From: Ceratothoa steindachneri | Lineage: Eukaryota; Arthropoda; Malacostraca; Isopoda; Cymothoidae | Length of the DNA: 64,000 bases | Direction: 5' to 3' | NCBI GenBank assembly: GCA_963969495.1 | Contig: OZ018323.1 | Coordinates: forward strand, 68,531,720 to 68,595,719 | Part shown: positions 1 through 64,000 of the stretch, piece by piece | Numbering within the stretch: position 1 is the first letter of the stretch | Layout of the letters: every line of letters starts with the position of its first letter | Notes under the pieces: generated by a model | The model's database searches: none | What the model was told of the DNA's origin: nothing | Seen by the model: only the letters and a program-made list of their open reading frames with translations | Made by a program: the position numbers and the translations under genes

Positions 1-2470
1 CCATAATGTTTTCCTCTCTTACTTCATACATTCTTCCTGCCATAATGTTTCCCTCTCTTACTTCATGCATTTTTCCTGCCAAAATGTTTCCCTCTCTTAC
101 TTCATACATTCTTCCTGCCATAATGTTTCCCTCTCTTACTTCATACATTCTTCCTGCCATAATGTTTCTCTCTCTTACTTCATACATTCTTCCTGCCAAA
201 ATGTTTCCCTCTCTTACTTCATACATTCTTCCTGCCATAATGTTTCCCTCTCTTACTTCATACATTCTTCCTGCCATAATGTTTCTCTCTCTTACTTCAT
301 ACATTCTTCCTGCCATAATGTTTCTCTCTCTTACTTCATACATTCTTCCTGCCATAATGTTTCCCTCTCTTACTTCATACATTCTTCCTGCCATAATGTT
401 TCCCTCTCTTACTTCATACATTCTTCCTGCCATAATGTTTCCCTCTCTTACTTCATACATTCTTCCTGCCATAATGTTTCCCTCTCTTACTTCATACATT
501 CTTCCTGCCAAAATGTTTCCCTCTCTTACTTCATACATTCTTCCTGCCATAATGTTTCCCTCTCTTACTTCATACATTCTTCCTGCCATAATGTTTCCCT
601 CTCTTACTTCATACATTCTTCCTGCCATAATGTTTCCCTCTTACTTCATACATTCTTCCTGCCAAAATGTTTCCCTCTCTTACTTCATACATTCTTCCTG
701 CCATAATGTTTCCCTCTCTTACTTCATACATTCTTCCTGCCATAATGTTTCCCTCTCTTACTTCATACATTCTTCCTGCCAAAATGTTTCCCTCTCTTAC
801 TTCATACATTCTTCCTGCCATAATGTTTCCCTCTCTTACTTCATACATTCTTCCTGCCATAATGTTTCCCTCTCTTACTTCATACATTCTTCCTGCCATA
901 ATGTTTCCCTCTCTTACTTCATACATTCTTCCTGCCATAATGTTTCCCTCTCTTACTTCATACATTCTTCCTGCCAAAATGTTTCCCTCTCTTACTTCAT
1001 ACATTCTTCCTGCCATAATGTTTCCCTCTCTTACTTCATACATTCTTCCTGCCATAATGTTTCCCTCTCTTACTTCATACATTCTTCCTGCCATAATGTT
1101 TTCCTCTCTTACTTCATACATTCTTCCTGCCATAATGTTTCCCTCTTACTTCATACATTCTTCCTGCCATAATGTTTCCCTCTCTTACTTCATACATTCT
1201 TCCTGCCATAATGTTTCCCTCTTACTTCATACATTCTTCCTGCCATAATGTTTCCCTCTCTTACTTCATACATTCTTCCTGCCAAAATGTTTCCCTCTCT
1301 TACTTCATACATTCTTCCTGCCATAATGTTTCCCTCTCTTACTTCATACATTCTTCCTGCCATAATGTTTCCCTCTTACTTCATACATTCTTCCTGCCAT
1401 AATGTTTCCCTCTCTTACTTCATACATTCTTCCTGCCAAAATGTTTCCCTCTCTTACTTCATGCATTCTTTTTGCTATAGTTACCCTATCTTACTTCACA
1501 TAGTCTTCCTGCCATAATGTTTCCCTCTTACTTCATACATTCTTCCTGCCATAATGTTTCCCTCTTACTTCATACATTCTTCCTGCCATAATGTTTCCCT
1601 CTCTTACTTCATACATTCTTCCTGCCATAATGTTTCCCTCTCTTACTTCATACATTCTTCCTGCCATAATGTTTCCCTCTCTTACTTCATACATTCTTCC
1701 TGCCAAAATGTTTCCCTCTCTTACTTCATACATTCTTCCTGCCATAATGTTTCCCTCTTACTTCATACATTCTTCCTGCCATAATGTTCCCCTGTCTTAC
1801 TTCATACATTCTTCCTGCCATAATGTTTCCCTCTCTTACTTCATACATTCTTCCTGCCAAAATGTTTCCCTCTCTTACTTCATACATTCTTCCTGCCATA
1901 ATGTTTCCCTCTCTTACTTCATACATTCTTCCTGCCAAAATGTTTCCCTCTCTTACTTCATGCATTCTTTTTGCTATAGTTACCCTATCTTACTTCACAT
2001 AGTCTTCCTGCCATAATGTTTCCCTCTCTTACTTCATACATTCTTCCTGCCATAATGTTTCCCTCTTACTTCATACATTCTTCCTGCCATAATGTTTCCC
2101 TCTCTTACTTCATACATTCTTCCTGCCATAATGTTTCCCTCTCTTACTTCATACATTCTTCCTGCCATAATGTTTCCCTCTCTTACTTCATACATTCTTC
2201 CTGCCAAAATGTTTCCCTCTCTTACTTCATACATTCTTTTTTTCCCATGTTTTCCTCTCTTACTTCATGCATTATTTTTGCTATAGTTACCCTCTCTTAC
2301 TTCACATAGTCTTCCTGTCATAATGTTTACCTCTCTTATTTCATACATTCTTTTTGCCATAGTTTCCCTCTCTTACTTCACACACATTTTTCCTGCCATA
2401 ATGTTTCCCTCTCTTACCTCCTACCATAATGTTCCCCTCTCTAACTTCCTGCCATAATGTTTCCCTCACT
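1..2470. repeat. 39-bp minisatellite array
   Basis: About 60 head-to-tail copies of a 39-bp unit (TGCCATAATGTTTCCCTCTC then TTACTTCATACATTCTTCC), with a recurrent 37-bp variant lacking one TC. Because 39 is divisible by 3, both strands stay open as 13-residue repeats, which explains the long apparent ORFs; I do not regard them as genes. A divergent block containing TTTTTGCTATAGTTACCC recurs at about 1,461, 1,960 and 2,267; the first two are 499 bp apart, which points to segmental duplication inside the array. Units become degenerate after 2,230 and fade out near 2,470. The array probably lies in an intron or the 3' flank of the minus-strand gene that starts at 25,204. Confidence 0.95.
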
Positions 2471-3618
2471 AGACCATAATCTTCCTCTAGACCGTGAACC
2501 TGCACCATACGCTTTACACCTCTTATCCCTTGTTCGGTTTGGGGTCTCGGTTCCAATACTCGACCTCCCTCCCCTCCTCTAAACACCCCTTCTTCATCCC
2601 CTATCTATCCATCCGTTATCCTTCTTATGCACCCAATTAGTATTATCCTTTACACTTTACCTACCACTCTCAGACATATCTCCCTGTTGTTCTTGCATCC
2701 ACCTATCTCCCCTAGACCCCTATAATACGGCACTATTACTGCATTCTTCCAGTTTTTAAGTACTATTTCACCTTCACATGACTTACGACACACCCACCAG
2801 ACCCATTCCATAACACAAGCACACACTTTTTAGTATCTCAACGACTTCATCGTCTACGCCAGCTGTCTTCCTATTTTTCACGCTCCTCACAGTATTGCAT
2901 CCCGTTGCATGCTTACTTCCACAACCCGATACACTACCGGGCTTGTACTCGCAAATCCAATCAGATTAATATTCGCTTTATCTTCCATAGCATCCGCATC
3001 TCCGATATTTCCATCTGCATTCTTTAAGCATTCGCAATTACGCCCCCACTTTGGTCTCCACTGCACGTTTCACTTCATCATTCCGACATTCAACATTTTG
3101 CTCTTTCGAGTTCTGGACACCATTTGAAAGCCCTTCCACTACCCGCTATCCCTTCCTTGAATTTGTTTCCCTTTACCACTCTCCCCACGTTCACGCATAC
3201 TTTCTCTTAGTCTCGAAACACTCTTCCCTTTATGATTCAACAACTCTTCATCCTTTTCTTTCTCCCTTCCACGCCTCAGCCAATTTAACCTTGACCAGCA
3301 CCATCGTGTGATCGGGGCAGTCCCACCGGATATTCTTTCTTACTAGGTATAGATGAATTATGCTCTCAACTCCCCTCTCATTTGCTCGACCCGTGTGCTT
3401 TTATGCCTATCCCCCCTACCATCACAGAATTCTACCACCCACTCTCTATTTTCATTCTCTCCAAGTGTAGCCAAAATCCGAGTTATTCCATCTCTTGTCC
3501 TGTCGTCTACATATTCGTCCATTCAGGCTATCGCGCTGGCACAAAGACTTCGAGCTATTTTTGGTCAATTCTTGTCCGATTCCCCTCGTATTAAAATAAT
3601 AAAATCCACCAAACTTAC
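2471..3618. other. Unassigned sequence downstream of exon 7
   Basis: Sequence following the exon 7 donor on the minus strand. I searched by eye for the next exon of the gene (expected to begin with two bases completing a Ser codon) and did not find one. Short ORFs on both strands have no recognisable motifs. Confidence 0.4.
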
Positions 3619-3864
3619 TATAAATATCCACGTGTCTGCCGTAGGCATCGACGGTAACGCAGTAATTAACATCGATCCAAATCTCCTTCTGGTCCTTGTC
3701 ACACACGGAAAAATCCGAGATGTTCTCTCTGCAGTAAATCCCATCCCACGGAGCCCTCGTAACTCCTCCTAGGATCCTGGTTTGGAGCAAAAGATCCTTT
3801 TCGCCCCGCTGAGTAAAGTTGAATTTTCCAGCGACCGGGCATTTTACCGCTACAGGATCCTTGG
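3619..3864 (-). CDS. Exon 7 of the DUF7042-7044-type gene
   Basis: The acceptor TTTTTCTCCTACAG precedes 3864 and the donor A/GTAAGT follows 3619. The first two bases CC complete an Ala codon with exon 6. It encodes KDPVAVKCPVAGKFNFTQ, then the C-terminal half with NISDFSVCD and a GRHVDIY end, with sequons NFT and NIS. It ends in phase 1, so the next exon should begin with two bases; the family usually continues with Ser here. Confidence 0.88.
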
Positions 3865-6800
3865 CTGTAGGAGAAAAATTCTTAGGAATCCTTTTTATGC
3901 TCATCTCGCACCGCTAACCCACAGTGGGGTCACTGTGCATCAATGCCACTCCGGCACGAGTAGATGGGATATCTTATATTCTAATTTAGTTTAAAGTCCC
4001 CCTTCACCCCCTTACTTGGAATTATAGTTTTTATAGGGATTCCTCAACATGTGGCAAGGATTAATTACGAAGGAGGTCGCCCTCGATGATTTAACTCTTG
4101 GGTTGTTGTTTTTAACCCAACCTCGAAGTTGAGCAAGTTAGTTAAATCCAGAGCCGGTCTCAAGCCCGGATAAATGGGGAGGGTTGCCTGTCAAGAAGGG
4201 CATCTGGGGCATAAAACAAAGGCACTAACAAGGGATGAAATGCTTGAAAACAGAGCAAATCATCAAACGTCTAACCTCAAGGAAACCAAAATTGAGAAAA
4301 TCCGACCCTAAAAGGCTTAAGCCAAGTTAAGTTGTTTTTAGCCCGAGAATGTTTGGCCGAAAGGCTCCGAACCCCTGATGAAGGCCACGGATGGCACTGG
4401 GCGTTCCCACAAACTTTCCAGTGACTATGTGTTGTCCGCGTATGTAGTTGTGGTTTATGTAGTTCATTGTGCTGTATGGTGTGGGTGGATCTGCTACAAC
4501 CTGGAGAGACGTCCACGATGGCGTCACCCAGCCTTTTCTGGTAGCTCAGGAGGGTTGGGTGGCGCCCACTTCTCAGTCCCACCAGGTGTACCGTCTTCTC
4601 GCGATGTAAGGTGGCTTCAGATGTGTGTATGTCAGGGGGGCGAGCGCACGAATGGAGCGTAAGGGAAGGGGCAGTTGACATCGTTTGAGTATAGTATCTA
4701 ATGCTGGGTGTTGTTTTGATGTTTCTTGGTGTATGCGATGTTGTGTAAAGGATGTTGGACCATGTGTGGATCACTTCGTAGCCAAAGACCGTCAAGTTTA
4801 TTGCTGAAATTTTTTTTACCACCGATTCGCATCGTCTGTCACCAATTGCATGGGGACCTACAGTTAACGCGGGATCCGACCAAAGGTCCCAAAAAGGTGC
4901 AGCCCAAGCCAGGTCAAGCAGAATCGGGACTTCATCCGGCGACTAGCCATACCTAATACAGCTTAACTTCGCTCATGGCGGAGACTGGCATTCCCTCTCG
5001 AAATAGTATAGAGGGAAAGGGTTAAAATGTGAAAGATTTTTGTGTTTGTAAAGAAGAGGTGGAAAAGTTGAGTGGCGTTGATGGTGCGCCGATCCTACTC
5101 TAAGGGGAAGCGGCTGATGATGAAAATGAAGATTATGCATCGAAAAATTACGAATTTTGAAAGCTATTTTGGTATCCCACTTGTTCCATTATGTTAGTGG
5201 TGTCGACTTTCCTTGAACAAGCGTTTCAAATGAACGCCATCAACTTATCGTTCTTGACGCCCAAATGAGGGATGAACTAATCGAGTGGAAACGCAGCTTC
5301 TTAGTTAAGCGACAATGTTAAGTGAGGTTAGTGGAGGGAATAGACTCCGATTCGGATCAACTCTGTTTGGGCGACTGCCACAGGTTCAAGTCGGTATAAC
5401 CTGTGGGACCCCACTGATACAAGTGTCAGATGGTGCGAAGTAGTAGAGAAAACAGTGCTAAAACAACAACACAATTCCCAGAAGAGTAGATAGAAGGGTG
5501 AATAGATGGCGCTCAACCAATAAGAGAAGGGTGAATAGACTCCTTGTATCAGAGTAGACATTACCGATGCAAACCTTAAAATTACGAGATGATAAAAAGC
5601 TACGGATAAAATAGGGTAAAAGACCCTTCATAAAACTGCTGTAAGATATCATGCCGCCAGGGGTATCATAAGCTTTCTCTATATCAAATAACACAGCCAG
5701 AAACGTGGTCTTTTGACGAAGGCCACCCGTATGGCGAACTCCAAGCGAACAGGCAGGTCAACAGTGCTATGGTGCTTAGGGAAACCACACTGAAAAAGCC
5801 ACATCAGACCAATTGACTCCAGAAACAGATTAAGTAGAAAGTTTACCATTTTCTTCTCCATCAACTTACTATCACGGCTAGTTAACGCGATTGGAGGGTA
5901 ATTATTAGGATCCAGAGAATCTTTGCCAGGCTTTGGAAATGGCAATACCACGGTAACTCGCCGGGTGGATGGGTAGGAGCCTGTTATTCAGATTAAATTA
6001 AAAACAATCAAAATAATTGAGTACGGGGATGGAGGTGACGAATAAGATCATTGTGTACCTGGTCAAGGGCGGGAGACGATGCGCACTGTGAAAGAGCAGC
6101 ACGCAATTCAACGACTGTCAATAATTTATTGTAAGGGAAACTAGAAGTTAAGGAAAAAACAGGAGGGCAGGATTCCATGTAAGTCTTAAAGGTTGAAAGT
6201 TCCTCTGGATAGCGATCATTATTAGCTACCGACAATTGATCGGATACTAGAGACCCCTGAATACTTAATGTCAGAGCAGTATGACCTGCATATCGGTTCC
6301 GAATCTTATTAACCATCTTCCAGACCTTCGACGGATAGACCGAAGAGATGGACGAGACATAAGTTCGCCAAGAAGTTTGACGGGCTTGTCGTAGTCCTCT
6401 GGCGCAAAGCCTTAGTTCTATTATTTTCAATCTCGTTAAGTGGCGTTGAGTTTCCACGATACCGGGAGTGGACAGATTTGTAGGCCTGTACCACGGAGGC
6501 ACGACCGCGGTTTCACCATGGTACAGGTGATTTATGGATTCTAAGAGACCCTCTTGGAATGGTACACTCAGGAGCATCACAGACAAGGGACGTTAAGAAA
6601 TTCCCCGCTGAGTCAGTCATTAAAAACTTCCAACGAGGCGTCGGTGTATGATGCTTCTCGAAAACCATGCCAATCAGCCTTCTGTAAGTCCCATTCGCCC
6701 AGTAAAGATGAATATATGAAGCACCCAGTAAATATGAATATAAGACACATACTCAGTAAAGATTAAATAGGAAACCCACCCAGTAAATATGAATATATGA

Positions 6801-9800
6801 CACATACCCCAGTAAAGATGATGGCACAGTAGAGATGATGAATATAGGATACTCACCCAGTAAGAAAAAAGAATATAGGACACTCACCAAGTAAAGATCA
6901 ATATGGGAAACTCACCCAACAGCAAATCATAGTTCCAGTTGATTCCACTCTTGAACTGAATATAGGAACAAACAGTAGCGAATTGGTTCGAGATCATCTC
7001 AAGCCCTTTTCGGAAGCGTATCACATTGTGATGGCGGGGAACGAATTCGAAGCATACGTAGTCAGTTTGACTGAGGAGAAAAGGTGCTGTCAATCTCATT
7101 TTAAATAATACAATATAACCCATTTCAGCTACAGCTAAACACTATCGAGGATCCTGTATTGGCCTGGCAAGCTCATAGTTACGTATCTTGATATTTTCCT
7201 GTAGCTATTTTTCCCCCCTCAAATTTAAAACGTAATAGCAACAAGGGCGTATCACGCAGAAAATTTGTAAAGAATAATCTGCAAAGAAAGTGAAGATGTG
7301 TGGAAGATATATAGCCACAGATCCTTTTGCTGGCATTGGGGCCGTATGCGATTCCTAGAGGATCACACACGAAGGTGCATTAGAGGAAGATCAAATGTAG
7401 CAACAATTTACGTTGATTGGTACATCTGAATGTCTAGAAATGCCAATGTTGTCGGGAGTATTTCAGAAATAGTTGATTATATATTTAAATGTGTTAAATA
7501 TTCGGGTTTCCCTTTATAAAAAGATGAATGATAAAAAGATAACATGGGAATTCTTAGGGGAGATGGTATTTTCTGACTGAACTGTGAAATAACCTGTCGA
7601 GGAGGTGTAGGAAAAAATGTGATGAACAAATAAAGGAACGGAGCGTGTGGCGAGTTTGAACACCTTCACTGCATCACTGGGATCAGTGTACGCGCAGCCT
7701 AGTCGACTCAGCCATCGTGAATTCCCCAAAGACTTTCAAGCTGAGTTTATAAACCACCCTCTTGCTATCTTGCCACGCTGCAAACCCAATCTTAAAATTG
7801 AAAATAATAGTAATTTAATTACTTTGTGCCCCCCTAGTGAAATTCCTTAGGACGACAGGCTTGACCTGATGTAGTTCTCCCAGAGATCAGGCTCCATGTA
7901 CTTGTAAGTTTTGGTTCAGTTGTACTTGTTGGGCATGTTGTGAATGTACTGCCCCAACAGATTCTTGGTGGCAACGGGGGAAGATGTCTATATCGGTCAG
8001 GCCAGTGTTGTATTTATAGTGTTAAGTGATGATCGCACTGGAACATTGTCAGGGTGAGCCGAGTGTAACGTGGGAGGGATTAGTTATCTGCGTTGATATC
8101 CGTAGAATGGCTTTGAGGAGGTGCTTTAAACCTTGGTATTGGAAGCTATGTTATGTGTGTGAATTGTTGCCTGGCTACAGGGTGGTGGGATTCCTTGTAC
8201 AATCTTTGTATAGTATGTTATTGGAGTTGTGCATGTATCGCGGAGGATGGTAAGGGTTTTATATGGGTGACTTTGGTTACACATACTAAAAATAATGTTT
8301 GATAATCATTAGTTTAGAGAGCAAGTGGTTTATTGGGGGGAGAGGCTGCGGGGATATCTCTTGGCGAGGTGGAGTAGTTTGTTTTGTGTTTTCTTTAGTG
8401 TGCTGAGGTGAGTGGATGCGAGTTCGGCTGTCCAAGCTGTAGATCATACGTGAATAAGGGACGGATAAGTCCCACACTCACGACTTTTGAATAGAGTTAA
8501 AGCGCATGGGATCGATGGAAGTATTTTTAGGTGGATTCAGTCCTAGTTTAGCGAGAGAGCAAAGAATTAGACGGGATTAAATCTGAGTGGGGGAATGTAA
8601 CAAGTGGAGTTCCTCATGGGTCAGTGTTGGGGCCGTTCATATTCCTGATATATGTATATTAATTATCTTGACTTGGGTATAAGTAGCGACCGGAGAAAGT
8701 TTGCCGATGGTACTAAGTTAGGATTATAGGGTCTGACTCTGATGGTGAGGTATTACAAAATGAATCGACGATACTATCCCAATGGGCATAGAAATGGCCA
8801 ATGGAATTTAACATAAGCAAGTGTATTGTACTTAGTATAGGTAGGTGTAATCCACTAAACAATTATAAACTGAAGAGTTTTACGAAGGTCTGAATGCCAA
8901 TGTGTCCTGGTAAGGTCTGACCTCTGGCCCAGAAAGCAATGCATAAGTGCAATGAATAGAGCTAATAGGGTATTGGGGTTTATTGGGAGGAGTGAGTAAT
9001 GAATGCTGACGTCATTTTGAAACTGTATATGGCATTAGTTAAGCCTCATATTAATTATGGGGTGCAATTTTGGTCACCATATTATAGGACGGATATTTGT
9101 TTGCTTGAGTGTCTGCAAATAAGGATGACTAAGATGATTCATGGGTTGAGGAGCTTACCTTATGGTGAAAGGCTTAAGATACTAAATCTCCATACATTAG
9201 AAAGGAGAAGAGTTCGATGGGGACTTGAATGGTCTTCAAGTCAGTAAAAGGTTATAATAGGAGAGACGTAGGTATGGTTCTTATTTTTAGTGAACGGGAG
9301 AGGACACGTAGGATGGGTTTAAGCTGGACAAGTTTAGGTTTAGAAAAGAAATTTGTAGAAATCTGTTTACATATGGAATGGTAGATGAATGGAATAGGCT
9401 CACTAGGCAAGCGATAGAAGCGTCCTCCCTACGTAGTTTAAGGATAGATTTATAAATGAGGATGTTAGGTAGGATTGAAATGGGCGATGGGAATATGAGC
9501 TGCCTCATATAAGGCTATTGATTAGCCTTTGCAGTTTCCTTCTTTTCTTATGTTCTTAAAACCCACCATGAAAATGGAATTCCAACACAATAAGTAAAAC
9601 CTATAAAAAAAAACTTTGCCAAATTTTAAGACCTTGAGAGGGATTTCTAAGCCCTTCTGAAAGAGGAAGGGGGTCGTTGAACACTGCTAAAACCCCCCAA
9701 ACTGGAAAAAAACACCCTCAAATTTTAAATACCAACAACCCTAAAAATTCCTTGAAAAAACAGAGTGAGGTCCCTAAACCCCATATGAGAAGTGGGGGAT

Positions 9801-12800
9801 CGAATACAATTTTTTTTAAAAACCTCAAAATCCCCCACCCTTTGGAAAACTACATGCCCTCAATACCCTTTTAACCCCTACCCTCCTCAGCGGGAACCGT
9901 AAAGCCCCCTGTAAAGGTGGAATTCGAACCAACGAGGGCAATTCCGCAAAAGTTGAAAACGAGATTCCTAAAGAAAATAGTGAAGTTTTGGGATGTGAAC
10001 ACGCCTGAATGGTATGAAACCCGAGTAGTCTGAAGAGGAGACTACTCTGGGCACTTGGGACCAGACGGCACGTAAGCTAACATGGGTGAAGATGAAGGAA
10101 GTGATAATGTGGGAAAGATATAGAACGCAGATCCACTTGAACGCGTTGGGGCAAGAAAGGTACGAAACCCTCCAAATGTCAGCTGCAGTATACTGGTCCA
10201 TGCTACACATGACTACCCCTTGAAGGGGCCAGGAGGGCGTGTCATTCCTCCAGTTTTGTATAGCAGGGGTTAACCCCCTGCTACAACCGCCCCTCTTCAT
10301 CATTTAAAAGTACGACCCGAAAACCAACGAGGGGAGGTTCCTCGATAAAGCGGTGAAGTTGGGAAGGGGGGAAGTAATGACCCACCATCCGTCGATGTTG
10401 AGGCGTGCCATGAGGTACCGGTTGTCCTTCTGCTCCTTGCACACGTAGATGGTCCTCCTGAAGCGCCCCTCATCGGGGTAAGCGGTCTCGATGATGTGGG
10501 TGGCGTTAATCTCGACGTCAGCCTCCGTGTGGGCGGTGTTTACCCAGAACCCGGTGAAGTTCTGGGGTAGTAAGCAGCCGGGTTCTTCCGGCTTCGACTT
10601 CACTGCGAGAACGCGGAGGGAAAGAACCTCGCTTCAGTAAACAGTGTTGGGAGGAGGGTTCGAAGGGGCTCTTGGTTGTAATCAGAGAAATGGCAGTCTT
10701 TTTTAACGCATTAAAGAGTAAATTAATTGAAAACCAACGAGAGAATTTCCCCAAGTCATCCCTGGTTCGATTTCATTAGGAGATATGAACCCCGCTTTGA
10801 ACAAAAGTGCCAACAGTGCTGGGAGGTTCGAACCGTCTTCCCAACAGTGCTGGCGCTTTTGTTCAAAATGGGGTTCATCTCTCCCAATAAAATGGCACTC
10901 TTGAATCGCAATAAGATGATAAATTAATTGAATAGTTGAGAACCAACGAAGGAATTGCCGATGGAGAACGCGAATGAAAACTCCGCTTGAGACACGAGTG
11001 CCAACTTTGTTTAGTGTGGGATTCGAAAAGTGACTGGTGCTCTCAAGTACAACCCTGACCACCTTTTGAGTCGATTAAGGGAAAACGGGGTGATGTTAAA
11101 GGGGATTACCAGTGTCATTAGGTTATGTTTAATCCAACGAGGGCATTTTTGGTGAAGAGATGAGGCAGACAAGTGAAGAAATGATGGACCAAGACAAAGA
11201 CAAGGAATAGGGATAATAAGCATGACATAAGACACCGACATCGATCCGTTTTATAGCTCTCCCGAGAAATACTTGAACCCACTTCCTGGGTTCAAAGAGT
11301 GGGTTTAAGTATCGTGTTACAACAGCAACGCACCGTTCGAACTCACAGTAACTAAACTACGAACTTAGGGCATCATTGAGTGATAAAGAACAAAAATCTA
11401 GAATCCAATCTAGAACCTTGCTATCTTAAGTTGCCCCTGGCTAGAGGCCATCCCCTAGGCAACGGACTCTAAGAACTCCGCCGACCAGATGGGGTTCTTT
11501 CAGACATCTAACACTCCGCGTTGTAAGTTATTTTCTAGGTGTGCGAGTTGGACATATGTATATGTTGAGATGGCTTTTCTTTCGCCATGAATCAGCATTC
11601 TGTGGACATGTGTATATGTGTTGAATCGTGTCTTCTTTTAAACATCTAGAACGTCTGCGTGTGTCGGGTATGTTGCGAATATATGCTAAACTGTCTCTTC
11701 TCCCACACAGCCAGCACCTCGTGTTATTAAAGGCTTTGATTAAGTATGCGAGTCTTGAGTATGTATAGGCTGTCTAGGTTGTGCAAATGTCGGATATATA
11801 GTGAATGTGGTGAGCTGTCTTCTCACAAAATTCCAATACCCCCGTTGCAGGCTTTTTCTGAGTTGTAAAAGTCTCAGGTATGCTGTATACATCTGTTGAG
11901 CTGTCTTCTCTCAGACATCCAACACTCCCTGGCCCCTAGCTAAGACTTTGTTTTAAGTAAGCTAGTATCGGGTATGTTGTGAACACGTGTTGAATTGTTT
12001 TCTCTCAGACATCTAGCACTGCATTGTAGGCTTTGTTTTAGGTGTGTGAGTCTTGTGCATTCTGGTAATGTGTTGAACTGTCTTCTCCCAGATATCCAGC
12101 ACTACATGTTGTTGTTTTGTTTTATTTGCTATGTGCAAGTGTTGAGCATGGTGTAAATGTGCTGAATAGTACCTTGTTCTTAGAGGCTTACTGTGTAGTT
12201 TCCTGTGTTGGCCAGTCCGGTGTGGTCTTTATATGTTTAGTTTTGGTTGGTGACTTCACCGGAGCATTGTCAGGGCGACCCGTTTATGACTTGGGAAAGA
12301 TGCTTCTTCTGGGTCGATGTCTGGTGAAGTATCGAACAGGAGAGGGTTCGGATGGCTTGTTGTGTTGTGTGAGTGATGAATGCCTGGTTTAGAGTAGATT
12401 GGTGTAGTGTAACCTTGTTACTCTGCGCATGATTTTCAAAGGTTGGTAGGGGTCTTGCAAAGTCTAGCCGGGTTGGACTCCCATCTGGTCACTAAACATA
12501 CCAAATGTGGCTGACCTTTGTTCGTGGTACAAGTCAGAATTTCCACTCATGATATACCTGAACCAAAATCTACAAATTTGATCTCATCCCGGGATCAATA
12601 ATCGGGCTTACCAGGAGTCCGTTTTCGGCCTTACCCGGGATCAATCAATTTGTGGACTTACGCAGGGTCCTCTTTTGGGCTAACCTTCGATCTTTCTTAG
12701 GTCTCGCCAAGGGTCGTTCTTTTAGTTTACTCAAGGCTATAACTAAGGCTTACGAGGAACCACTTTCGGGCTTAACTGAAATTAACCTTAGGGCTTACCT

Positions 12801-15800
12801 GGGACCATCCTTGAGGCTTAGCCGAAATTAATCTTAGGATCATTTTTCAGGATTTCCCGAGCTCATTCTTTCGGTTTAGCGGGTACCATTCTTTAGTCTA
12901 GGTATGGTCCTTCTTGAGACCTACCTGGGGTCATCCTAAACCGAACTGGCGAGTTCTCGGGCGTTTTGAGAGGGGAGCATTCCGGGGTAATGGATGCTCC
13001 CATATAGATGTCATCATCTCGATTCCGGATGAAACACCGGAACTTCTCGTCCTTCCGGGACTCCTTCGTGTTGGCGGCGGCGAAGTAGTGGTTCTTCCCG
13101 ATAAACCAATCACCCAAACAAGAGAATTCGCTCACTAGTCAGAGAAGAAAACAAAAGACGTGATCAACGGACTAAAAGAATGGAGTGAAAGAGAATGGTT
13201 TTATGAACAGTTATATTACGAAAGGTTACCATGTTAGGGTGATAAAAAGAATAGTTTCCAGTGGCATTTTTTAGAAGTTTACCCGACAAAAAATTAGTCA
13301 CATGGCGTTAAAGTTTAAATTACAGGGCCTGTAGTTAGTATTGAACGAGGAAAATCGGGAGGTTACGACGTAGCAAGTGTGCGGCAGGATCCATAGATTT
13401 CGAAAGGGTGGTACGATCAGTGCCTGTCTCGTACGGTGTAAAATGAGGTTCAAAACAGATGTTATGAAGTGACTGCATTTGGGCGTGCCAAAGTCCACCC
13501 GTACGGTCATACGGGTGTACCTGCAATGGCAGAAGTCCAGGTTTACAGGAAACTCGCTCAAGAATTGTAGACTTTAAGGACTATAGTGACGGACCGGAAC
13601 CGTCAGTGTTTCACGGGTTGTGCCTAAAAGTCGTTTCTCTTGAAGGTAAGAATTGCTGCAGGACGTCAACCCAGGTCCTTGGGCACCTATTACCCAAAGA
13701 ACACTCTGCAGGAAACTTACAGTGTGGGTGAGAAGACACAAACAGTGGAGCGGGGAGGACTGGAAATGCGAGAGACGAATCCCTTTTCTGTCTGTATGTG
13801 AATTATGCCCGGCGTCGTGTTCATCGTGGACCTCATGAGGCCCTTAAGGAAGACTGCATTTAGGGTGTGGTTCAAGCTGCGGGAGGCTCTGTGATGTACT
13901 GGGGGTGTTTTAATTATTCGGAAATGGGTCCCTTGATTGAGGTGAAAGACAATTTGGACCATTATGCCTACATCAGATGCTAACGACCAAGTTTTCCCGT
14001 TTGCCTTTCGTCTTAACGCAAAACGTAACAACCCAATCCCTCTCTTCCGGCATGACAACTCTCGCGTTGACCGGGTTAGAACTGCGACTGACTGGCAATG
14101 ATGAACATTCAAAAACAATCACACATCTGGAGTGGCCCGCAAAATCACCGGATCCGAATTCCATCGAAAATCTAAGGCGCTACCTCGAACGTGTCAAACG
14201 TCAGGGATGGCATCAACGCAATCTGGCCGAATGGCACAATTCTGTGATGCAAGAGTAGCTCAACACAATGATGGCGCCTACATCCAGAACTTTATCCAAT
14301 CCATGCCACCTCGAATCGTAGCTATTATCAAGGCTCGGGGACGGATGGGGGGGGGGGGTATTACACGTTATTAGGTACGCTCCCGTCTCGTATAACTAAT
14401 ATTTTGTCCGGTGAGCTTATTTGGAATGGGGGTGTTTTAATGAGTACGCATCAGGGCTTGGAGAAAAACGCAGTTCCAGATATCTATTTGAAAACGCCAC
14501 CACAAATTCTACCCCCTGGAATTGGTCACAAGACGAGACCGCAAATCGTACCCCCTGGAATTTGCACAAGACGAGACCACAAATCATACCCCCTGGAATT
14601 GGTCACAAGGCGGACAAAAAATTATACCCCCTGGAATTGGTCACAAGGCAAGACCACAAATCACTACCCCACAGAATTGGTTACAATACGGAACCACAAG
14701 TCGTACCTCCTTGCAAAGACTCCTTGATTCCTTCGCATTTTGTGTAGTTGATGATGAATTTCTGGTTGGCGATGAGGAACTGGTTTCCGGGTTCTTGGCA
14801 AGATCGTATTATTTGCTCTGGCTTATCGCATTCGCCGGTAAAACTGAAGGGAAAAGGCAGAAATATATAAAAGAGCTTTTACACAAATCTTATTTCTCGC
14901 GCTTTTTGTGAAATGGTTTTAAACCACCTTTCCACTCGTACTCGGCTCTGCCTTGGCGGGGGTGGGAATGAAAGAAAATAAAAAAGATTAAGAATGGATG
15001 GCACTTTCCTAACAAACCTCACCAACCTCAATTGAATGTTGGAGTCAAGAGGGCGCATATGAAGCCTCCCAAAAAATAAAAGGACAAATGTGTATAAATT
15101 AAAGGTAGTCAAAGTAGGATTGTGTAATAATAATTAAAATTATGGTCGATGAGATACGGATGATTACATAAAAGGGGGATGCAAATAAAAGTGAAATGAA
15201 TAATAAACCAGAGGAAAGTGTCCAGAAGGAAGGTGAATGAGAAACAAGAACTTCTGAAACGAAGGTAATTGTATATCCGAATGGGAACAAGAACTTCTGG
15301 AATGATGGATGATGATCCGGATCGGAATAAGAACTTCTAAAATGGTGAATGATGATCCGGATCGGAACAAAAACTTATGGAATGGTGAATAATAATCCGT
15401 ATGGGAACAAGATCTTCTGGAATAGTGAACGATGATCCGTATGGGAACAAGAACTTCTGGAATGGTGAATGATGATCCGGATTGGAATAAGAACTTCTAA
15501 ATGGTGAATGATGATCCGGATCGGAATAAGAACTTCTGGAATAGTGAATAAAAATCCGTATGGGAACAAGAACTTCTGGAATAGTAAACAATGATCCGTA
15601 TGGGAACAAGAACTTCTGGAATGGTGAATGATGATCCAGATTGGAATAGGAACTTTTGGAATGGTGACATAATCCCGATGATGATGATAATTTTTTTTGG
15701 AATGGCGACATATGATCCGCATGGGAACAATAACTTCTGGAATGGTAACTGATGATCCGGGTGGGAACAAGAACTTGTGGAATGGTGAATGATACGGATG

Positions 15801-18800
15801 AGAACACGAACTTGTGGAATGGATGGTGAATGATGATTCGGATGGGAACAAGAACTTCTGGAATGGTGAATGATGATCCTGATTGGAATAAGAACTTTTA
15901 GAATGCTGAATGATACGTATGGGAACAAGAACTTCTGGAATGGTAACTGATGGTCCGGATGGGAACAACAACTTTTGGAATGGTAGCTGAGGATCCGGAT
16001 GGGAAATGATGATCCGTATGGGAAAAAGAACTTCTGGAATGGTAACTGATGGTCCGGATGGAAACAACAACTTTTGGAATGGTAGCTGAGGATCCGGATG
16101 GGAAATGATGATCCGTATGGGAACAAGAATTTCTGGAATGACGAATGATGATCCGGATAGGAACAAAAACTTCTGGAATGGTAATTGATGATTCGGACGG
16201 GACCAAGATCTTTTGAAATGCTGATTTATGATCCTGATGGGAACAAAAACTTCTGGAAGGATGGCGAATAAGGATTCAAATGGGAACAAGAACTAGTGGA
16301 AGGAAAGTGAATGAGGATCCGGAACGGAACAATAACTGCTGGAAGGAAGGTGAATGAAGACAGGAAGGAGGCTGTGAGTGATCAATGCATAAGGGTTGGA
16401 GGGTGATTGCAAGAACTATGGAAGGATAAGACTTGATTTATTTAGGCAATGTGTAGAGATATTTGAACTGAGCGAGTAAGAAGAATAACTGAAGGTATGT
16501 ATAATTAATGACCAAGGTGGATTTCGGGCAAATAGGGTGTGTGTGTGTGTGTGTGTATAGATGGCCTGCCGCTCCTCCAGGTGGCAAATATAACTTTAGA
16601 CGGGTAAATGGACAATTTGAGAGGGATACTTGGTATGCGAAAAGTGTATAGAATGAGCGACGTGCTCACAAATATTTGAAAGTACGAACAAGCTCGTACA
16701 AAGGACAGATATACAAAGGCATAATTATTTTTCGAACAGCATAACTCCTCCAAAGGTATAAACTTGGCCCGTCTAACGGAGAAATCCCCAAGTTTTTCAA
16801 TATATGGCAAACACAACTAAAACCACACCTCTGGAAAATGCCAAGACCACCAAGAACATATTCATCTTTTTGCCCGCTCTCATCGACTGATATTCACAGC
16901 TCTCTTAATTGATTCCACCCCGGTGTGGATATCGCCTTCAAAAGAGGCGAATATTTCGTTTAAAAATGCTTAAGTTGGAATTTTTGGACCTTCCACAACC
17001 TTACCTGAAGCGGTTTTGGTAAGCGAACTGCCACACTCCCTCCAGCGCCGACCGACAATTCTTGGGCACAAAATTCTCGTTAAAAAGGGTCACCATGGCC
17101 TTGTTTTTCTTAATCTTATTGCAAGAGTCTTCCAACGATGGGGAATACTCGGGGGGGAACGTAACGCAACCACCTATAATAACCATATAAAAATGACTAA
17201 TTCGACGGAGTGGGACCTCAAATTTAATTAATCAGTATTTTTATTATTATAACTTAATACGGTCAGCAAATGGTACCAATCGAAGCAAACAATAATGTTA
17301 AAGTGTACATAAGTAGATACTAGATAGGTTAATATAATTGTTTGAAATCACTTTTATAGTCATGCAAAGTGTTACGCACACGGACGCTGACGCACAAAGT
17401 CACCCAACTCGGCGAAGTTTATTATTATCAAGAGGTAGGAAAAAGAAAATGAGTGCGGGAAAATTGGAGAACACAAGTACAACTAGAAGGTGCGGTGGGT
17501 AATTTGTCGCCGTTGATAATTCTGAATTCTGCGCATGCGTGTTGTGTGGCGTCGGTTATCTCTTCTTCATATCATATTAGACTCAGTTGTGTATCATCTT
17601 GAAAGAAACAATACCATGGGTGAATTCAATCATCTAAGATTTTGGAAAAGGCACGCTATGCTGCTTGGTATTCACCCTGGGAGATCCAATGCGAAGATCT
17701 CCTAGTTCTTGGGTGTCAATCTGAGGACGGTGCAGAGATCGGGTAAGAGCTGTATAAGTTAGGCGTGGAAACCTCACTCTAAGCGTTCTGATACGAAAAG
17801 AACCCCCGGATTTGTTCGGGAGATCCAGGCCATCATTGATAAGGATCCCAGCAATCCAATGAGGTCCATAGCCAAGGACAAGTGAACGTCAGTCTCTCAT
17901 CACGTAGTTATCGCATGAGGACATCAGCTACTACTCACTACAAGATGAGTAAGGACCACCTTCTGTCGCAGATGATGAAGGGCAAGAGGAAGGATCGTGT
18001 TGAGAAGCTTGTGAAAGAACTGAAGCATCCCTTGAAACTTGGCATGTTTTTGTCTTGTTTTTTTCAGACTAGAAGAATTTCTGTCAGCACCAGATGATGA
18101 ACTCGCAAAACAACCGATGGCTTGGTGTGCCCCCAAAGATGTACTAAACGTCGTAAAGACCAAGTTCCCGTCCCATATCATGGTGTTAGTGGTGGTCAGT
18201 AGCGAGGACCACGTCATGCATCCGTTTATGTTCCCGGAGGGATACATCAAGTGTCTAGAGGAGATGATGATGATGTGACCATCTAGAAGGCCTGCAGCAG
18301 GTTCCGACGTCTCCTAGAGTCCGTGGCTGGAGGCCGACAGCGATTTCATTGAATAAAATTAATAATACGACCCTTCAGATTTTTAACATGTAACTTTGGG
18401 AAATATATTTGTATAGATAAACTGTTATTTTTTTATATTGAAGTTAGGCGACAAATTGCCCACCGCCCACTATAGAAAGCACTCAGAGCTCATACCTCCG
18501 TCCAACGCCTTTAATTCAAACTCGAACAAAAATCAACTAGTTTCCAGACTAAGCCAAAACAATAGGTATTATAGTGTTTAGAATTAAAAAAAAAATAATA
18601 CTGGCAAATGTCTATTCGCGGAAAATATAAACATTCACATGAAAAATAAGAATCCATACCCCCCAAAAAGATTACAATCATTAACTTCAAACTTCTACAC
18701 ACACTTACATTTAAATCCAAGGGTCTCTAATATTACCGTACTCTAATATGTGCATAACATATTATAGGTCTGCTACAAACATAATCACATGTTTATTATC

Positions 18801-21800
18801 ATTATTAATAGTTTGTGAATTATCAACAAAATTATGATTTTGCCGTGTTGGTAGAATGAATCCGGATTTCTACTCCGGATTAGCCATAGGACAAAGTAAG
18901 TAAGAGCATATGAGTCCTTCATCCTGGAAACCTATCCGTCTCAATATTAGGAATCTTGTGTCTGCCTATCTTCAGTAGTTTGTTCATTAATTATTAACAA
19001 AACGCTGATTTTCCCTTAATGGCAGATCCATCCAGATATAACGTTTTAGCTTTAACAGCTGTACACAATCTGTTTGAAGGAGGCTAAATCTGCATGACAT
19101 ATCTTAGCTACACAGTGGTGGCAATCCTATGTTTCTACCACTCACCATTACTGAATTGGTAAAATTGCCACTCCAAATATATATTTTGATCTAAAAGATC
19201 CATATCTTGATAAAATTGCATACATGTTCGTAGCATGTGATAAGTTGTTCATCGCGGGGTAATTTCAACTTAATTATCTTATTATTTTTTTACGATATTA
19301 GAACAAATGTGAGATCTGAATCCTCCAAATCTAATCAACTCTCCCTTGACCTAAGCTCCCATCCCCGACACAAAGTTGGAGATATCTTGTACACAAACAT
19401 ACACCGGTGATCACATAATCTCCGCCTTACTATGTTAGTGTAGGTAATTACATAAAAAAAACGAGAAGCAGAGTGGCAGAGAAACAAAAAGATTATTTAT
19501 GCCGAACTAAGGGGGTTTCCCCCATGGTTAGACACAAGTACTCTGGGTCAGGGTAAGAAGAAAAAAAGACGACGGTAGGGGATGGAATACAATTTTTAGT
19601 TACTTATCTGGCTGCCGCCTACGATGGGGGTGGGGGAGGATGCAGTGGGCGTTCAACAAGTATGTGGGACACAGTAACTAAATATGGCAGGGGTTACATG
19701 TAGAAGAGAGACCGTGGGACACGTGTCTGTTGGTTAGCCTGGTATGACCCAGGCGAAGGCGGGTGAGCACCACCATTCTATGGCGGGAGCGGTGGAAAGA
19801 TGAGGCTTAATAGCGGATGAAGTGTAATGTAGTGAATCTTGGTGAGGGGCCGAGTTTGTCAGGTGGCAAGCCACTATGCATTAAGGATTTTCATGTATGG
19901 AAGTAGGACTGGGCGTGCTGGGTCGGAGGCTGAACAGAGAACTCTGCCGCTTCGCTACTAGTCACGTGAACGTGGAAGGGTACCCACCCAGTTGGTGGCA
20001 AGCTTATTGGATGAGATCGAAAGGTCAAGCAAGAGCAGTGGGCTTAAAGGCTGAGGGAGAGAATGACGGGAGACTGAAATATCGCGCTTCGGTAATCCGT
20101 GAACAACACGAATTCGGTGGAACGGAGTAAGCAGACAGTACGGACGGCCTCCCGGATGGTGTACAGCTATGTTGAGTACAAGAACACTTAAGGGTGAGTG
20201 AAAGAGGAGCACCGTATCCATTACGACGAAGGGAAAATGAGATGTGAAGGGAATTGGAGACATCGGTGGAGATCGCCGTAATCTGCGAGTTAGGGCACAC
20301 AGGTCTAAGGAACTTTGACCGGAGAACAGTAGCCAGCTTCAAGGGCTTGCGATTTGGGAGTATGGAGAAGGAAGGGGCATGGCTGGCTAGGAGGCAAAGG
20401 AAGAAGGGAGCGTGGAGGGCCCGCCCTCATTGTTTTGTCGACTCAGAAGAATGGGTGTTTTTTTTTCTTGTAATTTAAAACGCAATAATACCGAGGCCGT
20501 AGCTCGAGGAAAGTTTGTAAGTAGAGATTTGTACAGAAAGGGGTAGAGATAGAGGTGAAAATACGGGGAAGATCTATATAGACGCATATCTTCCTGCAGG
20601 CATTGAGACCGGGAGGGAAAACTGCGGGGTTTGGGGGTAGGGAAGGGAGACAATTTTTCAAGATGTTAGCTGTAGCAATGTTGCCAATGCTACACATGGC
20701 ATCTCCTTGATGCCCAGCAGGCAAGGCTGTCTTTTTGTTTAAACTAGCCGCACCCTGTTGGGCAGGAGTCATTCCCAAGTGGGTATGGCGCGACCAGCCC
20801 GGGAGAGTGTGATCTTTCCCACTGGGATGTATCCGGTGTGAGGTGAAGTTGCAACAGAACTTCCACTTCCTAGCCGTTGCCGTGCCACTAGCATGCAACA
20901 GCCTCCCTCTTATCTAACCTGGTTCCTCAGGACAGTCTACCGAGGGCCCCACTGAATCCTGGGAACGTTGGCGGGGGCCCACCGAGAGCACAGGCTGTCA
21001 GATCAAAGGTTTTCGCCCTTAATCCCCCAAGCGGCCGGAGGGAGCAGAGATGACACCTGCACTTCGGGAGCTATTAACAATAGCATCCTCCCCTTGCGGG
21101 TGCGTAAAAAAGATAGACAAGGTGAAGATGGGGGGGGGGGTAAAGTGGGGGAAGAATGCAGGCATGTTAAAACCGACCCCCAAGAGGAAGAGGTCAACAA
21201 ACTCCTCGCTCCCGCCAGATATGAATGGACGAAAGCTGGTCGGCGACTCGCCTGAGAAATTATCCGCTGTCCAAGAAAATAGATGAGAAGAGGCATTGAA
21301 AGGAAGGTGCACACAGAAAATGCCGAGAAAGAATAAAGCCCAGGTAGTCTTAATCTAGTTTGAGATTGCCGAAGAACTGGGGCCGGGAGGGCGTATGGTT
21401 GTATCAGGTATCAGGTGTAACAGTTTACAGAGGGCAACCCCTTGCGGGGAAGTGAACTTGTGAGGTCTGAGACATCCAGCTGCGCCAACACCGCAATGCC
21501 CCAGCGCATGATAGGGAGGCTGAGGGGGAGGGGTGAGACATGAGGGGTATGGCGCTTAGCAGGAAGGGCCGGCCTTCGGGTCAACCCTCTTGAAGCCATC
21601 CGCCACTACTTATCGTGGTTTCTCTCTGGCTAAATCCGCACCACCAGCATAGCACCCAACCACAGCAAAATCTCATGGGAACAAACTACTCCAAACTACA
21701 CAGAACAATCACAGGGTGTACATACAGCACACCCACCCAACGCCTACATGCTGAAACAAAAATACTCCCAATCAAAATACACAGAGACATGATTGGAACC

Positions 21801-24800
21801 CAACACTTCAGCAGAGCATGAACCCGTCCCCACCCCGACCACCATCTGACAGCAAAGCCCCCTCCCCCCGTACCAGGACACTACTTCTAATACCTCTACA
21901 ATAACCTCAGTCGCCTATCACTAAATCACAACTTAATCAAATACATCCATCCACATTACCTTCGCCTCAAGACATTTGGACACACTACTACCAGACAACA
22001 TCCTAAACGAACCCCCTTCCTAATAAACCAATTAGAGAAATCACTGCACACAACACGCAGAGTAATCCCATCTCAACTCACGTCAGGCCACTCCACTATA
22101 CTTCAAGAATACAAGCAGAATAAACCTTGCCCCGACACAACATGAAACATATGCAACCAAAGCCCAGGCAACATCAAACACCTACTTATAGATTCCCCAA
22201 ATCGCACTACACACAATATTTCATCTCTTAGGGACCTGTTGACCGACTCAGGGAGTGTGGTGGATTTCCTAGTGGCAACCCACCTCGCAGAGAAGTAGGG
22301 GCGGGGGAGTAAAGTAAGTCACTGGTCTGTGCAAACATTTTACCTAAAATTACTCGCCCACAACGCACCACGTGACTCTCAACCACTATTTTGAATACCA
22401 AGAAACAGACAAACATGACGTGAGAGATGACTTCGAGCTGCCGGTACTTGTGGTGTAGATATAGCAATCGCCCCTCCGTAGTCTACTCCTTTGCTACTCA
22501 CTCATACACTTTTCTCCAAAAGTCCGTCCGTGAGCCTCACACCCGCCGTGTCCATATAGATAACAAAACAGGCCACTAACCTTGTTCAAGCATTTTGCTA
22601 ATCTCTCTGCGCCTCTGAACCCCTCCCCCGCCTCTTCTCTCTATTTCCCAGGCTAAATTTTCTGCTTTCTTCTCCCACAAGATAGTACATATCCGTTATG
22701 GCCTACCTTCTGTTGTTCGCCCTTTCCTAAAGAAACAGAACCTGGACTCAAACGACCCGGCAAACTCCCGCCAATCTCGCCAACTCTTATTCCTCTCGAA
22801 TGCCTTGAAAGGCTGTGTCAGATCGGATTCTAGCTCACCTGTCCTCCTCCAAAGCTAATGAGATTTTTTCAGTCTGATTTTAAGACTTGACACAGCATTG
22901 AATCAACTATTCTGTGTGTAGCGGATCGCCTTCCTCGTCCGATCGACACTTGTCACCCTTTTATTAATGACACGCAAATCTATATTTCCTTTTCCTCGTT
23001 TGAGGCAAGAGAAACCTACAGGTGCATAAAATACCATCCCTGAATGGCTCTCGAAGAACTGTCCGAAATTCAACCATGACAAAACAGAGGTATTACTTGT
23101 AAGTACTCCTGCGCACCTGGTTCACTGCAGAACTATTGTTTCCTGTCTTAACTTTGGCTCCTTCCATACCCTCATTTCTGACAGGGTTAAAAAAATGGGC
23201 GTCATCTTGATACTTATCTCCCAAAACTCACGTTACTAGCGTGTGTAAATCATTTCTCGTTTTCTCCTTAATATCAGCCGCATCCGCCCAATTTTAAGCG
23301 CAAGAGCTTTGAGATCGCCAGTCATGCCTTTGACACCTCTCTTCTCGCTGGATCGCAGGTTTCCACCCTCCGACCTCTCTAACTTGTTCAAAACTTTGAA
23401 GCTCGTGCTCTCTTCTCCGCACGGAACCTTTCTCTCGCGAACTGCACTGACTGACCATTCTATAGAGAATCACCTTTAAGGTCTTTCTTACACACAAGAC
23501 AATAAGTGCTGCAGCTCCCTCATACCTCTCTTCATCACCACCCCTAAGAACCCCACGCTCTGGCTCTGCCCCCCCTTCCCCTCTACCGTTTGTTCCTCGT
23601 CGTCTGTGCTGCATGGGTGATCGTGCTTTCTCTGTATTTGCTCCGAGAATGTGGAATGACCTCGTTGCATATGCCCATTGCCATACCTTGATGCCTTCAA
23701 GCTTGCCTCTTAAAGACTCCCTCTCCTATCCTCTCAACTTTTTCTCTAGTTGATAGATAGGCGCTGTGTGAAGGGCCATTCATGGTCATGAAAAGCGCCA
23801 CAAAAAAACATATTACTATCTGCTTTTACTCATATACCCTTAATATAAGTGCAATGCTTTTAACCTACACTTTTATGTAAGGTAGCAGCTACAGGACACC
23901 CGCCCAAGCAAAGTAGACCCGAATTAGGAATTCTTCCGCAGACTAATCACGCCCGATGTCACTTAAGTCCGGTTGGTGGAGTTCCTCAAGGCGGCCGGCC
24001 TAAAGGAGGGTCCCTTGATTGGGGGCAACTAGAGTGACTTTCAGGAATAAAGATAATTTGTGTCATCATAATTTCATCCATCTTGTTTATGAAAGGAATC
24101 GGGGGGTCTAAATAACGAGGGTGTTTTCACTTAATAAAAGAGACAATACATGTTCTATTATAAAAAGAAACTAACGAAGACATTTCCAGTTTTTTGAAAA
24201 AGAATATTCGTAAAGAAAGTGAAGTTAATGGAAGTACGGTAGATCGAGAGCTCGAGTAGCCAAAAGATGCAACTACTTGAGGCTCCTGGGATAAGGATAC
24301 GCAACTCTCGATTTAGTAGATGGTCAGATTACGAACCATATAACTTCATAATAAGAGAAGTGCTCAGAAGTACGAAGAAGTTCCTACTTAGAATCGAGGT
24401 ACTCAGAAGTATGAGTGCGCTTGGTTCGTACTACAGGGGTATGTGCTTAGAAGTACGACACGTCACGTAATAATTTCGTATAAGGAGCAGAGGCAATTGG
24501 TAGTAGCTTATATCTTGACCCTCACCCACCTCCCCATGATGGGTTGGCTTAAGAATCAATAATAGTAAAGTGACGATGGCATGTGGCTCTTGTACGATCG
24601 ATCCCAGTTTGAATCCAATCTTTGACCCAAACACCTTGCCCATTTTCGCTTACCCTAACTATACCACTTTCACAATAAAATATTTGCTATCATTTAGATA
24701 TAAATAGATAAATACATCCTCTCAATGAGCTGACTTTCTGGCTTGGTGCGGAATGTCTAATTTAGCACCAAAACATCAATATTGGCGCGAAAATGGCAAA

Positions 24801-25204
24801 TTTGGCGCCGCCACTTCAATATCGGCACGAAAATGGCAATTTCGGTACCAATACTTGAATAATGGCGCGAAAATGTTCCTTTGCGTCAATGACCAACAAA
24901 TCTTAACTTTCCCACTTTCCGCTTTAAAGGCCCCATAAAAGCTATTGACTAAACAAACTCGAAGACCTACTCTCTGTCTTCTCAAGGATGTTGACGGTTC
25001 GAATTAGAAACTTGACGCAGTGGTAACAACTGTCGTGCTTGAAGAGGAGCGTTACGTTATCAGTTCTCTCTTCGTGAATATCCACGCAGGTACCACGACG
25101 AGTCATGGTTGTCTGGTCGATATCTGTGGTAGTTTCTTCACCAACCTCGAAACTAAACCAAGTTCCCCGGATGATGGATGGTATTTTGCATGCTGGAGCA
25201 ACGG
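3619..25204 (-). CDS. Cysteine-rich extracellular protein, arthropod DUF7042-7044-type family, seven exons (partial gene)
   Basis: Minus-strand gene assembled from exons 25204-24971, 17173-17005, 14843-14707, 13134-12925, 10603-10386, 7070-6916 and 3864-3619 (234, 169, 137, 210, 218, 155 and 246 bp). Each internal end has AG/GT, intron phases run 1,2,1,1,2,1 and match at every junction, and the 1,369 nt contain no stop. Recognisable blocks in order: RGTWFSFEVG, ALEGVWQFAYQNRF, FTGEC, SCLGDWFIGKNHYF, NATHIIETAYPDEGRFRRT, DGCQTDYVCFEFVPRHHN, CPVAGKFNFTQ and NISDFSVCD. From memory these belong to a family of secreted arthropod proteins of unknown function. Many paired cysteines and NFT/NAT/NIS sequons fit an extracellular glycoprotein. 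The 5' end (signal peptide) and 3' exons are missing from my reconstruction. Open frames and good splice sites suggest a live gene. No function can be assigned. Confidence 0.88.
3865..5457. other. Intron 6, distal part: unclassified repeat-like sequence
   Basis: No exon recognised. The stretch at about 4,130-4,960 contains a phrase (GGATAAATGGGGAGGGTTG) that I associate with dispersed retroelement-derived repeats in animals, but I cannot classify it. The segment at about 5,330-5,560 carries two copies of GGGAATAGACTCC / GTGAATAGACTCC flanking what looks like an insertion into the adjacent retrotransposon relic. Confidence 0.3.
5458..6600 (-). mobile_element. Degenerate non-LTR retrotransposon RT fragment (Jockey/I-like)
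   Basis: Three broken reading frames on the minus strand form one RT relic in intron 6. The frame at 6586-6008 is the linker before the RT (SSISSVYPSKVWKMVNKI). The frame at 5951-5679 carries PFPKPGKDSLDPNNYPPIAL, the entry to RT motif 1, and QCGFPKHHSTVD. The frame at 5694-5458 carries motif A, FDIEKAYDT. Frameshifts separate them, and the 3' part (GVPQG, YADD, thumb) is absent or replaced, so it is dead. Its layout resembles the full-length I-like element at 38,613-45,547 but it is clearly another, older copy or family. Confidence 0.75.
6695..6915. repeat. Minisatellite of about 27-30 bp flush with the exon 6 splice donor
   Basis: About nine degenerate copies of a unit like CACCCAGTAAATATGAATAT plus GACA. 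The last unit, CTCACCCAACAGCAAATCAT, runs across the exon 6 / intron 6 boundary. Read on the gene's strand, several units contain GGTGAGT-like donors, for example at 6,851 and 6,881 as well as the true donor at 6,914-6,915. Confidence 0.8.
6916..7070 (-). CDS. Exon 6 of the DUF7042-7044-type gene
   Basis: The acceptor TTTTCTCCTCAG precedes 7070 and the donor TTGG/GTGAGT follows 6916. The first base T completes a Cys codon with exon 5, giving DGCQTDYVCFEFVPRHHN. It then encodes VIRFRKGLEMISNQFATVC and ends in YDLLL plus one base. This is the most strongly conserved block of the family as I remember it. Confidence 0.9.
7195..7360 (+). repeat. SINE-like interspersed repeat, copy 1
   Basis: It shares TTTAAAACG, AAATTTGTAAAGAAT, AAAGTGAAGATG, GGAAGATATATA and GGCATTG, in the same order, with copies at 10,083, 20,465 and (reverse) 61,480. 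No coding capacity. It lies in intron 5. Confidence 0.6.
7361..8479. other. Intron 5, unassigned
   Basis: No exon recognised. About 7,890-8,150 is distantly similar to 12,120-12,420: both contain GGA(A/G)CATTGTCAGGG(T/C)GA followed by a (G/C)GTTGAT/CGATGTC-type block, and both have GTACTTGTTGGGC / AGTTTTGGTTGG-like text upstream. This suggests a second dispersed repeat family. Confidence 0.35.
8480..9558 (+). mobile_element. CR1-like non-LTR retrotransposon, 3' part, degenerate
   Basis: Plus-strand relic in intron 5, opposite to the host gene. Near 8,600 the frame reads SGVPHGSVLG followed by remains of FADDTKLG (RT motifs B and C). The open stretch 8,999-9,247 is the thumb and C-terminal region (KPHINYGVQFWSPYYRTDI, then GLRSLPYGERLK). 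It ends with a typical VDEWNRLS-type tail and a 3' terminus reading CCTTTGCAGTTTCCTTC, then TTCTTATGTTC, as in CR1-clade elements. Several frameshifts and stops are present and the 5' part is missing, which is the usual 5' truncation. Confidence 0.82.
9559..10082. other. Intron 5, A-rich unassigned sequence
   Basis: A-rich sequence with runs of AAAACCTCAAAA and CCCC blocks. I see no gene or recognised repeat except the first AACCAACGAGGGCAATT motif at 9,927, which recurs four more times up to 11,140. Confidence 0.35.
10083..10290 (+). repeat. SINE-like interspersed repeat, copy 2
   Basis: Starts GGGTGAAGATGAAGGAAGTG and continues with AAGATATAGAACGCAGATCC, GTTGGGG, CAGCTGCAGTA and ATGCTACACATG. 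These blocks align in order with the copies at 7,195, 20,465 and, in reverse, 61,480-61,735. Confidence 0.65.
10386..10603 (-). CDS. Exon 5 of the DUF7042-7044-type gene
   Basis: The acceptor TCTCGCAG precedes 10603 and the donor GGATG/GTGGGT follows 10386. The first two bases TG complete a Val codon with exon 4. It encodes KSKPEEPGCLLPQNFTGFW, NATHIIETAYPDEGRFRRT, then YVCKEQKDNRYLMARLNIDG, with two N-glycosylation sequons (NFT, NAT). The phase-2 end TG joins T of exon 6 to give the expected Cys. Reading on past the donor would give two spurious Trp codons, which supports the splice call. Confidence 0.9.
10660..11140. repeat. Local repeats and a long imperfect hairpin in intron 4
   Basis: The motif AACCAACGA(G/A)GG occurs at 10,732, 10,941 and, slightly changed, 11,131 (also at 9,927 and 10,322), twice preceded by TAAATTAATTGAA. 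An imperfect palindrome of about 120 bp spans 10,771-10,893: the left arm carries GATATGAACCCCGCTTTGAA and the right arm its near complement, centred on GGTTCGAACC. No coding sequence. Confidence 0.65.
11141..11499. other. Intron 4, unassigned
   Basis: I see no gene, repeat or transposon motif here. Confidence 0.3.
11500..12420. repeat. Degenerate tandem repeat of about 85-140 bp units plus adjoining dispersed-repeat sequence
   Basis: Recurring block CTGTCTTCTCTCAGACATCC followed by AGCACT, then a GT-rich segment with TTGT(G)AA(T/C)(A/G)(T/C)GTGTTGA. Block starts lie near 11,501, 11,641, 11,703, 11,825, 11,912, 12,006 and 12,089, so the period varies. The 12,120-12,420 tail resembles 7,890-8,150. 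Confidence 0.6.
12421..12559. other. Intron 4, short unassigned stretch
   Basis: Nothing recognised between the two repeat blocks. Confidence 0.3.
12560..12924. repeat. 22-23-bp minisatellite flush with the exon 4 splice donor
   Basis: About 16 degenerate copies of a unit close to CTTACCTGGGATCATTCTTA plus GG. Clear examples are GGGCTTACCTGGGACCATCC near 12,790 and GACCTACCTGGGGTCATCC at the exon 4 / intron 4 boundary. On the gene's strand each good copy reads as CCCAG/GTAAGC, a near-consensus 5' splice site, and the final copy is the real donor at 12,923-12,924. Confidence 0.8.
12925..13134 (-). CDS. Exon 4 of the DUF7042-7044-type gene
   Basis: The acceptor TTCTCTGACTAG precedes 13134 and the donor CCCAG/GTAGGT follows 12925. 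I chose AG at 13136-13135 rather than the AG at 13132-13131 because only the former matches the phase of exon 3 (G plus TG gives Val). It encodes SEFSCLGDWFIGKNHYFA, ANTKESRKDEKFRCFIRNR, then ITPECSPLKTPENSP. The pyrimidine tract upstream is strong. Confidence 0.9.
13135..13652. other. Intron 3, proximal unassigned sequence
   Basis: No exon recognised. A TATAGTGACGG block near 13,580 could be the degraded left end of the Tc1-like relic that follows, but I cannot match it to a right end. Confidence 0.3.
13653..14374 (+). mobile_element. Tc1-like DNA transposon relic
   Basis: Plus-strand transposase pseudogene in intron 3. Near 13,890 the frame reads GGSVMYWGCF, a Tc1 block. At 14,131-14,160 it reads HLEWPAKSPDPNSIENL, the region with the third catalytic acidic residue, followed by a C-terminus YIQNFIQSMPPRIVAIIKAR. 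Stops and frameshifts break the frame several times. The N-terminal DNA-binding part was not found and no terminal inverted repeats were matched. A run of ten G follows at about 14,348. Confidence 0.8.
14490..14715. repeat. 39-bp minisatellite flush with the exon 3 splice donor
   Basis: About six copies of ACCACAAATCATACCCCCTG plus GAATTGGTCACAAGACGAG, spaced 38-40 bp (blocks at 14,511, 14,550, 14,588, 14,626, 14,666 and about 14,705). The last copy, ACCACAAGTCGTACCTCC, overlaps the end of exon 3. On the gene's strand the units read GGGG/GTACGATTTG, close to the real donor GGAG/GTACGACTTG. Confidence 0.82.
14707..14843 (-). CDS. Exon 3 of the DUF7042-7044-type gene
   Basis: The acceptor TTTTCCCTTCAG precedes 14843 and the donor GGAG/GTACGA follows 14707. 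The first T completes a Ser codon with exon 2. It encodes FTGECDKPEQIIRSCQEPGN, QFLIANQKFIINYTKC and EGIKESLQG, with an NYT sequon. No long ORF marks this exon; I found it by looking for the block that the family carries between QNRF and SCLGDWF. Length 137 bp fits phase 2 in and phase 1 out. Confidence 0.88.
14850..15244. other. Intron 2, unassigned
   Basis: No gene recognised between exon 3 and the 40-bp array. Confidence 0.3.
15245..16330. repeat. 39-41-bp minisatellite array in intron 2
   Basis: About 27 copies of GAACAAGAACTTCTGGAATG plus GTGAATGATGATCCGTATGG, with frequent short indels. Variants at 15,958-16,095 (TGGTCCGGATGGGAACAACA, TTTTGGAATGGTAGCTGAGG) form a duplicated pair about 112 bp apart. 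Long minus-strand ORFs rich in SSFTIPEVLVPIRI-like repeats are products of the array. Confidence 0.93.
16331..17004. other. Intron 2, proximal part with a short (GT)n
   Basis: Contains a short GTGTGT run near 16,541-16,556. Otherwise nothing recognised up to the exon 2 donor. Confidence 0.35.
17005..17173 (-). CDS. Exon 2 of the DUF7042-7044-type gene
   Basis: The acceptor GGTTATTATAG precedes 17173 and the donor TTCAG/GTAAGG follows 17005. The first bases GT complete a Ser codon with A of exon 1. It encodes GCVTFPPEYSPSLEDSCNKI, KKNKAMVTLFNENFVPKNC and RSALEGVWQFAYQNRF. It ends in phase 2. Confidence 0.88.
17174..17485. other. Intron 1, distal part
   Basis: Short AT-rich sequence between exon 2 and the transposon insertion; nothing recognised. 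Confidence 0.3.
17486..18472 (+). mobile_element. Tc1/mariner-superfamily element with matched terminal inverted repeats
   Basis: Both ends read ...GGTGGG(T/C)AATTTGTCGCC inward (left 17,486-17,511, right 18,447-18,472 reversed), and TA dinucleotides flank them at 17,484-17,485 and 18,473-18,474, the expected target duplication. Inside, broken plus-strand frames give NRRISA-like debris, then a block near 18,060-18,280 containing TRRISVSTR and, in another frame, VVSSEDHVMHPFMFPEGYIK, which I recognise as the catalytic-domain middle of a transposase common in arthropods. Frameshifts, and the apparent loss of the region after KCLEEM, leave it non-autonomous. Total length 987 bp, shorter than the usual 1.3 kb or so, so it is internally deleted. 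Confidence 0.8.
18473..20464. other. Intron 1, unassigned sequence
   Basis: About 18,480-19,450 is AT-rich without recognisable genes. Two diverged copies of a short block (TTTGTGAATTATCAACAAAA at 18,811 and TTCATTAATTATTAACAAAA near 18,983) may be an old duplication. About 19,490-20,460 is GC-richer; its short ORFs match nothing I know. Confidence 0.3.
20465..20830 (+). repeat. SINE-like interspersed repeat, copy 3 (longest)
   Basis: Begins TAATTTAAAACGCAATAATA, continues with AAAGTTTGTAAG, GGGGAAGATCTATATAGACG, GGCATTGAGACC, TTAGCTGTAGCAATGTTGCC, AATGCTACACATGGCATCTC and CTTGATGCCCAGCAGG. It bridges the partial copies at 7,195 (5' blocks) and 10,083 / 61,480 (3' blocks), showing they are one family. 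Confidence 0.65.
20831..21604. other. Intron 1, unassigned sequence
   Basis: GC-rich stretch with short ORFs on both strands and a G run at 21,131. No motif recognised. Confidence 0.3.
21605..22275 (+). mobile_element. Jockey-like retrotransposon, ORF2 C-terminal remnant
   Basis: Plus strand. The frame 21,615-21,821 contains LHRTITGCTYSTPTQRLHAE and TKILPIK, the thumb region of Jockey-type ORF2. Further on, in broken frames, HSTILQEYKQNKPCPDTT is followed by NICNQSPGNIKHLLIDSPN, the terminal Cys/His region. One Cys codon has become a stop (CCCCGACACAACATGAAACA near 22,131). The 5' truncation removes the endonuclease and RT core. Confidence 0.68.
22620..23815 (+). mobile_element. L2/Rex1-like retrotransposon remnant
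   Basis: Plus-strand relic. Broken frames preserve a NSRQSRQLLFLSNALKGC-like RT entry (22,770-22,820), KFNHDKTEVLLVSTPAHLV near 23,070 (the block after motif C), and GDRAFSVFAPRMWNDLVAY near 23,610-23,670, the hallmark C-terminus of L2/Rex1-clade ORF2. The 3' end has the usual GATAGATAGGCGCTGTGTGA and AAAGCGCCACAAAAAA type of terminus (about 23,752-23,806). Many stops; dead. Confidence 0.75.
23816..24756. other. Intron 1, unassigned
   Basis: A motif close to TGCTCAGAAGTACGA repeats three times between 24,360 and 24,460. Nothing else recognised. Confidence 0.3.
24757..24880. repeat. Short array with a unit of about 40 bp near the exon 1 donor
   Basis: About three copies of TTGGCGCGAAAATGGCAAAT plus TTGGCGCCAATACTTCAATA, with small internal palindromes such as TTGGCGCCAA. 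The array stops about 90 bp before the exon 1 donor, so unlike those in introns 3, 4 and 6 it is not flush with the splice site. Confidence 0.7.
24971..25204 (-). CDS. Exon 1 (first recognised) of the DUF7042-7044-type gene
   Basis: The acceptor TTTGTGTTGCAG precedes 25204 and the donor GAGA/GTAGGT follows 24971. It encodes 77 full codons starting VAPACKIPSIIRGTWFSFEV, then TTMTRRGTCVDIHEERTDNV, then CYHCVKFLIRTVNILEKTE. The CxIPxxxRGTWFS opening and the CYHCVK block are the N-terminal domain of the family as I remember it. Because it starts with an acceptor and two bases of a split codon, at least one upstream exon (probably the signal peptide) must lie at higher coordinates; I could not identify it. 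Confidence 0.87.
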
Positions 25205-25849
25205 CTGCAACACAAATGGAAATATTAGATAAGACGCGCTAGTTCCAAGTGCTCAAGCACCAGTTGTTTCTAAAATTATATTCAAGGTGATTGTGAATTA
25301 ATGGGTTAACGGGAGGATTAAAGGGTTAATGGGGGAATAAAATAGATGTAAGGAGACATTGTTCAATAAACCAACTCAGTGTGGGAGAGAAGAAAAAGTT
25401 AGTTTCTTGGTCCTGACTGGTTTCGAGATGGTATGGCCCACATCTCAATGAGAAGAGTAGGTGACAGACAATTTCCAACAGGAGGCGAAAATGGGAGGGA
25501 GTACCAAGAAGGACAGAACTCTCCTCAAAATGTCGTCATTTAGCAAATATATCTGAGGATACTGACGGGGGTTCTGGTGACCTGGTACAAGTTACTTAAG
25601 AAAATTTAAACGGTTAGCATACGCAAAAACAGGCGTGGGAAAGAATAACGGGAAAAATACGGATGAAACCGAATGGAATAACAGAACTCAAAAACCTTTA
25701 AATTCGTGGAGCCGGAAGGCACGTTGGAGGCCTCAAGGAACAATTTTTTACAGGAAGCAAGTTGTCTACAATACAAATTTCGAGATCAATCAATTAATCT
25801 CCTATGGCGCCCACAGGGTGCAAAGGACCGTAATAAGCTTTCTCCACTA
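25205..25849. other. Upstream of exon 1, unassigned
   Basis: Presumably an intron of the same gene. GTTCAATAAACCAACTCAGT near 25,360 hints at a polyadenylation-type sequence, possibly of a solo LTR, but I cannot support that. Confidence 0.25.
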
Positions 25850-25990
25850 GTAGTAATTATCCTGAGCCATCTCCTCCAATTCGTCAACCTAACTATCTCC
25901 TGCCTCTCTCTTCATCGTCCTTATCCATGTTTCCTTCGGTTTACCTCTTCCCCTTCTACCAGCTGCCTCCCATTTTGGTGCATAGTACAT
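25850..25990 (-). mobile_element. RTE-like retrotransposon C-terminal scrap
   Basis: On the minus strand the frame reads KWEAAGRRGRGKPKETWIRT then MKREAGDS. The pattern GRRxRGxPKxTWxRT is typical of the C-terminus of RTE-type (and related) ORF2 proteins. Only about 45 residues are left, next to the I-like relic. Confidence 0.45.
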
Positions 25991-26089
25991 GAAATCATGA
26001 GTGAAAGGAAAGGGAGTGAGAATATTTGTGTGAAAGGGGAGAGGGAAAAGAAGGGGGGGGTATAACATCCATCGGCGCCTTCCTCCAAA

Positions 26090-29000
26090 GGAACAAGTCG
26101 CCGCAAAGTATGATATAAAAAACAAACAAACGGTCAAATAAAATGGATGAGACCAGTCTACTCCAAGCAGTCCGATAGTCCATAAGTCTGTGTACATAAA
26201 CCAATCCCGAGGAAAAAGGGACAAGCGGTAGCACCCCGGTCATTCCAGTACCTGGACAGGTAAGGTGCGCGAAGATCACCCAGATTGGGGCATTCAGCAA
26301 GAATGTGGCAAATAGTCTGGGGAAGAACATAGTCGTCACAATAAGGCGCAGGGGAGCGCCCTATCAAATGGCAGTGCGCCCCGCGAGTGTGTCCAATTCG
26401 AAGACGACAGAAAGCGATCTGAAGCTGTCGAGGCGTAATAGCACGCAACTTTGAGTTCCACTCGGCCGTCTCTATAATCTTCTTTGCTAGGCAGGCGGAC
26501 GGCTACCCTGATTTTTGCCATGAGGTCGGTGGGAGGAAGAGCGAAACGCTGATCTGGTCGTTCAGTCGTAACGAATTCTTTGGCGACGTCATTCCACGCA
26601 ATCGCCACATGTTCACGAACCCAGCATAGATAATCACGACATCCGCCCGGCTTGCGACAACCTTGGCGTCACGGATATCACGAACCAGTGGGTGTGGACA
26701 TTCTCTTGGCCTTGAAAACACACTCAGGGCAGTTGTTTGTGAGTCTTTAAAGATTATGATCCAGTCTCCGAACCGGGCACGACGAGTAATCTCCCGCACC
26801 AGGCAATGCATTGAGACCAATTGATCTAGTAGAACTTCGCTGACTTCAAACAGAGAGAATATGGTGTGGAAGCCAAGCTCCTCCTGGGACTTAAAGCCAT
26901 CCGTGTATACTGGGAAAAGGTCGAAAGCAGTGGAATCTTTGGAAGCAGATGCGTGGCGACAGAGTCAATAGTGGTACCATCCTGGGTAACATCTTGGGCA
27001 GATCCAGAGGTGACGCCAGCCCGAGAATTCCACCAAGCTCTCGAATAAATTTCCTAGACATAAATCCAAAGGGCTTAGGGTATGACTGACTTCTCCCTGC
27101 GGCATAGGGCGCATCGCGATCGGCCGCGGATGCGCATAATGCACTCTGTATGGCGAGGTTTAAGTGACATCTCCCCGGGATCGAAAAGTATGCTCTCAAT
27201 GGGGGAGGTGCGGGAGGCACAGGTCGATAGATTGTACATCCACCAGGAAGAGCGGCGAGCGTTCTTCGAAACATACCCTAGCTCGACGAAATTCACCGGC
27301 CGTAGAATCGTTAGAGTATCGCTTATAGCGCATGTAGGCATAACGCTTCTGTTTGAGGGCTGCCTCACACTCAGCTGACCACCTCGGAAGCAGTCGGCTT
27401 ACAAAACGACCAAACGTTCTTGGAATATTAATTAGGCCGACGGCGATGAGGTAGCCGGAGAAGAACTCAACGGCATTATCCACCGACCTAAACTCTTCAA
27501 CTGGAACAAAGAAATCAGTCATTTCCTGAAACGCGGACAACCACGCCAGCTAAATGCACTAGGCAGCATCGGCCAAAAAAATGAAAGTTGAATGTGTAAG
27601 TGGTCATACCAAAAAGGTCGTCGACCACCTCCCATCCCAAAGTAAAGCAGTGCATGAAGAAAGCACAGAGAGAGGTCGAGGCAAGAAAATGAAGCGCTTT
27701 CCTGACGGTGATGCGTACACAGATCTCCATTTAAACACATATCCAGCTCGTCGATCAGGTCGACCAGCACCTGACCGCTGAGATTGCTTGTGTAGTACCC
27801 TATTCCCTAACGGGAATGTCCGTACGCTTCCCGGAGCTAGAACCCGGGGCGCTGTTGGCAGAAGAAGATACTGTCGCAATCGAAGACTTATCGGGGCGGG
27901 GGCTCGCTATGCGATTCTTTTCCTCCCTCCTCAAAACCATTGGACCGGGGCGGCTTCGGAAGCGCGAGTCCCTTTTTTGGACAGTTCCGCCTCTCCAAGT
28001 CACACGGTCTATCCTTAAGTCGGGGTGTCGGAGCCGAACCTCCTTTGGTGCCGTCCTCTTTTCGGGGGACAGATTTATGAATCCCAGAAGACGGCTTTAC
28101 CACTTTCAGGATGTTTGCTTCCTGTGAGTCTGATGATACGGTGGAGGCGCATGGCCACTTCGCCTTATGGAAAACGGTCTCACTGGGAGGGGAGGGGAGG
28201 GGCTGGTAGTAGCTGAGGCTATATGTGAACCATTTGTGCCACTAGCTCAGAAGGGTTCTAAATGGGCGCGGTAGCGACCGGGCTTGTAGATCTAAAAGGG
28301 CCAGGAGCAGAGGAGGGGGGGGGGGCTTTTTTAAGATTGAGGTATAAGACAGCCAGGTAGTGCTGACCGCTCCCTCGCGAAAAGACACGATCAGAATCCT
28401 GAACAGCCATGATATACCTACTTCTCCAGGAGATACAAACTAAATTGCTTCGAGGAAACAGGTTGAGGCTCTCCGCAATTGACAAACTTGGCCATACACG
28501 ATAAGGACTTATCGTATATGGCCATATAGCAACTTACAGACTTCGGATGAACCCGACTTTGCACATCTACATGAGTGGTTCGTATAGCCGAAGTAGTGGC
28601 AGTAGTAGTACCTCCTGGGCAGGTGCCCGGATCTCTTCATGCGGCACCAACCGGCACGTACCGACTCAGGGAGCCTGTTACGATCCAACGTGACAGTGTT
28701 ATGGCGGATCTCGAAGCCCTTCCTTGTTTTCTCATCACACTTTCAACCTTAACCACTTCTTGTTCAGCTAACTCTTCGGTGGTCTTCTAAGGGCTAGTCC
28801 ACGAGTTCCCTCGTATAAACTACTCCTTTCAAGAAGTTCATGGTAGAGTGCGGCGTCACATTCACCAGTTAGCCGCATCGTCAGAATGCTCCTGTCCGAG
28901 AGACGGGTCACCTTTAGCTCTCTACCAGTCTAATTAGCTAATGCTCAACTCTGATAGAGCATATGGCTTTTGGCCAAAATGCTGCCCACTTAGTCCTCTT

Positions 29001-29400
29001 AGATTTCTTCTTCTTAGGAGAGGAGGGCGGCGAGTGAACCCGCTTCTCTCCACTTCCGGAAGGGGCCCCCAAGGCCGGACGGAGCGGCCTCAACAAGATT
29101 ATTCAAAGAAATGGGGAAGAACTTGGGTGTCAAGAGGCCACCAGTCGGAGGAGTCCTTCCCTTCGTTTTGAGTTCTGGGGAGCCTGTGCCGCCTGAGGAG
29201 CAGTATGAGAGGGGCAGACTTAGGTTCGGCGTCTGGCACCGTGCCCAGGTTCGCTCCCATGGAAGACCCAGTATATCTGGAGCGTAGTTACCTCCCAGAC
29301 CATCTCCACCTCAGGAAGTGCCTCTAACTGCACTCCACCACCAAGCTGTCAGGTATCCCGACTGAGGACTCAAAGGGCCTATATCCCGTCACGAGTATCA
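26090..29400 (-). mobile_element. I-like retrotransposon, internally deleted and degenerate (copy 2)
   Basis: Minus-strand relative of the full-length element at 38,613-45,547, aligned by eye along its whole length. From high to low coordinates it has ORF1 from about residue 180 onward, a gap equivalent to about 42,190-42,640 (N-terminal half of the endonuclease), the endonuclease C-terminus and linker, a gap equivalent to about 40,150-41,590 (the RT catalytic core), then RNase H and the Cys/His tail (26,448-26,158: RLRIGHTRGAHCHLIG, PAPYCDDYVLPQTICHI, with the second Cys of the tail changed to Tyr). Frameshifts abound. The RT gap joins in frame: SSWWMYN from the linker runs straight into LSTCASRTSPIES. 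The 5' end is truncated near 29,400. Confidence 0.85.
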
Positions 29401-30541
29401 CTGGGTACCGAATGCTAAACTGCGTTGGGAAACGGGGATCGGGCAAGCCAACTCTCATTAACGTGACAAACCTTGGATCTACGAGATGTGCCGAGTACGC
29501 GGCATCGGCACCGGCTAGAATGGGCCAAATTTGTGAAAATCGGCATCGGACTCGGCATGCCGATTCTTTGCCGATTCTTCGTCAAAATTTAGCCTTTTAT
29601 ACAGTTTTGGTGGCTGAATTGGGCCAGACAACATACTTTGTGTTACTAGTTACTAGAGCTTTATTAAGTAATACCTTTATTGTTAATTCTGGTCAGATTA
29701 TAGTATATGCTTTCAGAGATGCTTGAACGAAAGTAACAAGCTACAGTGATATAATTACTAAAGTGTTAAAAAAAATACTCAACCCTATGATTTTTTCTAA
29801 TAAATGTGGTTTCAATGATTAGTATTTTGTCTTTTGAATTTTAAGTCCTATATAGCGGTTCACCTACTCAAGCACATTTTATGGTGTTCCTTATCCATGG
29901 ACATTGTCCATTTATCATGATATACTGGCCCCGTGTCAAAATGTATAAAGAAACTAAAAGAGATGAAAACAGTGGATTCGAATGGCTTCAATCCAAAACG
30001 AGATAAAGTACTAACTAATAAAAAGAAAAGTGCAAATATACTAACAAAATGTTTAAAAAAAAACGAAGTAAAGAGTAAAAGGAAAGCAGTGAGTTGAGAA
30101 AAAACAAAACAAAAATGCTAAAGAAAGTTAAAAAAACCCACTAAAATAAAAGAACTTTGGCCAATAGCCATATCAAATATCTCGTATATAAGAAATGTGA
30201 AAAAAGAAATATTAATAATAATAAGAGGGCTGAAAAAATCAAATTGAAACAAATGGCGTTCGGGAGGTGCCGTTGGAAAGGTTATACTTCAACACTCAAC
30301 TAAATTATAAAAAGTAAACTAACACATTTAACATGCTGACACAAACGTCTCTTCAGAGTGATTTTCAATCAGAATTCTTGTCAGTTAATATAAAAACCTT
30401 AAGTTTAGTAACGAATTAAGGATGTAAAAAGCAATATAGGTGCAGAAAAGTCTAATGACCTTGAACAGCATGTCTTTAAAAATTTAAAGGGTATGTGTGT
30501 CTTTATTTATCGAAAATATTGTTGCTGTTATTGCAATAGTT

Positions 30542-30544
<3 letters not shown>
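29401..30544. other. Unassigned AT-rich stretch with a GGCATCGG cluster
   Basis: At 29,497-29,575 the motif (A/G)TCGGCATCGG and its complement cluster, similar to the cluster at 50,768-50,820 just beyond the hAT gene, so it may be the end of a hAT relative. The rest, to 30,540, is AT-rich with no gene seen. Confidence 0.3.

Positions 30545-30625
<81 letters not shown>
30545..30625. repeat. (TA)n microsatellite
   Basis: About 40 uninterrupted TA dinucleotides. ORFs across it are artefacts. Confidence 0.97.
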
Positions 30626-30631
<6 letters not shown>

Positions 30632-31809
30632 TAATGGACGTTGTGTGTGTACGACTGACTTACTGGACGGCGGCCACGCCTCCTCCCTCCCCTCCTCCCT
30701 CCCCTCCTCCCCGGCTCTACCCTAACGGTGGCGCGAGAGTGAAAGCGCGCATGGAGGTAATTAACAACCAACCCTTAATCGGGTCGAGCACAATGTTTGC
30801 AAAGCCAGCAGTGAAGAATCAAAACACTAACTCCCACAGAGAGGGAAGAAGCTTAAATTGTAACTTCCAGAAAGTGGCCATAGCCCTAAATACATGGGCG
30901 AAGAGACGCCTGTTTTAACCAAGAACAAAGTTAATCCCGCTGCATAAGCAGTATTGACAACCCGAGACGCACAATTCGCTAATTAAAATGGGTACAGATG
31001 CTATTTTTAATTTACTCAGTTTACGTTAGGCATTTGAAGAGGCCTAAATTTCCCCTGGATTTGAACATGTATAAATTTCCCCTCTAAAGTTGTTGGTACG
31101 AAAAACCAAGTGAGCGAAAAGTTCCCCCTCGAGCTAACGCCGAAGTAAAAACAAAAAGCCAGGCAAGTCATTTGTTTTCAAATAAGGTTGACCTCTACAC
31201 ACACACACACACCGCAGCAGCGATCCCTCAACCTCCTTCCACGTTAATAGCTATATATATATATATAGAAAGGCCAAGCGAAAAGTAGGAATTCAGACCA
31301 AGTTAGCCCAAGAGAAACGTCCTGTGTTCCCACGTTCGTTATAACTCAGTTACGAACCCGAAATTATAGCCATTTTCGAAGCCGATCGTTCCCAAGAGTA
31401 ACCAGAAGAGACTTAGTAAAACGATGAATTCTACAAAGTTCTACCGAGCAAAGAAGATGGTAGAATCACTCTTTGAAATTGGATAGTAGTAGATAAAAAA
31501 GATGGTGAAAAAATGGGGGGTAGGTTTGCCCTTGTTTTAGGGGCATCGCAGGCGTTCTTGTTTTTATTTAGTGTGTCTTATGTTTCCATCTGGTTTGTTG
31601 TTGTTTGTTGTGTGTCTTTGTGATCGTGTCTCTTTAGTGTTCTTCTTATTGTTTGTCTTTATTTTGTTGTTTACTGATTGTAGTCGCGATTTCGAGCATT
31701 CGAGCCTTTGTTAGTGCTCGATGTTGGAATTGCACTTCGCCTTTGTGTTTTGTCTTCATTGTTTGACTCGTATTTTTGTAGGATTGGTGTGTGTCTTATA
31801 GTTTTGTGT
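30626..31809. other. Unassigned sequence, including the probable 3' flank of the downstream RT element
   Basis: Contains CCTCCCTCCCCTCC repeats at about 30,680-30,715, a short (AC)n at 31,198 and a short (TA)n at 31,252. The T-rich stretch at about 31,550-31,800 reads A-rich on the minus strand and is probably the 3' untranslated tail of the element ending at 31,810. Confidence 0.35.
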
Positions 31810-33664
31810 TTATGTGTAAATGTGTTCTATGTTTTCCTCTGAGCAGTGTTTAGTGCTTGGGAAGCGTCGATTTTGGGCGACCTTCCCGCGCAATCTGGCA
31901 GGGATGTTGATCCTGCCGCCAGTTCTTCTTACTTCTGGGATGATGTCATTGGCCAGTTTTTGGGTAGTGATATTAATGGGCTCCAGACGTTGTCTATGGT
32001 GCAGTACCCTCTGCCGAATTTGCTCCCTTCTTCTTGTCTTGTTGATGCAGAGGGTTGCGGAGTTCTGTACTCGCTGGAGCCTCTTCATGGTGGTCTTGTT
32101 GGCCGCTTGAGTCACTACTACAGGGTAGATGAGCTTAGCTCGGATGAACATCAGGTATAACTTCCTGATGTTCGCCGAGCTAAGATCACAGAACCTATAT
32201 AGCTTGGGGATCTCTCTCCTTGCCATAATCTGCCTCTCCTTGTAGTGACTCGAGTATCCGTGGTCGGAGATCTTTAGGCCTAGGATGGTGCCTTCGGCGG
32301 AGTAGCCGTATCTCCTCCCATCTATTATGATGGGCCACCATGACTCTCGGCTTAACGGGAGAATCTTGAATTTATCCCTGTTTGTCCGGATCTTCCATTT
32401 CTTTTCGTATTGGTTGATGTTAGAGATCTTTGCAATTGTGTTGATTGCCTGATCCCTCGCTTTCCTGACCCTACTCGGGACGATCTGTGTGACGTCATCT
32501 GCATATTGCAGATACATCGTGTCCCGATGTATAGGAGTAGGGAGGTCGATGGTGAAGACCAGGTAAAGCAGGGGACTCAGGCAGCTCCCCTGGGGAACGC
32601 CCGCTTTGAGTTCGAATTCGGGTCCTTTGTACTCTTCTATCATGATACGCGCCCTTCTGTCCATGATGAAGTCACAAAGGATCCTTTCCAGGACCGGGTT
32701 TAGCTGGAGACCGAGTATTTTGTACTGTAGTCCGCTCAGCCAAACCTTGTCGAAGGCATTCTGCACGACCCTCATCACGATGTCTACATATTGACCCTTT
32801 GCTCGGCAGTGAGCGATCTTTTCGGTTAGGAGCGCCAGGGCCGTTTCCGTGCCCCTTTTAGGTCTAAACCCATGTTGTTGGGGTTTATGCGCTCCTAACT
32901 CGTCGAGTTGATTTTGTAGCCTGTTAGCTAAAATCTTATCAAAGATCTTGCCGGAGAATTCTAAGAGAGAGATTGGGCGATAGTTGGCCACTTGGTCTGG
33001 GGGCTTGTTCCCCTTCGGGATAAAGATGATTTTTGCCACCTTATACCCGTCGGGGAAGTAGCCTGTATTCAGGGATGCATTCATGGTGTTCACAATGCCC
33101 TGAATAATTTGCCGTGGGGCATTTACCAAGTTGTTTTTGGTTAGCCCGGACCAGCCGGGGGCCCTTTGCTTGAAGGAATTAATGGTGTTCAAAGTCTCTT
33201 CAACTGTGATCGGGCGCCCGTGGTCAACCATATCTCTCTCTCTAGAAACTTGAGGTTGTGGGTGGGTCCTATGTAACATCGTTCCGAGGTCATCGAGCAG
33301 TCGGTCTTCGAAGTCCTGGTCGAAGTCGTCATTTTCCTCAGGTGAGATTGCAAAGACCTGTTCCCAATGTCTTCTGAATTTCTCTTCGAGAATGTTCGGA
33401 TCTTCTATAATGATATCGCCATCCTTGATCTTTATTCCTGGCCTGGGAGGCAATCCCCTAAGTCTTCGGGCGCTGTTCCCAAAACTTACAGGATTAGTCT
33501 CCCGGTCTAGTTTGACTATGATATCGTCCCAGATTTCTTTCTGCTTTTCGAGGATTGTGTTCTTCATTTCCTCGCTTAGCTGTCTCATTCGGGCTGCCCT
33601 TTCCCTGTTGGGACCTGTCCTGCCGACTTCCTCATAGACAATTTCTCGTTCTCGACGAGAGTAT
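31810..33664 (-). pseudogene. 5'-truncated Jockey-like reverse transcriptase, long open frame
   Basis: A frame of 592 codons from the Met at 33588, open for a further 25 or so codons upstream to a stop near 33,665. Visible in order: linker; RT entry KIIFIPKGNKPPDQVANYR then PISLLEFSGKIFDKIL; QHGFRPKRGTETALA; motif A region RVVQNAFDKVW; motif B GVPQGSCLSPLLY; motif C YADD; thumb LYLMFIRAKLIYPVV; and a basic C-terminus. The endonuclease domain is missing, consistent with 5' truncation on insertion. In motif A the catalytic Asp expected two residues before QNAFD appears to be Val (one base change), so despite the open frame I expect it to be inactive. The clade is by eye only (Jockey superfamily). 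Confidence 0.8.
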
Positions 33665-35044
33665 TATTCAACCAGAAGAAAGATTCCTTAATCTAAAGGA
33701 ATAGCTATCGGGAGCCGTAGATAAGTGAATCGACCGGAAACCTCAGAATTTCCACCTACGAACGCGCAACTAACCAACGCCTACCTGTTTGGCTGGAGAG
33801 AATCTACGCCAGTCAGCTGGGATCTGCCTACCATGGGCCCTAAACCGCACCGAGACGGTGACGTCACGCACAGCCAGCCAAGCCTTAAAAGTGAATTGAA
33901 TTTTTTTTCGAAGATTAACATTTGCGTATTTAAAGGAGTGTAAATTAATTATTAATTAGCGAGTTAATTTTGTAAAAATATTTTTTTGTTTTGATTGATT
34001 AGTTTGTTGGAAAATAAACTACTATTTTTGGTTAATGTTTCCATCTATCGCTTGGACGAAAGTTTTGGCAATATTAGTAGTCATAATTCGAGATTCTACC
34101 TTAGTTTGTGATATTAATCCCTTGAAGCGCTAATAACTGCCTTAATCGAGTACATACGAGGTGCAAGGCACCAGCTCTTAACCTCCGCATCGGTCAAAAA
34201 TATATATAAAACTACTACATAATAAAATGGTGTCAAGTTTTAGAGGTTTATAAACGAACCATCCCCCCCAAAATAAAAATTAGTTAGTCGTTTTGCCCCT
34301 TGTTGAATAAGAACAAATTATTGCCAAATCGTGCAAGGATAGATAAACACAATAGCATGATAAATTCGGGTTAGAATTTTTGTGTGTGGCTAATTGAAGG
34401 TATTTATTCAACCCGTTAGGGGGTGAAAAAGGAAGTTTTGTTTTGGTGCCGATTGCTAACCTGGTTAATTTAAAGAGAGAGGTTAGGTTAGGTTAGGCAG
34501 AGAGCTAAGTGTTTAGTGGTGGTATAAGTTCCGTTCGCTTAAGTAGGCCCCTTATCAATTAGTTGAAAATGTTACCGCGCCCCTCCCGTAGGAAACAAAC
34601 ATCCCCTCAGATCCACCAGAGCGACTGGTGAATTGCATAATAGATATGAGATCTCGCGGAAGAGTAAAATTCGAGTCTGGGGCGGTAAATGGTCATCCCT
34701 TGAAGCACTCTTACCTGGTCTAATGCCAAAAAATATTGATCGTAATTATTAAAAAGATTTCCTTGCTTATGAGAGAGACGAACGATACTATGTCAAAACG
34801 TTAGTAACGCCATTATCGATTACACAGGCCTACGTTTGAAAAAAAAATTTATGTTCCCCAGGATTTTTTTGTGGTTTCTTAAGGAATCTAACCTCCTGAG
34901 GTCAAAAATGAATGTATATTTGTTCAATCAGGTCAGATTTTCTCAGTACAGCATACACCATTTTCATTGAGATTACCTCATTTTTTCTGAATTTAAAAAA
35001 AAAAAAAAACTTTCTCTATCTAATAATGCATTATTACTGTTATA
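33665..35044. other. Unassigned AT-rich sequence with an interstitial TTAGG tract
   Basis: Contains GAGAGGTTAGGTTAGGTTAG at 34,479-34,498, a short run of the arthropod telomere unit. No gene recognised. Confidence 0.4.
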
Positions 35045-37364
35045 TCATATAAACAGGAATACACGTATGTAAACTATAATTATTTTAATGAACAAAAAAT
35101 AAAAGAATGCAACATAATAAAGAAAATAATTATAATTCCGAAGAACAGACGCCCTTGACGATTTTCGTTTGTGCCTGTCATCTGGTGCATCACGCTTCAA
35201 ACACCAACAGTAGTCAGCAAGCATGTTTCCGTTCCATTTACACTGGTACCTGGATTCCATTGTTTTTATGTCCTGGTGGAATCTTTGCCCCTGTTCTTTA
35301 CTGTAATCCCCGCAGTTGTCGGGAAAATAATCCAGATGGGACTGTAAAAAGTGTATCTTTATAGACATTCGAGCTCCCAAATGTTTGAGACTTGTTAAGA
35401 GCTGATTGACCAGGGCAACATATTCTTCTAGGCTTCTTTTATTGCCTAGAAAATTGTTAACTAGAGCTTTGAAAGCTTTCCAGGCATCTTTTTCTATGTC
35501 CTTCATTGATGCATCAAATTGCTGATCAAGTTCCTGATTTGAAGTCCATCAAAAATTCCCCCATGGAGCTTAGCGTCACTGATTTGTGGAAATTTTTGAA
35601 GAAGAAATTTAAAAGCTTGGCCTACTTTATTAAGGGTTTTGACCTAATTTTTCATTATGCCAAGCTTTATATGCAGTGGAGGGAGGAGTATTTTTTGAGG
35701 AGGCACTAAATGTTCAGCTATCACATTGTTTGATCTAATTCTAAATGCTTCTCGTGGAGGCCAAACCTTCTTCTCATAGTGCATACTATCTGCACGACTG
35801 TCCCATAAACATAGGAAACAGGGATGCTTCGTGTAGCCTGTTTGCGTCCCAAGCGTAAGAGACACTACCTGAAAAAAATTTAGCACGGTATGTAAATTCA
35901 GTGTAATATTTCTTAAAACAATAAGAATATGAATATGTACTGAAAAATCCTGTATGCCAATGCATTAAATCATCGTATTGGAACTAATTGGATATATGTA
36001 CATCTTATTTTGAGTTTATTGAGTTGTGTTGTATACCTTCTCAATTAGGATAAGTTCCCCATTCACCCAATAGGATGCATTAACCTATAGGGACACACTT
36101 CAACAAAAAATATAACTCAAAAATGACTCATGATTTCCAGATTTGCATTCTTGTAAAATGTAAGTTGACCAAAAGGTGTATACAAGTATTAACAATTAAA
36201 AATGAAAATGTCAAAATCAAAAAGCTTAGAAATGGCAAGTGTAAAATGATCTTACCTTTAAGTCACCACATATCCTCCACTTATAGCTAGAGTAATTTAT
36301 TGCATCAAGCAATTTTTTCATATTTTCATAACTTTCAGTAAGTTGGATTGAATGGCCTATAGGAACGGAAGCTATCTTGTTACCAATATTCAGTTGCACA
36401 GCTTTTAAACTTCTACTGGAGGAATCTATAAACAATCTCCATTCTAATGGGTTGTAGGGAATTCCAAGGGCCTCAACAAGTCCTTTAATATTGGCGCAGT
36501 ATACTAAAGAGCTGGAAGAATGCTGTAAAAAATAGCTTCGAAACTCTTGTTCTCTATTTCTGTACCCCCCTAAATGTTGTTTCTTAAGCGAGAAGATTAC
36601 TTTCACGAAGTCGAGAGCCAAGAAGTTGTGTATTCGCCTTTGAAACCCCCAGATCCCTGGTCAGGTCATTTAACTGAACTTGAGTGAATGGTCTTGCGAC
36701 CATATCATGTGTGGAAACCTGATAAGACTCAGATGTGTCATAATCTTGGTCAACTTCCATATTAATCTCTTCATGTACCTCTATATGTTCAGGGGGAGAA
36801 GGTATAGAAATTCCTGGGCCATGGGGCAGGGGTTTGATGGCAGAAGGAACATCCGGATATGCCACACTATGTTTATTCTTCTTATTTATACTGTGGAAAA
36901 TATAATTGCATATTACATAAAGGAATTGATTTGGAGTTGCAGATAGTACATAAATGTTTAGTAAAGGATATGTTCATTTTATGCTAAGTCTTTGCATAAT
37001 AATGACATTTTCAGGAGCCAGTATAATACAGAAAGCTTAAATACTTGATACAATGCTCACCTTTAAGATTTGTCATGCAAAAATAGCAGTCCGTAGTGTG
37101 GTCCTTGCCATCTCTCCACACCATGGGAACACCAAAAGAGAGGGACTTCTGTTCGCCCTGACTCCAGCGTCTTAAACTTATGTAGCATCCCTTGCAGCAG
37201 ATATGTAGTGCAAAACTTTTATCTTGATCTCTTAGCCTTACTCCAAAATATGCATGATACAAAGATTTAATTACAGGAGGGATTGTACTTTGCTGCTCGG
37301 GAAAAGTCACTTTGCCGCAAACATAGCAAAATCTGTCGGAGCTATTCTTACATTTTCTGTTCAT
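35045..37364 (-). pseudogene. Broken multi-exon gene of a widespread invertebrate family of unknown function
   Basis: I recognise the protein from many invertebrate genomes but know no function for it. Exon 1 (37364-37061) starts MNRKCKNSSDRFCYVCGKV and has a Cys-rich, probably zinc-binding domain (CYVC, CCKGC, DCYFC), with donor AAAG/GTGAGC. Exon 2 (36890-36256) carries FTQVQLNDLTRDLGVSKANT and EWRLFIDSSSRSLKAVQLN, with donor AAG/GTAAGA. Exon 3 (35868-35045) carries TKHPCFLCLWDSRA, KILLPPLHIKLGIMKN and EQGQRFHQDIKTMESRYQ. The exon 2 to 3 junction is in phase. Lesions: the exon 1 to 2 junction is off by one base, a frameshift near 36,575, an in-frame TAG at 35,644-35,646, and a frameshift near 35,520. 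It could be a pseudogene or a relic of a mobile or retroposed copy; some lesions could be assembly errors. Confidence 0.75.
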
Positions 37365-38374
37365 TTTTAACTCAACCACTATTATTATTATTCTTATTAT
37401 TATAATGTTAAGCAATTTTTAACCTGCAAAATATAAACCTATTTGCATAATTACTTAAAATGTACACAAAGTTTACTGCGAATAGAGCAGTGCAAAAACT
37501 ATTGAAATTTGATGTAATATAGGAGATGTATAAACTATAAAATTATTATCAACCCCTGTATCGCAAAAACTGGAGGTGATAGAGAAAAACGGATGACAGA
37601 TTCGGATTTAGGAGGTCAATTTTATTAAGAAACACTATAGAAAACCTAAGGTACATTTTTGACGCAGACCAGTGTTATCGATGGGAATAAAATTTTTTGC
37701 AATGTTCGGCCTATGCGCTCTTAATAACAGGCCCTTATCTTGCGAGAGAGTCAAGAATAGCGTGCCCAATACCTGTTTCTGAGCCAATTTTGGAAAGGGC
37801 TATAATCCTACATTTCTTCAGTGTTTCGATGACTTTGAGGTAACGGAAAAAATAAATAAAACACTGTACTCCAAACTACTATCTGTAATGCACGCTGTCG
37901 ATAAAAACGGTGTATTTTTGTCATTATCGCCACTTTAAAACAATGAAAAAAATATATAGATTTAATAGGGATTTCCAAAATTGGCTTGTATACTTGACTT
38001 TCCCATTTTTTCAATAGTTTGATTGGTCCCCTTTTTCAATTTTACTTTCGTGAATACTTTTGTGTTCTCTCCCTTTTGCTAATGGATGATGGTTTCCTGT
38101 CAGGACTATAGCCTTATTTCGCTGTGTATGATGCCATTGTCCGGTGTTTTAAGAAATCTACCATCCTCGAAAATCGTGTCGTTTATCAATTCTTTGATAA
38201 GGAAATTTACCCACCTTCTGCTTAGTTTAGAGGTTATTTATTGATTTTTTACTTTATTTTATTTATTGGCCTTGCCTTTTCATATAGGCCAATGGCCTGA
38301 TATATTAAATATGAACAATATTGTGGGGAAGGGGGTTACAGTTGGGAACAGCACTCACTGTCTAAGAATTACGG
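37365..38374. other. Unassigned AT-rich sequence
   Basis: No gene recognised. TTTATTGGCCTTGCC and CATATAGGCCAATGGCC near 38,260-38,300 form a short imperfect inverted repeat. Confidence 0.3.
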
Positions 38375-38612
38375 CGAGTTAGTGACGGGTTTGCCCATAA
38401 AGATTAATTTTGACTGGGTTAGGTTAGGCTAGTGGCCTTAGCTTAGAAATTCTGACCAGTAGGCCTAGCCATCGGTTAGCGACCAGTATAGCAGTGAAGG
38501 GGGTTGTTTACAGGGCCGCAGCACCGTGTCAGATATTTGGTGAGCTTCTGACCGGTTCGCCCGTGAAGGTTAGGTTGGGTGTGGTTAGGGCTAGGCCAGT
38601 GGCTGTAGATTA
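38375..38612. repeat. Diverged direct duplication, offset about 167 bp, hosting the I-like insertion
   Basis: The block from GAGTTAGTGACGGGTTTGCC (38,375) to GGCTAGTGGCCTTAG (about 38,443) recurs as GAGCTTCTGACCGGTTCGCC (38,542) to GGCCAGTGGCTGTAG (about 38,608). The I-like element is inserted at the end of the second copy. Confidence 0.55.
38597..38612. repeat. Target site duplication, 3' side of the I-like element
   Basis: CAGTGGCTGTAGATTA, identical to 45,548-45,563. It directly follows the element's poly(A) end as read on the minus strand. Confidence 0.9.
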
Positions 38613-38901
38613 TTTTATTTTTTTTTTTAATTTTTTTTTTTTTAGAGCTCATCTGGCGACTGCCTACTTGGGCATTAGTCGCCGTATTAAAACTGGCCTA
38701 GTTCTAGGCTACTTTAAAATAAAATTAAAGAGAGAAAAAAAAAAACAACACCCCAAAAGGGGGAAAGGAAGCAAGCTGGTGCGTCGGGGAGAGGTCCCCC
38801 ATGCGCAGGAGCGTGCAACTAAAGGAAAAAAAAAACAAACAAAAAACAAAACAAAAAAAACAAATGCAAAAAAACAACAAAACAAAACAAACAAACCTTG
38901 C

Positions 38902-41900
38902 TTAAATAATAGGGAGAAGGCCGGCCTCCCCCAAGAAGTCAACAAGTCCACAAGTCAATGTGCACGAATCTCTCCCGAGCACAAGGGACAGGCGGTAGCG
39001 ACCCCGCCCATCCCGGTACTGAGACAGGTATCGTGCGCGAAGATCACCCAGACTGGGACATTCGACAAGAATGTGCCGAACAGTCTGGGGGACGACGCAG
39101 TCGTTGCAATAGGGCGCAGGCGAGCGCTTCATCAGATAGCGATGCGTCACACGAGTGTGTCCGATTCGGAGACGACAGAAAGCAACCTGAAGCCGCCGCG
39201 GCATTGGGGGATAGGTCCATGGGAACAGTCGCGGCGAAATGGCACGCAACTTTAAGTTCCCTTCGACCGTCTCCCATCTTCTTTGCCAAGCAGTCCGAAG
39301 AGCTGCCCGTATTCCTGCCATGTAGTCGGTGTGAGGAAGAGCGAAATGCTGGTCCGGTCGCAGAGACCTCGCGGACTCTTTGGCGCCCTCATTCCCCGCA
39401 ATTCCTACATGTCCAGGAACCCAGCAGAAGATAATCTCGACATCTGCCCGGCTCGCCAAAACCGTGGCGTCACGGATATCGCGAACCAGGGGATGCGGAG
39501 ATTCCAATGCCCCGAGAGCACTCAGGGCGCTTTGTGAGTCGCTATAGATCACAATCCGGTCTCCGAACCGGGCACGTCGCGTAATCTCCCGTACCGAGTG
39601 GTGTATTGCCACCAGCTCGGCCGTGAAGACAGACGCAGCGCCTGGTAGAGCCCCGCTGACTTCAAACAGAGGGGATACGGCGTGGAAGCCGACCCCCTCT
39701 TGGGACTTGGAGCCATCCGTATACACTGGCACGGTACCAGCGTGACACGATGTGTGCTCCAAAAAGGTCGAACGCAATACTCCCGGCGCAGTACAAGCTT
39801 TGGGAGCAGAGGCGTGGCGACAAATAGCCAAATGTGGTACCCTCCAGGGTGGCGTCCTGGGCAGAACCAGGGACGCCACCGGCCCGAGAGCTATATCTAC
39901 CTCTCGAAGGAGTTTCCTGGCCCTAAACCCAAAGGGCTTAGGGTATGACTGGCGTCTCTCGGCGGCATAGGCACCATCGAGATCAGCTGCGGATGCAGTG
40001 AGAGCTGTTGGCGACTGAGGGAGGCGCCGGGCTCGCGCGTACAGGCGAGTGATGCACTGCAGGCGGCGCAGAGCGAGTGGCATCTCCCCAGCATCGACCA
40101 ACAGGCTCTCAATGGGGGAAGTGCGGAAGGCACCGGTCGCAAGGCGAAGGCCGGTGTGGTGGATCGAATCCACCTTCCGCAATAAACGCTCGGCTGCGGA
40201 TGCATAAAACTCGCATCCGTAGTCGAGCTTCGAGCGAACAAAGGATCGATAAAAAAGTAAGGCGGTAGTCCTATCAGCGCCCCAAGCGCTGAACGTCACG
40301 GAACGGAGAATGTCCATGGCGCGGGTACAAGAGACCCTAAGGCTGCGAATATGAGCCTCCCAGGTGAGGCGTCGGTCGAATACAAGACCAAGGAAACGGT
40401 GCGACTCAACCACATCCAGGCGCACCCCATTAAGAAACAAATCTGGGTCGGGGTGAAGCCGTGGATGGCGGCAGAAGTGCACCACCTTAGTCTTGGCCAA
40501 AGAAAACCGAAACCTGTGCGCTTCGGCATAGCGAGAGACGCGGTTCAATGCCTGTTGGAGTCGACGCTCCAGAGTTGGCATCTGGGCCGCGCCAAAAGAG
40601 ATCGAAAGGTCGTCCACGTAGAGCGTAGCGAGAACATCTTCCGGCAGCACCGAGGTGATGCCGTTGATGCTCAGGGCAAAGAGTGTGACACTGAGGACAC
40701 TTCCCTGCGGGACACCCTCTTCCTGCTCCTTTGGGCCGGAGAGGGCTCCCCCCACCCGTACGCGGAATCGACGATCTCGCAAAAATTCAGATATAAACAT
40801 TGGGAGGCGTCCCCTCGCCCCCATCGTGTGGAGAGTCTCCATGATACCGTATCGCCATGCGGTATCATAGGCCTTCTCCAGATCAAAAAACACCGTGGTG
40901 TAGTGCTGTCTACGAAGGAAAGCCTCGCAGACGGCATTTTCCAGTCGGAGCAGAGCATCCGACGTGGAGTGGAACTTACGGAAGCCGCACTGTGCAGAAG
41001 ACAGATGGCCTCCGCAGTCCAGGAAATAGGCTAATCTAACATTTACCAATTTCTCCATCAACCTGCACACGCAAGAGGTTAGAGAGATTGGGCGGAAACC
41101 GGTCGGAGTAGAGTGATCTCTCCCCGGCTTGCGAAAGGCGAGCACAGTAGCGATTCACCAGGAGTCTGGGAGAAGACCTTCCACCCAGATCCTGTTGAAC
41201 AAATCTAACAGAAAGGCCATGCCTCGCTCACCCAGGTGTCGAAGCATGGCGTACGGGACATCGTCCGGACCATGGGCGGTGTCCGCGCACGAAGCGAGAG
41301 CGGAACGCAACTCACAGTAAACTTGTCGTTGAAGGGTTCTCCGCCTCTGGAGGTAAAGTCAAGCCGGCGGCCTTCCGCGATATCACGACGTGCATTGAAT
41401 GCTGGCGGAGCAGCATCACGGCTAGAGAATGCGGAAAAAGCGGTCGCTAAGGATTCCGCCACGGACGCGGGGTCCGAGATTGCGGTCCCATTCTCCTGGA
41501 GAACGGGAGGGGGGTCCTGCGAGAACTTGCCCCGAATCCTTTTGACTCGCTTCCACACCTCAGCTAAAGGGGTCTTCCCGTTAAGTGAAGACACGTATGC
41601 CCGCCAAGAAGAGCGGCGGGCGTGCTTCGAAATATACCGGAACCTAGCCCTAGCCCGACGAAATTCAGCGACAGTGAAATCGTTCGGGCGGCGCTTATAG
41701 CGCATGTAGGCATAACGCTTCTGTTTCAGGGCCGTCTCACACTCGGCCGACCACCATGGGAGTGGTCGGCGTGCAAAACGGCCAGACGTCCTAGGAATAG
41801 TAGTCAGGCCCACGGCGATGAGGTTGCCGGAGAAGAACTCAACGGCCTCATCTACCGACCTAAACTCCTCGACTGAGATAGAGAATTCAGTCATTTCCTG

Positions 41901-42715
41901 AAATGCAGGCGACCGCGCCCGCGCCAAGCACCACCGAGGTGGTCTCTCAGGCGGCAGTTACCCTGAAAATGATATTTGAATGGGAAAGTGATCACTACCA
42001 TGGAGGTCATCGACCACCCCCCAATCAAAATCAGGCTGTGCATCCGAAGAGCACAAAGATAGGTCAAGGCAAGAAAATGAAGCGGTTCTCGGACAGTGAT
42101 GCGTAAACTCATCCACATTTAGGACACCCATCTCAAGCTCTTCGATCAGATCGGCAAGGACTTGTCCCCTGGGATTTATGGAGTAATCTCCCCAGAGAGG
42201 ATGCCTGCCGTTCAGATCTCCAAGCAAGAGATAGGGCCTCGGCAACCGTGCCACGACGCGGCGGAAGCCCCCCGCGTCGAAGTCAGCTGACGGTGGAATG
42301 TACGCAGAAATGATAGTATACCTCCTATCCAGGTGCAGCTGCACAGCCACTGCCTGAAAGGAGGTATCTAAAGAGAAAGGAAGAACAGAGACATCATGCC
42401 GGGTGTAAACCGCGCATCCCCCAGCCCGGCCATCCCGCGGTGGTGGGGTCGCAAGACCCTTATACCCCGGGAGGGCAGACAGGGGGCACGCGCCTAGCAT
42501 GGTCTCCTGCAAAAAAAAGCTAACGGGGAACGGGACGAGGCGAGCCTCCGCAGCTCCTCCCAGTTGGCCCGGAGTCCACGGCAATTCCATTGAAGGAATA
42601 TGCCCTCCAGGCCTAGCTCGGAGGAGACGCGGGGGCCCTCCTCGAATTGAATACCCTCACGGGAATGGCCGTACGCTTCCCGGGGGCAAAACCCCGGGCG
42701 CTGTTGGCCGGACAA
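38902..42715 (-). pseudogene. I-like ORF2: endonuclease, reverse transcriptase, RNase H
   Basis: The product would nick target DNA, reverse-transcribe element RNA and degrade it. Order: APE endonuclease (LQWNCRGLRANWEEL; LQETML with catalytic Glu; LLLGDLNGRHPLWGD; SDHFPIQ), linker, RT (PISLTSCVCRLMEKL; motif A FFDLEKAYDTAW; motif B GVPQGSVLS; motif C YVDD), RNase H (VPVYTDGSKS; FTAELVAIHH; IYSDSQSAL; WVPGHVGIAGNEGAKES, where the usual final Asp is not evident), and a C-terminal CX2CX7HX4C (CNDCVVPQTVRHILVEC). Lesions: a frameshift in the A8 run near 42,512, an in-frame TAA near 41,955, a frameshift near 41,315, and TGA for an Arg codon near 41,157. The last 747 codons (41,145-38,902) are uninterrupted. 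The start overlaps the end of ORF1 by roughly 100 bp and is uncertain. Confidence 0.88.
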
Positions 42716-45017
42716 AGCGCTGTCGCCTTCGAGGACTTATTGGGGGAGGTTGGGCTCGCCATGCGAGTCTTTTCCTCCCTCCGTCTCGAAACCTTAGGCG
42801 GGCGCTGCGGCTTCGGAGGCGGGGGGGCCTCTTTTCGAGGAACCACCGTCTCCGAGCCACTCGCTCCACCTCGGGGCGTGGGCGAAGGAGCCGAAGCTCC
42901 TTTGTTGCTGTCCTCCTTTCGGGGAACAGCTTTAGGAACCCCTGAAGATGGCCTAGCGGTGTTGCCTCCTGTGAGTCTAACGACTCGGTGGAGGCGCGTG
43001 GCCGTTTCGCCTTGCGGGAAACGGTCACGCTGGGGGAAGAGGGGGGAGCCCTGGTTTTAGCCGGGGCTGGGTATGAACCCTTTTTGCCGCCAGCTTTACC
43101 AGGGAAGCGCCCGGGTTGGGTAGAGCCCGCAGAAGGGCTCCGAATGGGCGCGGAAACAACCGTGCTCGTTGGCCTGGATGGGCCAGGAGCAGAGGGTGCC
43201 TTTCGAACTACTGAGGCATATGACGTCCCAGGCAGAGCTGGGCGCGCCAGGACCAAGTCCTTAGCCTCGCGGAATGAGAGTCTATCCTGGGCCTGAACGG
43301 CCAGGATTTCTTTCTCCAGGAGATATGCACCACATTGCTTCGAAGAAGCAGGGTGCGGCTCTCCGCAATTGACACACTTGGCCACACACGATTTGGACTT
43401 ATCGTGTGCGACCTTGGAGCAATTTACACAGACTTCGGGTGACCCCGACTTTGCACGTCTACATGAGCGATTCGTATGGCCGAAGCGGTGACAGTAATAG
43501 CACCGCCGCGACAGTGGCACGAATGCCTTCACGCGGTAGCGGTACCAACCGGCACTCACCGACTCAGGGAGCTTGTCACAGTCGAACGTGACGAAGAGTG
43601 TAGGGGTGGGTCTCGAAGCCCCTCCCTGTTTTCTCATCACACGTTCGACCTTGACCGCCCCATGGTCGGCCAGCTCTAGGGTGATGTCCTCAATGGAGTA
43701 GTCAACGAGTTCCCTCGCATAAACTACTCCTTTCACAAAGTTCATGGTAGAGTGCGGCGTCACACTCACCGGGGTGCCATGAAGTGTCCGAAGAGCACTT
43801 ATCTTGGCCGCCTCGGCGGGATTCGCCGCATTCGCCAGAAGGCTGCCGTCCGAGAAACGGGTCACCTTCGGCTCTCTACCAATTGCATTAGCTAATCCTC
43901 TCCTCTGATGGATCATGTTGCCCTTGGACAACATGGTGCCATCAGTGGAGCGAATAACGAAAACGCCAGGTAACCTCTGAATGAGGGGCCCCGATGTCAT
44001 CGAGGCTCCGCCCTGTGCACTTTTTGCGTTAGTCTTGGTCAGGGGCTCCGAACACGAGGGGGTAGAGGGGCCGGATGTGCCGATCTTGGCTTGGTCGCCT
44101 ACCAAAGTGGCAGCAGACCCATCCGTCCCCGCAGTCCCCGCGGATGGAGAGGAGCCCCGAGTCTTTTTCGTCTTTTTAGTCTTCTTTGTCTTTTTCTTTT
44201 TTGGAGAGGAGGGCGGGGAATGAACCCGCTTTTCACCTCCGCCGGCAGAAGCCCCCAGGCCAGATGGACCGGCCTCAGCCAGGTCCCTCTCCGAAATGGA
44301 GAAGGTCCTGGTTGTCGTAGGGGCACCTGTCGGAGGAGATCCCTCCCCTCCTTTTACTGCCTCGGAGCCCTCAGCCATTTGAGGAGGACCTTGCATAGGG
44401 GCGGATTCGGGTTCGGTGCTTGGCGCCGAGCCCGAATTCCCCCCCATGGAAGGCCCTACCGTCTGAGGCTGGGTCTCCTCAAGGACCATGTTTATCACAG
44501 GAGGGGCCTCCAGTTGGCCATCCCCTCCCAGGACATCGCAGGTCCCCTTGGCAGTGTCGCCAGTTTTGTGTGGGGAGGCACAGGCCTTGACCCCAGCAAG
44601 GTTTAAAATTCTTGCCAGCAGGTCTTTTGAGGGAAGCGACCGAAGGGGCCTGGCTTCCCTCTCCCCCCTAAGGGGGTTTGCCCTACCGAGCCGCTTGCAC
44701 GAGGGGCGGTCGGCAATGGGCTGCCTGCTGGCTTTCTTGGCAGTCCCCTTAGAAAGCAAAGGAGGGACTGCCGCTGGAGATAGGGAAGTGCCCGAAAGCA
44801 CCTCCAGAGAAGGGGGTGAGGGGGAGTCCCCTACACCCGTAGGCGTAGGAGAGGAGTAAGCCTCCTCTCCGGTTAAAGAATTATGGAGGGTCCCTTGCGC
44901 AAGCACAAGGGGGGGGACCTCCATTTTCTCGGTGGAGCTGCCCGAGGGCGGCTCCGTTGATTTTCTTGGGGAAGTTGGGAGTTGTTTTTTTTTGGTTTTT
45001 TTGTCATACATGAACAT
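42613..45017 (-). pseudogene. I-like ORF1: gag-like RNA-binding protein
   Basis: Gag-like protein that would package element RNA. From Met at 45017 the frame runs 786 codons to 42,657. Residues 1-340 are Pro/Ser-rich and low in structure, with a Lys/Thr-rich nuclear-localisation-like stretch near 273-287. About 350-500 resembles an RRM-like fold (FVIRSTDG ... PTLFVTF). Three zinc knuckles follow at about 506-562: CYYCHRFGHTNRSC, CVNCSKVAHDKSKSC and CVNCGEPHPASSKQC. The C-terminal 90 or so residues look shifted: another frame (42,846-42,613: RREEKTRMASP, GKRTAIPV) is the one conserved with copy 2 at 28,003-27,800, so a frameshift probably lies near 42,850-42,950. The start is uncertain because an A8-9 run lies close to the Met. 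Confidence 0.85.
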
Positions 45018-45547
45018 GGTGACCCTCTTTTTAATACGGGACGCAATAGCTCATCACCTCTCGCAGTTGCCCGCACTGCGAGAGGTGCTTACAAGCCCGG
45101 CAGAGCCAGGCGCCGCCATTCGGGACCACCCCTCCCGCCTGGTGGCCTGGCAGTCCATCGGCATGGCAGCTCCACCTTGGACACGGCGTAAAATTGATAG
45201 AATGTGAAGAGGAGAGGAAAGGGGATGTGAGGAAGGTATGGGTGGGGATGAAGCAGGTTGTTAAAAAAAACCCATCCCGAACCGGAGCTGAGGGGTTAGG
45301 GAACAATGTCCCCCCTCCCCCCAGCCCCGATCCGGGGTGGTTGGCTTGAGAAGAAGGTCAGCATCTACCCTGTGAAATTAGAGGCTGACCAGAGAAAGTT
45401 GTGGGAGAGGTTGTATGAAAAGCAACGAGGTAGGGGAGAAATCGGGCTATCTGAAGGAAAGAAGAGAGGCTAAGCTGGGGCCGGACGGAGCGCTGGATCC
45501 CGTCAGCACGGCGGCCAGGATGGCAAATCGCCGCGCCCCTTACGGGG

Positions 45548-45563
45548 CAGTGGCTGTAGATTA
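45548..45563. repeat. Target site duplication, 5' side of the I-like element
   Basis: CAGTGGCTGTAGATTA, identical to 38,597-38,612; it directly abuts the element's first bases. Confidence 0.9.
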
Positions 45564-45950
45564 GTAGACAGTATCCATATAGCTGTGGCCAGTGAAATTT
45601 CTTTATCAAACCAGATCAACAAAAGTTTGAAAAATTACCTTGATCACTTATCTTACTGACCTGACCCAAAGGTGGTTTGGCTAAAGGTCTTTGGTCATAG
45701 GCTAGCCTAGGTCTATGTGGAAATATTGCGATCTATGAAGAGAGTACCAGTAACGCAGGAGTGGTTGCTTTCTTTTCCTGCACCTTCAGGAGGGAGACGC
45801 CCTCCAGAAATTAAATACACATATCGAAGTATCCTGAGTCGTGTACTTTCAGAATATATATGGTCATGGGGGCTCTCTCCAAAACTGTAGGAGGAGTTCG
45901 TTAAGAAACAGACAAACAGACACAGAGAGACAGGAGCTACAACTTTATTA

Positions 45951-45954
<4 letters not shown>
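45564..45954. other. Unassigned
   Basis: Short stretch between the I-like element and the (TA)n / mariner block. No gene seen. Confidence 0.3.

Positions 45955-46040
<86 letters not shown>
45955..46040. repeat. (TA)n microsatellite, left of mariner
   Basis: About 43 TA units, ending exactly at the mariner terminal inverted repeat. Confidence 0.97.
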
Positions 46041-46043
<3 letters not shown>

Positions 46044-46980
46044 GAGGGACGGTCATTAAGTTTTGTGAATCGGTAGGGCAAAACAGAAGAAGGGGGATGG
46101 CTGTTTGTGGGGGTGTTAGGACAAGTTATGTCAAGTCAGGACCTGCAGCCGCACGCTCCTGCTTCGTCTATTTAAGAAGCAGTAGCTGATCGCAGATCGT
46201 CAGTAACAAATTTTTCAACAATGAAGAAGGTTGAGCACCGCGCAGTGATCAAATTTTTGACCAAGGAAGGCAAGAATGCAAAAAGAGATCCATGAACGCA
46301 TGGTTGCAGTATACACCGACACCGACACCGCCCCTTCCTATGCAACCATTGCTCGCTGGAATAGGGAGTTCCGCCATGGTTGTGAGTCCCTTTAAGATGA
46401 CCCCCGTCCAGGACGCCCGTCAGACGTGACCAACGAGGACAATGTGGCCCGTGTGGAGAGGAGGATCCTCGAAAATCGACGGGTGAAGGTCGAAGAAATC
46501 GAACGAGAACTTGGAATATCACATTGAAGTGTTATCAACATTATCCACGACAATTTGGCCATGACCAAGGTCCCTGCCCGTTGGGTCCCTATAAACCTCA
46601 CGCCCCCTGATCGACTTCAACGTCGTCAAAGTCCACAGAGCCAGAGTTGCACAAGCTGCCCTGCGCGAGTGCGGATTCGAGGAGCTCAACCATTCCCCCT
46701 ACAGTCCAGAACTGGTCCCTAGCGATTACTTTTTATTCCGCTAGTTCAAGGCTCCACTGCGTGGACGCCGGTTTGGGGACGATGAAGATGTCCAGCTCGC
46801 CGTCCAGGAGTGGATTGAACAGCAGTCGGGAGATTTCTGGTTGTCGGGAATTCGAAGCCTCAGGGACAAGTGGCGCAAGTGCATTGAAGTCGAGGGTAGT
46901 TATATTGAAAAATAATAAAACACTTTTCCTCATATCTCGTTTCCTTATATCCGAATTGCAAAACTTATTGACTGCCCCTC

Positions 46981-46983
<3 letters not shown>
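46041..46983 (+). mobile_element. Internally deleted mariner inside a (TA)n tract
   Basis: The terminal inverted repeats read CACGAGGGACGGTCATTAAG on the left and CACGAGGGGCAGTCAATAAG on the right (reversed), a good mariner pair. Both ends abut (TA)n, so the element either used a TA target inside an existing microsatellite, or the flanking TA expanded afterwards. Length 943 bp versus about 1.3 kb for an intact mariner. Confidence 0.9.
46221..46915 (+). pseudogene. Mariner transposase pseudogene
   Basis: The Met at 46221 starts MKKVEHRAVIKFLTKEGKN, followed after a frame change by the helix-turn-helix region (SYATIARWNREFRHG, DDPRPGRPSDVTNEDNVARV, RILENRRVKVEEIERELGIS) and LAMTKVPARWVP. It then jumps directly to the C-terminus (CGFEELNHSPYSPEL, PSDYFLF with the last catalytic Asp, DKWRKCIEVEGSYIEK). 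The middle, with the first two catalytic acids, is missing near 46,625-46,650. Further lesions: TAA at ESL/DDP, TGA after GISH, and frameshifts. Dead. Confidence 0.88.

Positions 46984-47062
<79 letters not shown>
46984..47062. repeat. (TA)n microsatellite, right of mariner
   Basis: About 39 TA units, starting immediately after the mariner end. Confidence 0.97.
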
Positions 47063-47065
<3 letters not shown>

Positions 47066-47232
47066 TTCATTGCGTTTGTGTGCATGTTTTAGTTTCACAC
47101 ACACTCACACCCACACACTGTTCTTAGACATAGATGCAATCTAATATATTTGTACATTAATAATTCATATTAAATAAATTTTTCAGGAAAATTTCTTTTT
47201 AGTGTTTCATTGAACAGTTAATTGTTTCCGTA

Positions 47233-48672
47233 ATGGCTCACAAAGGACAAACCAAGAGTGTTGTGTGGCGATTATTCGCTGAAAATGAAGATGACCAAAC
47301 AAAAGTCACCTGTACAATATGTTACAAAATATTGTCACGAGGTAATAAGAATGAAAAAATTCTTTTACTACCACCAATATGCAAAAACATTTGAGGACCC
47401 AACATCAGGAGTAGCTGGAGCAAGAGGGAGTTACAGGCACAGGAACAAGCTCAAACTGCGCAAAAACGCACAAAGAGTGATTACACCACTACAAAGAAAA
47501 GACCAAAGGTGATTGCAGGCCATCAACAGCAATCAGTTCGCATTCAGAATTGCAAACATTAGAAGAAACCGTTGAGCTCAAGAAGATTTGGGATATAAAC
47601 AGTGATCTATCCAAAACAATTCATACTGCTATTGGTGAGATGATAGCACTAGACTCACACCATTTTCAGTTGTTGAAGATATTGGATTTACAAGACTTAT
47701 GAAACTGTTGAAACCCAATTATCAACTGCCCTCCAGAAAATATTTTACTATCAATATTATTCCCAGTTCGCACACCAAAGTCATGACCAAAACCCAAAGC
47801 AGGATTAATGAAGCAAGCAACATGAGCTTCACCACAGACATCTGGACGAACAATGCTGATGCGTCATTTATCAGGTAATAATCAACAAGCTTCTAAGTTT
47901 CAAATTTTAATGGCCATCAAGATTGCTTACTCATATAATGTACAGAGTTGTTATTTAATAACTATGTTAAGTAATGTTAAATCATGAGTTATTTCAAGTT
48001 CAACAAATTAGGCTTTTAACTTATTTCATGCTATTAATATTAGACAGTTTAGACTAAACTAAAAAGTAAAAATCTTTTCAGCTTACTGGCAAATTGCATC
48101 GATGAAAATTTCAACCGGTCATTAGTTGTCTTACGAGTGAATCCATTCCCAGATTCACATACTGCAACTAACATATGTGACACTGTTCAAGATGTAGTCG
48201 ATGATTACAAAATCCCCCCTTACAAAGTCCACATGATCGTTCATGACAACGCAGCAAATATGGTGAAGGGAATTTCAAGTACTGGCTTTAACAGTCTTAG
48301 TTGTTTTCTTCACACCAACCAATTGGTCATACTCGTACATGATGCAATATTCGAACAGCGAATGATCAAGGACATAATTGCAAATTGCAGCCAAATAACA
48401 GGGCATTTTAATCACTCGTCGTTAGCATACACTAAGCTTGAAAAGCTTCAAACGCAGCATAATTTTCCCAAACATAAGTTGATTCAAGATGTAACCACTC
48501 GTTGGAATAGTACATATCTCATGCTTGAACGAATATTTGAACAAAAAATTGCAATTGCTAACTACTGTGCAGAAGTCCCAAATTTGCCAGTATTTGATGC
48601 CAACAAATGGGCACTAATTGGCAAATGCTCAAGCCTGCTCAATTTTTTTCATCTAACAACCCAAAGGTAATA

Positions 48673-48749
<77 letters not shown>

Positions 48750-50188
48750 CTAAAATTTACTAGCAATCAATAAGCTTTCTTTTACGAAGAGACTCACTGG
48801 AAGATATTTTATCTCTTGAAAAGTTTTTTATTTTTATATATTTTCCTTTTTTTATTTCCGGATAGTGTTTACGAAGGGGTTACGCCTTTATCTTCGGCCT
48901 GGTACGTGACCTGAAATTGGTAGTAAAGTAAGAATATGGAAATAAATAAATAAAAAAAGTCTCTGCAAGAGATAAAATATCTTCGACGGAAGCTGCAGTT
49001 TTCTCTTTAATATCAAGCAAATAGATAAATGGTGGGAGGAGTTCGTTAACAACACAATTATAATTGACAGTTCAATTTTCAGTTGTTAATCTGTGACGGG
49101 TTAACTCGGTCAGATAATAACTGTTAATTATTTAATAGTTATTTATTTTTAATTAATTATTTATTACATATTATATTATAAATCAATTATTTATTACGAT
49201 TATGATTTATAGTTTAATATTTTACCATGTAGTCAGTTAATAAATATTAAATAGGTAAAGTTCTTCAGCTTCTTTATCTACGGTACTGAACGCACATTTG
49301 TCTGATATTAAGTATTTATTACTGCCTTTGTTCACAACCTACAAATTACAAAATATCAATGCAATCCTTTTAATTTATTTTTTCAGGCTGAGTGGAAGGA
49401 CAGCCAATGCTTCAGAAATTATTCCACAAGTGAGAGTCTTGAAACATGCCATAGCCAAAGCTATATCAGATTCAAGGTTCAGTGGATTGGGTAGAACGGT
49501 CAGCGCAATCTCAAGATCAATGGACAGCAGATTTGCTAAGTATGAAGCAAACAAGGATCTAAGAGCAGCGACCATGTTGGATCTAAGATATAAAAATAGT
49601 CTTTTCAAAAGTTCTGAAGAAGGTTCAAAGACCCATTTCATTTCAATCCATAATTATTTGACTGACACTCATAAGAAAATGCATAATGATAAAGAGAATT
49701 ATGAAAACTTTAAAGAGAATGTAAGCTCTGCCTCAAATGACATAAAACCTACAAATGAAAATCAAAACGAGGAAGCTGGAGCAAGTGCCGATCTTTTTGA
49801 CTTTGACTCGTGTATGAATGATTTGATAGCATCAGCAGAGTCAACTACCACCACAAATATTGAAAAGGAAAACAAGAAGAAACTTTGCCGGCAATCTTCA
49901 ACTTCACATGTTGTTAGAAATGAACTCGAGAAATACTGTTCACTACCATTGGAACCACGAGATGCGGATCCACTACTTTGGTGGAAAGCAAACATAAATG
50001 CATTTCCTGGGCTTGGAACAGTTGCCAATAAAATGCTTTCATCTCCACCGTCATCAATTGAGAGTGAGAGACTTTTTAGCATTGGTGGCAACATCTTCAC
50101 GCCACATCGTAACCGTCTTACTCCAGAAAATGGAGAAAAATTAATGTTATTAAATTTCAATTTACGTGTTTTTAATTTTGAATACTAA
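47233..50188 (+). pseudogene. hAT-superfamily transposase with BED finger, three exons, first exon broken
   Basis: Transposase of a hAT element. Exon 1 (47,233-47,874) begins MAHKGQTKSVVWRLFAENED and holds a BED zinc finger (CTIC, then in another frame MQKHLRTQH), and ends with FTTDIWT, which has the first catalytic Asp. It carries several frameshifts or stops, the first near 47,365. Exon 2 (48,082-48,666) is open: NRSLVVLRVNPFPDSHT, VHDNAANM (second Asp), LSCFLHTNQL (Cys/His pair), DVTTRWNSTYLMLERI. Exon 3 (49,387-50,188) is open: RAATMLDLRYKN, DADPLLWWKANINAFPGL, and the dimerisation tail SSIESERLFSIGGNIFTPHR. Both introns are GT-AG, phase 2 and in register. Element ends were not determined. 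Confidence 0.85.
48675..48747. repeat. (TA)n microsatellite in hAT intron 2
   Basis: About 36 TA units just after the exon 2 donor. Further along the same intron, 48,800-48,818 and 48,966-48,984 form a perfect 19-bp inverted repeat (GAAGATATTTTATCTCTTG), possibly the ends of a small nested element. Confidence 0.95.
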
Positions 50189-50839
50189 ATATTTTGTATT
50201 TTTTTCTGTAGCTAGTTGAAAAATGAATACTCAATATACTGTATTTATTTTTTTTTGTGGCAAGTTGAAAAATGAAAGTGTTCTACCTCGTAAGAAAGGA
50301 AGTGAATAACTAGAGTGCTAAACAAAATATCAATTCGTTTAGCAATTTAGGTAATACAGTTCCTTTGTTATTACTTAGAATATTTTCATTTTTTAACTAG
50401 CACCAAATCAAAAACCACAGAATGATTCTATTTGAAATCATATTTTTAACATTAAAAATGTTAAGTAAATACTAAATAATGATGATTGGAGACATGTTTT
50501 TTCAATTTAGAAAAGTCCAAACTGGATGTAGACTTTAACTTTCAAGTTATGAAATTTGGATGAAAAGATCCATATTCATTTTGTATCCTAAAACCTTCCA
50601 TCAAAAGCTATAAAATTCCATAAACTCAAAAATACTCCATTGCTTTGTCTATTGGCTTCCAAGTTCCAAGCTTCCAACAGTCTAACAGTTGAGTAATATA
50701 GTTATGGAAACTAATTATAAAGTATCTAATAAATTAAGCATAATACACTAAAAACAAATATTAGGCAGAATCGGCATCGGTATCGACAAGCAAGTATAAA
50801 TAAGAATCAGCATCGGCAAAACTCTATTGGTAAGGCTTT
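50189..50839. other. 3' flank of the hAT gene
   Basis: AT-rich. A GGCATCGG cluster at 50,768-50,820 may mark subterminal repeats of the hAT element. No other feature seen. Confidence 0.35.
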
Positions 50840-51340
50840 TAGAGTTAAGGTGATTCCCCCGCCCCCATCGATGGTGCCGGGAACCATGGCGACGCGTTCT
50901 TTGCCTCGCCGTGTCTTGGTGGGCCCATGAAAAAGCAAAGGGGAACCCGCGCAAGTGGAGTCTCTTGGAAGCAACTCGCCGAATGTAAGGGGGTAACCCT
51001 CGAACCTGTCACAATTGGAGGGGGGGGGGCATCCTCTCCGTTGATGGAACCTTCGGGGGTGTGGGGGTGAGAAAGTATATGGCGGCCGGCGAATAGACTA
51101 GACTCACCCAAAGGAAACTGCACAGGGGGATATGGGAAAACCCCCGAAGCTGTATCTATTGGAGAGGGGGAAGCACCCTCTCCGGCACGATACAAACTGG
51201 GAATGGCCACTGAGAGAGCACAGGAAGGGGGGAGGGGGCACTTCCTTAGAAGAGACAGAGCTACCCGGGGAAAGCTCACAAAGGAAGAGAGAGAGAGAGG
51301 CGAAACTCCTCTCTATCGGCCGAGGGTGGTGAGAGGAGAG
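50840..51340. repeat. Degenerate GC-rich tandem repeat, period about 145 bp
   Basis: The block TTGGAGGGGGGGGGGCATCC TCTCCG near 51,012 recurs as TTGGAGAGGGGGAAGCACCC TCTCCGGCACGA near 51,158, each preceded by ACCCTCGAACCTGT / ACCCCCGAAGCTGT. Two to three diverged units; ORFs here appear to be non-coding. Confidence 0.45.
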
Positions 51341-51524
51341 ACCCCTGTAGCAAGATTAAGTGAGGAATTAAAATGAACATAGTCATTCGTGGCCATTGTT
51401 TAAAATTCACTACCCTTGCCCGCGACGGCCCTACTTTGACCTCAATAAAGCATCGGCCGATGGAGGAGCAATCTACGCCATCACTACTCCTCCTTGGGAA
51501 TCTCAGCCCCAATCCTACACGTGG

Positions 51525-54500
51525 CGGCGGATCCAACTTAGCGAGGTTTGGATCACCACGCCCAACATCCACAAGGCGGCGGATCCAACTTAGCGAGGTT
51601 GGGATCACCACGCCCAACATCCACAAGTCGGCGGATCCAACTTAGCGAGGTTGGGATCACCACGCCCAACATCCACAAGTCGGCGGATCCAACTTAGCGA
51701 GGTCGGGATCACCACGCCCAACATCCACAAGGCGGCGGATCCAACTTAGCGAGGTTAGGATCACCACGCCCAACATCCACAAGGCGGCGGATCCAACTTA
51801 GCGAGGTCGGGATCACCCCGCCCAACATTCACAAGGCGGCGGATCCAACTTAGCGAGGTCGGGATCACCCCGCCCAACATTCACAAGGCGGCGGATCCAA
51901 CTTAGCGAGGTCGGGATCAGCCCGCCCAACATCCACAAGGCGGCGGATCCAACTTAGCGAGGTTGGGATCACCACGCCCAACATCCACAAGGCGGCGGAT
52001 CCAACTTAGCGAGGTTGGGATCAGCCCGCCCAACATTCACAAGGCGGCGGATCCAACTTAGCGAGGTTGGGATCACCACGCCCAACATCCACAAGGCGGC
52101 GGATCCAACTTAGCGAGGTCGGGATCACCACGCCCAACATCCACAAGGCGGCGGATCCAACTTAGCGAGGTTGGGATCACCACGCCCAACATCCACAAGT
52201 CGGCGGATCCAACTTAGCGAGGTTGGGATCACCACGCCCAACATCCACAAGTCGGCGGATCCAACTTAGCGAGCTGGGATCACCACGCCAAACATCCACA
52301 AGGCGGCGGATCCAACTTAGCGAGGTCGGGATCACCCCGCCCAACATTCACAAGGCGGCGGATCCAACTTAGCGAGGTCGGGATCACCACGCCCAACATC
52401 CACAAGGCGGCGGATCCAACTTAGCGAGGTCGGGATCACCCCGCCCAACATCCACAAGGCGGCGGATCCAACTTAGCGAGGTTGGGATCACCACGCCCAA
52501 CATCCACAAGGCGGCGGATCCAACTTAGCGAGGTCGGGATCAGCCCGCCCAACATTCACAAGGCGGCGGATCCAACTTAGCGAGGTCGGGATCACCCCGC
52601 CCAACATTCACAAGGCGGCGGATCCAACTTAACGAGGTCAGGATCACCACGCCCAACATCCACAAGGCGGCGGATCCAACTTAGCGAGGTCGGGGTCACC
52701 ACGCCCAACATCCACAAGGCGGCAGATCCAACTTAGCGAGGTCGGGATCAGCCCGCCCAACATTCACAAGGCGGCGGATCCAACTTAGCGAGGTCGGGAT
52801 CACCACGCCCAACATCCACAAGGCGGCGGATCCAGCTTAGCGAGGTCGGGATCACCCCGCCCAACATCCACAAGGCGGCGGATCCAACTTAGCGAGGTTG
52901 AGATCAGCCCGCCCAACATTCACAAGGCGGCGGATCCAACTTAGCGAGGTCGGGATCACCACGCCCAACATCCACAAGGCGGCGGATCCAACTTAGCGAG
53001 GTCGGGATCACCACGCCCAACATCCACAAGGCGGCGGATCCAACTTAGCGACGTCGGGATCACCCCGCCCAACATCCACAAGGCGGCGGATCCAACTTAG
53101 CGAGGTCGGGATCACCCCGCCCAACATCCACAAGGCGGCGGATCCAACTTAGCGAGGTCGGGATCAGCCCGCCCAACATTCACAAGGCGGCGGATCCAAC
53201 TTAGCGAGGTTGGGATCACCACGCCCAACATCCACAAGGCGGCGGATCCAACTTAGCGAGGTCGGTATCACCCCGCCCAACATCCACAAGGCGGCGGATC
53301 CAACTTAGCGAGGTCGGGATCACCCCGCCCAACATTCACAAGGCGGCGGATTCAACTTAGCGAGGTCGGGATCACCACGCCCAACATCCACAAGGCGGCG
53401 GATCCAACTTAGCGAGGTCGGGATCACCCCGCCCAACATTCACAAGGCAGCGGATCCAACTTAGCGAGGTCGGGATCACCACGCCCAACATCCACAAGGC
53501 GGCGGATCCAACTTAGCGAGGTTGGGATCACCACGCCCAACATCCACAAGGCGGCGGATCCAACTTAGCGAGGTTGGGATCACCACGCCAAACATCCACA
53601 AGGCGGCGGATCCAACTTAGCGAGGTCGGGATCACCACGCCCAACATCCACAAGGCGGCGGATCCAACTTAGCGAGGTCGGGATCACCACGCCCAACATC
53701 CACAAGGCGGCGGATCCAACTTAGCGAGGTCGGGATCACCACGCCCAACATCCACAAGGCGGCGGATCCAACTTAGCGAGGTCGGGATAACCCCGCCCAA
53801 CATCCACAAGGCGGCGGATCCAACTTAGCGAGGTCGGGATCACCCCGCCCAACATCCACAAGGCGGCGGATCCAACTTAGCGAGGTCGGGATCAGCCCGC
53901 CCAACATTCACAAGGCGGCGGATCCAACTTAGCGAGGTTGGGATCACCACGCCCAACATCCACAAGGCGGCGGATCCAACTTAGCGAGGTCGGGATCACC
54001 ACGCCCAACATCCACAAGGCGGCGGATCAAACTTAGCGAGGTCGGGATCACCACGCCCAACATCCACAAGGCGGCGGATCCAACTTAGCGAGGTCGGGAT
54101 CAGCCCGCCCAACATCCACAAGGCGGCGGATCCAACTTAGCGAGGTCGGGATCAGCCCGCCCAACATTCACAAGGCGGCGGATCCAACTTAGCGAGGTTG
54201 GGATCACCACGCTCAACATCCACAAGGCGGCGGATCCAACTTAGCGAGGTCGGGATCACCACGCCCAACATCCACAAGGCGGCGGATCCAACTTAGCGAG
54301 GTCGGGATCACCACGCCCAACATCCACAAGGCGGCGGATCCAACTTAGCGAGGTCGGGATCACCACGCCCAACATCCACAAGGCGGCGGATCCAACTTAG
54401 CGAGGTCGGGATCACCACGCCCAACATCCACAAGGCGGCGGATCCAACTTAGCGAGGTCGGGATAACCCCGCCCAACATCCACAAGGCGGCGGATCCAAC

Positions 54501-56470
54501 TTAGCGAGGTCGGGATCAGCCCGCCCAACATCCACAAGGCGGCGGATCCAACTTAGCGAGGTTGGGATCACCACGCCCAACATCCACAAGGCGGCGGATC
54601 CAACTTAGCGAGGTCGGGATCACCACGCCCAACATCCACAAGGCGGCGGATCCAACTTAGCGAGGTCGGGATCACCACGCCCAACATCCACAAGGCGGCG
54701 GATCCAACTTAGCGAGGTCGGGATCAGCCCGCCCAACATCCACAAGGCGGCGGATCCAACTTAGCGAGGTCGGGATCAGCCCGCCCAACATTCACAAGGC
54801 GGCGGATCCAACTTAGCGAGGTTGGGATCACCACGCCCAACATCCACAAGGCGGCGGATCCAACTTAGCGAGGTCGGGATCACCACGCCCAACATCCACA
54901 AGGCGGCGGATCCAACTTAGCGAAGTCGGGATCAGCCCGCCCAACATTCACAAGGCGGCGGATCCAACTTAGCGAGGTCGGGATCACCACGCCCAACATC
55001 CACAAGGCGGCGGATCCAACTTAGCGAGGTCGGGATCACCACGCCCAACATCCACAAGGCGGCGGATCCAACTTAGCGACGTCGGGATCACCCCGCCCAA
55101 CATCCACAAGGCGGCGCATCCAACTTAGCGAGGTCGGGATCACCCCGCCCAACATCCACAAGGCGGCGGATCCAACTTAGCGAGGTCGGGATCAGCCCGC
55201 CCAACATTCACAAGGCGGCGGATCCAACTTAGCGAGGTTGGGATCACCACGCCCAACATCCACAAGGCGGCGGATCCAACTTAGCGAGGTCGGTATCACC
55301 CCGCCCAACATCCACAAGGCGGCGGATCCAACTTAGCGAGGTCGGGATCACCACGCCCAACATCCACAAGGCGGCGGATCCAACTTAGCGAGGTCGGGAT
55401 AACCCCGCCCAACATCCACAAGGCGGCGGATCCAACTTAGCGAGGTCGGGGTCACCCCGCCCAACATTCACAAGGCAGCGGATCCAACTTAGCGAGGTCG
55501 GGATCACCACGCCCAACATCCACAAGGCGGCGGATCCAACTTAGCGAGGTTGGGATCACCACGCCCAACATCCACAAGGCGGCGGATCCAACTTAGCGAG
55601 GTTGGGATCACCACGCCAAACATCCACAAGGCGGCGGATCCAACTTAGCGAGGTCGGGATCACCACGCCCAACATCCACAAGGCGGCGGATCCAACTTAG
55701 CGAGGTCGGGATCACCACGCCCAACATCCACAAGGCGGCGGATCCAACTTAGCGAGGTCGGGATCACCACGCCCAACATCCACAAGGCGGCGGATCCAAC
55801 TTAGCGAGGTCGGGATAACCCCGCCCAACATCCACAAGGCGGCGGATCCAACTTAGCGAGGTCGGGATCACCCCGCCCAACATCCACAAGGCGGCGGATC
55901 CAACTTAGCGAGGTCGGGATCAGCCCGCCCAACATTCACAAGGCGGCGGATCCAACTTAGCGAGGTTGGGATCACCACGCCCAACATCCACAAGGCGGCG
56001 GATCCAACTTAGCGAGGTCGGGATCACCACGCCCAACATCCACAAGGCGGCGGATCCAACTTAGCGAGGTCGGGATCACCACGCCCAACATCCACAAGGC
56101 GGCGGATCCAACTTAGCGAGGTCGGAATCACCACGCCCAACATCCACAAGGCGGCGGATCCAACTTAGCGAAGTCGGGATCAGCCCACCCAACATTCACA
56201 AGGCGGCGGATCCAACTTAGCGAGGTCGGGATCAGCCCGCCCAACATTCACAAGGCGGCGGATCCAACTTAGCGAGGTCGGGATCACCCCGCCCAACATT
56301 CACAAGGCGGCGGATCCAACTTAGCGAGGTCGGGATCACCACGCCCAACATCCACAAGGCGGCGGATCCAACTTAGCGAGGTCGGGATCACCACGCCCAA
56401 CATCCACAAGGCAGCGGATCCAACTTAGCGAGGTTGGGATCACCCCGCCCAACATTCACAAGGCGGTGCA
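51525..56470. repeat. 52-bp GC-rich satellite, about 95 units
   Basis: The unit reads GGCGGCGGATCCAACTTAGC, GAGGTCGGGATCACCACGCC, CAACATCCACAA. Nearly every unit has a BamHI site (GGATCC). Units vary at a few positions: T/C in GAGG(T/C), ACCACG / ACCCCG / AGCCCG, and CATCC / CATTC. Rare private variants recur exactly 2,028 bp (39 units) apart: GCGACGTCGG at 53,048 and 55,076; GTCGGTATCA at 53,261 and 55,289; AAGGCAGCGG near 53,444 and 55,472; and ACGCCAAACATCC near 53,586 and 55,614. This shows a higher-order segmental duplication. Confidence 0.97.
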
Positions 56471-56579
56471 AAATCTCGTTCGTTGTCCGAAGGAGGAGGA
56501 GCAGAAAGCGGAGAAATGCACAGGTCATGTGAAAAGGGGTCAATAAAAGGGTAGAGAACGAGACAGGGAGTAGAAAGGG

Positions 56580-57290
56580 TGGGTGGAAGGACGAAGGCAG
56601 GGGGGTAAAGGAGAGGGAAGAGAGAGAGAGAGGGAGAAGGGAGCGGTGAAGAAAGGGGAGAGAGAGATGGAGAGGGGAGCGGTGAAGAGAGGGGAGAGGA
56701 GAAAGAGTACGGGAGTGGAGAAAAGAGGAGATATAGTTGGCGAGAGAGAGAGGAGGGAGAGAGAAAGAGTGAGAGGAATGGGAGGCGAAAAGTGGGGGGA
56801 TGTGGGGGAGGGGGGAAAGATGGGAGGGAGGGAGGAGAAAGATGAGGGAATAGAATGAATAGAGAGAAAGAGGGTAGAAAAGGGAGAAAATGGGGATGGG
56901 AAAAATGGGGGAGATATGGGGGAGATAGGAGGATGGATAGAGGAGAGAGAAGGGGAGATGGGGGTATAAAGGGAGATCGTGAGAGGGAAAAAAAGAAAGT
57001 GGGTGAGAGAGTGGACGAGGTGAGATAGAGGGGAAGAATGGGAGGTGGAGAGAAATGCAGAGAGAGAGGTGGAGGGAGGGAGAGGTTGAGAGGGGTGGAA
57101 AAAGAGAGTGGAAGATGTAGTGGGAGGGCAAGGTGGAGATAGAGGGGGAGGAGAGAAGTGAGGAGGAAGATAGGTGAAGAGATAGGGTGAGAGAGAGAAG
57201 GGGAGAGGGGATAGAGAGAGTAGGGTAGTTGGAAATATAGTGAGAGTAACGGGAGAGGAAGAGGAGGGAGGGAGATGATATTTGTGTGTG
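56580..57290. repeat. Polypurine (GA-rich) tract
   Basis: About 700 bp almost free of pyrimidines on the plus strand (GAGAGAGA, GGAGGGAGG, GAAAGAG units). The Ser/Pro/Leu-rich reading frames of up to 342 codons on the minus strand come from this composition and are not genes. The tract sits next to the 52-bp satellite. Confidence 0.9.
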
Positions 57291-57459
57291 CGTGCACCCG
57301 TGTGTGTCTGAGTGCGCTTGTGAATGTGTTTCAGATAAGTGGGTTCTAAACAAGTAAATGAAAAGCCCCTCATACGCCCTCAAGGGGAGACTCGTACCTT
57401 CGGCAAAGTTGTCCAAAGAGCAAATGTCATTATTAACATTTTAGAAATATGGCAAATCA

Positions 57460-58640
57460 TAGTTGCGACCAAAAGTTTTCGGACAAAAGGGTTTTCCTTG
57501 GATATGTCTTTGAATATGTTGATGTAGGTTTGCATGTGTGTCCAATACATCTGGAAAGCAAAATGAAAGTGCAAGCTTTGTCATGATATCTTTCTTTTTT
57601 GGGGGGTGGGGAATTTTTAAAATGGCGATGTTATTGAAATGTATGAAATCCTAGTGTTAGTATACGGTATGTTAAAGTCCAAATGTTTTCATATAACACA
57701 ACATTTTTGTTGATTGAAATGGTATTCCATGGTAAGAACACGTGTAAATATACCGTGCAGGAAAGTCTGATACACACCGGGTACACGAGGAGAGTCTCGG
57801 GTTTCGACAAATCGTCCGTAAGGGTCGGCAGATCACAGCCCGGTGTTACGGAAGTATTGAAGAGGATCCGAGAAAGTAGGGCCATCCAAGACCGACCTCG
57901 TTCGGGACAACCCAGGGTGAGTACGCAAAGTGACGACAGCTCTTTGAATCGCGTGAGACTTCGGGATCGTAAGAAAAATCAGTTCAGCTGCAACATGAAT
58001 GGACAGAAGGGGGGGGGGGTAATGGTTCCGTCAGAACAATCCGAACAAGGCCGGAAGTCAGTCATGTCCGCCCAGAAGACGCTGATCAACTTTCAACAGA
58101 AGCAACGTCGACATACTTGGACACGTGCTCACCGCAACTGTCCCATGCGTCAAGGTGGATGTGTCTTATGGTCCGACGAGTCCACGTTCCAGTTGTTCAC
58201 GCCTCCATGGGACGTTAGAGTCCGCAGGGGGCCAGAGGAGCAGTAGAATCGATAGTGCATAGTGAAAAAAGTAAAGCAGGTAGTCGCACTGTAATTGTAT
58301 GACTGCATGACAAGTTCAGGGATAGGTCGTCTCACCGCTTGTGATGCCACACTGAACTGATAGAAGTACCAAGCTGTCCTGAGAGATTACAACATGCTAC
58401 CCTCAACCCGAGACCTCTCCAGAAATGCCCGGAATGTGATTTTCCAGCAGGACAATGCCCCGTGTCATAAGTCTGCGTCCACCATACACTGGTTCTGGGA
58501 CAACAATATCACGGTGATGGACCCGAAAGGGGTCATAAGAATTCGTCAGCTTGCCTCCAATGTGCAAGTGAAGGCAGTCATCACCGAGGAGTGAGCCGGC
58601 ATCACACCTCTCAGGTGTCGGAACCTCGAAGAATAAATAC
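57460..58640 (+). mobile_element. Tc1-like DNA transposon relic
   Basis: Left end near 57,460 reads TAGTTGCGACCAAAAGTTTT CGGACA, typical of Tc1-group terminal repeats, but no matching right end was found. Coding: 57,683-58,246 carries the N-terminal region (LKRIRESRAIQDRPRSGQP) and, after a gap, VLWSDESTFQLF with the first catalytic Asp. Then 58,394-58,594 carries VIFQQDNAPCHKSASTIHW with the second Asp. The segment after VMDPKG is lost or scrambled. An internal deletion removes most of the part between the DNA-binding and catalytic domains, and stops or frameshifts lie between the blocks. Confidence 0.78.
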
Positions 58641-61475
58641 TCTCACTACTGCCAAGGGAGTTTCACTACGTTACTGAGCTTTATGTGCCAGTTTGGCGAT
58701 GCTGTAATTTTCAGATAGCTTCTTGTTGTGTTTGGGGTATACAACTTTACACCCCTGCATTTATTTAGTTTCCTAAAATTTCAATTATTAATAGTGTATC
58801 CTTACTTTTCCCATTAAAAATGACATTGATGTAATCGTCTACAACCCACATTTAATTGTCATCATTCTGTAATGTGAAAATCATTGTTTGCTCAAATTTT
58901 CATTTTAAAAAATATGCCTGATTTAGAAGGCGCTCCTATCTCCCCCCCAAATAGTTTGGCACATTGCTTTTACGACTTTGTGAGCTCCTGCTTAAATTTG
59001 GCCTGATTGTACTTGTGTAAATCCCCTTAAGATACGAAGTTTTCTCTATATTTAACAAATCTCCGCCGCTTAAGCTCTTGTCAATAGGAAATATTTAGGA
59101 ATTCATCTTTTGTTCCCATTTCATTCATTTTTCATTCATAAAGCATATATCTCGTTGGGACTATTATTTCGTTTATTTTAAAAGGAAAAATCTCTGATAT
59201 TCGCGTCAACAATTTGTCTTGGACAAATATATTAACTTCTAGGCATATCCTTACCGCTCTATAGCTAGAAAGGAAAGGTTTTGTTGAAGAGGCTAAAAAT
59301 TGAAAGGATGATCGGCTGATCTTTTGCATGCATTGCTTTATTTTTTGCTTAAGATTATATATTATAGAATTATAGAATAACGTATAATGTACACAAATCT
59401 ACGACGGTATCTAAAGAGAGTTGTATAGTACCCATGTATGTGTGTACTCCTTTCGATAAGGGGTTTTATTGTGCTCGCAATGCAGATTATTATGCGTGGA
59501 AAATGTAGTTTATTTGCACCCATTTTACAAGTACTCAAAAGCATTTTTTTAGTATATGTACTTAACAGTACAAATTTGGGCAGAATACAGGTACTTAAAA
59601 GAGCAAAATTGGGATACCCTCCCCCCCCACACACCTCCCTTGTGTGACCGGTCGAAAGAGAGCTTAAAGAAAAACTCAAGTTTTAGCCAGCATTGAAATC
59701 TCCCGAGATTGGACGAAGCGAGGGAGCAATGTTATCGCTTAATAAAGTCAAATATATTTTTTTTTCTGGAAGGCAAAGAATACAGTATAAACATTATATC
59801 CAGTTGTATTTAAGAGTAGAGTTCTAGTTTAGCTCTAGCTAATTTGAGCAGTGAATTCAATGAATGAATATGATCACATCACTCGTGGTATGGCGACAAA
59901 AAAGGATTATACACATACATACATGCAACGTAATATGCTTTTCGGTTATAATGATATGATAGATATGAATATAAATTGATGTCAAATGTTTTAATTTATT
60001 ACCGCTGTGAATGACGTCACTAGCTATATTGTAAGTTTTATTCGGGATATTATGGTGATAAATACCTAGCCAATATTTATTTAAAAGGTCAAATGTACAA
60101 GTGAAATTTTTTTTAAATTTTATTTTAAGTGAAAATTGGGGCTGGTCGTAAGAACTACTTTGGTCGTTAAGTAGATGATAAATAAATGTCAGAGGAAATA
60201 TGAAAATCATTGCCAAAATTTTCGATTCAGTGTTATCCAACATTCGTTTGTTTAATACTAAAACTGGTATAGTAATACAATATTAAAGTAAGTTAAGCTG
60301 AAAAAATAAAATAAAAAATAGGAAAATAAGGTAGTTTTTTTTTATATCAACGGAAGTTGACATCATTTACAACAATGGCTTGAGTTAGAAGTCAAAAGTA
60401 GGCTCACCTGAAAAGTGAATCACGAAGACAAGAAAGCTGAAATAAATACGAACGTTGCGCGTCATTATGAACGCTGCAGTCACAAACTAATCTTTTTGTC
60501 ACTATTATATCATATGAATGACACTTTTCATAAAATTCACCAAAAATATCACATAGATAACATGGTTAAGCAAGTATATCAAATAGTCACTAATCTATGC
60601 TAGCCTGCCTCAGTCGTTTGTTATTTACTACCGATAGTTGCCAAGTATTGCAAGAGTTCGAATATGGAAAGCAATTCCAGGCATTCTTGTTTCGACGATT
60701 TGAAAAATAATCGTTTTGATTCAAAACACTTCTAGTATATCGAAAAGTTGGTATTTCGTGGGTGCTTAATAACAAAATTACATTTTAGTAGTTGTTTTTG
60801 TGGTATACTTTCAATTGTTTTAGACGTCAAATGTAGCTGCATTATTTTTGCATCTTTGAAATCATTTTAACAATTGATCATTTTACTGGTGCACAGGATA
60901 CATTTCAAGAATTTTATACCATCGTAAAGATGATTAATCATGATTTAGAGGTCACATTTCATCAAATAAATTAATGTTTATATCAATTTAAACCACGTTT
61001 CCATTTTTTTAAGTTTCGAATAAAAATCAAAGAAAACGTTATGAAATTGAATAGTGACTAATCTATTTATATTATTTGTTTGAGACTCTCCTCTATAACT
61101 GATGCTACAACTTCTATTCCCCAATAAAATAATTTACAAGAACATAACAAACAATAGGGGCATAAAAACAACCTGGACCCACTTAGTTCCTTATTGCTAT
61201 CTTCTAAAATATACATAATGTATCCACATGGCGAGCAACAAAAATTGTTCATCCACTGAAAGAGGTCTTAGTAAATAAAATCAAAAGGACTTGGAATCAC
61301 ATTTTTCTTTTCTCCACAGGTAATAAAACTTTAATACCAAATAAATTAATTAATTAATGATTACCGACTTGATCACATTCTTTAAAATAGGTTCCAAAGA
61401 GGGAGACGTGACTCTCTTCATCTTCAGCTGATTATAGAACGAAAGCGAATTTGTTATGAGGTTCGTTGTCATTCT
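58641..61475. other. About 2.8 kb of AT-rich sequence, no gene seen
   Basis: Only short, unconvincing ORFs on either strand. I recognise no transposon, exon or RNA gene. Confidence 0.35.
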
Positions 61476-61479
61476 TATT

Positions 61480-61735
61480 TTTCCTATTCACGGGTGTAGC
61501 ATAGTCAACAATGCTGCGGCTGAAAGGTGTATGATTACGTACCCTCCCGTCCCCAACACCGCTGTTTTCTCTCCAGATTTCAATGGTTGTATGAGGATGT
61601 GTGTTAATATCTCTTCTACCTTTTTATTTCCTTCATCTTCACCACTTTCTTCTTTACAGAGCTCTCCTAGTAGTATAGTAAGTTGCGTCATCCGTGCCTC
61701 GTGGACGAGCTCCACCGACCGGATAATGGAAATCA
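61480..61735 (-). repeat. SINE-like interspersed repeat, copy 4 (reverse)
   Basis: Read on the minus strand it has AAAGTGGTGAAGATGAAGGA, GAGATATTAACACACATCC, GGTGTTGGGGACGGGAGGG, CAGCCGCAGCATTGTTGAC and ATGCTACACCC, in the same order as in the copies at 10,083 and 20,465. The short ORFs in it are chance. Confidence 0.65.
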
Positions 61736-62544
61736 CATAAAGATCAGAATGACAATCGCTTACACGTCCGAAGGCACCAGGGGCCGGGCCTCGTGGGGGG
61801 GGCGCAGTATTGTGTTTTTATAGCAAACAGCGATCGTAGAACCCTTCCTGGCTCCGCAGCATGTGTATGTGGCTATGAGTATTCCCGTAGTGGGTTTTAA
61901 ACATAACAAGGTCTGCTGACCAAAAAGTCACATGCTCTAAATTATTCTGATTTATGACCTTACGACCTTCAAAACTCTCAATAATTACTAGACTAACCTT
62001 AGGAGGACCTTGGAAGCTATATCATTCGAAAGTAAATGTCGACATAGGGAGATGTAGAGTGGCACGCGACTGAAAATGATGATAATTTGAATACGAAATT
62101 TTAATTTGAGTTTCTTGTGAAAACTTCGAAATTGAAAATTACTCTCGAAAAATAATTTTTGCAGAAAAAAACAAAATTTGGTTGAGGTGAAAACATTCTT
62201 TTCTTTATTTATAATTTTTCGTATTTATATTCATTTTCTACTGAATATAATTACATTAAAAAATGAATATAAATTCGCAAAAAAAGGAATATCCAAATTT
62301 AATTGGGAGAATAAGGGAATTTTATGTAATCAACGATAGTTTTTCTCTAAGTGGGGAAATGAGGGGGAAAACGAAGAAATGATCTACACAAAGAAGCGTT
62401 TTTACCCTCAAATATACAGCAAAATACCAACGAGCAAATATTTTTTGCGTCCGTCTTCTTTGCTCGTTTGTCACAATAAATCCAATTAAAAATTATCATT
62501 TTTGTATTAACATTTTTATTCACTTTTTATGTTTAAAATAATTT
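61736..62544. other. Unassigned AT-rich sequence
   Basis: No gene or repeat recognised; (A/T) runs around 62,100-62,300. Confidence 0.3.
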
Positions 62545-64000
62545 ATTTATTAAGACACCATGCAAAACAATATCCTTGACCTCAGATGCAATAAGCTCCC
62601 ATCGAGCAGAGAAGACCATAGTCTCAGACCACAACCTCATCACCCTCAACACAACATACAGGAGGAAGAGTACAATTAGAAGTGAAGAGAACAACACCGC
62701 AGGATCTTCTCCTTTAGCAACCGACAATTTATACGGCGAAAGCATCAAGTGGGAAGAGGTATAGTACAGTATCAACGAACTGGAGACAAGTTCTGGCCGG
62801 ACACAACCCCAATACCATGTTGGAAGCATTTACTGCCAAACTATTGGAAGTATGTAGTGCCCACATCCCAGTGAAGAATAGGCCAACCAGTAAAAGATTC
62901 CATATACCCAGGGATAGAAAAATACTAATGAGAAAGAAAACTTCCCTAAATAAACAAATAGGGAGAGTGAAAACTCAGGAAAGAACGAGGGCATTAAGCA
63001 CCAAAATAGAAGAAATATGAGAAAAACTAAGGCGTTCCCACACAGAACAAAGGGTACAAGAAGAAATGAGGGAAGTAAGAATTACAAAGCAGAACCCTAA
63101 ATACTTCTTTGGGTACTGCAAACGTTACTCCAAAATAAAGTCTCAAATCGGCCCTCTGCTTAACACAGATGACAGTCTAGCAAAAGACCCCAAAACAACG
63201 TGCCAGTTACTACTGCACCAGTACAGTCAAGTGTTTAGCAAGCCGAGGCAGGACAAAACTATGCAAAGTCCATTCGAATTCTTCATTAAGGATACATCAA
63301 GGGAACAGGCACAACTGACGGACATCACCATCTCAGTGAAAGATTTGGAGAGGGCCATCAGATAACTAAAGCCCAACGCTACAGCAGGACCAGATGGGGT
63401 GCCGGCAATTTTCTTTCCAAGTGCAGCAAGGCCCTGGCACTGCCACTCTGCATAACGTGGTGCTGCTCAATGGACAAAGGAGCAGTGCCAATAAAACTAA
63501 AGGAAGCATCTGTGTGACCCATCTAAAAGGGTGGAGATAATAGCCTGCCAAAAAGCTATAGGCCAGTTGCCCTCACATCCCACTTAATCAAGATTTGTGA
63601 AAAATGCATCAGAAATAGGATCACCAAGCATATGGAGAACCATCGCCTACACATCAACAACCAACACGGCTTTAGGAAGGGAAGGTCCAGCCTGTCTAAA
63701 CACCATGACTGGGTCTTGCACAGACTGGCTGAGGGTAAGAATGTAGATGTCGTGTTTCTAGACTTTGACAAAGCTTTTGACAAGGTGGATCACAACATAC
63801 TACTATACAAGATAAAGTCCTTTGACATATCTGGGAAGCTGGGCATCTGGATCCATGGCTTCCTAACAGGGCATCAGCAAGCAGTTGTGGTGGATGGATA
63901 CAGGTCACATGATACAGAATTGGTTAGCGGAGTCCCATAGGGATCAGTTCTGGGCTCCCTTCTATTCCTAGTGCACATGATGGACATTGGTGAGGGAGTT
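62545..64000 (+). mobile_element. CR1-like non-LTR retrotransposon, 5'-truncated, runs off the right edge
   Basis: Plus-strand ORF2 pseudogene. It starts within the endonuclease C-terminus (TIVSDHNLITL, 62,610-62,650), then the linker (62,817-63,365: YFFGYCKRYSKIKS, DLERAIR), then RT: CQKAIGQLPSHPT-type debris, NQHGFRKGRSSLSKHHDWVL, motif A VFLDFDKAFDKVDHN, GIWIHGFLTG, and motif B GVP, where the following Gln codon is now TAG (63,938-63,940), then GSVLGSLLFL. Other lesions: the frame change near 63,400 and a stop after SVxPI near 63,515. The rest lies beyond the window. Confidence 0.82.

Follow-up and report, generated by a model that had tools for sequence, protein, structure and literature searches.

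Why should a minisatellite begin exactly where an exon ends? Within the window analyzed here, a 64,000-nt stretch from the isopod Ceratothoa steindachneri, the question is raised by a single gene, undicht (udt), which lies on the minus strand and carries all three donor arrays: three of its seven introns (3, 4 and 6) open with an array of tandem repeats that is in register with the real donor. The exon model on which the answer depends is as follows (a slash marks the exon end).

24971..25204, minus strand: udt exon 1 of the model, the first coding exon found (CKIPSIIRGTWFSFE...), identified by tblastn with relatives, by sequence and by its open join to exon 2; donor GAGA/GTAGGT at 24970
17005..17173, minus strand: udt exon 2; donor TCAG/GTAAGG at 17004, without an array
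14707..14843, minus strand: udt exon 3; donor GGAG/GTACGA at 14706
12925..13134, minus strand: udt exon 4; donor CCAG/GTAGGT at 12924
10386..10602, minus strand: udt exon 5; donor GATG/GTGGGT at 10385, without an array
6916..7070, minus strand: udt exon 6; donor TTGG/GTGAGT at 6915
3619..3864, minus strand: udt exon 7; donor TATA/GTAAGT at 3618, without an array there

Joining the seven exons yields a single open frame of 455 codons, with GT-AG introns. The exon 1 acceptor was picked by eye, and the intron numbers 3, 4 and 6 hold if 25204-24971 is exon 1, nothing having been located farther upstream. When the translation of exons 2-7 was aligned, the exon 3/4, 4/5 and 6/7 junctions showed zero indels against four decapod rows, and the protein relatives fit the use of exon-proximal donors. 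At the exon 3/4 junction the A. vulgare record is missing eight residues, and exon 6 is largely absent from it; we would tentatively read these gaps as faulty gene prediction. The first-pass annotation depended on these exon ends; wrong boundaries are ruled out by the uninterrupted reading frame of the joined exons and by the absence of indels from the array-bearing junctions in the four decapod rows. A separate set of nine ORFs comprised five udt exons and four ORFs without a match. A Pfam scan of 20 of the 291 listed ORFs (a list that omits short ORFs as well as everything before 17200 and within the 52-bp array region) returned reverse transcriptase in 3/20, hAT transposase in 1/20 and no match in 16/20, and no second host gene was found in the window among this minority of its ORFs.

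The placement of arrays at the 5' splice sites of introns 3, 4 and 6, first proposed from the sequence alone, is confirmed by unit decomposition, cross-validation and periodicity tests. The three arrays are the following.

14491..14716, minus strand: array C, 38-40 nt units (GTACGATTTGTGGTCTCGTCTTGTGACCAATTCCAGGGG), covering at most the final 10 nt of exon 3 and continuing into intron 3 (TRF, decomposition, cross-validation, lag test)
12577..12934, minus strand: array B, degenerate, mostly 22-23 nt units (GTAAGCCCGAAAATGATCCCGG), running through the start of intron 4 (decomposition, cross-validation, lag test)
6692..6918, minus strand: array A, 24-31 nt units (consensus GTGAGTGTCCTATATTCATCTTTACTGG), running through the start of intron 6 (TRF, decomposition, cross-validation, lag test)

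By unit decomposition, the intronic part of array C extends from 14706 down to 14491 and consists of a junction unit and five copies, the final one incomplete; that of array B extends from 12924 down to 12577, with a junction unit and 15 very degenerate copies; and that of array A extends from 6915 down to 6692, with a junction unit and eight copies, the final one again incomplete, around a 28-nt consensus. In each array, a consensus built from the exon-distal units alone matches the donor-adjacent stretch better than 1730 of 1730 windows, which overlap one another and leave out the arrays, and better than 500 of 500 shuffles. The first segment past the donor (28, 68 and 39 nt in introns 6, 4 and 3) likewise beats all 3782 windows. 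In the lag test, an alignment-free measure of periodicity, none of 1041 windows did as well as introns 3 and 4 and about 1 did as well as intron 6; z was 8.3 for array C, 6.2 for array B (lag 23) and 4.0 for array A (lag 55, roughly two units). The cross-validated and lag tests, whose backgrounds exclude the arrays, replaced a simple self-similarity test with a background that included them; in that test introns 3 and 6 got no further than the 6% level, and array B was missed (score 16, reached by 44% of background).

The first-pass view that the three arrays differ in sequence and period, and are not one dispersed repeat, also stands: they show no cross-similarity and have no further copies within the window, and dispersal of one repeat to three sites is ruled out there by their differing sequences. 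No dispersed repeat or transposon was found at each donor within the window either. The udt introns within the window, 23.8 kb in all, hold six TRF minisatellites, among them the following.

24765..24875, minus strand: array E, 40 bp, intron 1, starting 95 nt past donor 1 and unlike the donor-1 region (TRF, lag test)
15230..16355, minus strand: array D, 40 bp, intron 2, 649 nt from the donor, with no donor-like sites scoring at least 5 (TRF)
1..2471, minus strand: array F, 39 bp, intron 7, 1147 nt from the donor (TRF)

These were considered as older donor arrays displaced by insertions, a candidate rejected for want of likeness between arrays D, E and F and donors 2, 1 and 7 (49%, 38% and 37% of background as good). 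The lowest values among the many comparisons were those of array E with donor 7 (0.8%) and donor 6 (4.1%), both donors of other introns.

With six minisatellites in these introns, random arrays in a repeat-rich genome might simply have chanced to lie beside donors, their donor-like motif being coincidental. Array F shows how little the motif alone proves, since its units repeat a donor-like GAA/GTAAGAG (28 sites per kb scoring at least 5) yet adjoin no known exon. Taken alone, TRF has only the intron 3 array spanning its donor (14499-14711); its call for array A is 6698-6821 and for array B only 12768-12838, so that the arrays of introns 6 and 4 are first detected 94 and 86 nt downstream. By TRF ends, 4/6 intronic arrays begin no more than 100 nt from a donor against 0.22 expected (P 1.75e-5), a limit set after the distances were seen; a 10-nt limit leaves one array of six (P 0.02), which suits coincidence. 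By hand-decomposed ends, however, 3/6 arrays start at the donor, an outcome matched by none of a million simulated placements (about 4e-8 by formula). Together with the phase, exon-tail and lag tests, these placements make coincidence very improbable.

The junction units bear on how the register arose. Phase 0 fits 29/39 positions of the intron 3 junction unit (next best phase 15) and 22/28 of that in intron 6 (next best phase 12); the intron 4 junction unit matches 11/22 with the phase tied, giving no unique phase, and an alignment begun at that donor picks up array B only from 12893. The final 10 bases of exon 4 are copied in the array B unit together with the splice signal (8/10 match, with 0/3782 background positions as good). 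They code for Met-Thr-Pro, a tripeptide conserved in the alignment, which makes the exon their probable source. The corresponding exon-tail copies are weak in intron 3 (6/10, 2.2% of background) and in intron 6 (5/10, 9.5% of background). Survivorship would account for the phase locking of all three donor-touching arrays in a different way: arrays would arise anywhere beside exons, and only those whose units contain a donor would keep the exon spliceable during turnover and hence be seen. Alone, it leaves the intron 4 exon-tail copy unexplained. Moreover, the intron 3 junction unit, with an identity of 0.79, is more diverged than four of its five copies (0.92, 0.87, 0.95, 0.97 and 0.77), which suggests that the real donor has turned over little there; in intron 6 no clear difference was seen (0.86 against 0.71-0.93). 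We regard survivorship as distinctly improbable.

We consider it probable that the udt arrays are junction-duplication minisatellites, or 'mirages', produced by tandem duplication of exon-intron junctions and then by ordinary repeat turnover. A short tandem duplication across the donor, comprising a few last exon bases and some 20-35 intron bases, may have arisen through slippage or microhomology repair, and the array would have enlarged into the intron by slippage, unequal exchange and conversion. Growth into the exon would be blocked by coding constraint, and for this reason the array would look as if it started exactly at the donor. The donor nearest the exon would remain the one used, since transcription reaches it first and it is defined jointly with its exon, while use of a decoy would produce premature stops and be met by counter-selection or RNA degradation. 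The first-pass proposal had been that donors seed tandem duplication, or that arrays of decoy donors are tolerated or used. Seeding agrees with the register at three donors and with the intron 4 exon-tail copy, and toleration fits as well.

Toleration is not obvious, because two decoys outscore the real donor of their own intron, at 12798 (11.3 against 10.0) and at 6887 (8.9 against 8.5). With 8/28 copies scoring at least 5, the copied donors could instead be functional, competing with the real donor or binding U1 snRNP, so that unproductive splicing tunes udt output or early polyadenylation is suppressed in long introns. In the exon model all 18 GT-bearing copies lead to a premature stop if used as donors, as a poison switch requires, and repeat units do serve as donors in human IFI6 (PMC4526556). 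Preferential conservation of the donor columns was nevertheless sought and found absent in the three arrays (ranks 18/28, 7/22 and 17/39 among circular shifts), and the intron 3 copies are weak, the best scoring 4.8 against 6.6 for the real site and none of the five reaching 5. In intron 4, GT is missing from each of the five exon-nearest copies but present in 7/10 of those farther out (P 0.019), as expected if near decoys are harmful; intron 6 is the opposite, its strongest donor copies being those nearest the exon. A functional role is therefore unlikely in our judgment, and the stops and unconserved donor columns leave the proposed use of decoys unsupported. The copied donors look like tolerated by-products rather than working parts.

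A broader reading, to which we give only tentative credence, is that introns of this isopod lineage have repeatedly been lengthened from their 5' ends by donor-junction duplication, with a strong bias of donors over acceptors. Such a bias would follow if the upstream donor, being transcribed and bound first, shields the exon from its copies, whereas an acceptor copy would be encountered ahead of the real acceptor. Across all seven donors and seven acceptors, the lag test singles out donors 3, 4, 6 and 1, the last on account of array E farther downstream, which is unlike it, and none of the seven acceptors; the comparison of 3/7 donors with 0/7 acceptors is not significant (P 0.096). If this reading were true, the 5' ends of introns would be a general minisatellite nursery. 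More directly, udt with its three independent cases suggests that repeats can be seeded again and again at donor junctions, and that strong decoys a short way downstream of a real donor may be tolerated by splicing. This makes two old questions testable by a genome survey: how the real donor is distinguished from copies close by, and how introns grow.

The term mirage reportedly comes from Canestro 2002. Contrary to the first-pass statement that no system of this kind had been described, the amphioxus mirages (PMC3087553, PMC3902484), human IFI6 and the 31-bp CBS repeat are of the same kind. Among the matches listed (for example, the best 20 of 401), in a search that most subscription papers fell outside, none dealt with boundary minisatellites in arthropods; a Daphnia tandem-repeat paper (PMC3152781) contains none of the words splice, donor, intron-exon or exon-intron. 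The available part of an isopod genome paper puts simple repeats at 18% of the A. vulgare genome, and nothing on donors was found in that part (PMC9107163).

Amphioxus mirages are described in Adh3, the globins BflGb6 and BflGb9, PGBD5 and troponin C as minisatellite-like tandem duplications of exon-intron boundaries, reported not to disturb splicing (PMC3087553, PMC3902484). Many units carry AG/GT signals, and the edges of the BflGb6 cluster escape homogenization (PMC3087553); the PGBD5 copies are imperfect, like those of udt (PMC3902484). The arrays of udt introns 3, 4 and 6 are likewise tandem repeats that start at or span a real exon-intron boundary, the intron 4 junction unit being weak. 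Amphioxus mirages, however, are reported from cephalochordates and involve acceptor as well as donor boundaries, whereas the udt arrays are degenerate and lie at donors only, three in one arthropod gene. The globin units measure 150-160 bp and those of Adh3 10-72 bp.

In the human IFI6 (6-16, G1P3) minisatellite, two repeat units lying farther downstream serve as donors and three mRNA species result (PMC4526556). The udt copies differ in that no such route to protein isoforms was found, every GT-bearing copy stopping early in the model. Units of the human CBS repeat create extra splice sites. The name of this 31-bp VNTR, c.1444_1467+7, shows a unit of 24 exon and 7 intron bases (PMC2630376); it is polymorphic, with 16-21 units of constant length, whereas the udt arrays have fewer and diverged units. 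Human UBC and VCX3A, with their dual-specific splice sites and their introns created within tandem repeats, resemble udt in that AG/GT-bearing tandem repeats interact with splicing (PMC10809524). Those repeats make new introns inside coding repeats, whereas in udt the repetition is confined to the start of the intron and the exons are ordinary. The kind itself is thus known, boundary minisatellites having been noted before in lancelets and in single human genes; the new part is three independent boundary minisatellites at the donors of one arthropod gene.

The udt (undicht) gene is encoded on the minus strand (25204-3619), and its exons were located by tblastn, seven of them being joined through GT-AG introns into 455 codons that are open from end to end.

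Exons of udt (tblastn, GT-AG joins)
25204-24971, minus strand, exon 1
17173-17005, minus strand, exon 2
14843-14707, minus strand, exon 3
13134-12925, minus strand, exon 4
10602-10386, minus strand, exon 5
7070-6916, minus strand, exon 6
3864-3619, minus strand, exon 7

In a Pfam search, DUF7042 and DUF7043 were matched by five single exons, with exons 4, 5 and 6 above the curated cut-off and exons 3 and 7 below it. A protein search with the 376-residue product of exons 2-7 returned 301 relatives, and the best placed among the 120 listed are decapod crustaceans, several named udt. When ten selected relatives were aligned with it, Armadillidium vulgare had the top identity (84%) and was the only one to share a two-residue insertion (GEKDLLLQTR) with our gene, so that the window probably comes from an isopod. 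Among the matches listed in the search A. vulgare ranks 13th (73% local identity); pieces are missing from its predicted protein. The four decapod rows of the alignment are gap-free at the exon 3/4, 4/5 and 6/7 junctions. At the 3/4 junction the A. vulgare record is eight residues short, and the greater part of exon 6 is missing from it; as read from the alignment, both gaps are probably faulty gene prediction.

The first-pass annotation had placed tandem arrays at the 5' splice sites of introns 3, 4 and 6, and this position is borne out by the open exon join, the register of the units and a consensus built from exon-distal units. Wraparound alignment carries the intron 4 and intron 6 arrays beyond their TRF ends as far as their donors, and the units of all three arrays are in register with the real donor GT.

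Arrays at udt donors (TRF call; wraparound alignment)
14499-14711, intron 3, junction unit across the exon end plus 5 copies of 38-40 nt
12768-12838, intron 4, junction unit followed by 15 copies, most of them 22-23 nt long
6698-6821, intron 6, junction unit followed by 8 copies, each 24-31 nt long

Since the seed units had been picked by eye, the consensus was rebuilt from exon-distal units only; against the proximal stretch it scored 50.3 (intron 3), 29.5 (intron 4) and 44.9 (intron 6), the maxima in 1730 background windows being 15.1, 13.1 and 17.1. In each array, the first segment after the donor also outscored 3782/3782 background windows (in both sets, windows overlap one another and leave the arrays out). 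A consensus-free lag test, comparing match rates per lag over the first 230 nt with 1041 background windows outside arrays, was positive at donors 1, 3, 4 and 6 of the seven, and at none of the seven udt acceptors. Donor 1 was flagged because another minisatellite begins 95 nt downstream, and sequence comparison found no resemblance between that array and the donor 1 region. A preceding test of self-similarity gave a weak signal, with about 6% of the background doing as well as introns 3 and 6, and 44% as well as intron 4.

With TRF ends unaltered, four of the six intronic arrays start no more than 100 nt from a donor, where 0.22 would be expected (P 1.75e-5), a limit chosen with the distances already seen; at 10 nt, the intron 3 array alone counts (P 0.02). 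With hand-decomposed ends, three of six start at a donor, which none of a million simulated placements matched (about 4e-8 by formula). The excess of donors with arrays over acceptors (3/7 vs 0/7) is not significant alone (P 0.096).

That the arrays are not one dispersed repeat was upheld: the three units resemble one another no more than shuffles do, and no further copies of them were found in the window. The minisatellite of intron 7 (1-2471; 39-bp unit, about 63 copies) adjoins no known exon; its units show GTAAGAG on the udt strand, one of the first being GGAGGTAAGAG. It holds 28 donor-like sites per kb despite its distance from known exons, so it is the position and phase of the donor arrays, rather than the motif, that carry the case.

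The exon 4 tail, its final ten bases, agrees with the intron 4 unit at 8/10 positions, equalled at 0/3782 background positions. These bases code for Met-Thr-Pro, invariant or nearly so among the aligned relatives; the exon tail is therefore old and the repeat the likely recipient, so that the intron 4 array probably took up exon sequence. Matches are weaker for exon 3 (6/10; 2.2% of background) and exon 6 (5/10; 9.5%).

Donor strength was scored with generic donor-site frequencies, by which the seven real donors reach 4.2-11.4. Eight of 28 copies score at least 5 (4/8 in intron 6, 4/15 in intron 4, 0/5 in intron 3), and two outscore the real donor of their own intron; the density of sites of this strength across the udt gene as a whole is 4 per kb. 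The donor copies of intron 3 are weak. As to whether these decoys are tolerated or used, in silico splicing from GT-bearing copies gave a premature stop in 18/18 cases (from the copy at 6887 through a frameshift, in exon 7), and donor columns are no more conserved than other unit columns in the three arrays. GT is present in 0/5 exon-nearest and 7/10 farther copies of intron 4 (P 0.019); in intron 6, by contrast, the strongest copies are those nearest the exon. The balance favours donor copies as tolerated by-products, with which occasional use would be compatible.

Alongside the observed location, register and independence of the arrays and the copy of the exon tail in intron 4, we propose that a short duplication of the donor junction would have seeded each array, which may then have grown via slippage or unequal exchange, while the true donor would be protected by being transcribed first and lying at the array edge. 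That only donors, and no acceptors, carry such arrays fits this protection.

Several other elements were observed in the window. Downstream of the donor array in intron 3, a fragment picked out by eye from ORF translations (13577-14370) is presumably Tc1/mariner-like. A short motif like AACCAACGAG, seen by eye in introns 4 and 5 (about 9930, 10322, 10728, 10940 and 11133), is variable and unevenly spaced, possibly a worn repeat. Long open frames on the minus strand at 38905-45050, one bearing a reverse transcriptase domain, are possibly one fairly recent retrotransposon; 49259-50185 (plus strand) encodes a hAT transposase C-terminal dimerisation domain, and 51523-56466 is a long, homogeneous 52-bp satellite (about 95 copies, 95% matches).

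The literature matches listed include neither arthropod boundary minisatellites nor any single gene with three such arrays of independent origin at its donors. The first-pass view that no system of this kind had been described nevertheless falls to the amphioxus mirages, the human IFI6 minisatellite and the human CBS repeat. In IFI6, two downstream units serve as donors and three mRNA species result (PMC4526556). The unit of the CBS repeat spans the exon end, as its name shows (PMC2630376), and PMC2812944 treats repeats located at human exon-intron boundaries. Mirages are described as minisatellite-like tandem duplications of exon-intron boundaries, on donor and acceptor sides, many of whose units carry splice signals, and no disturbance of splicing is reported for them (PMC3087553; PMC3902484). 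All three udt arrays share the boundary position with mirages, and the copying of exon sequence is clear in one of the three, that of intron 4; on their sequence, we file them with the known boundary minisatellites.
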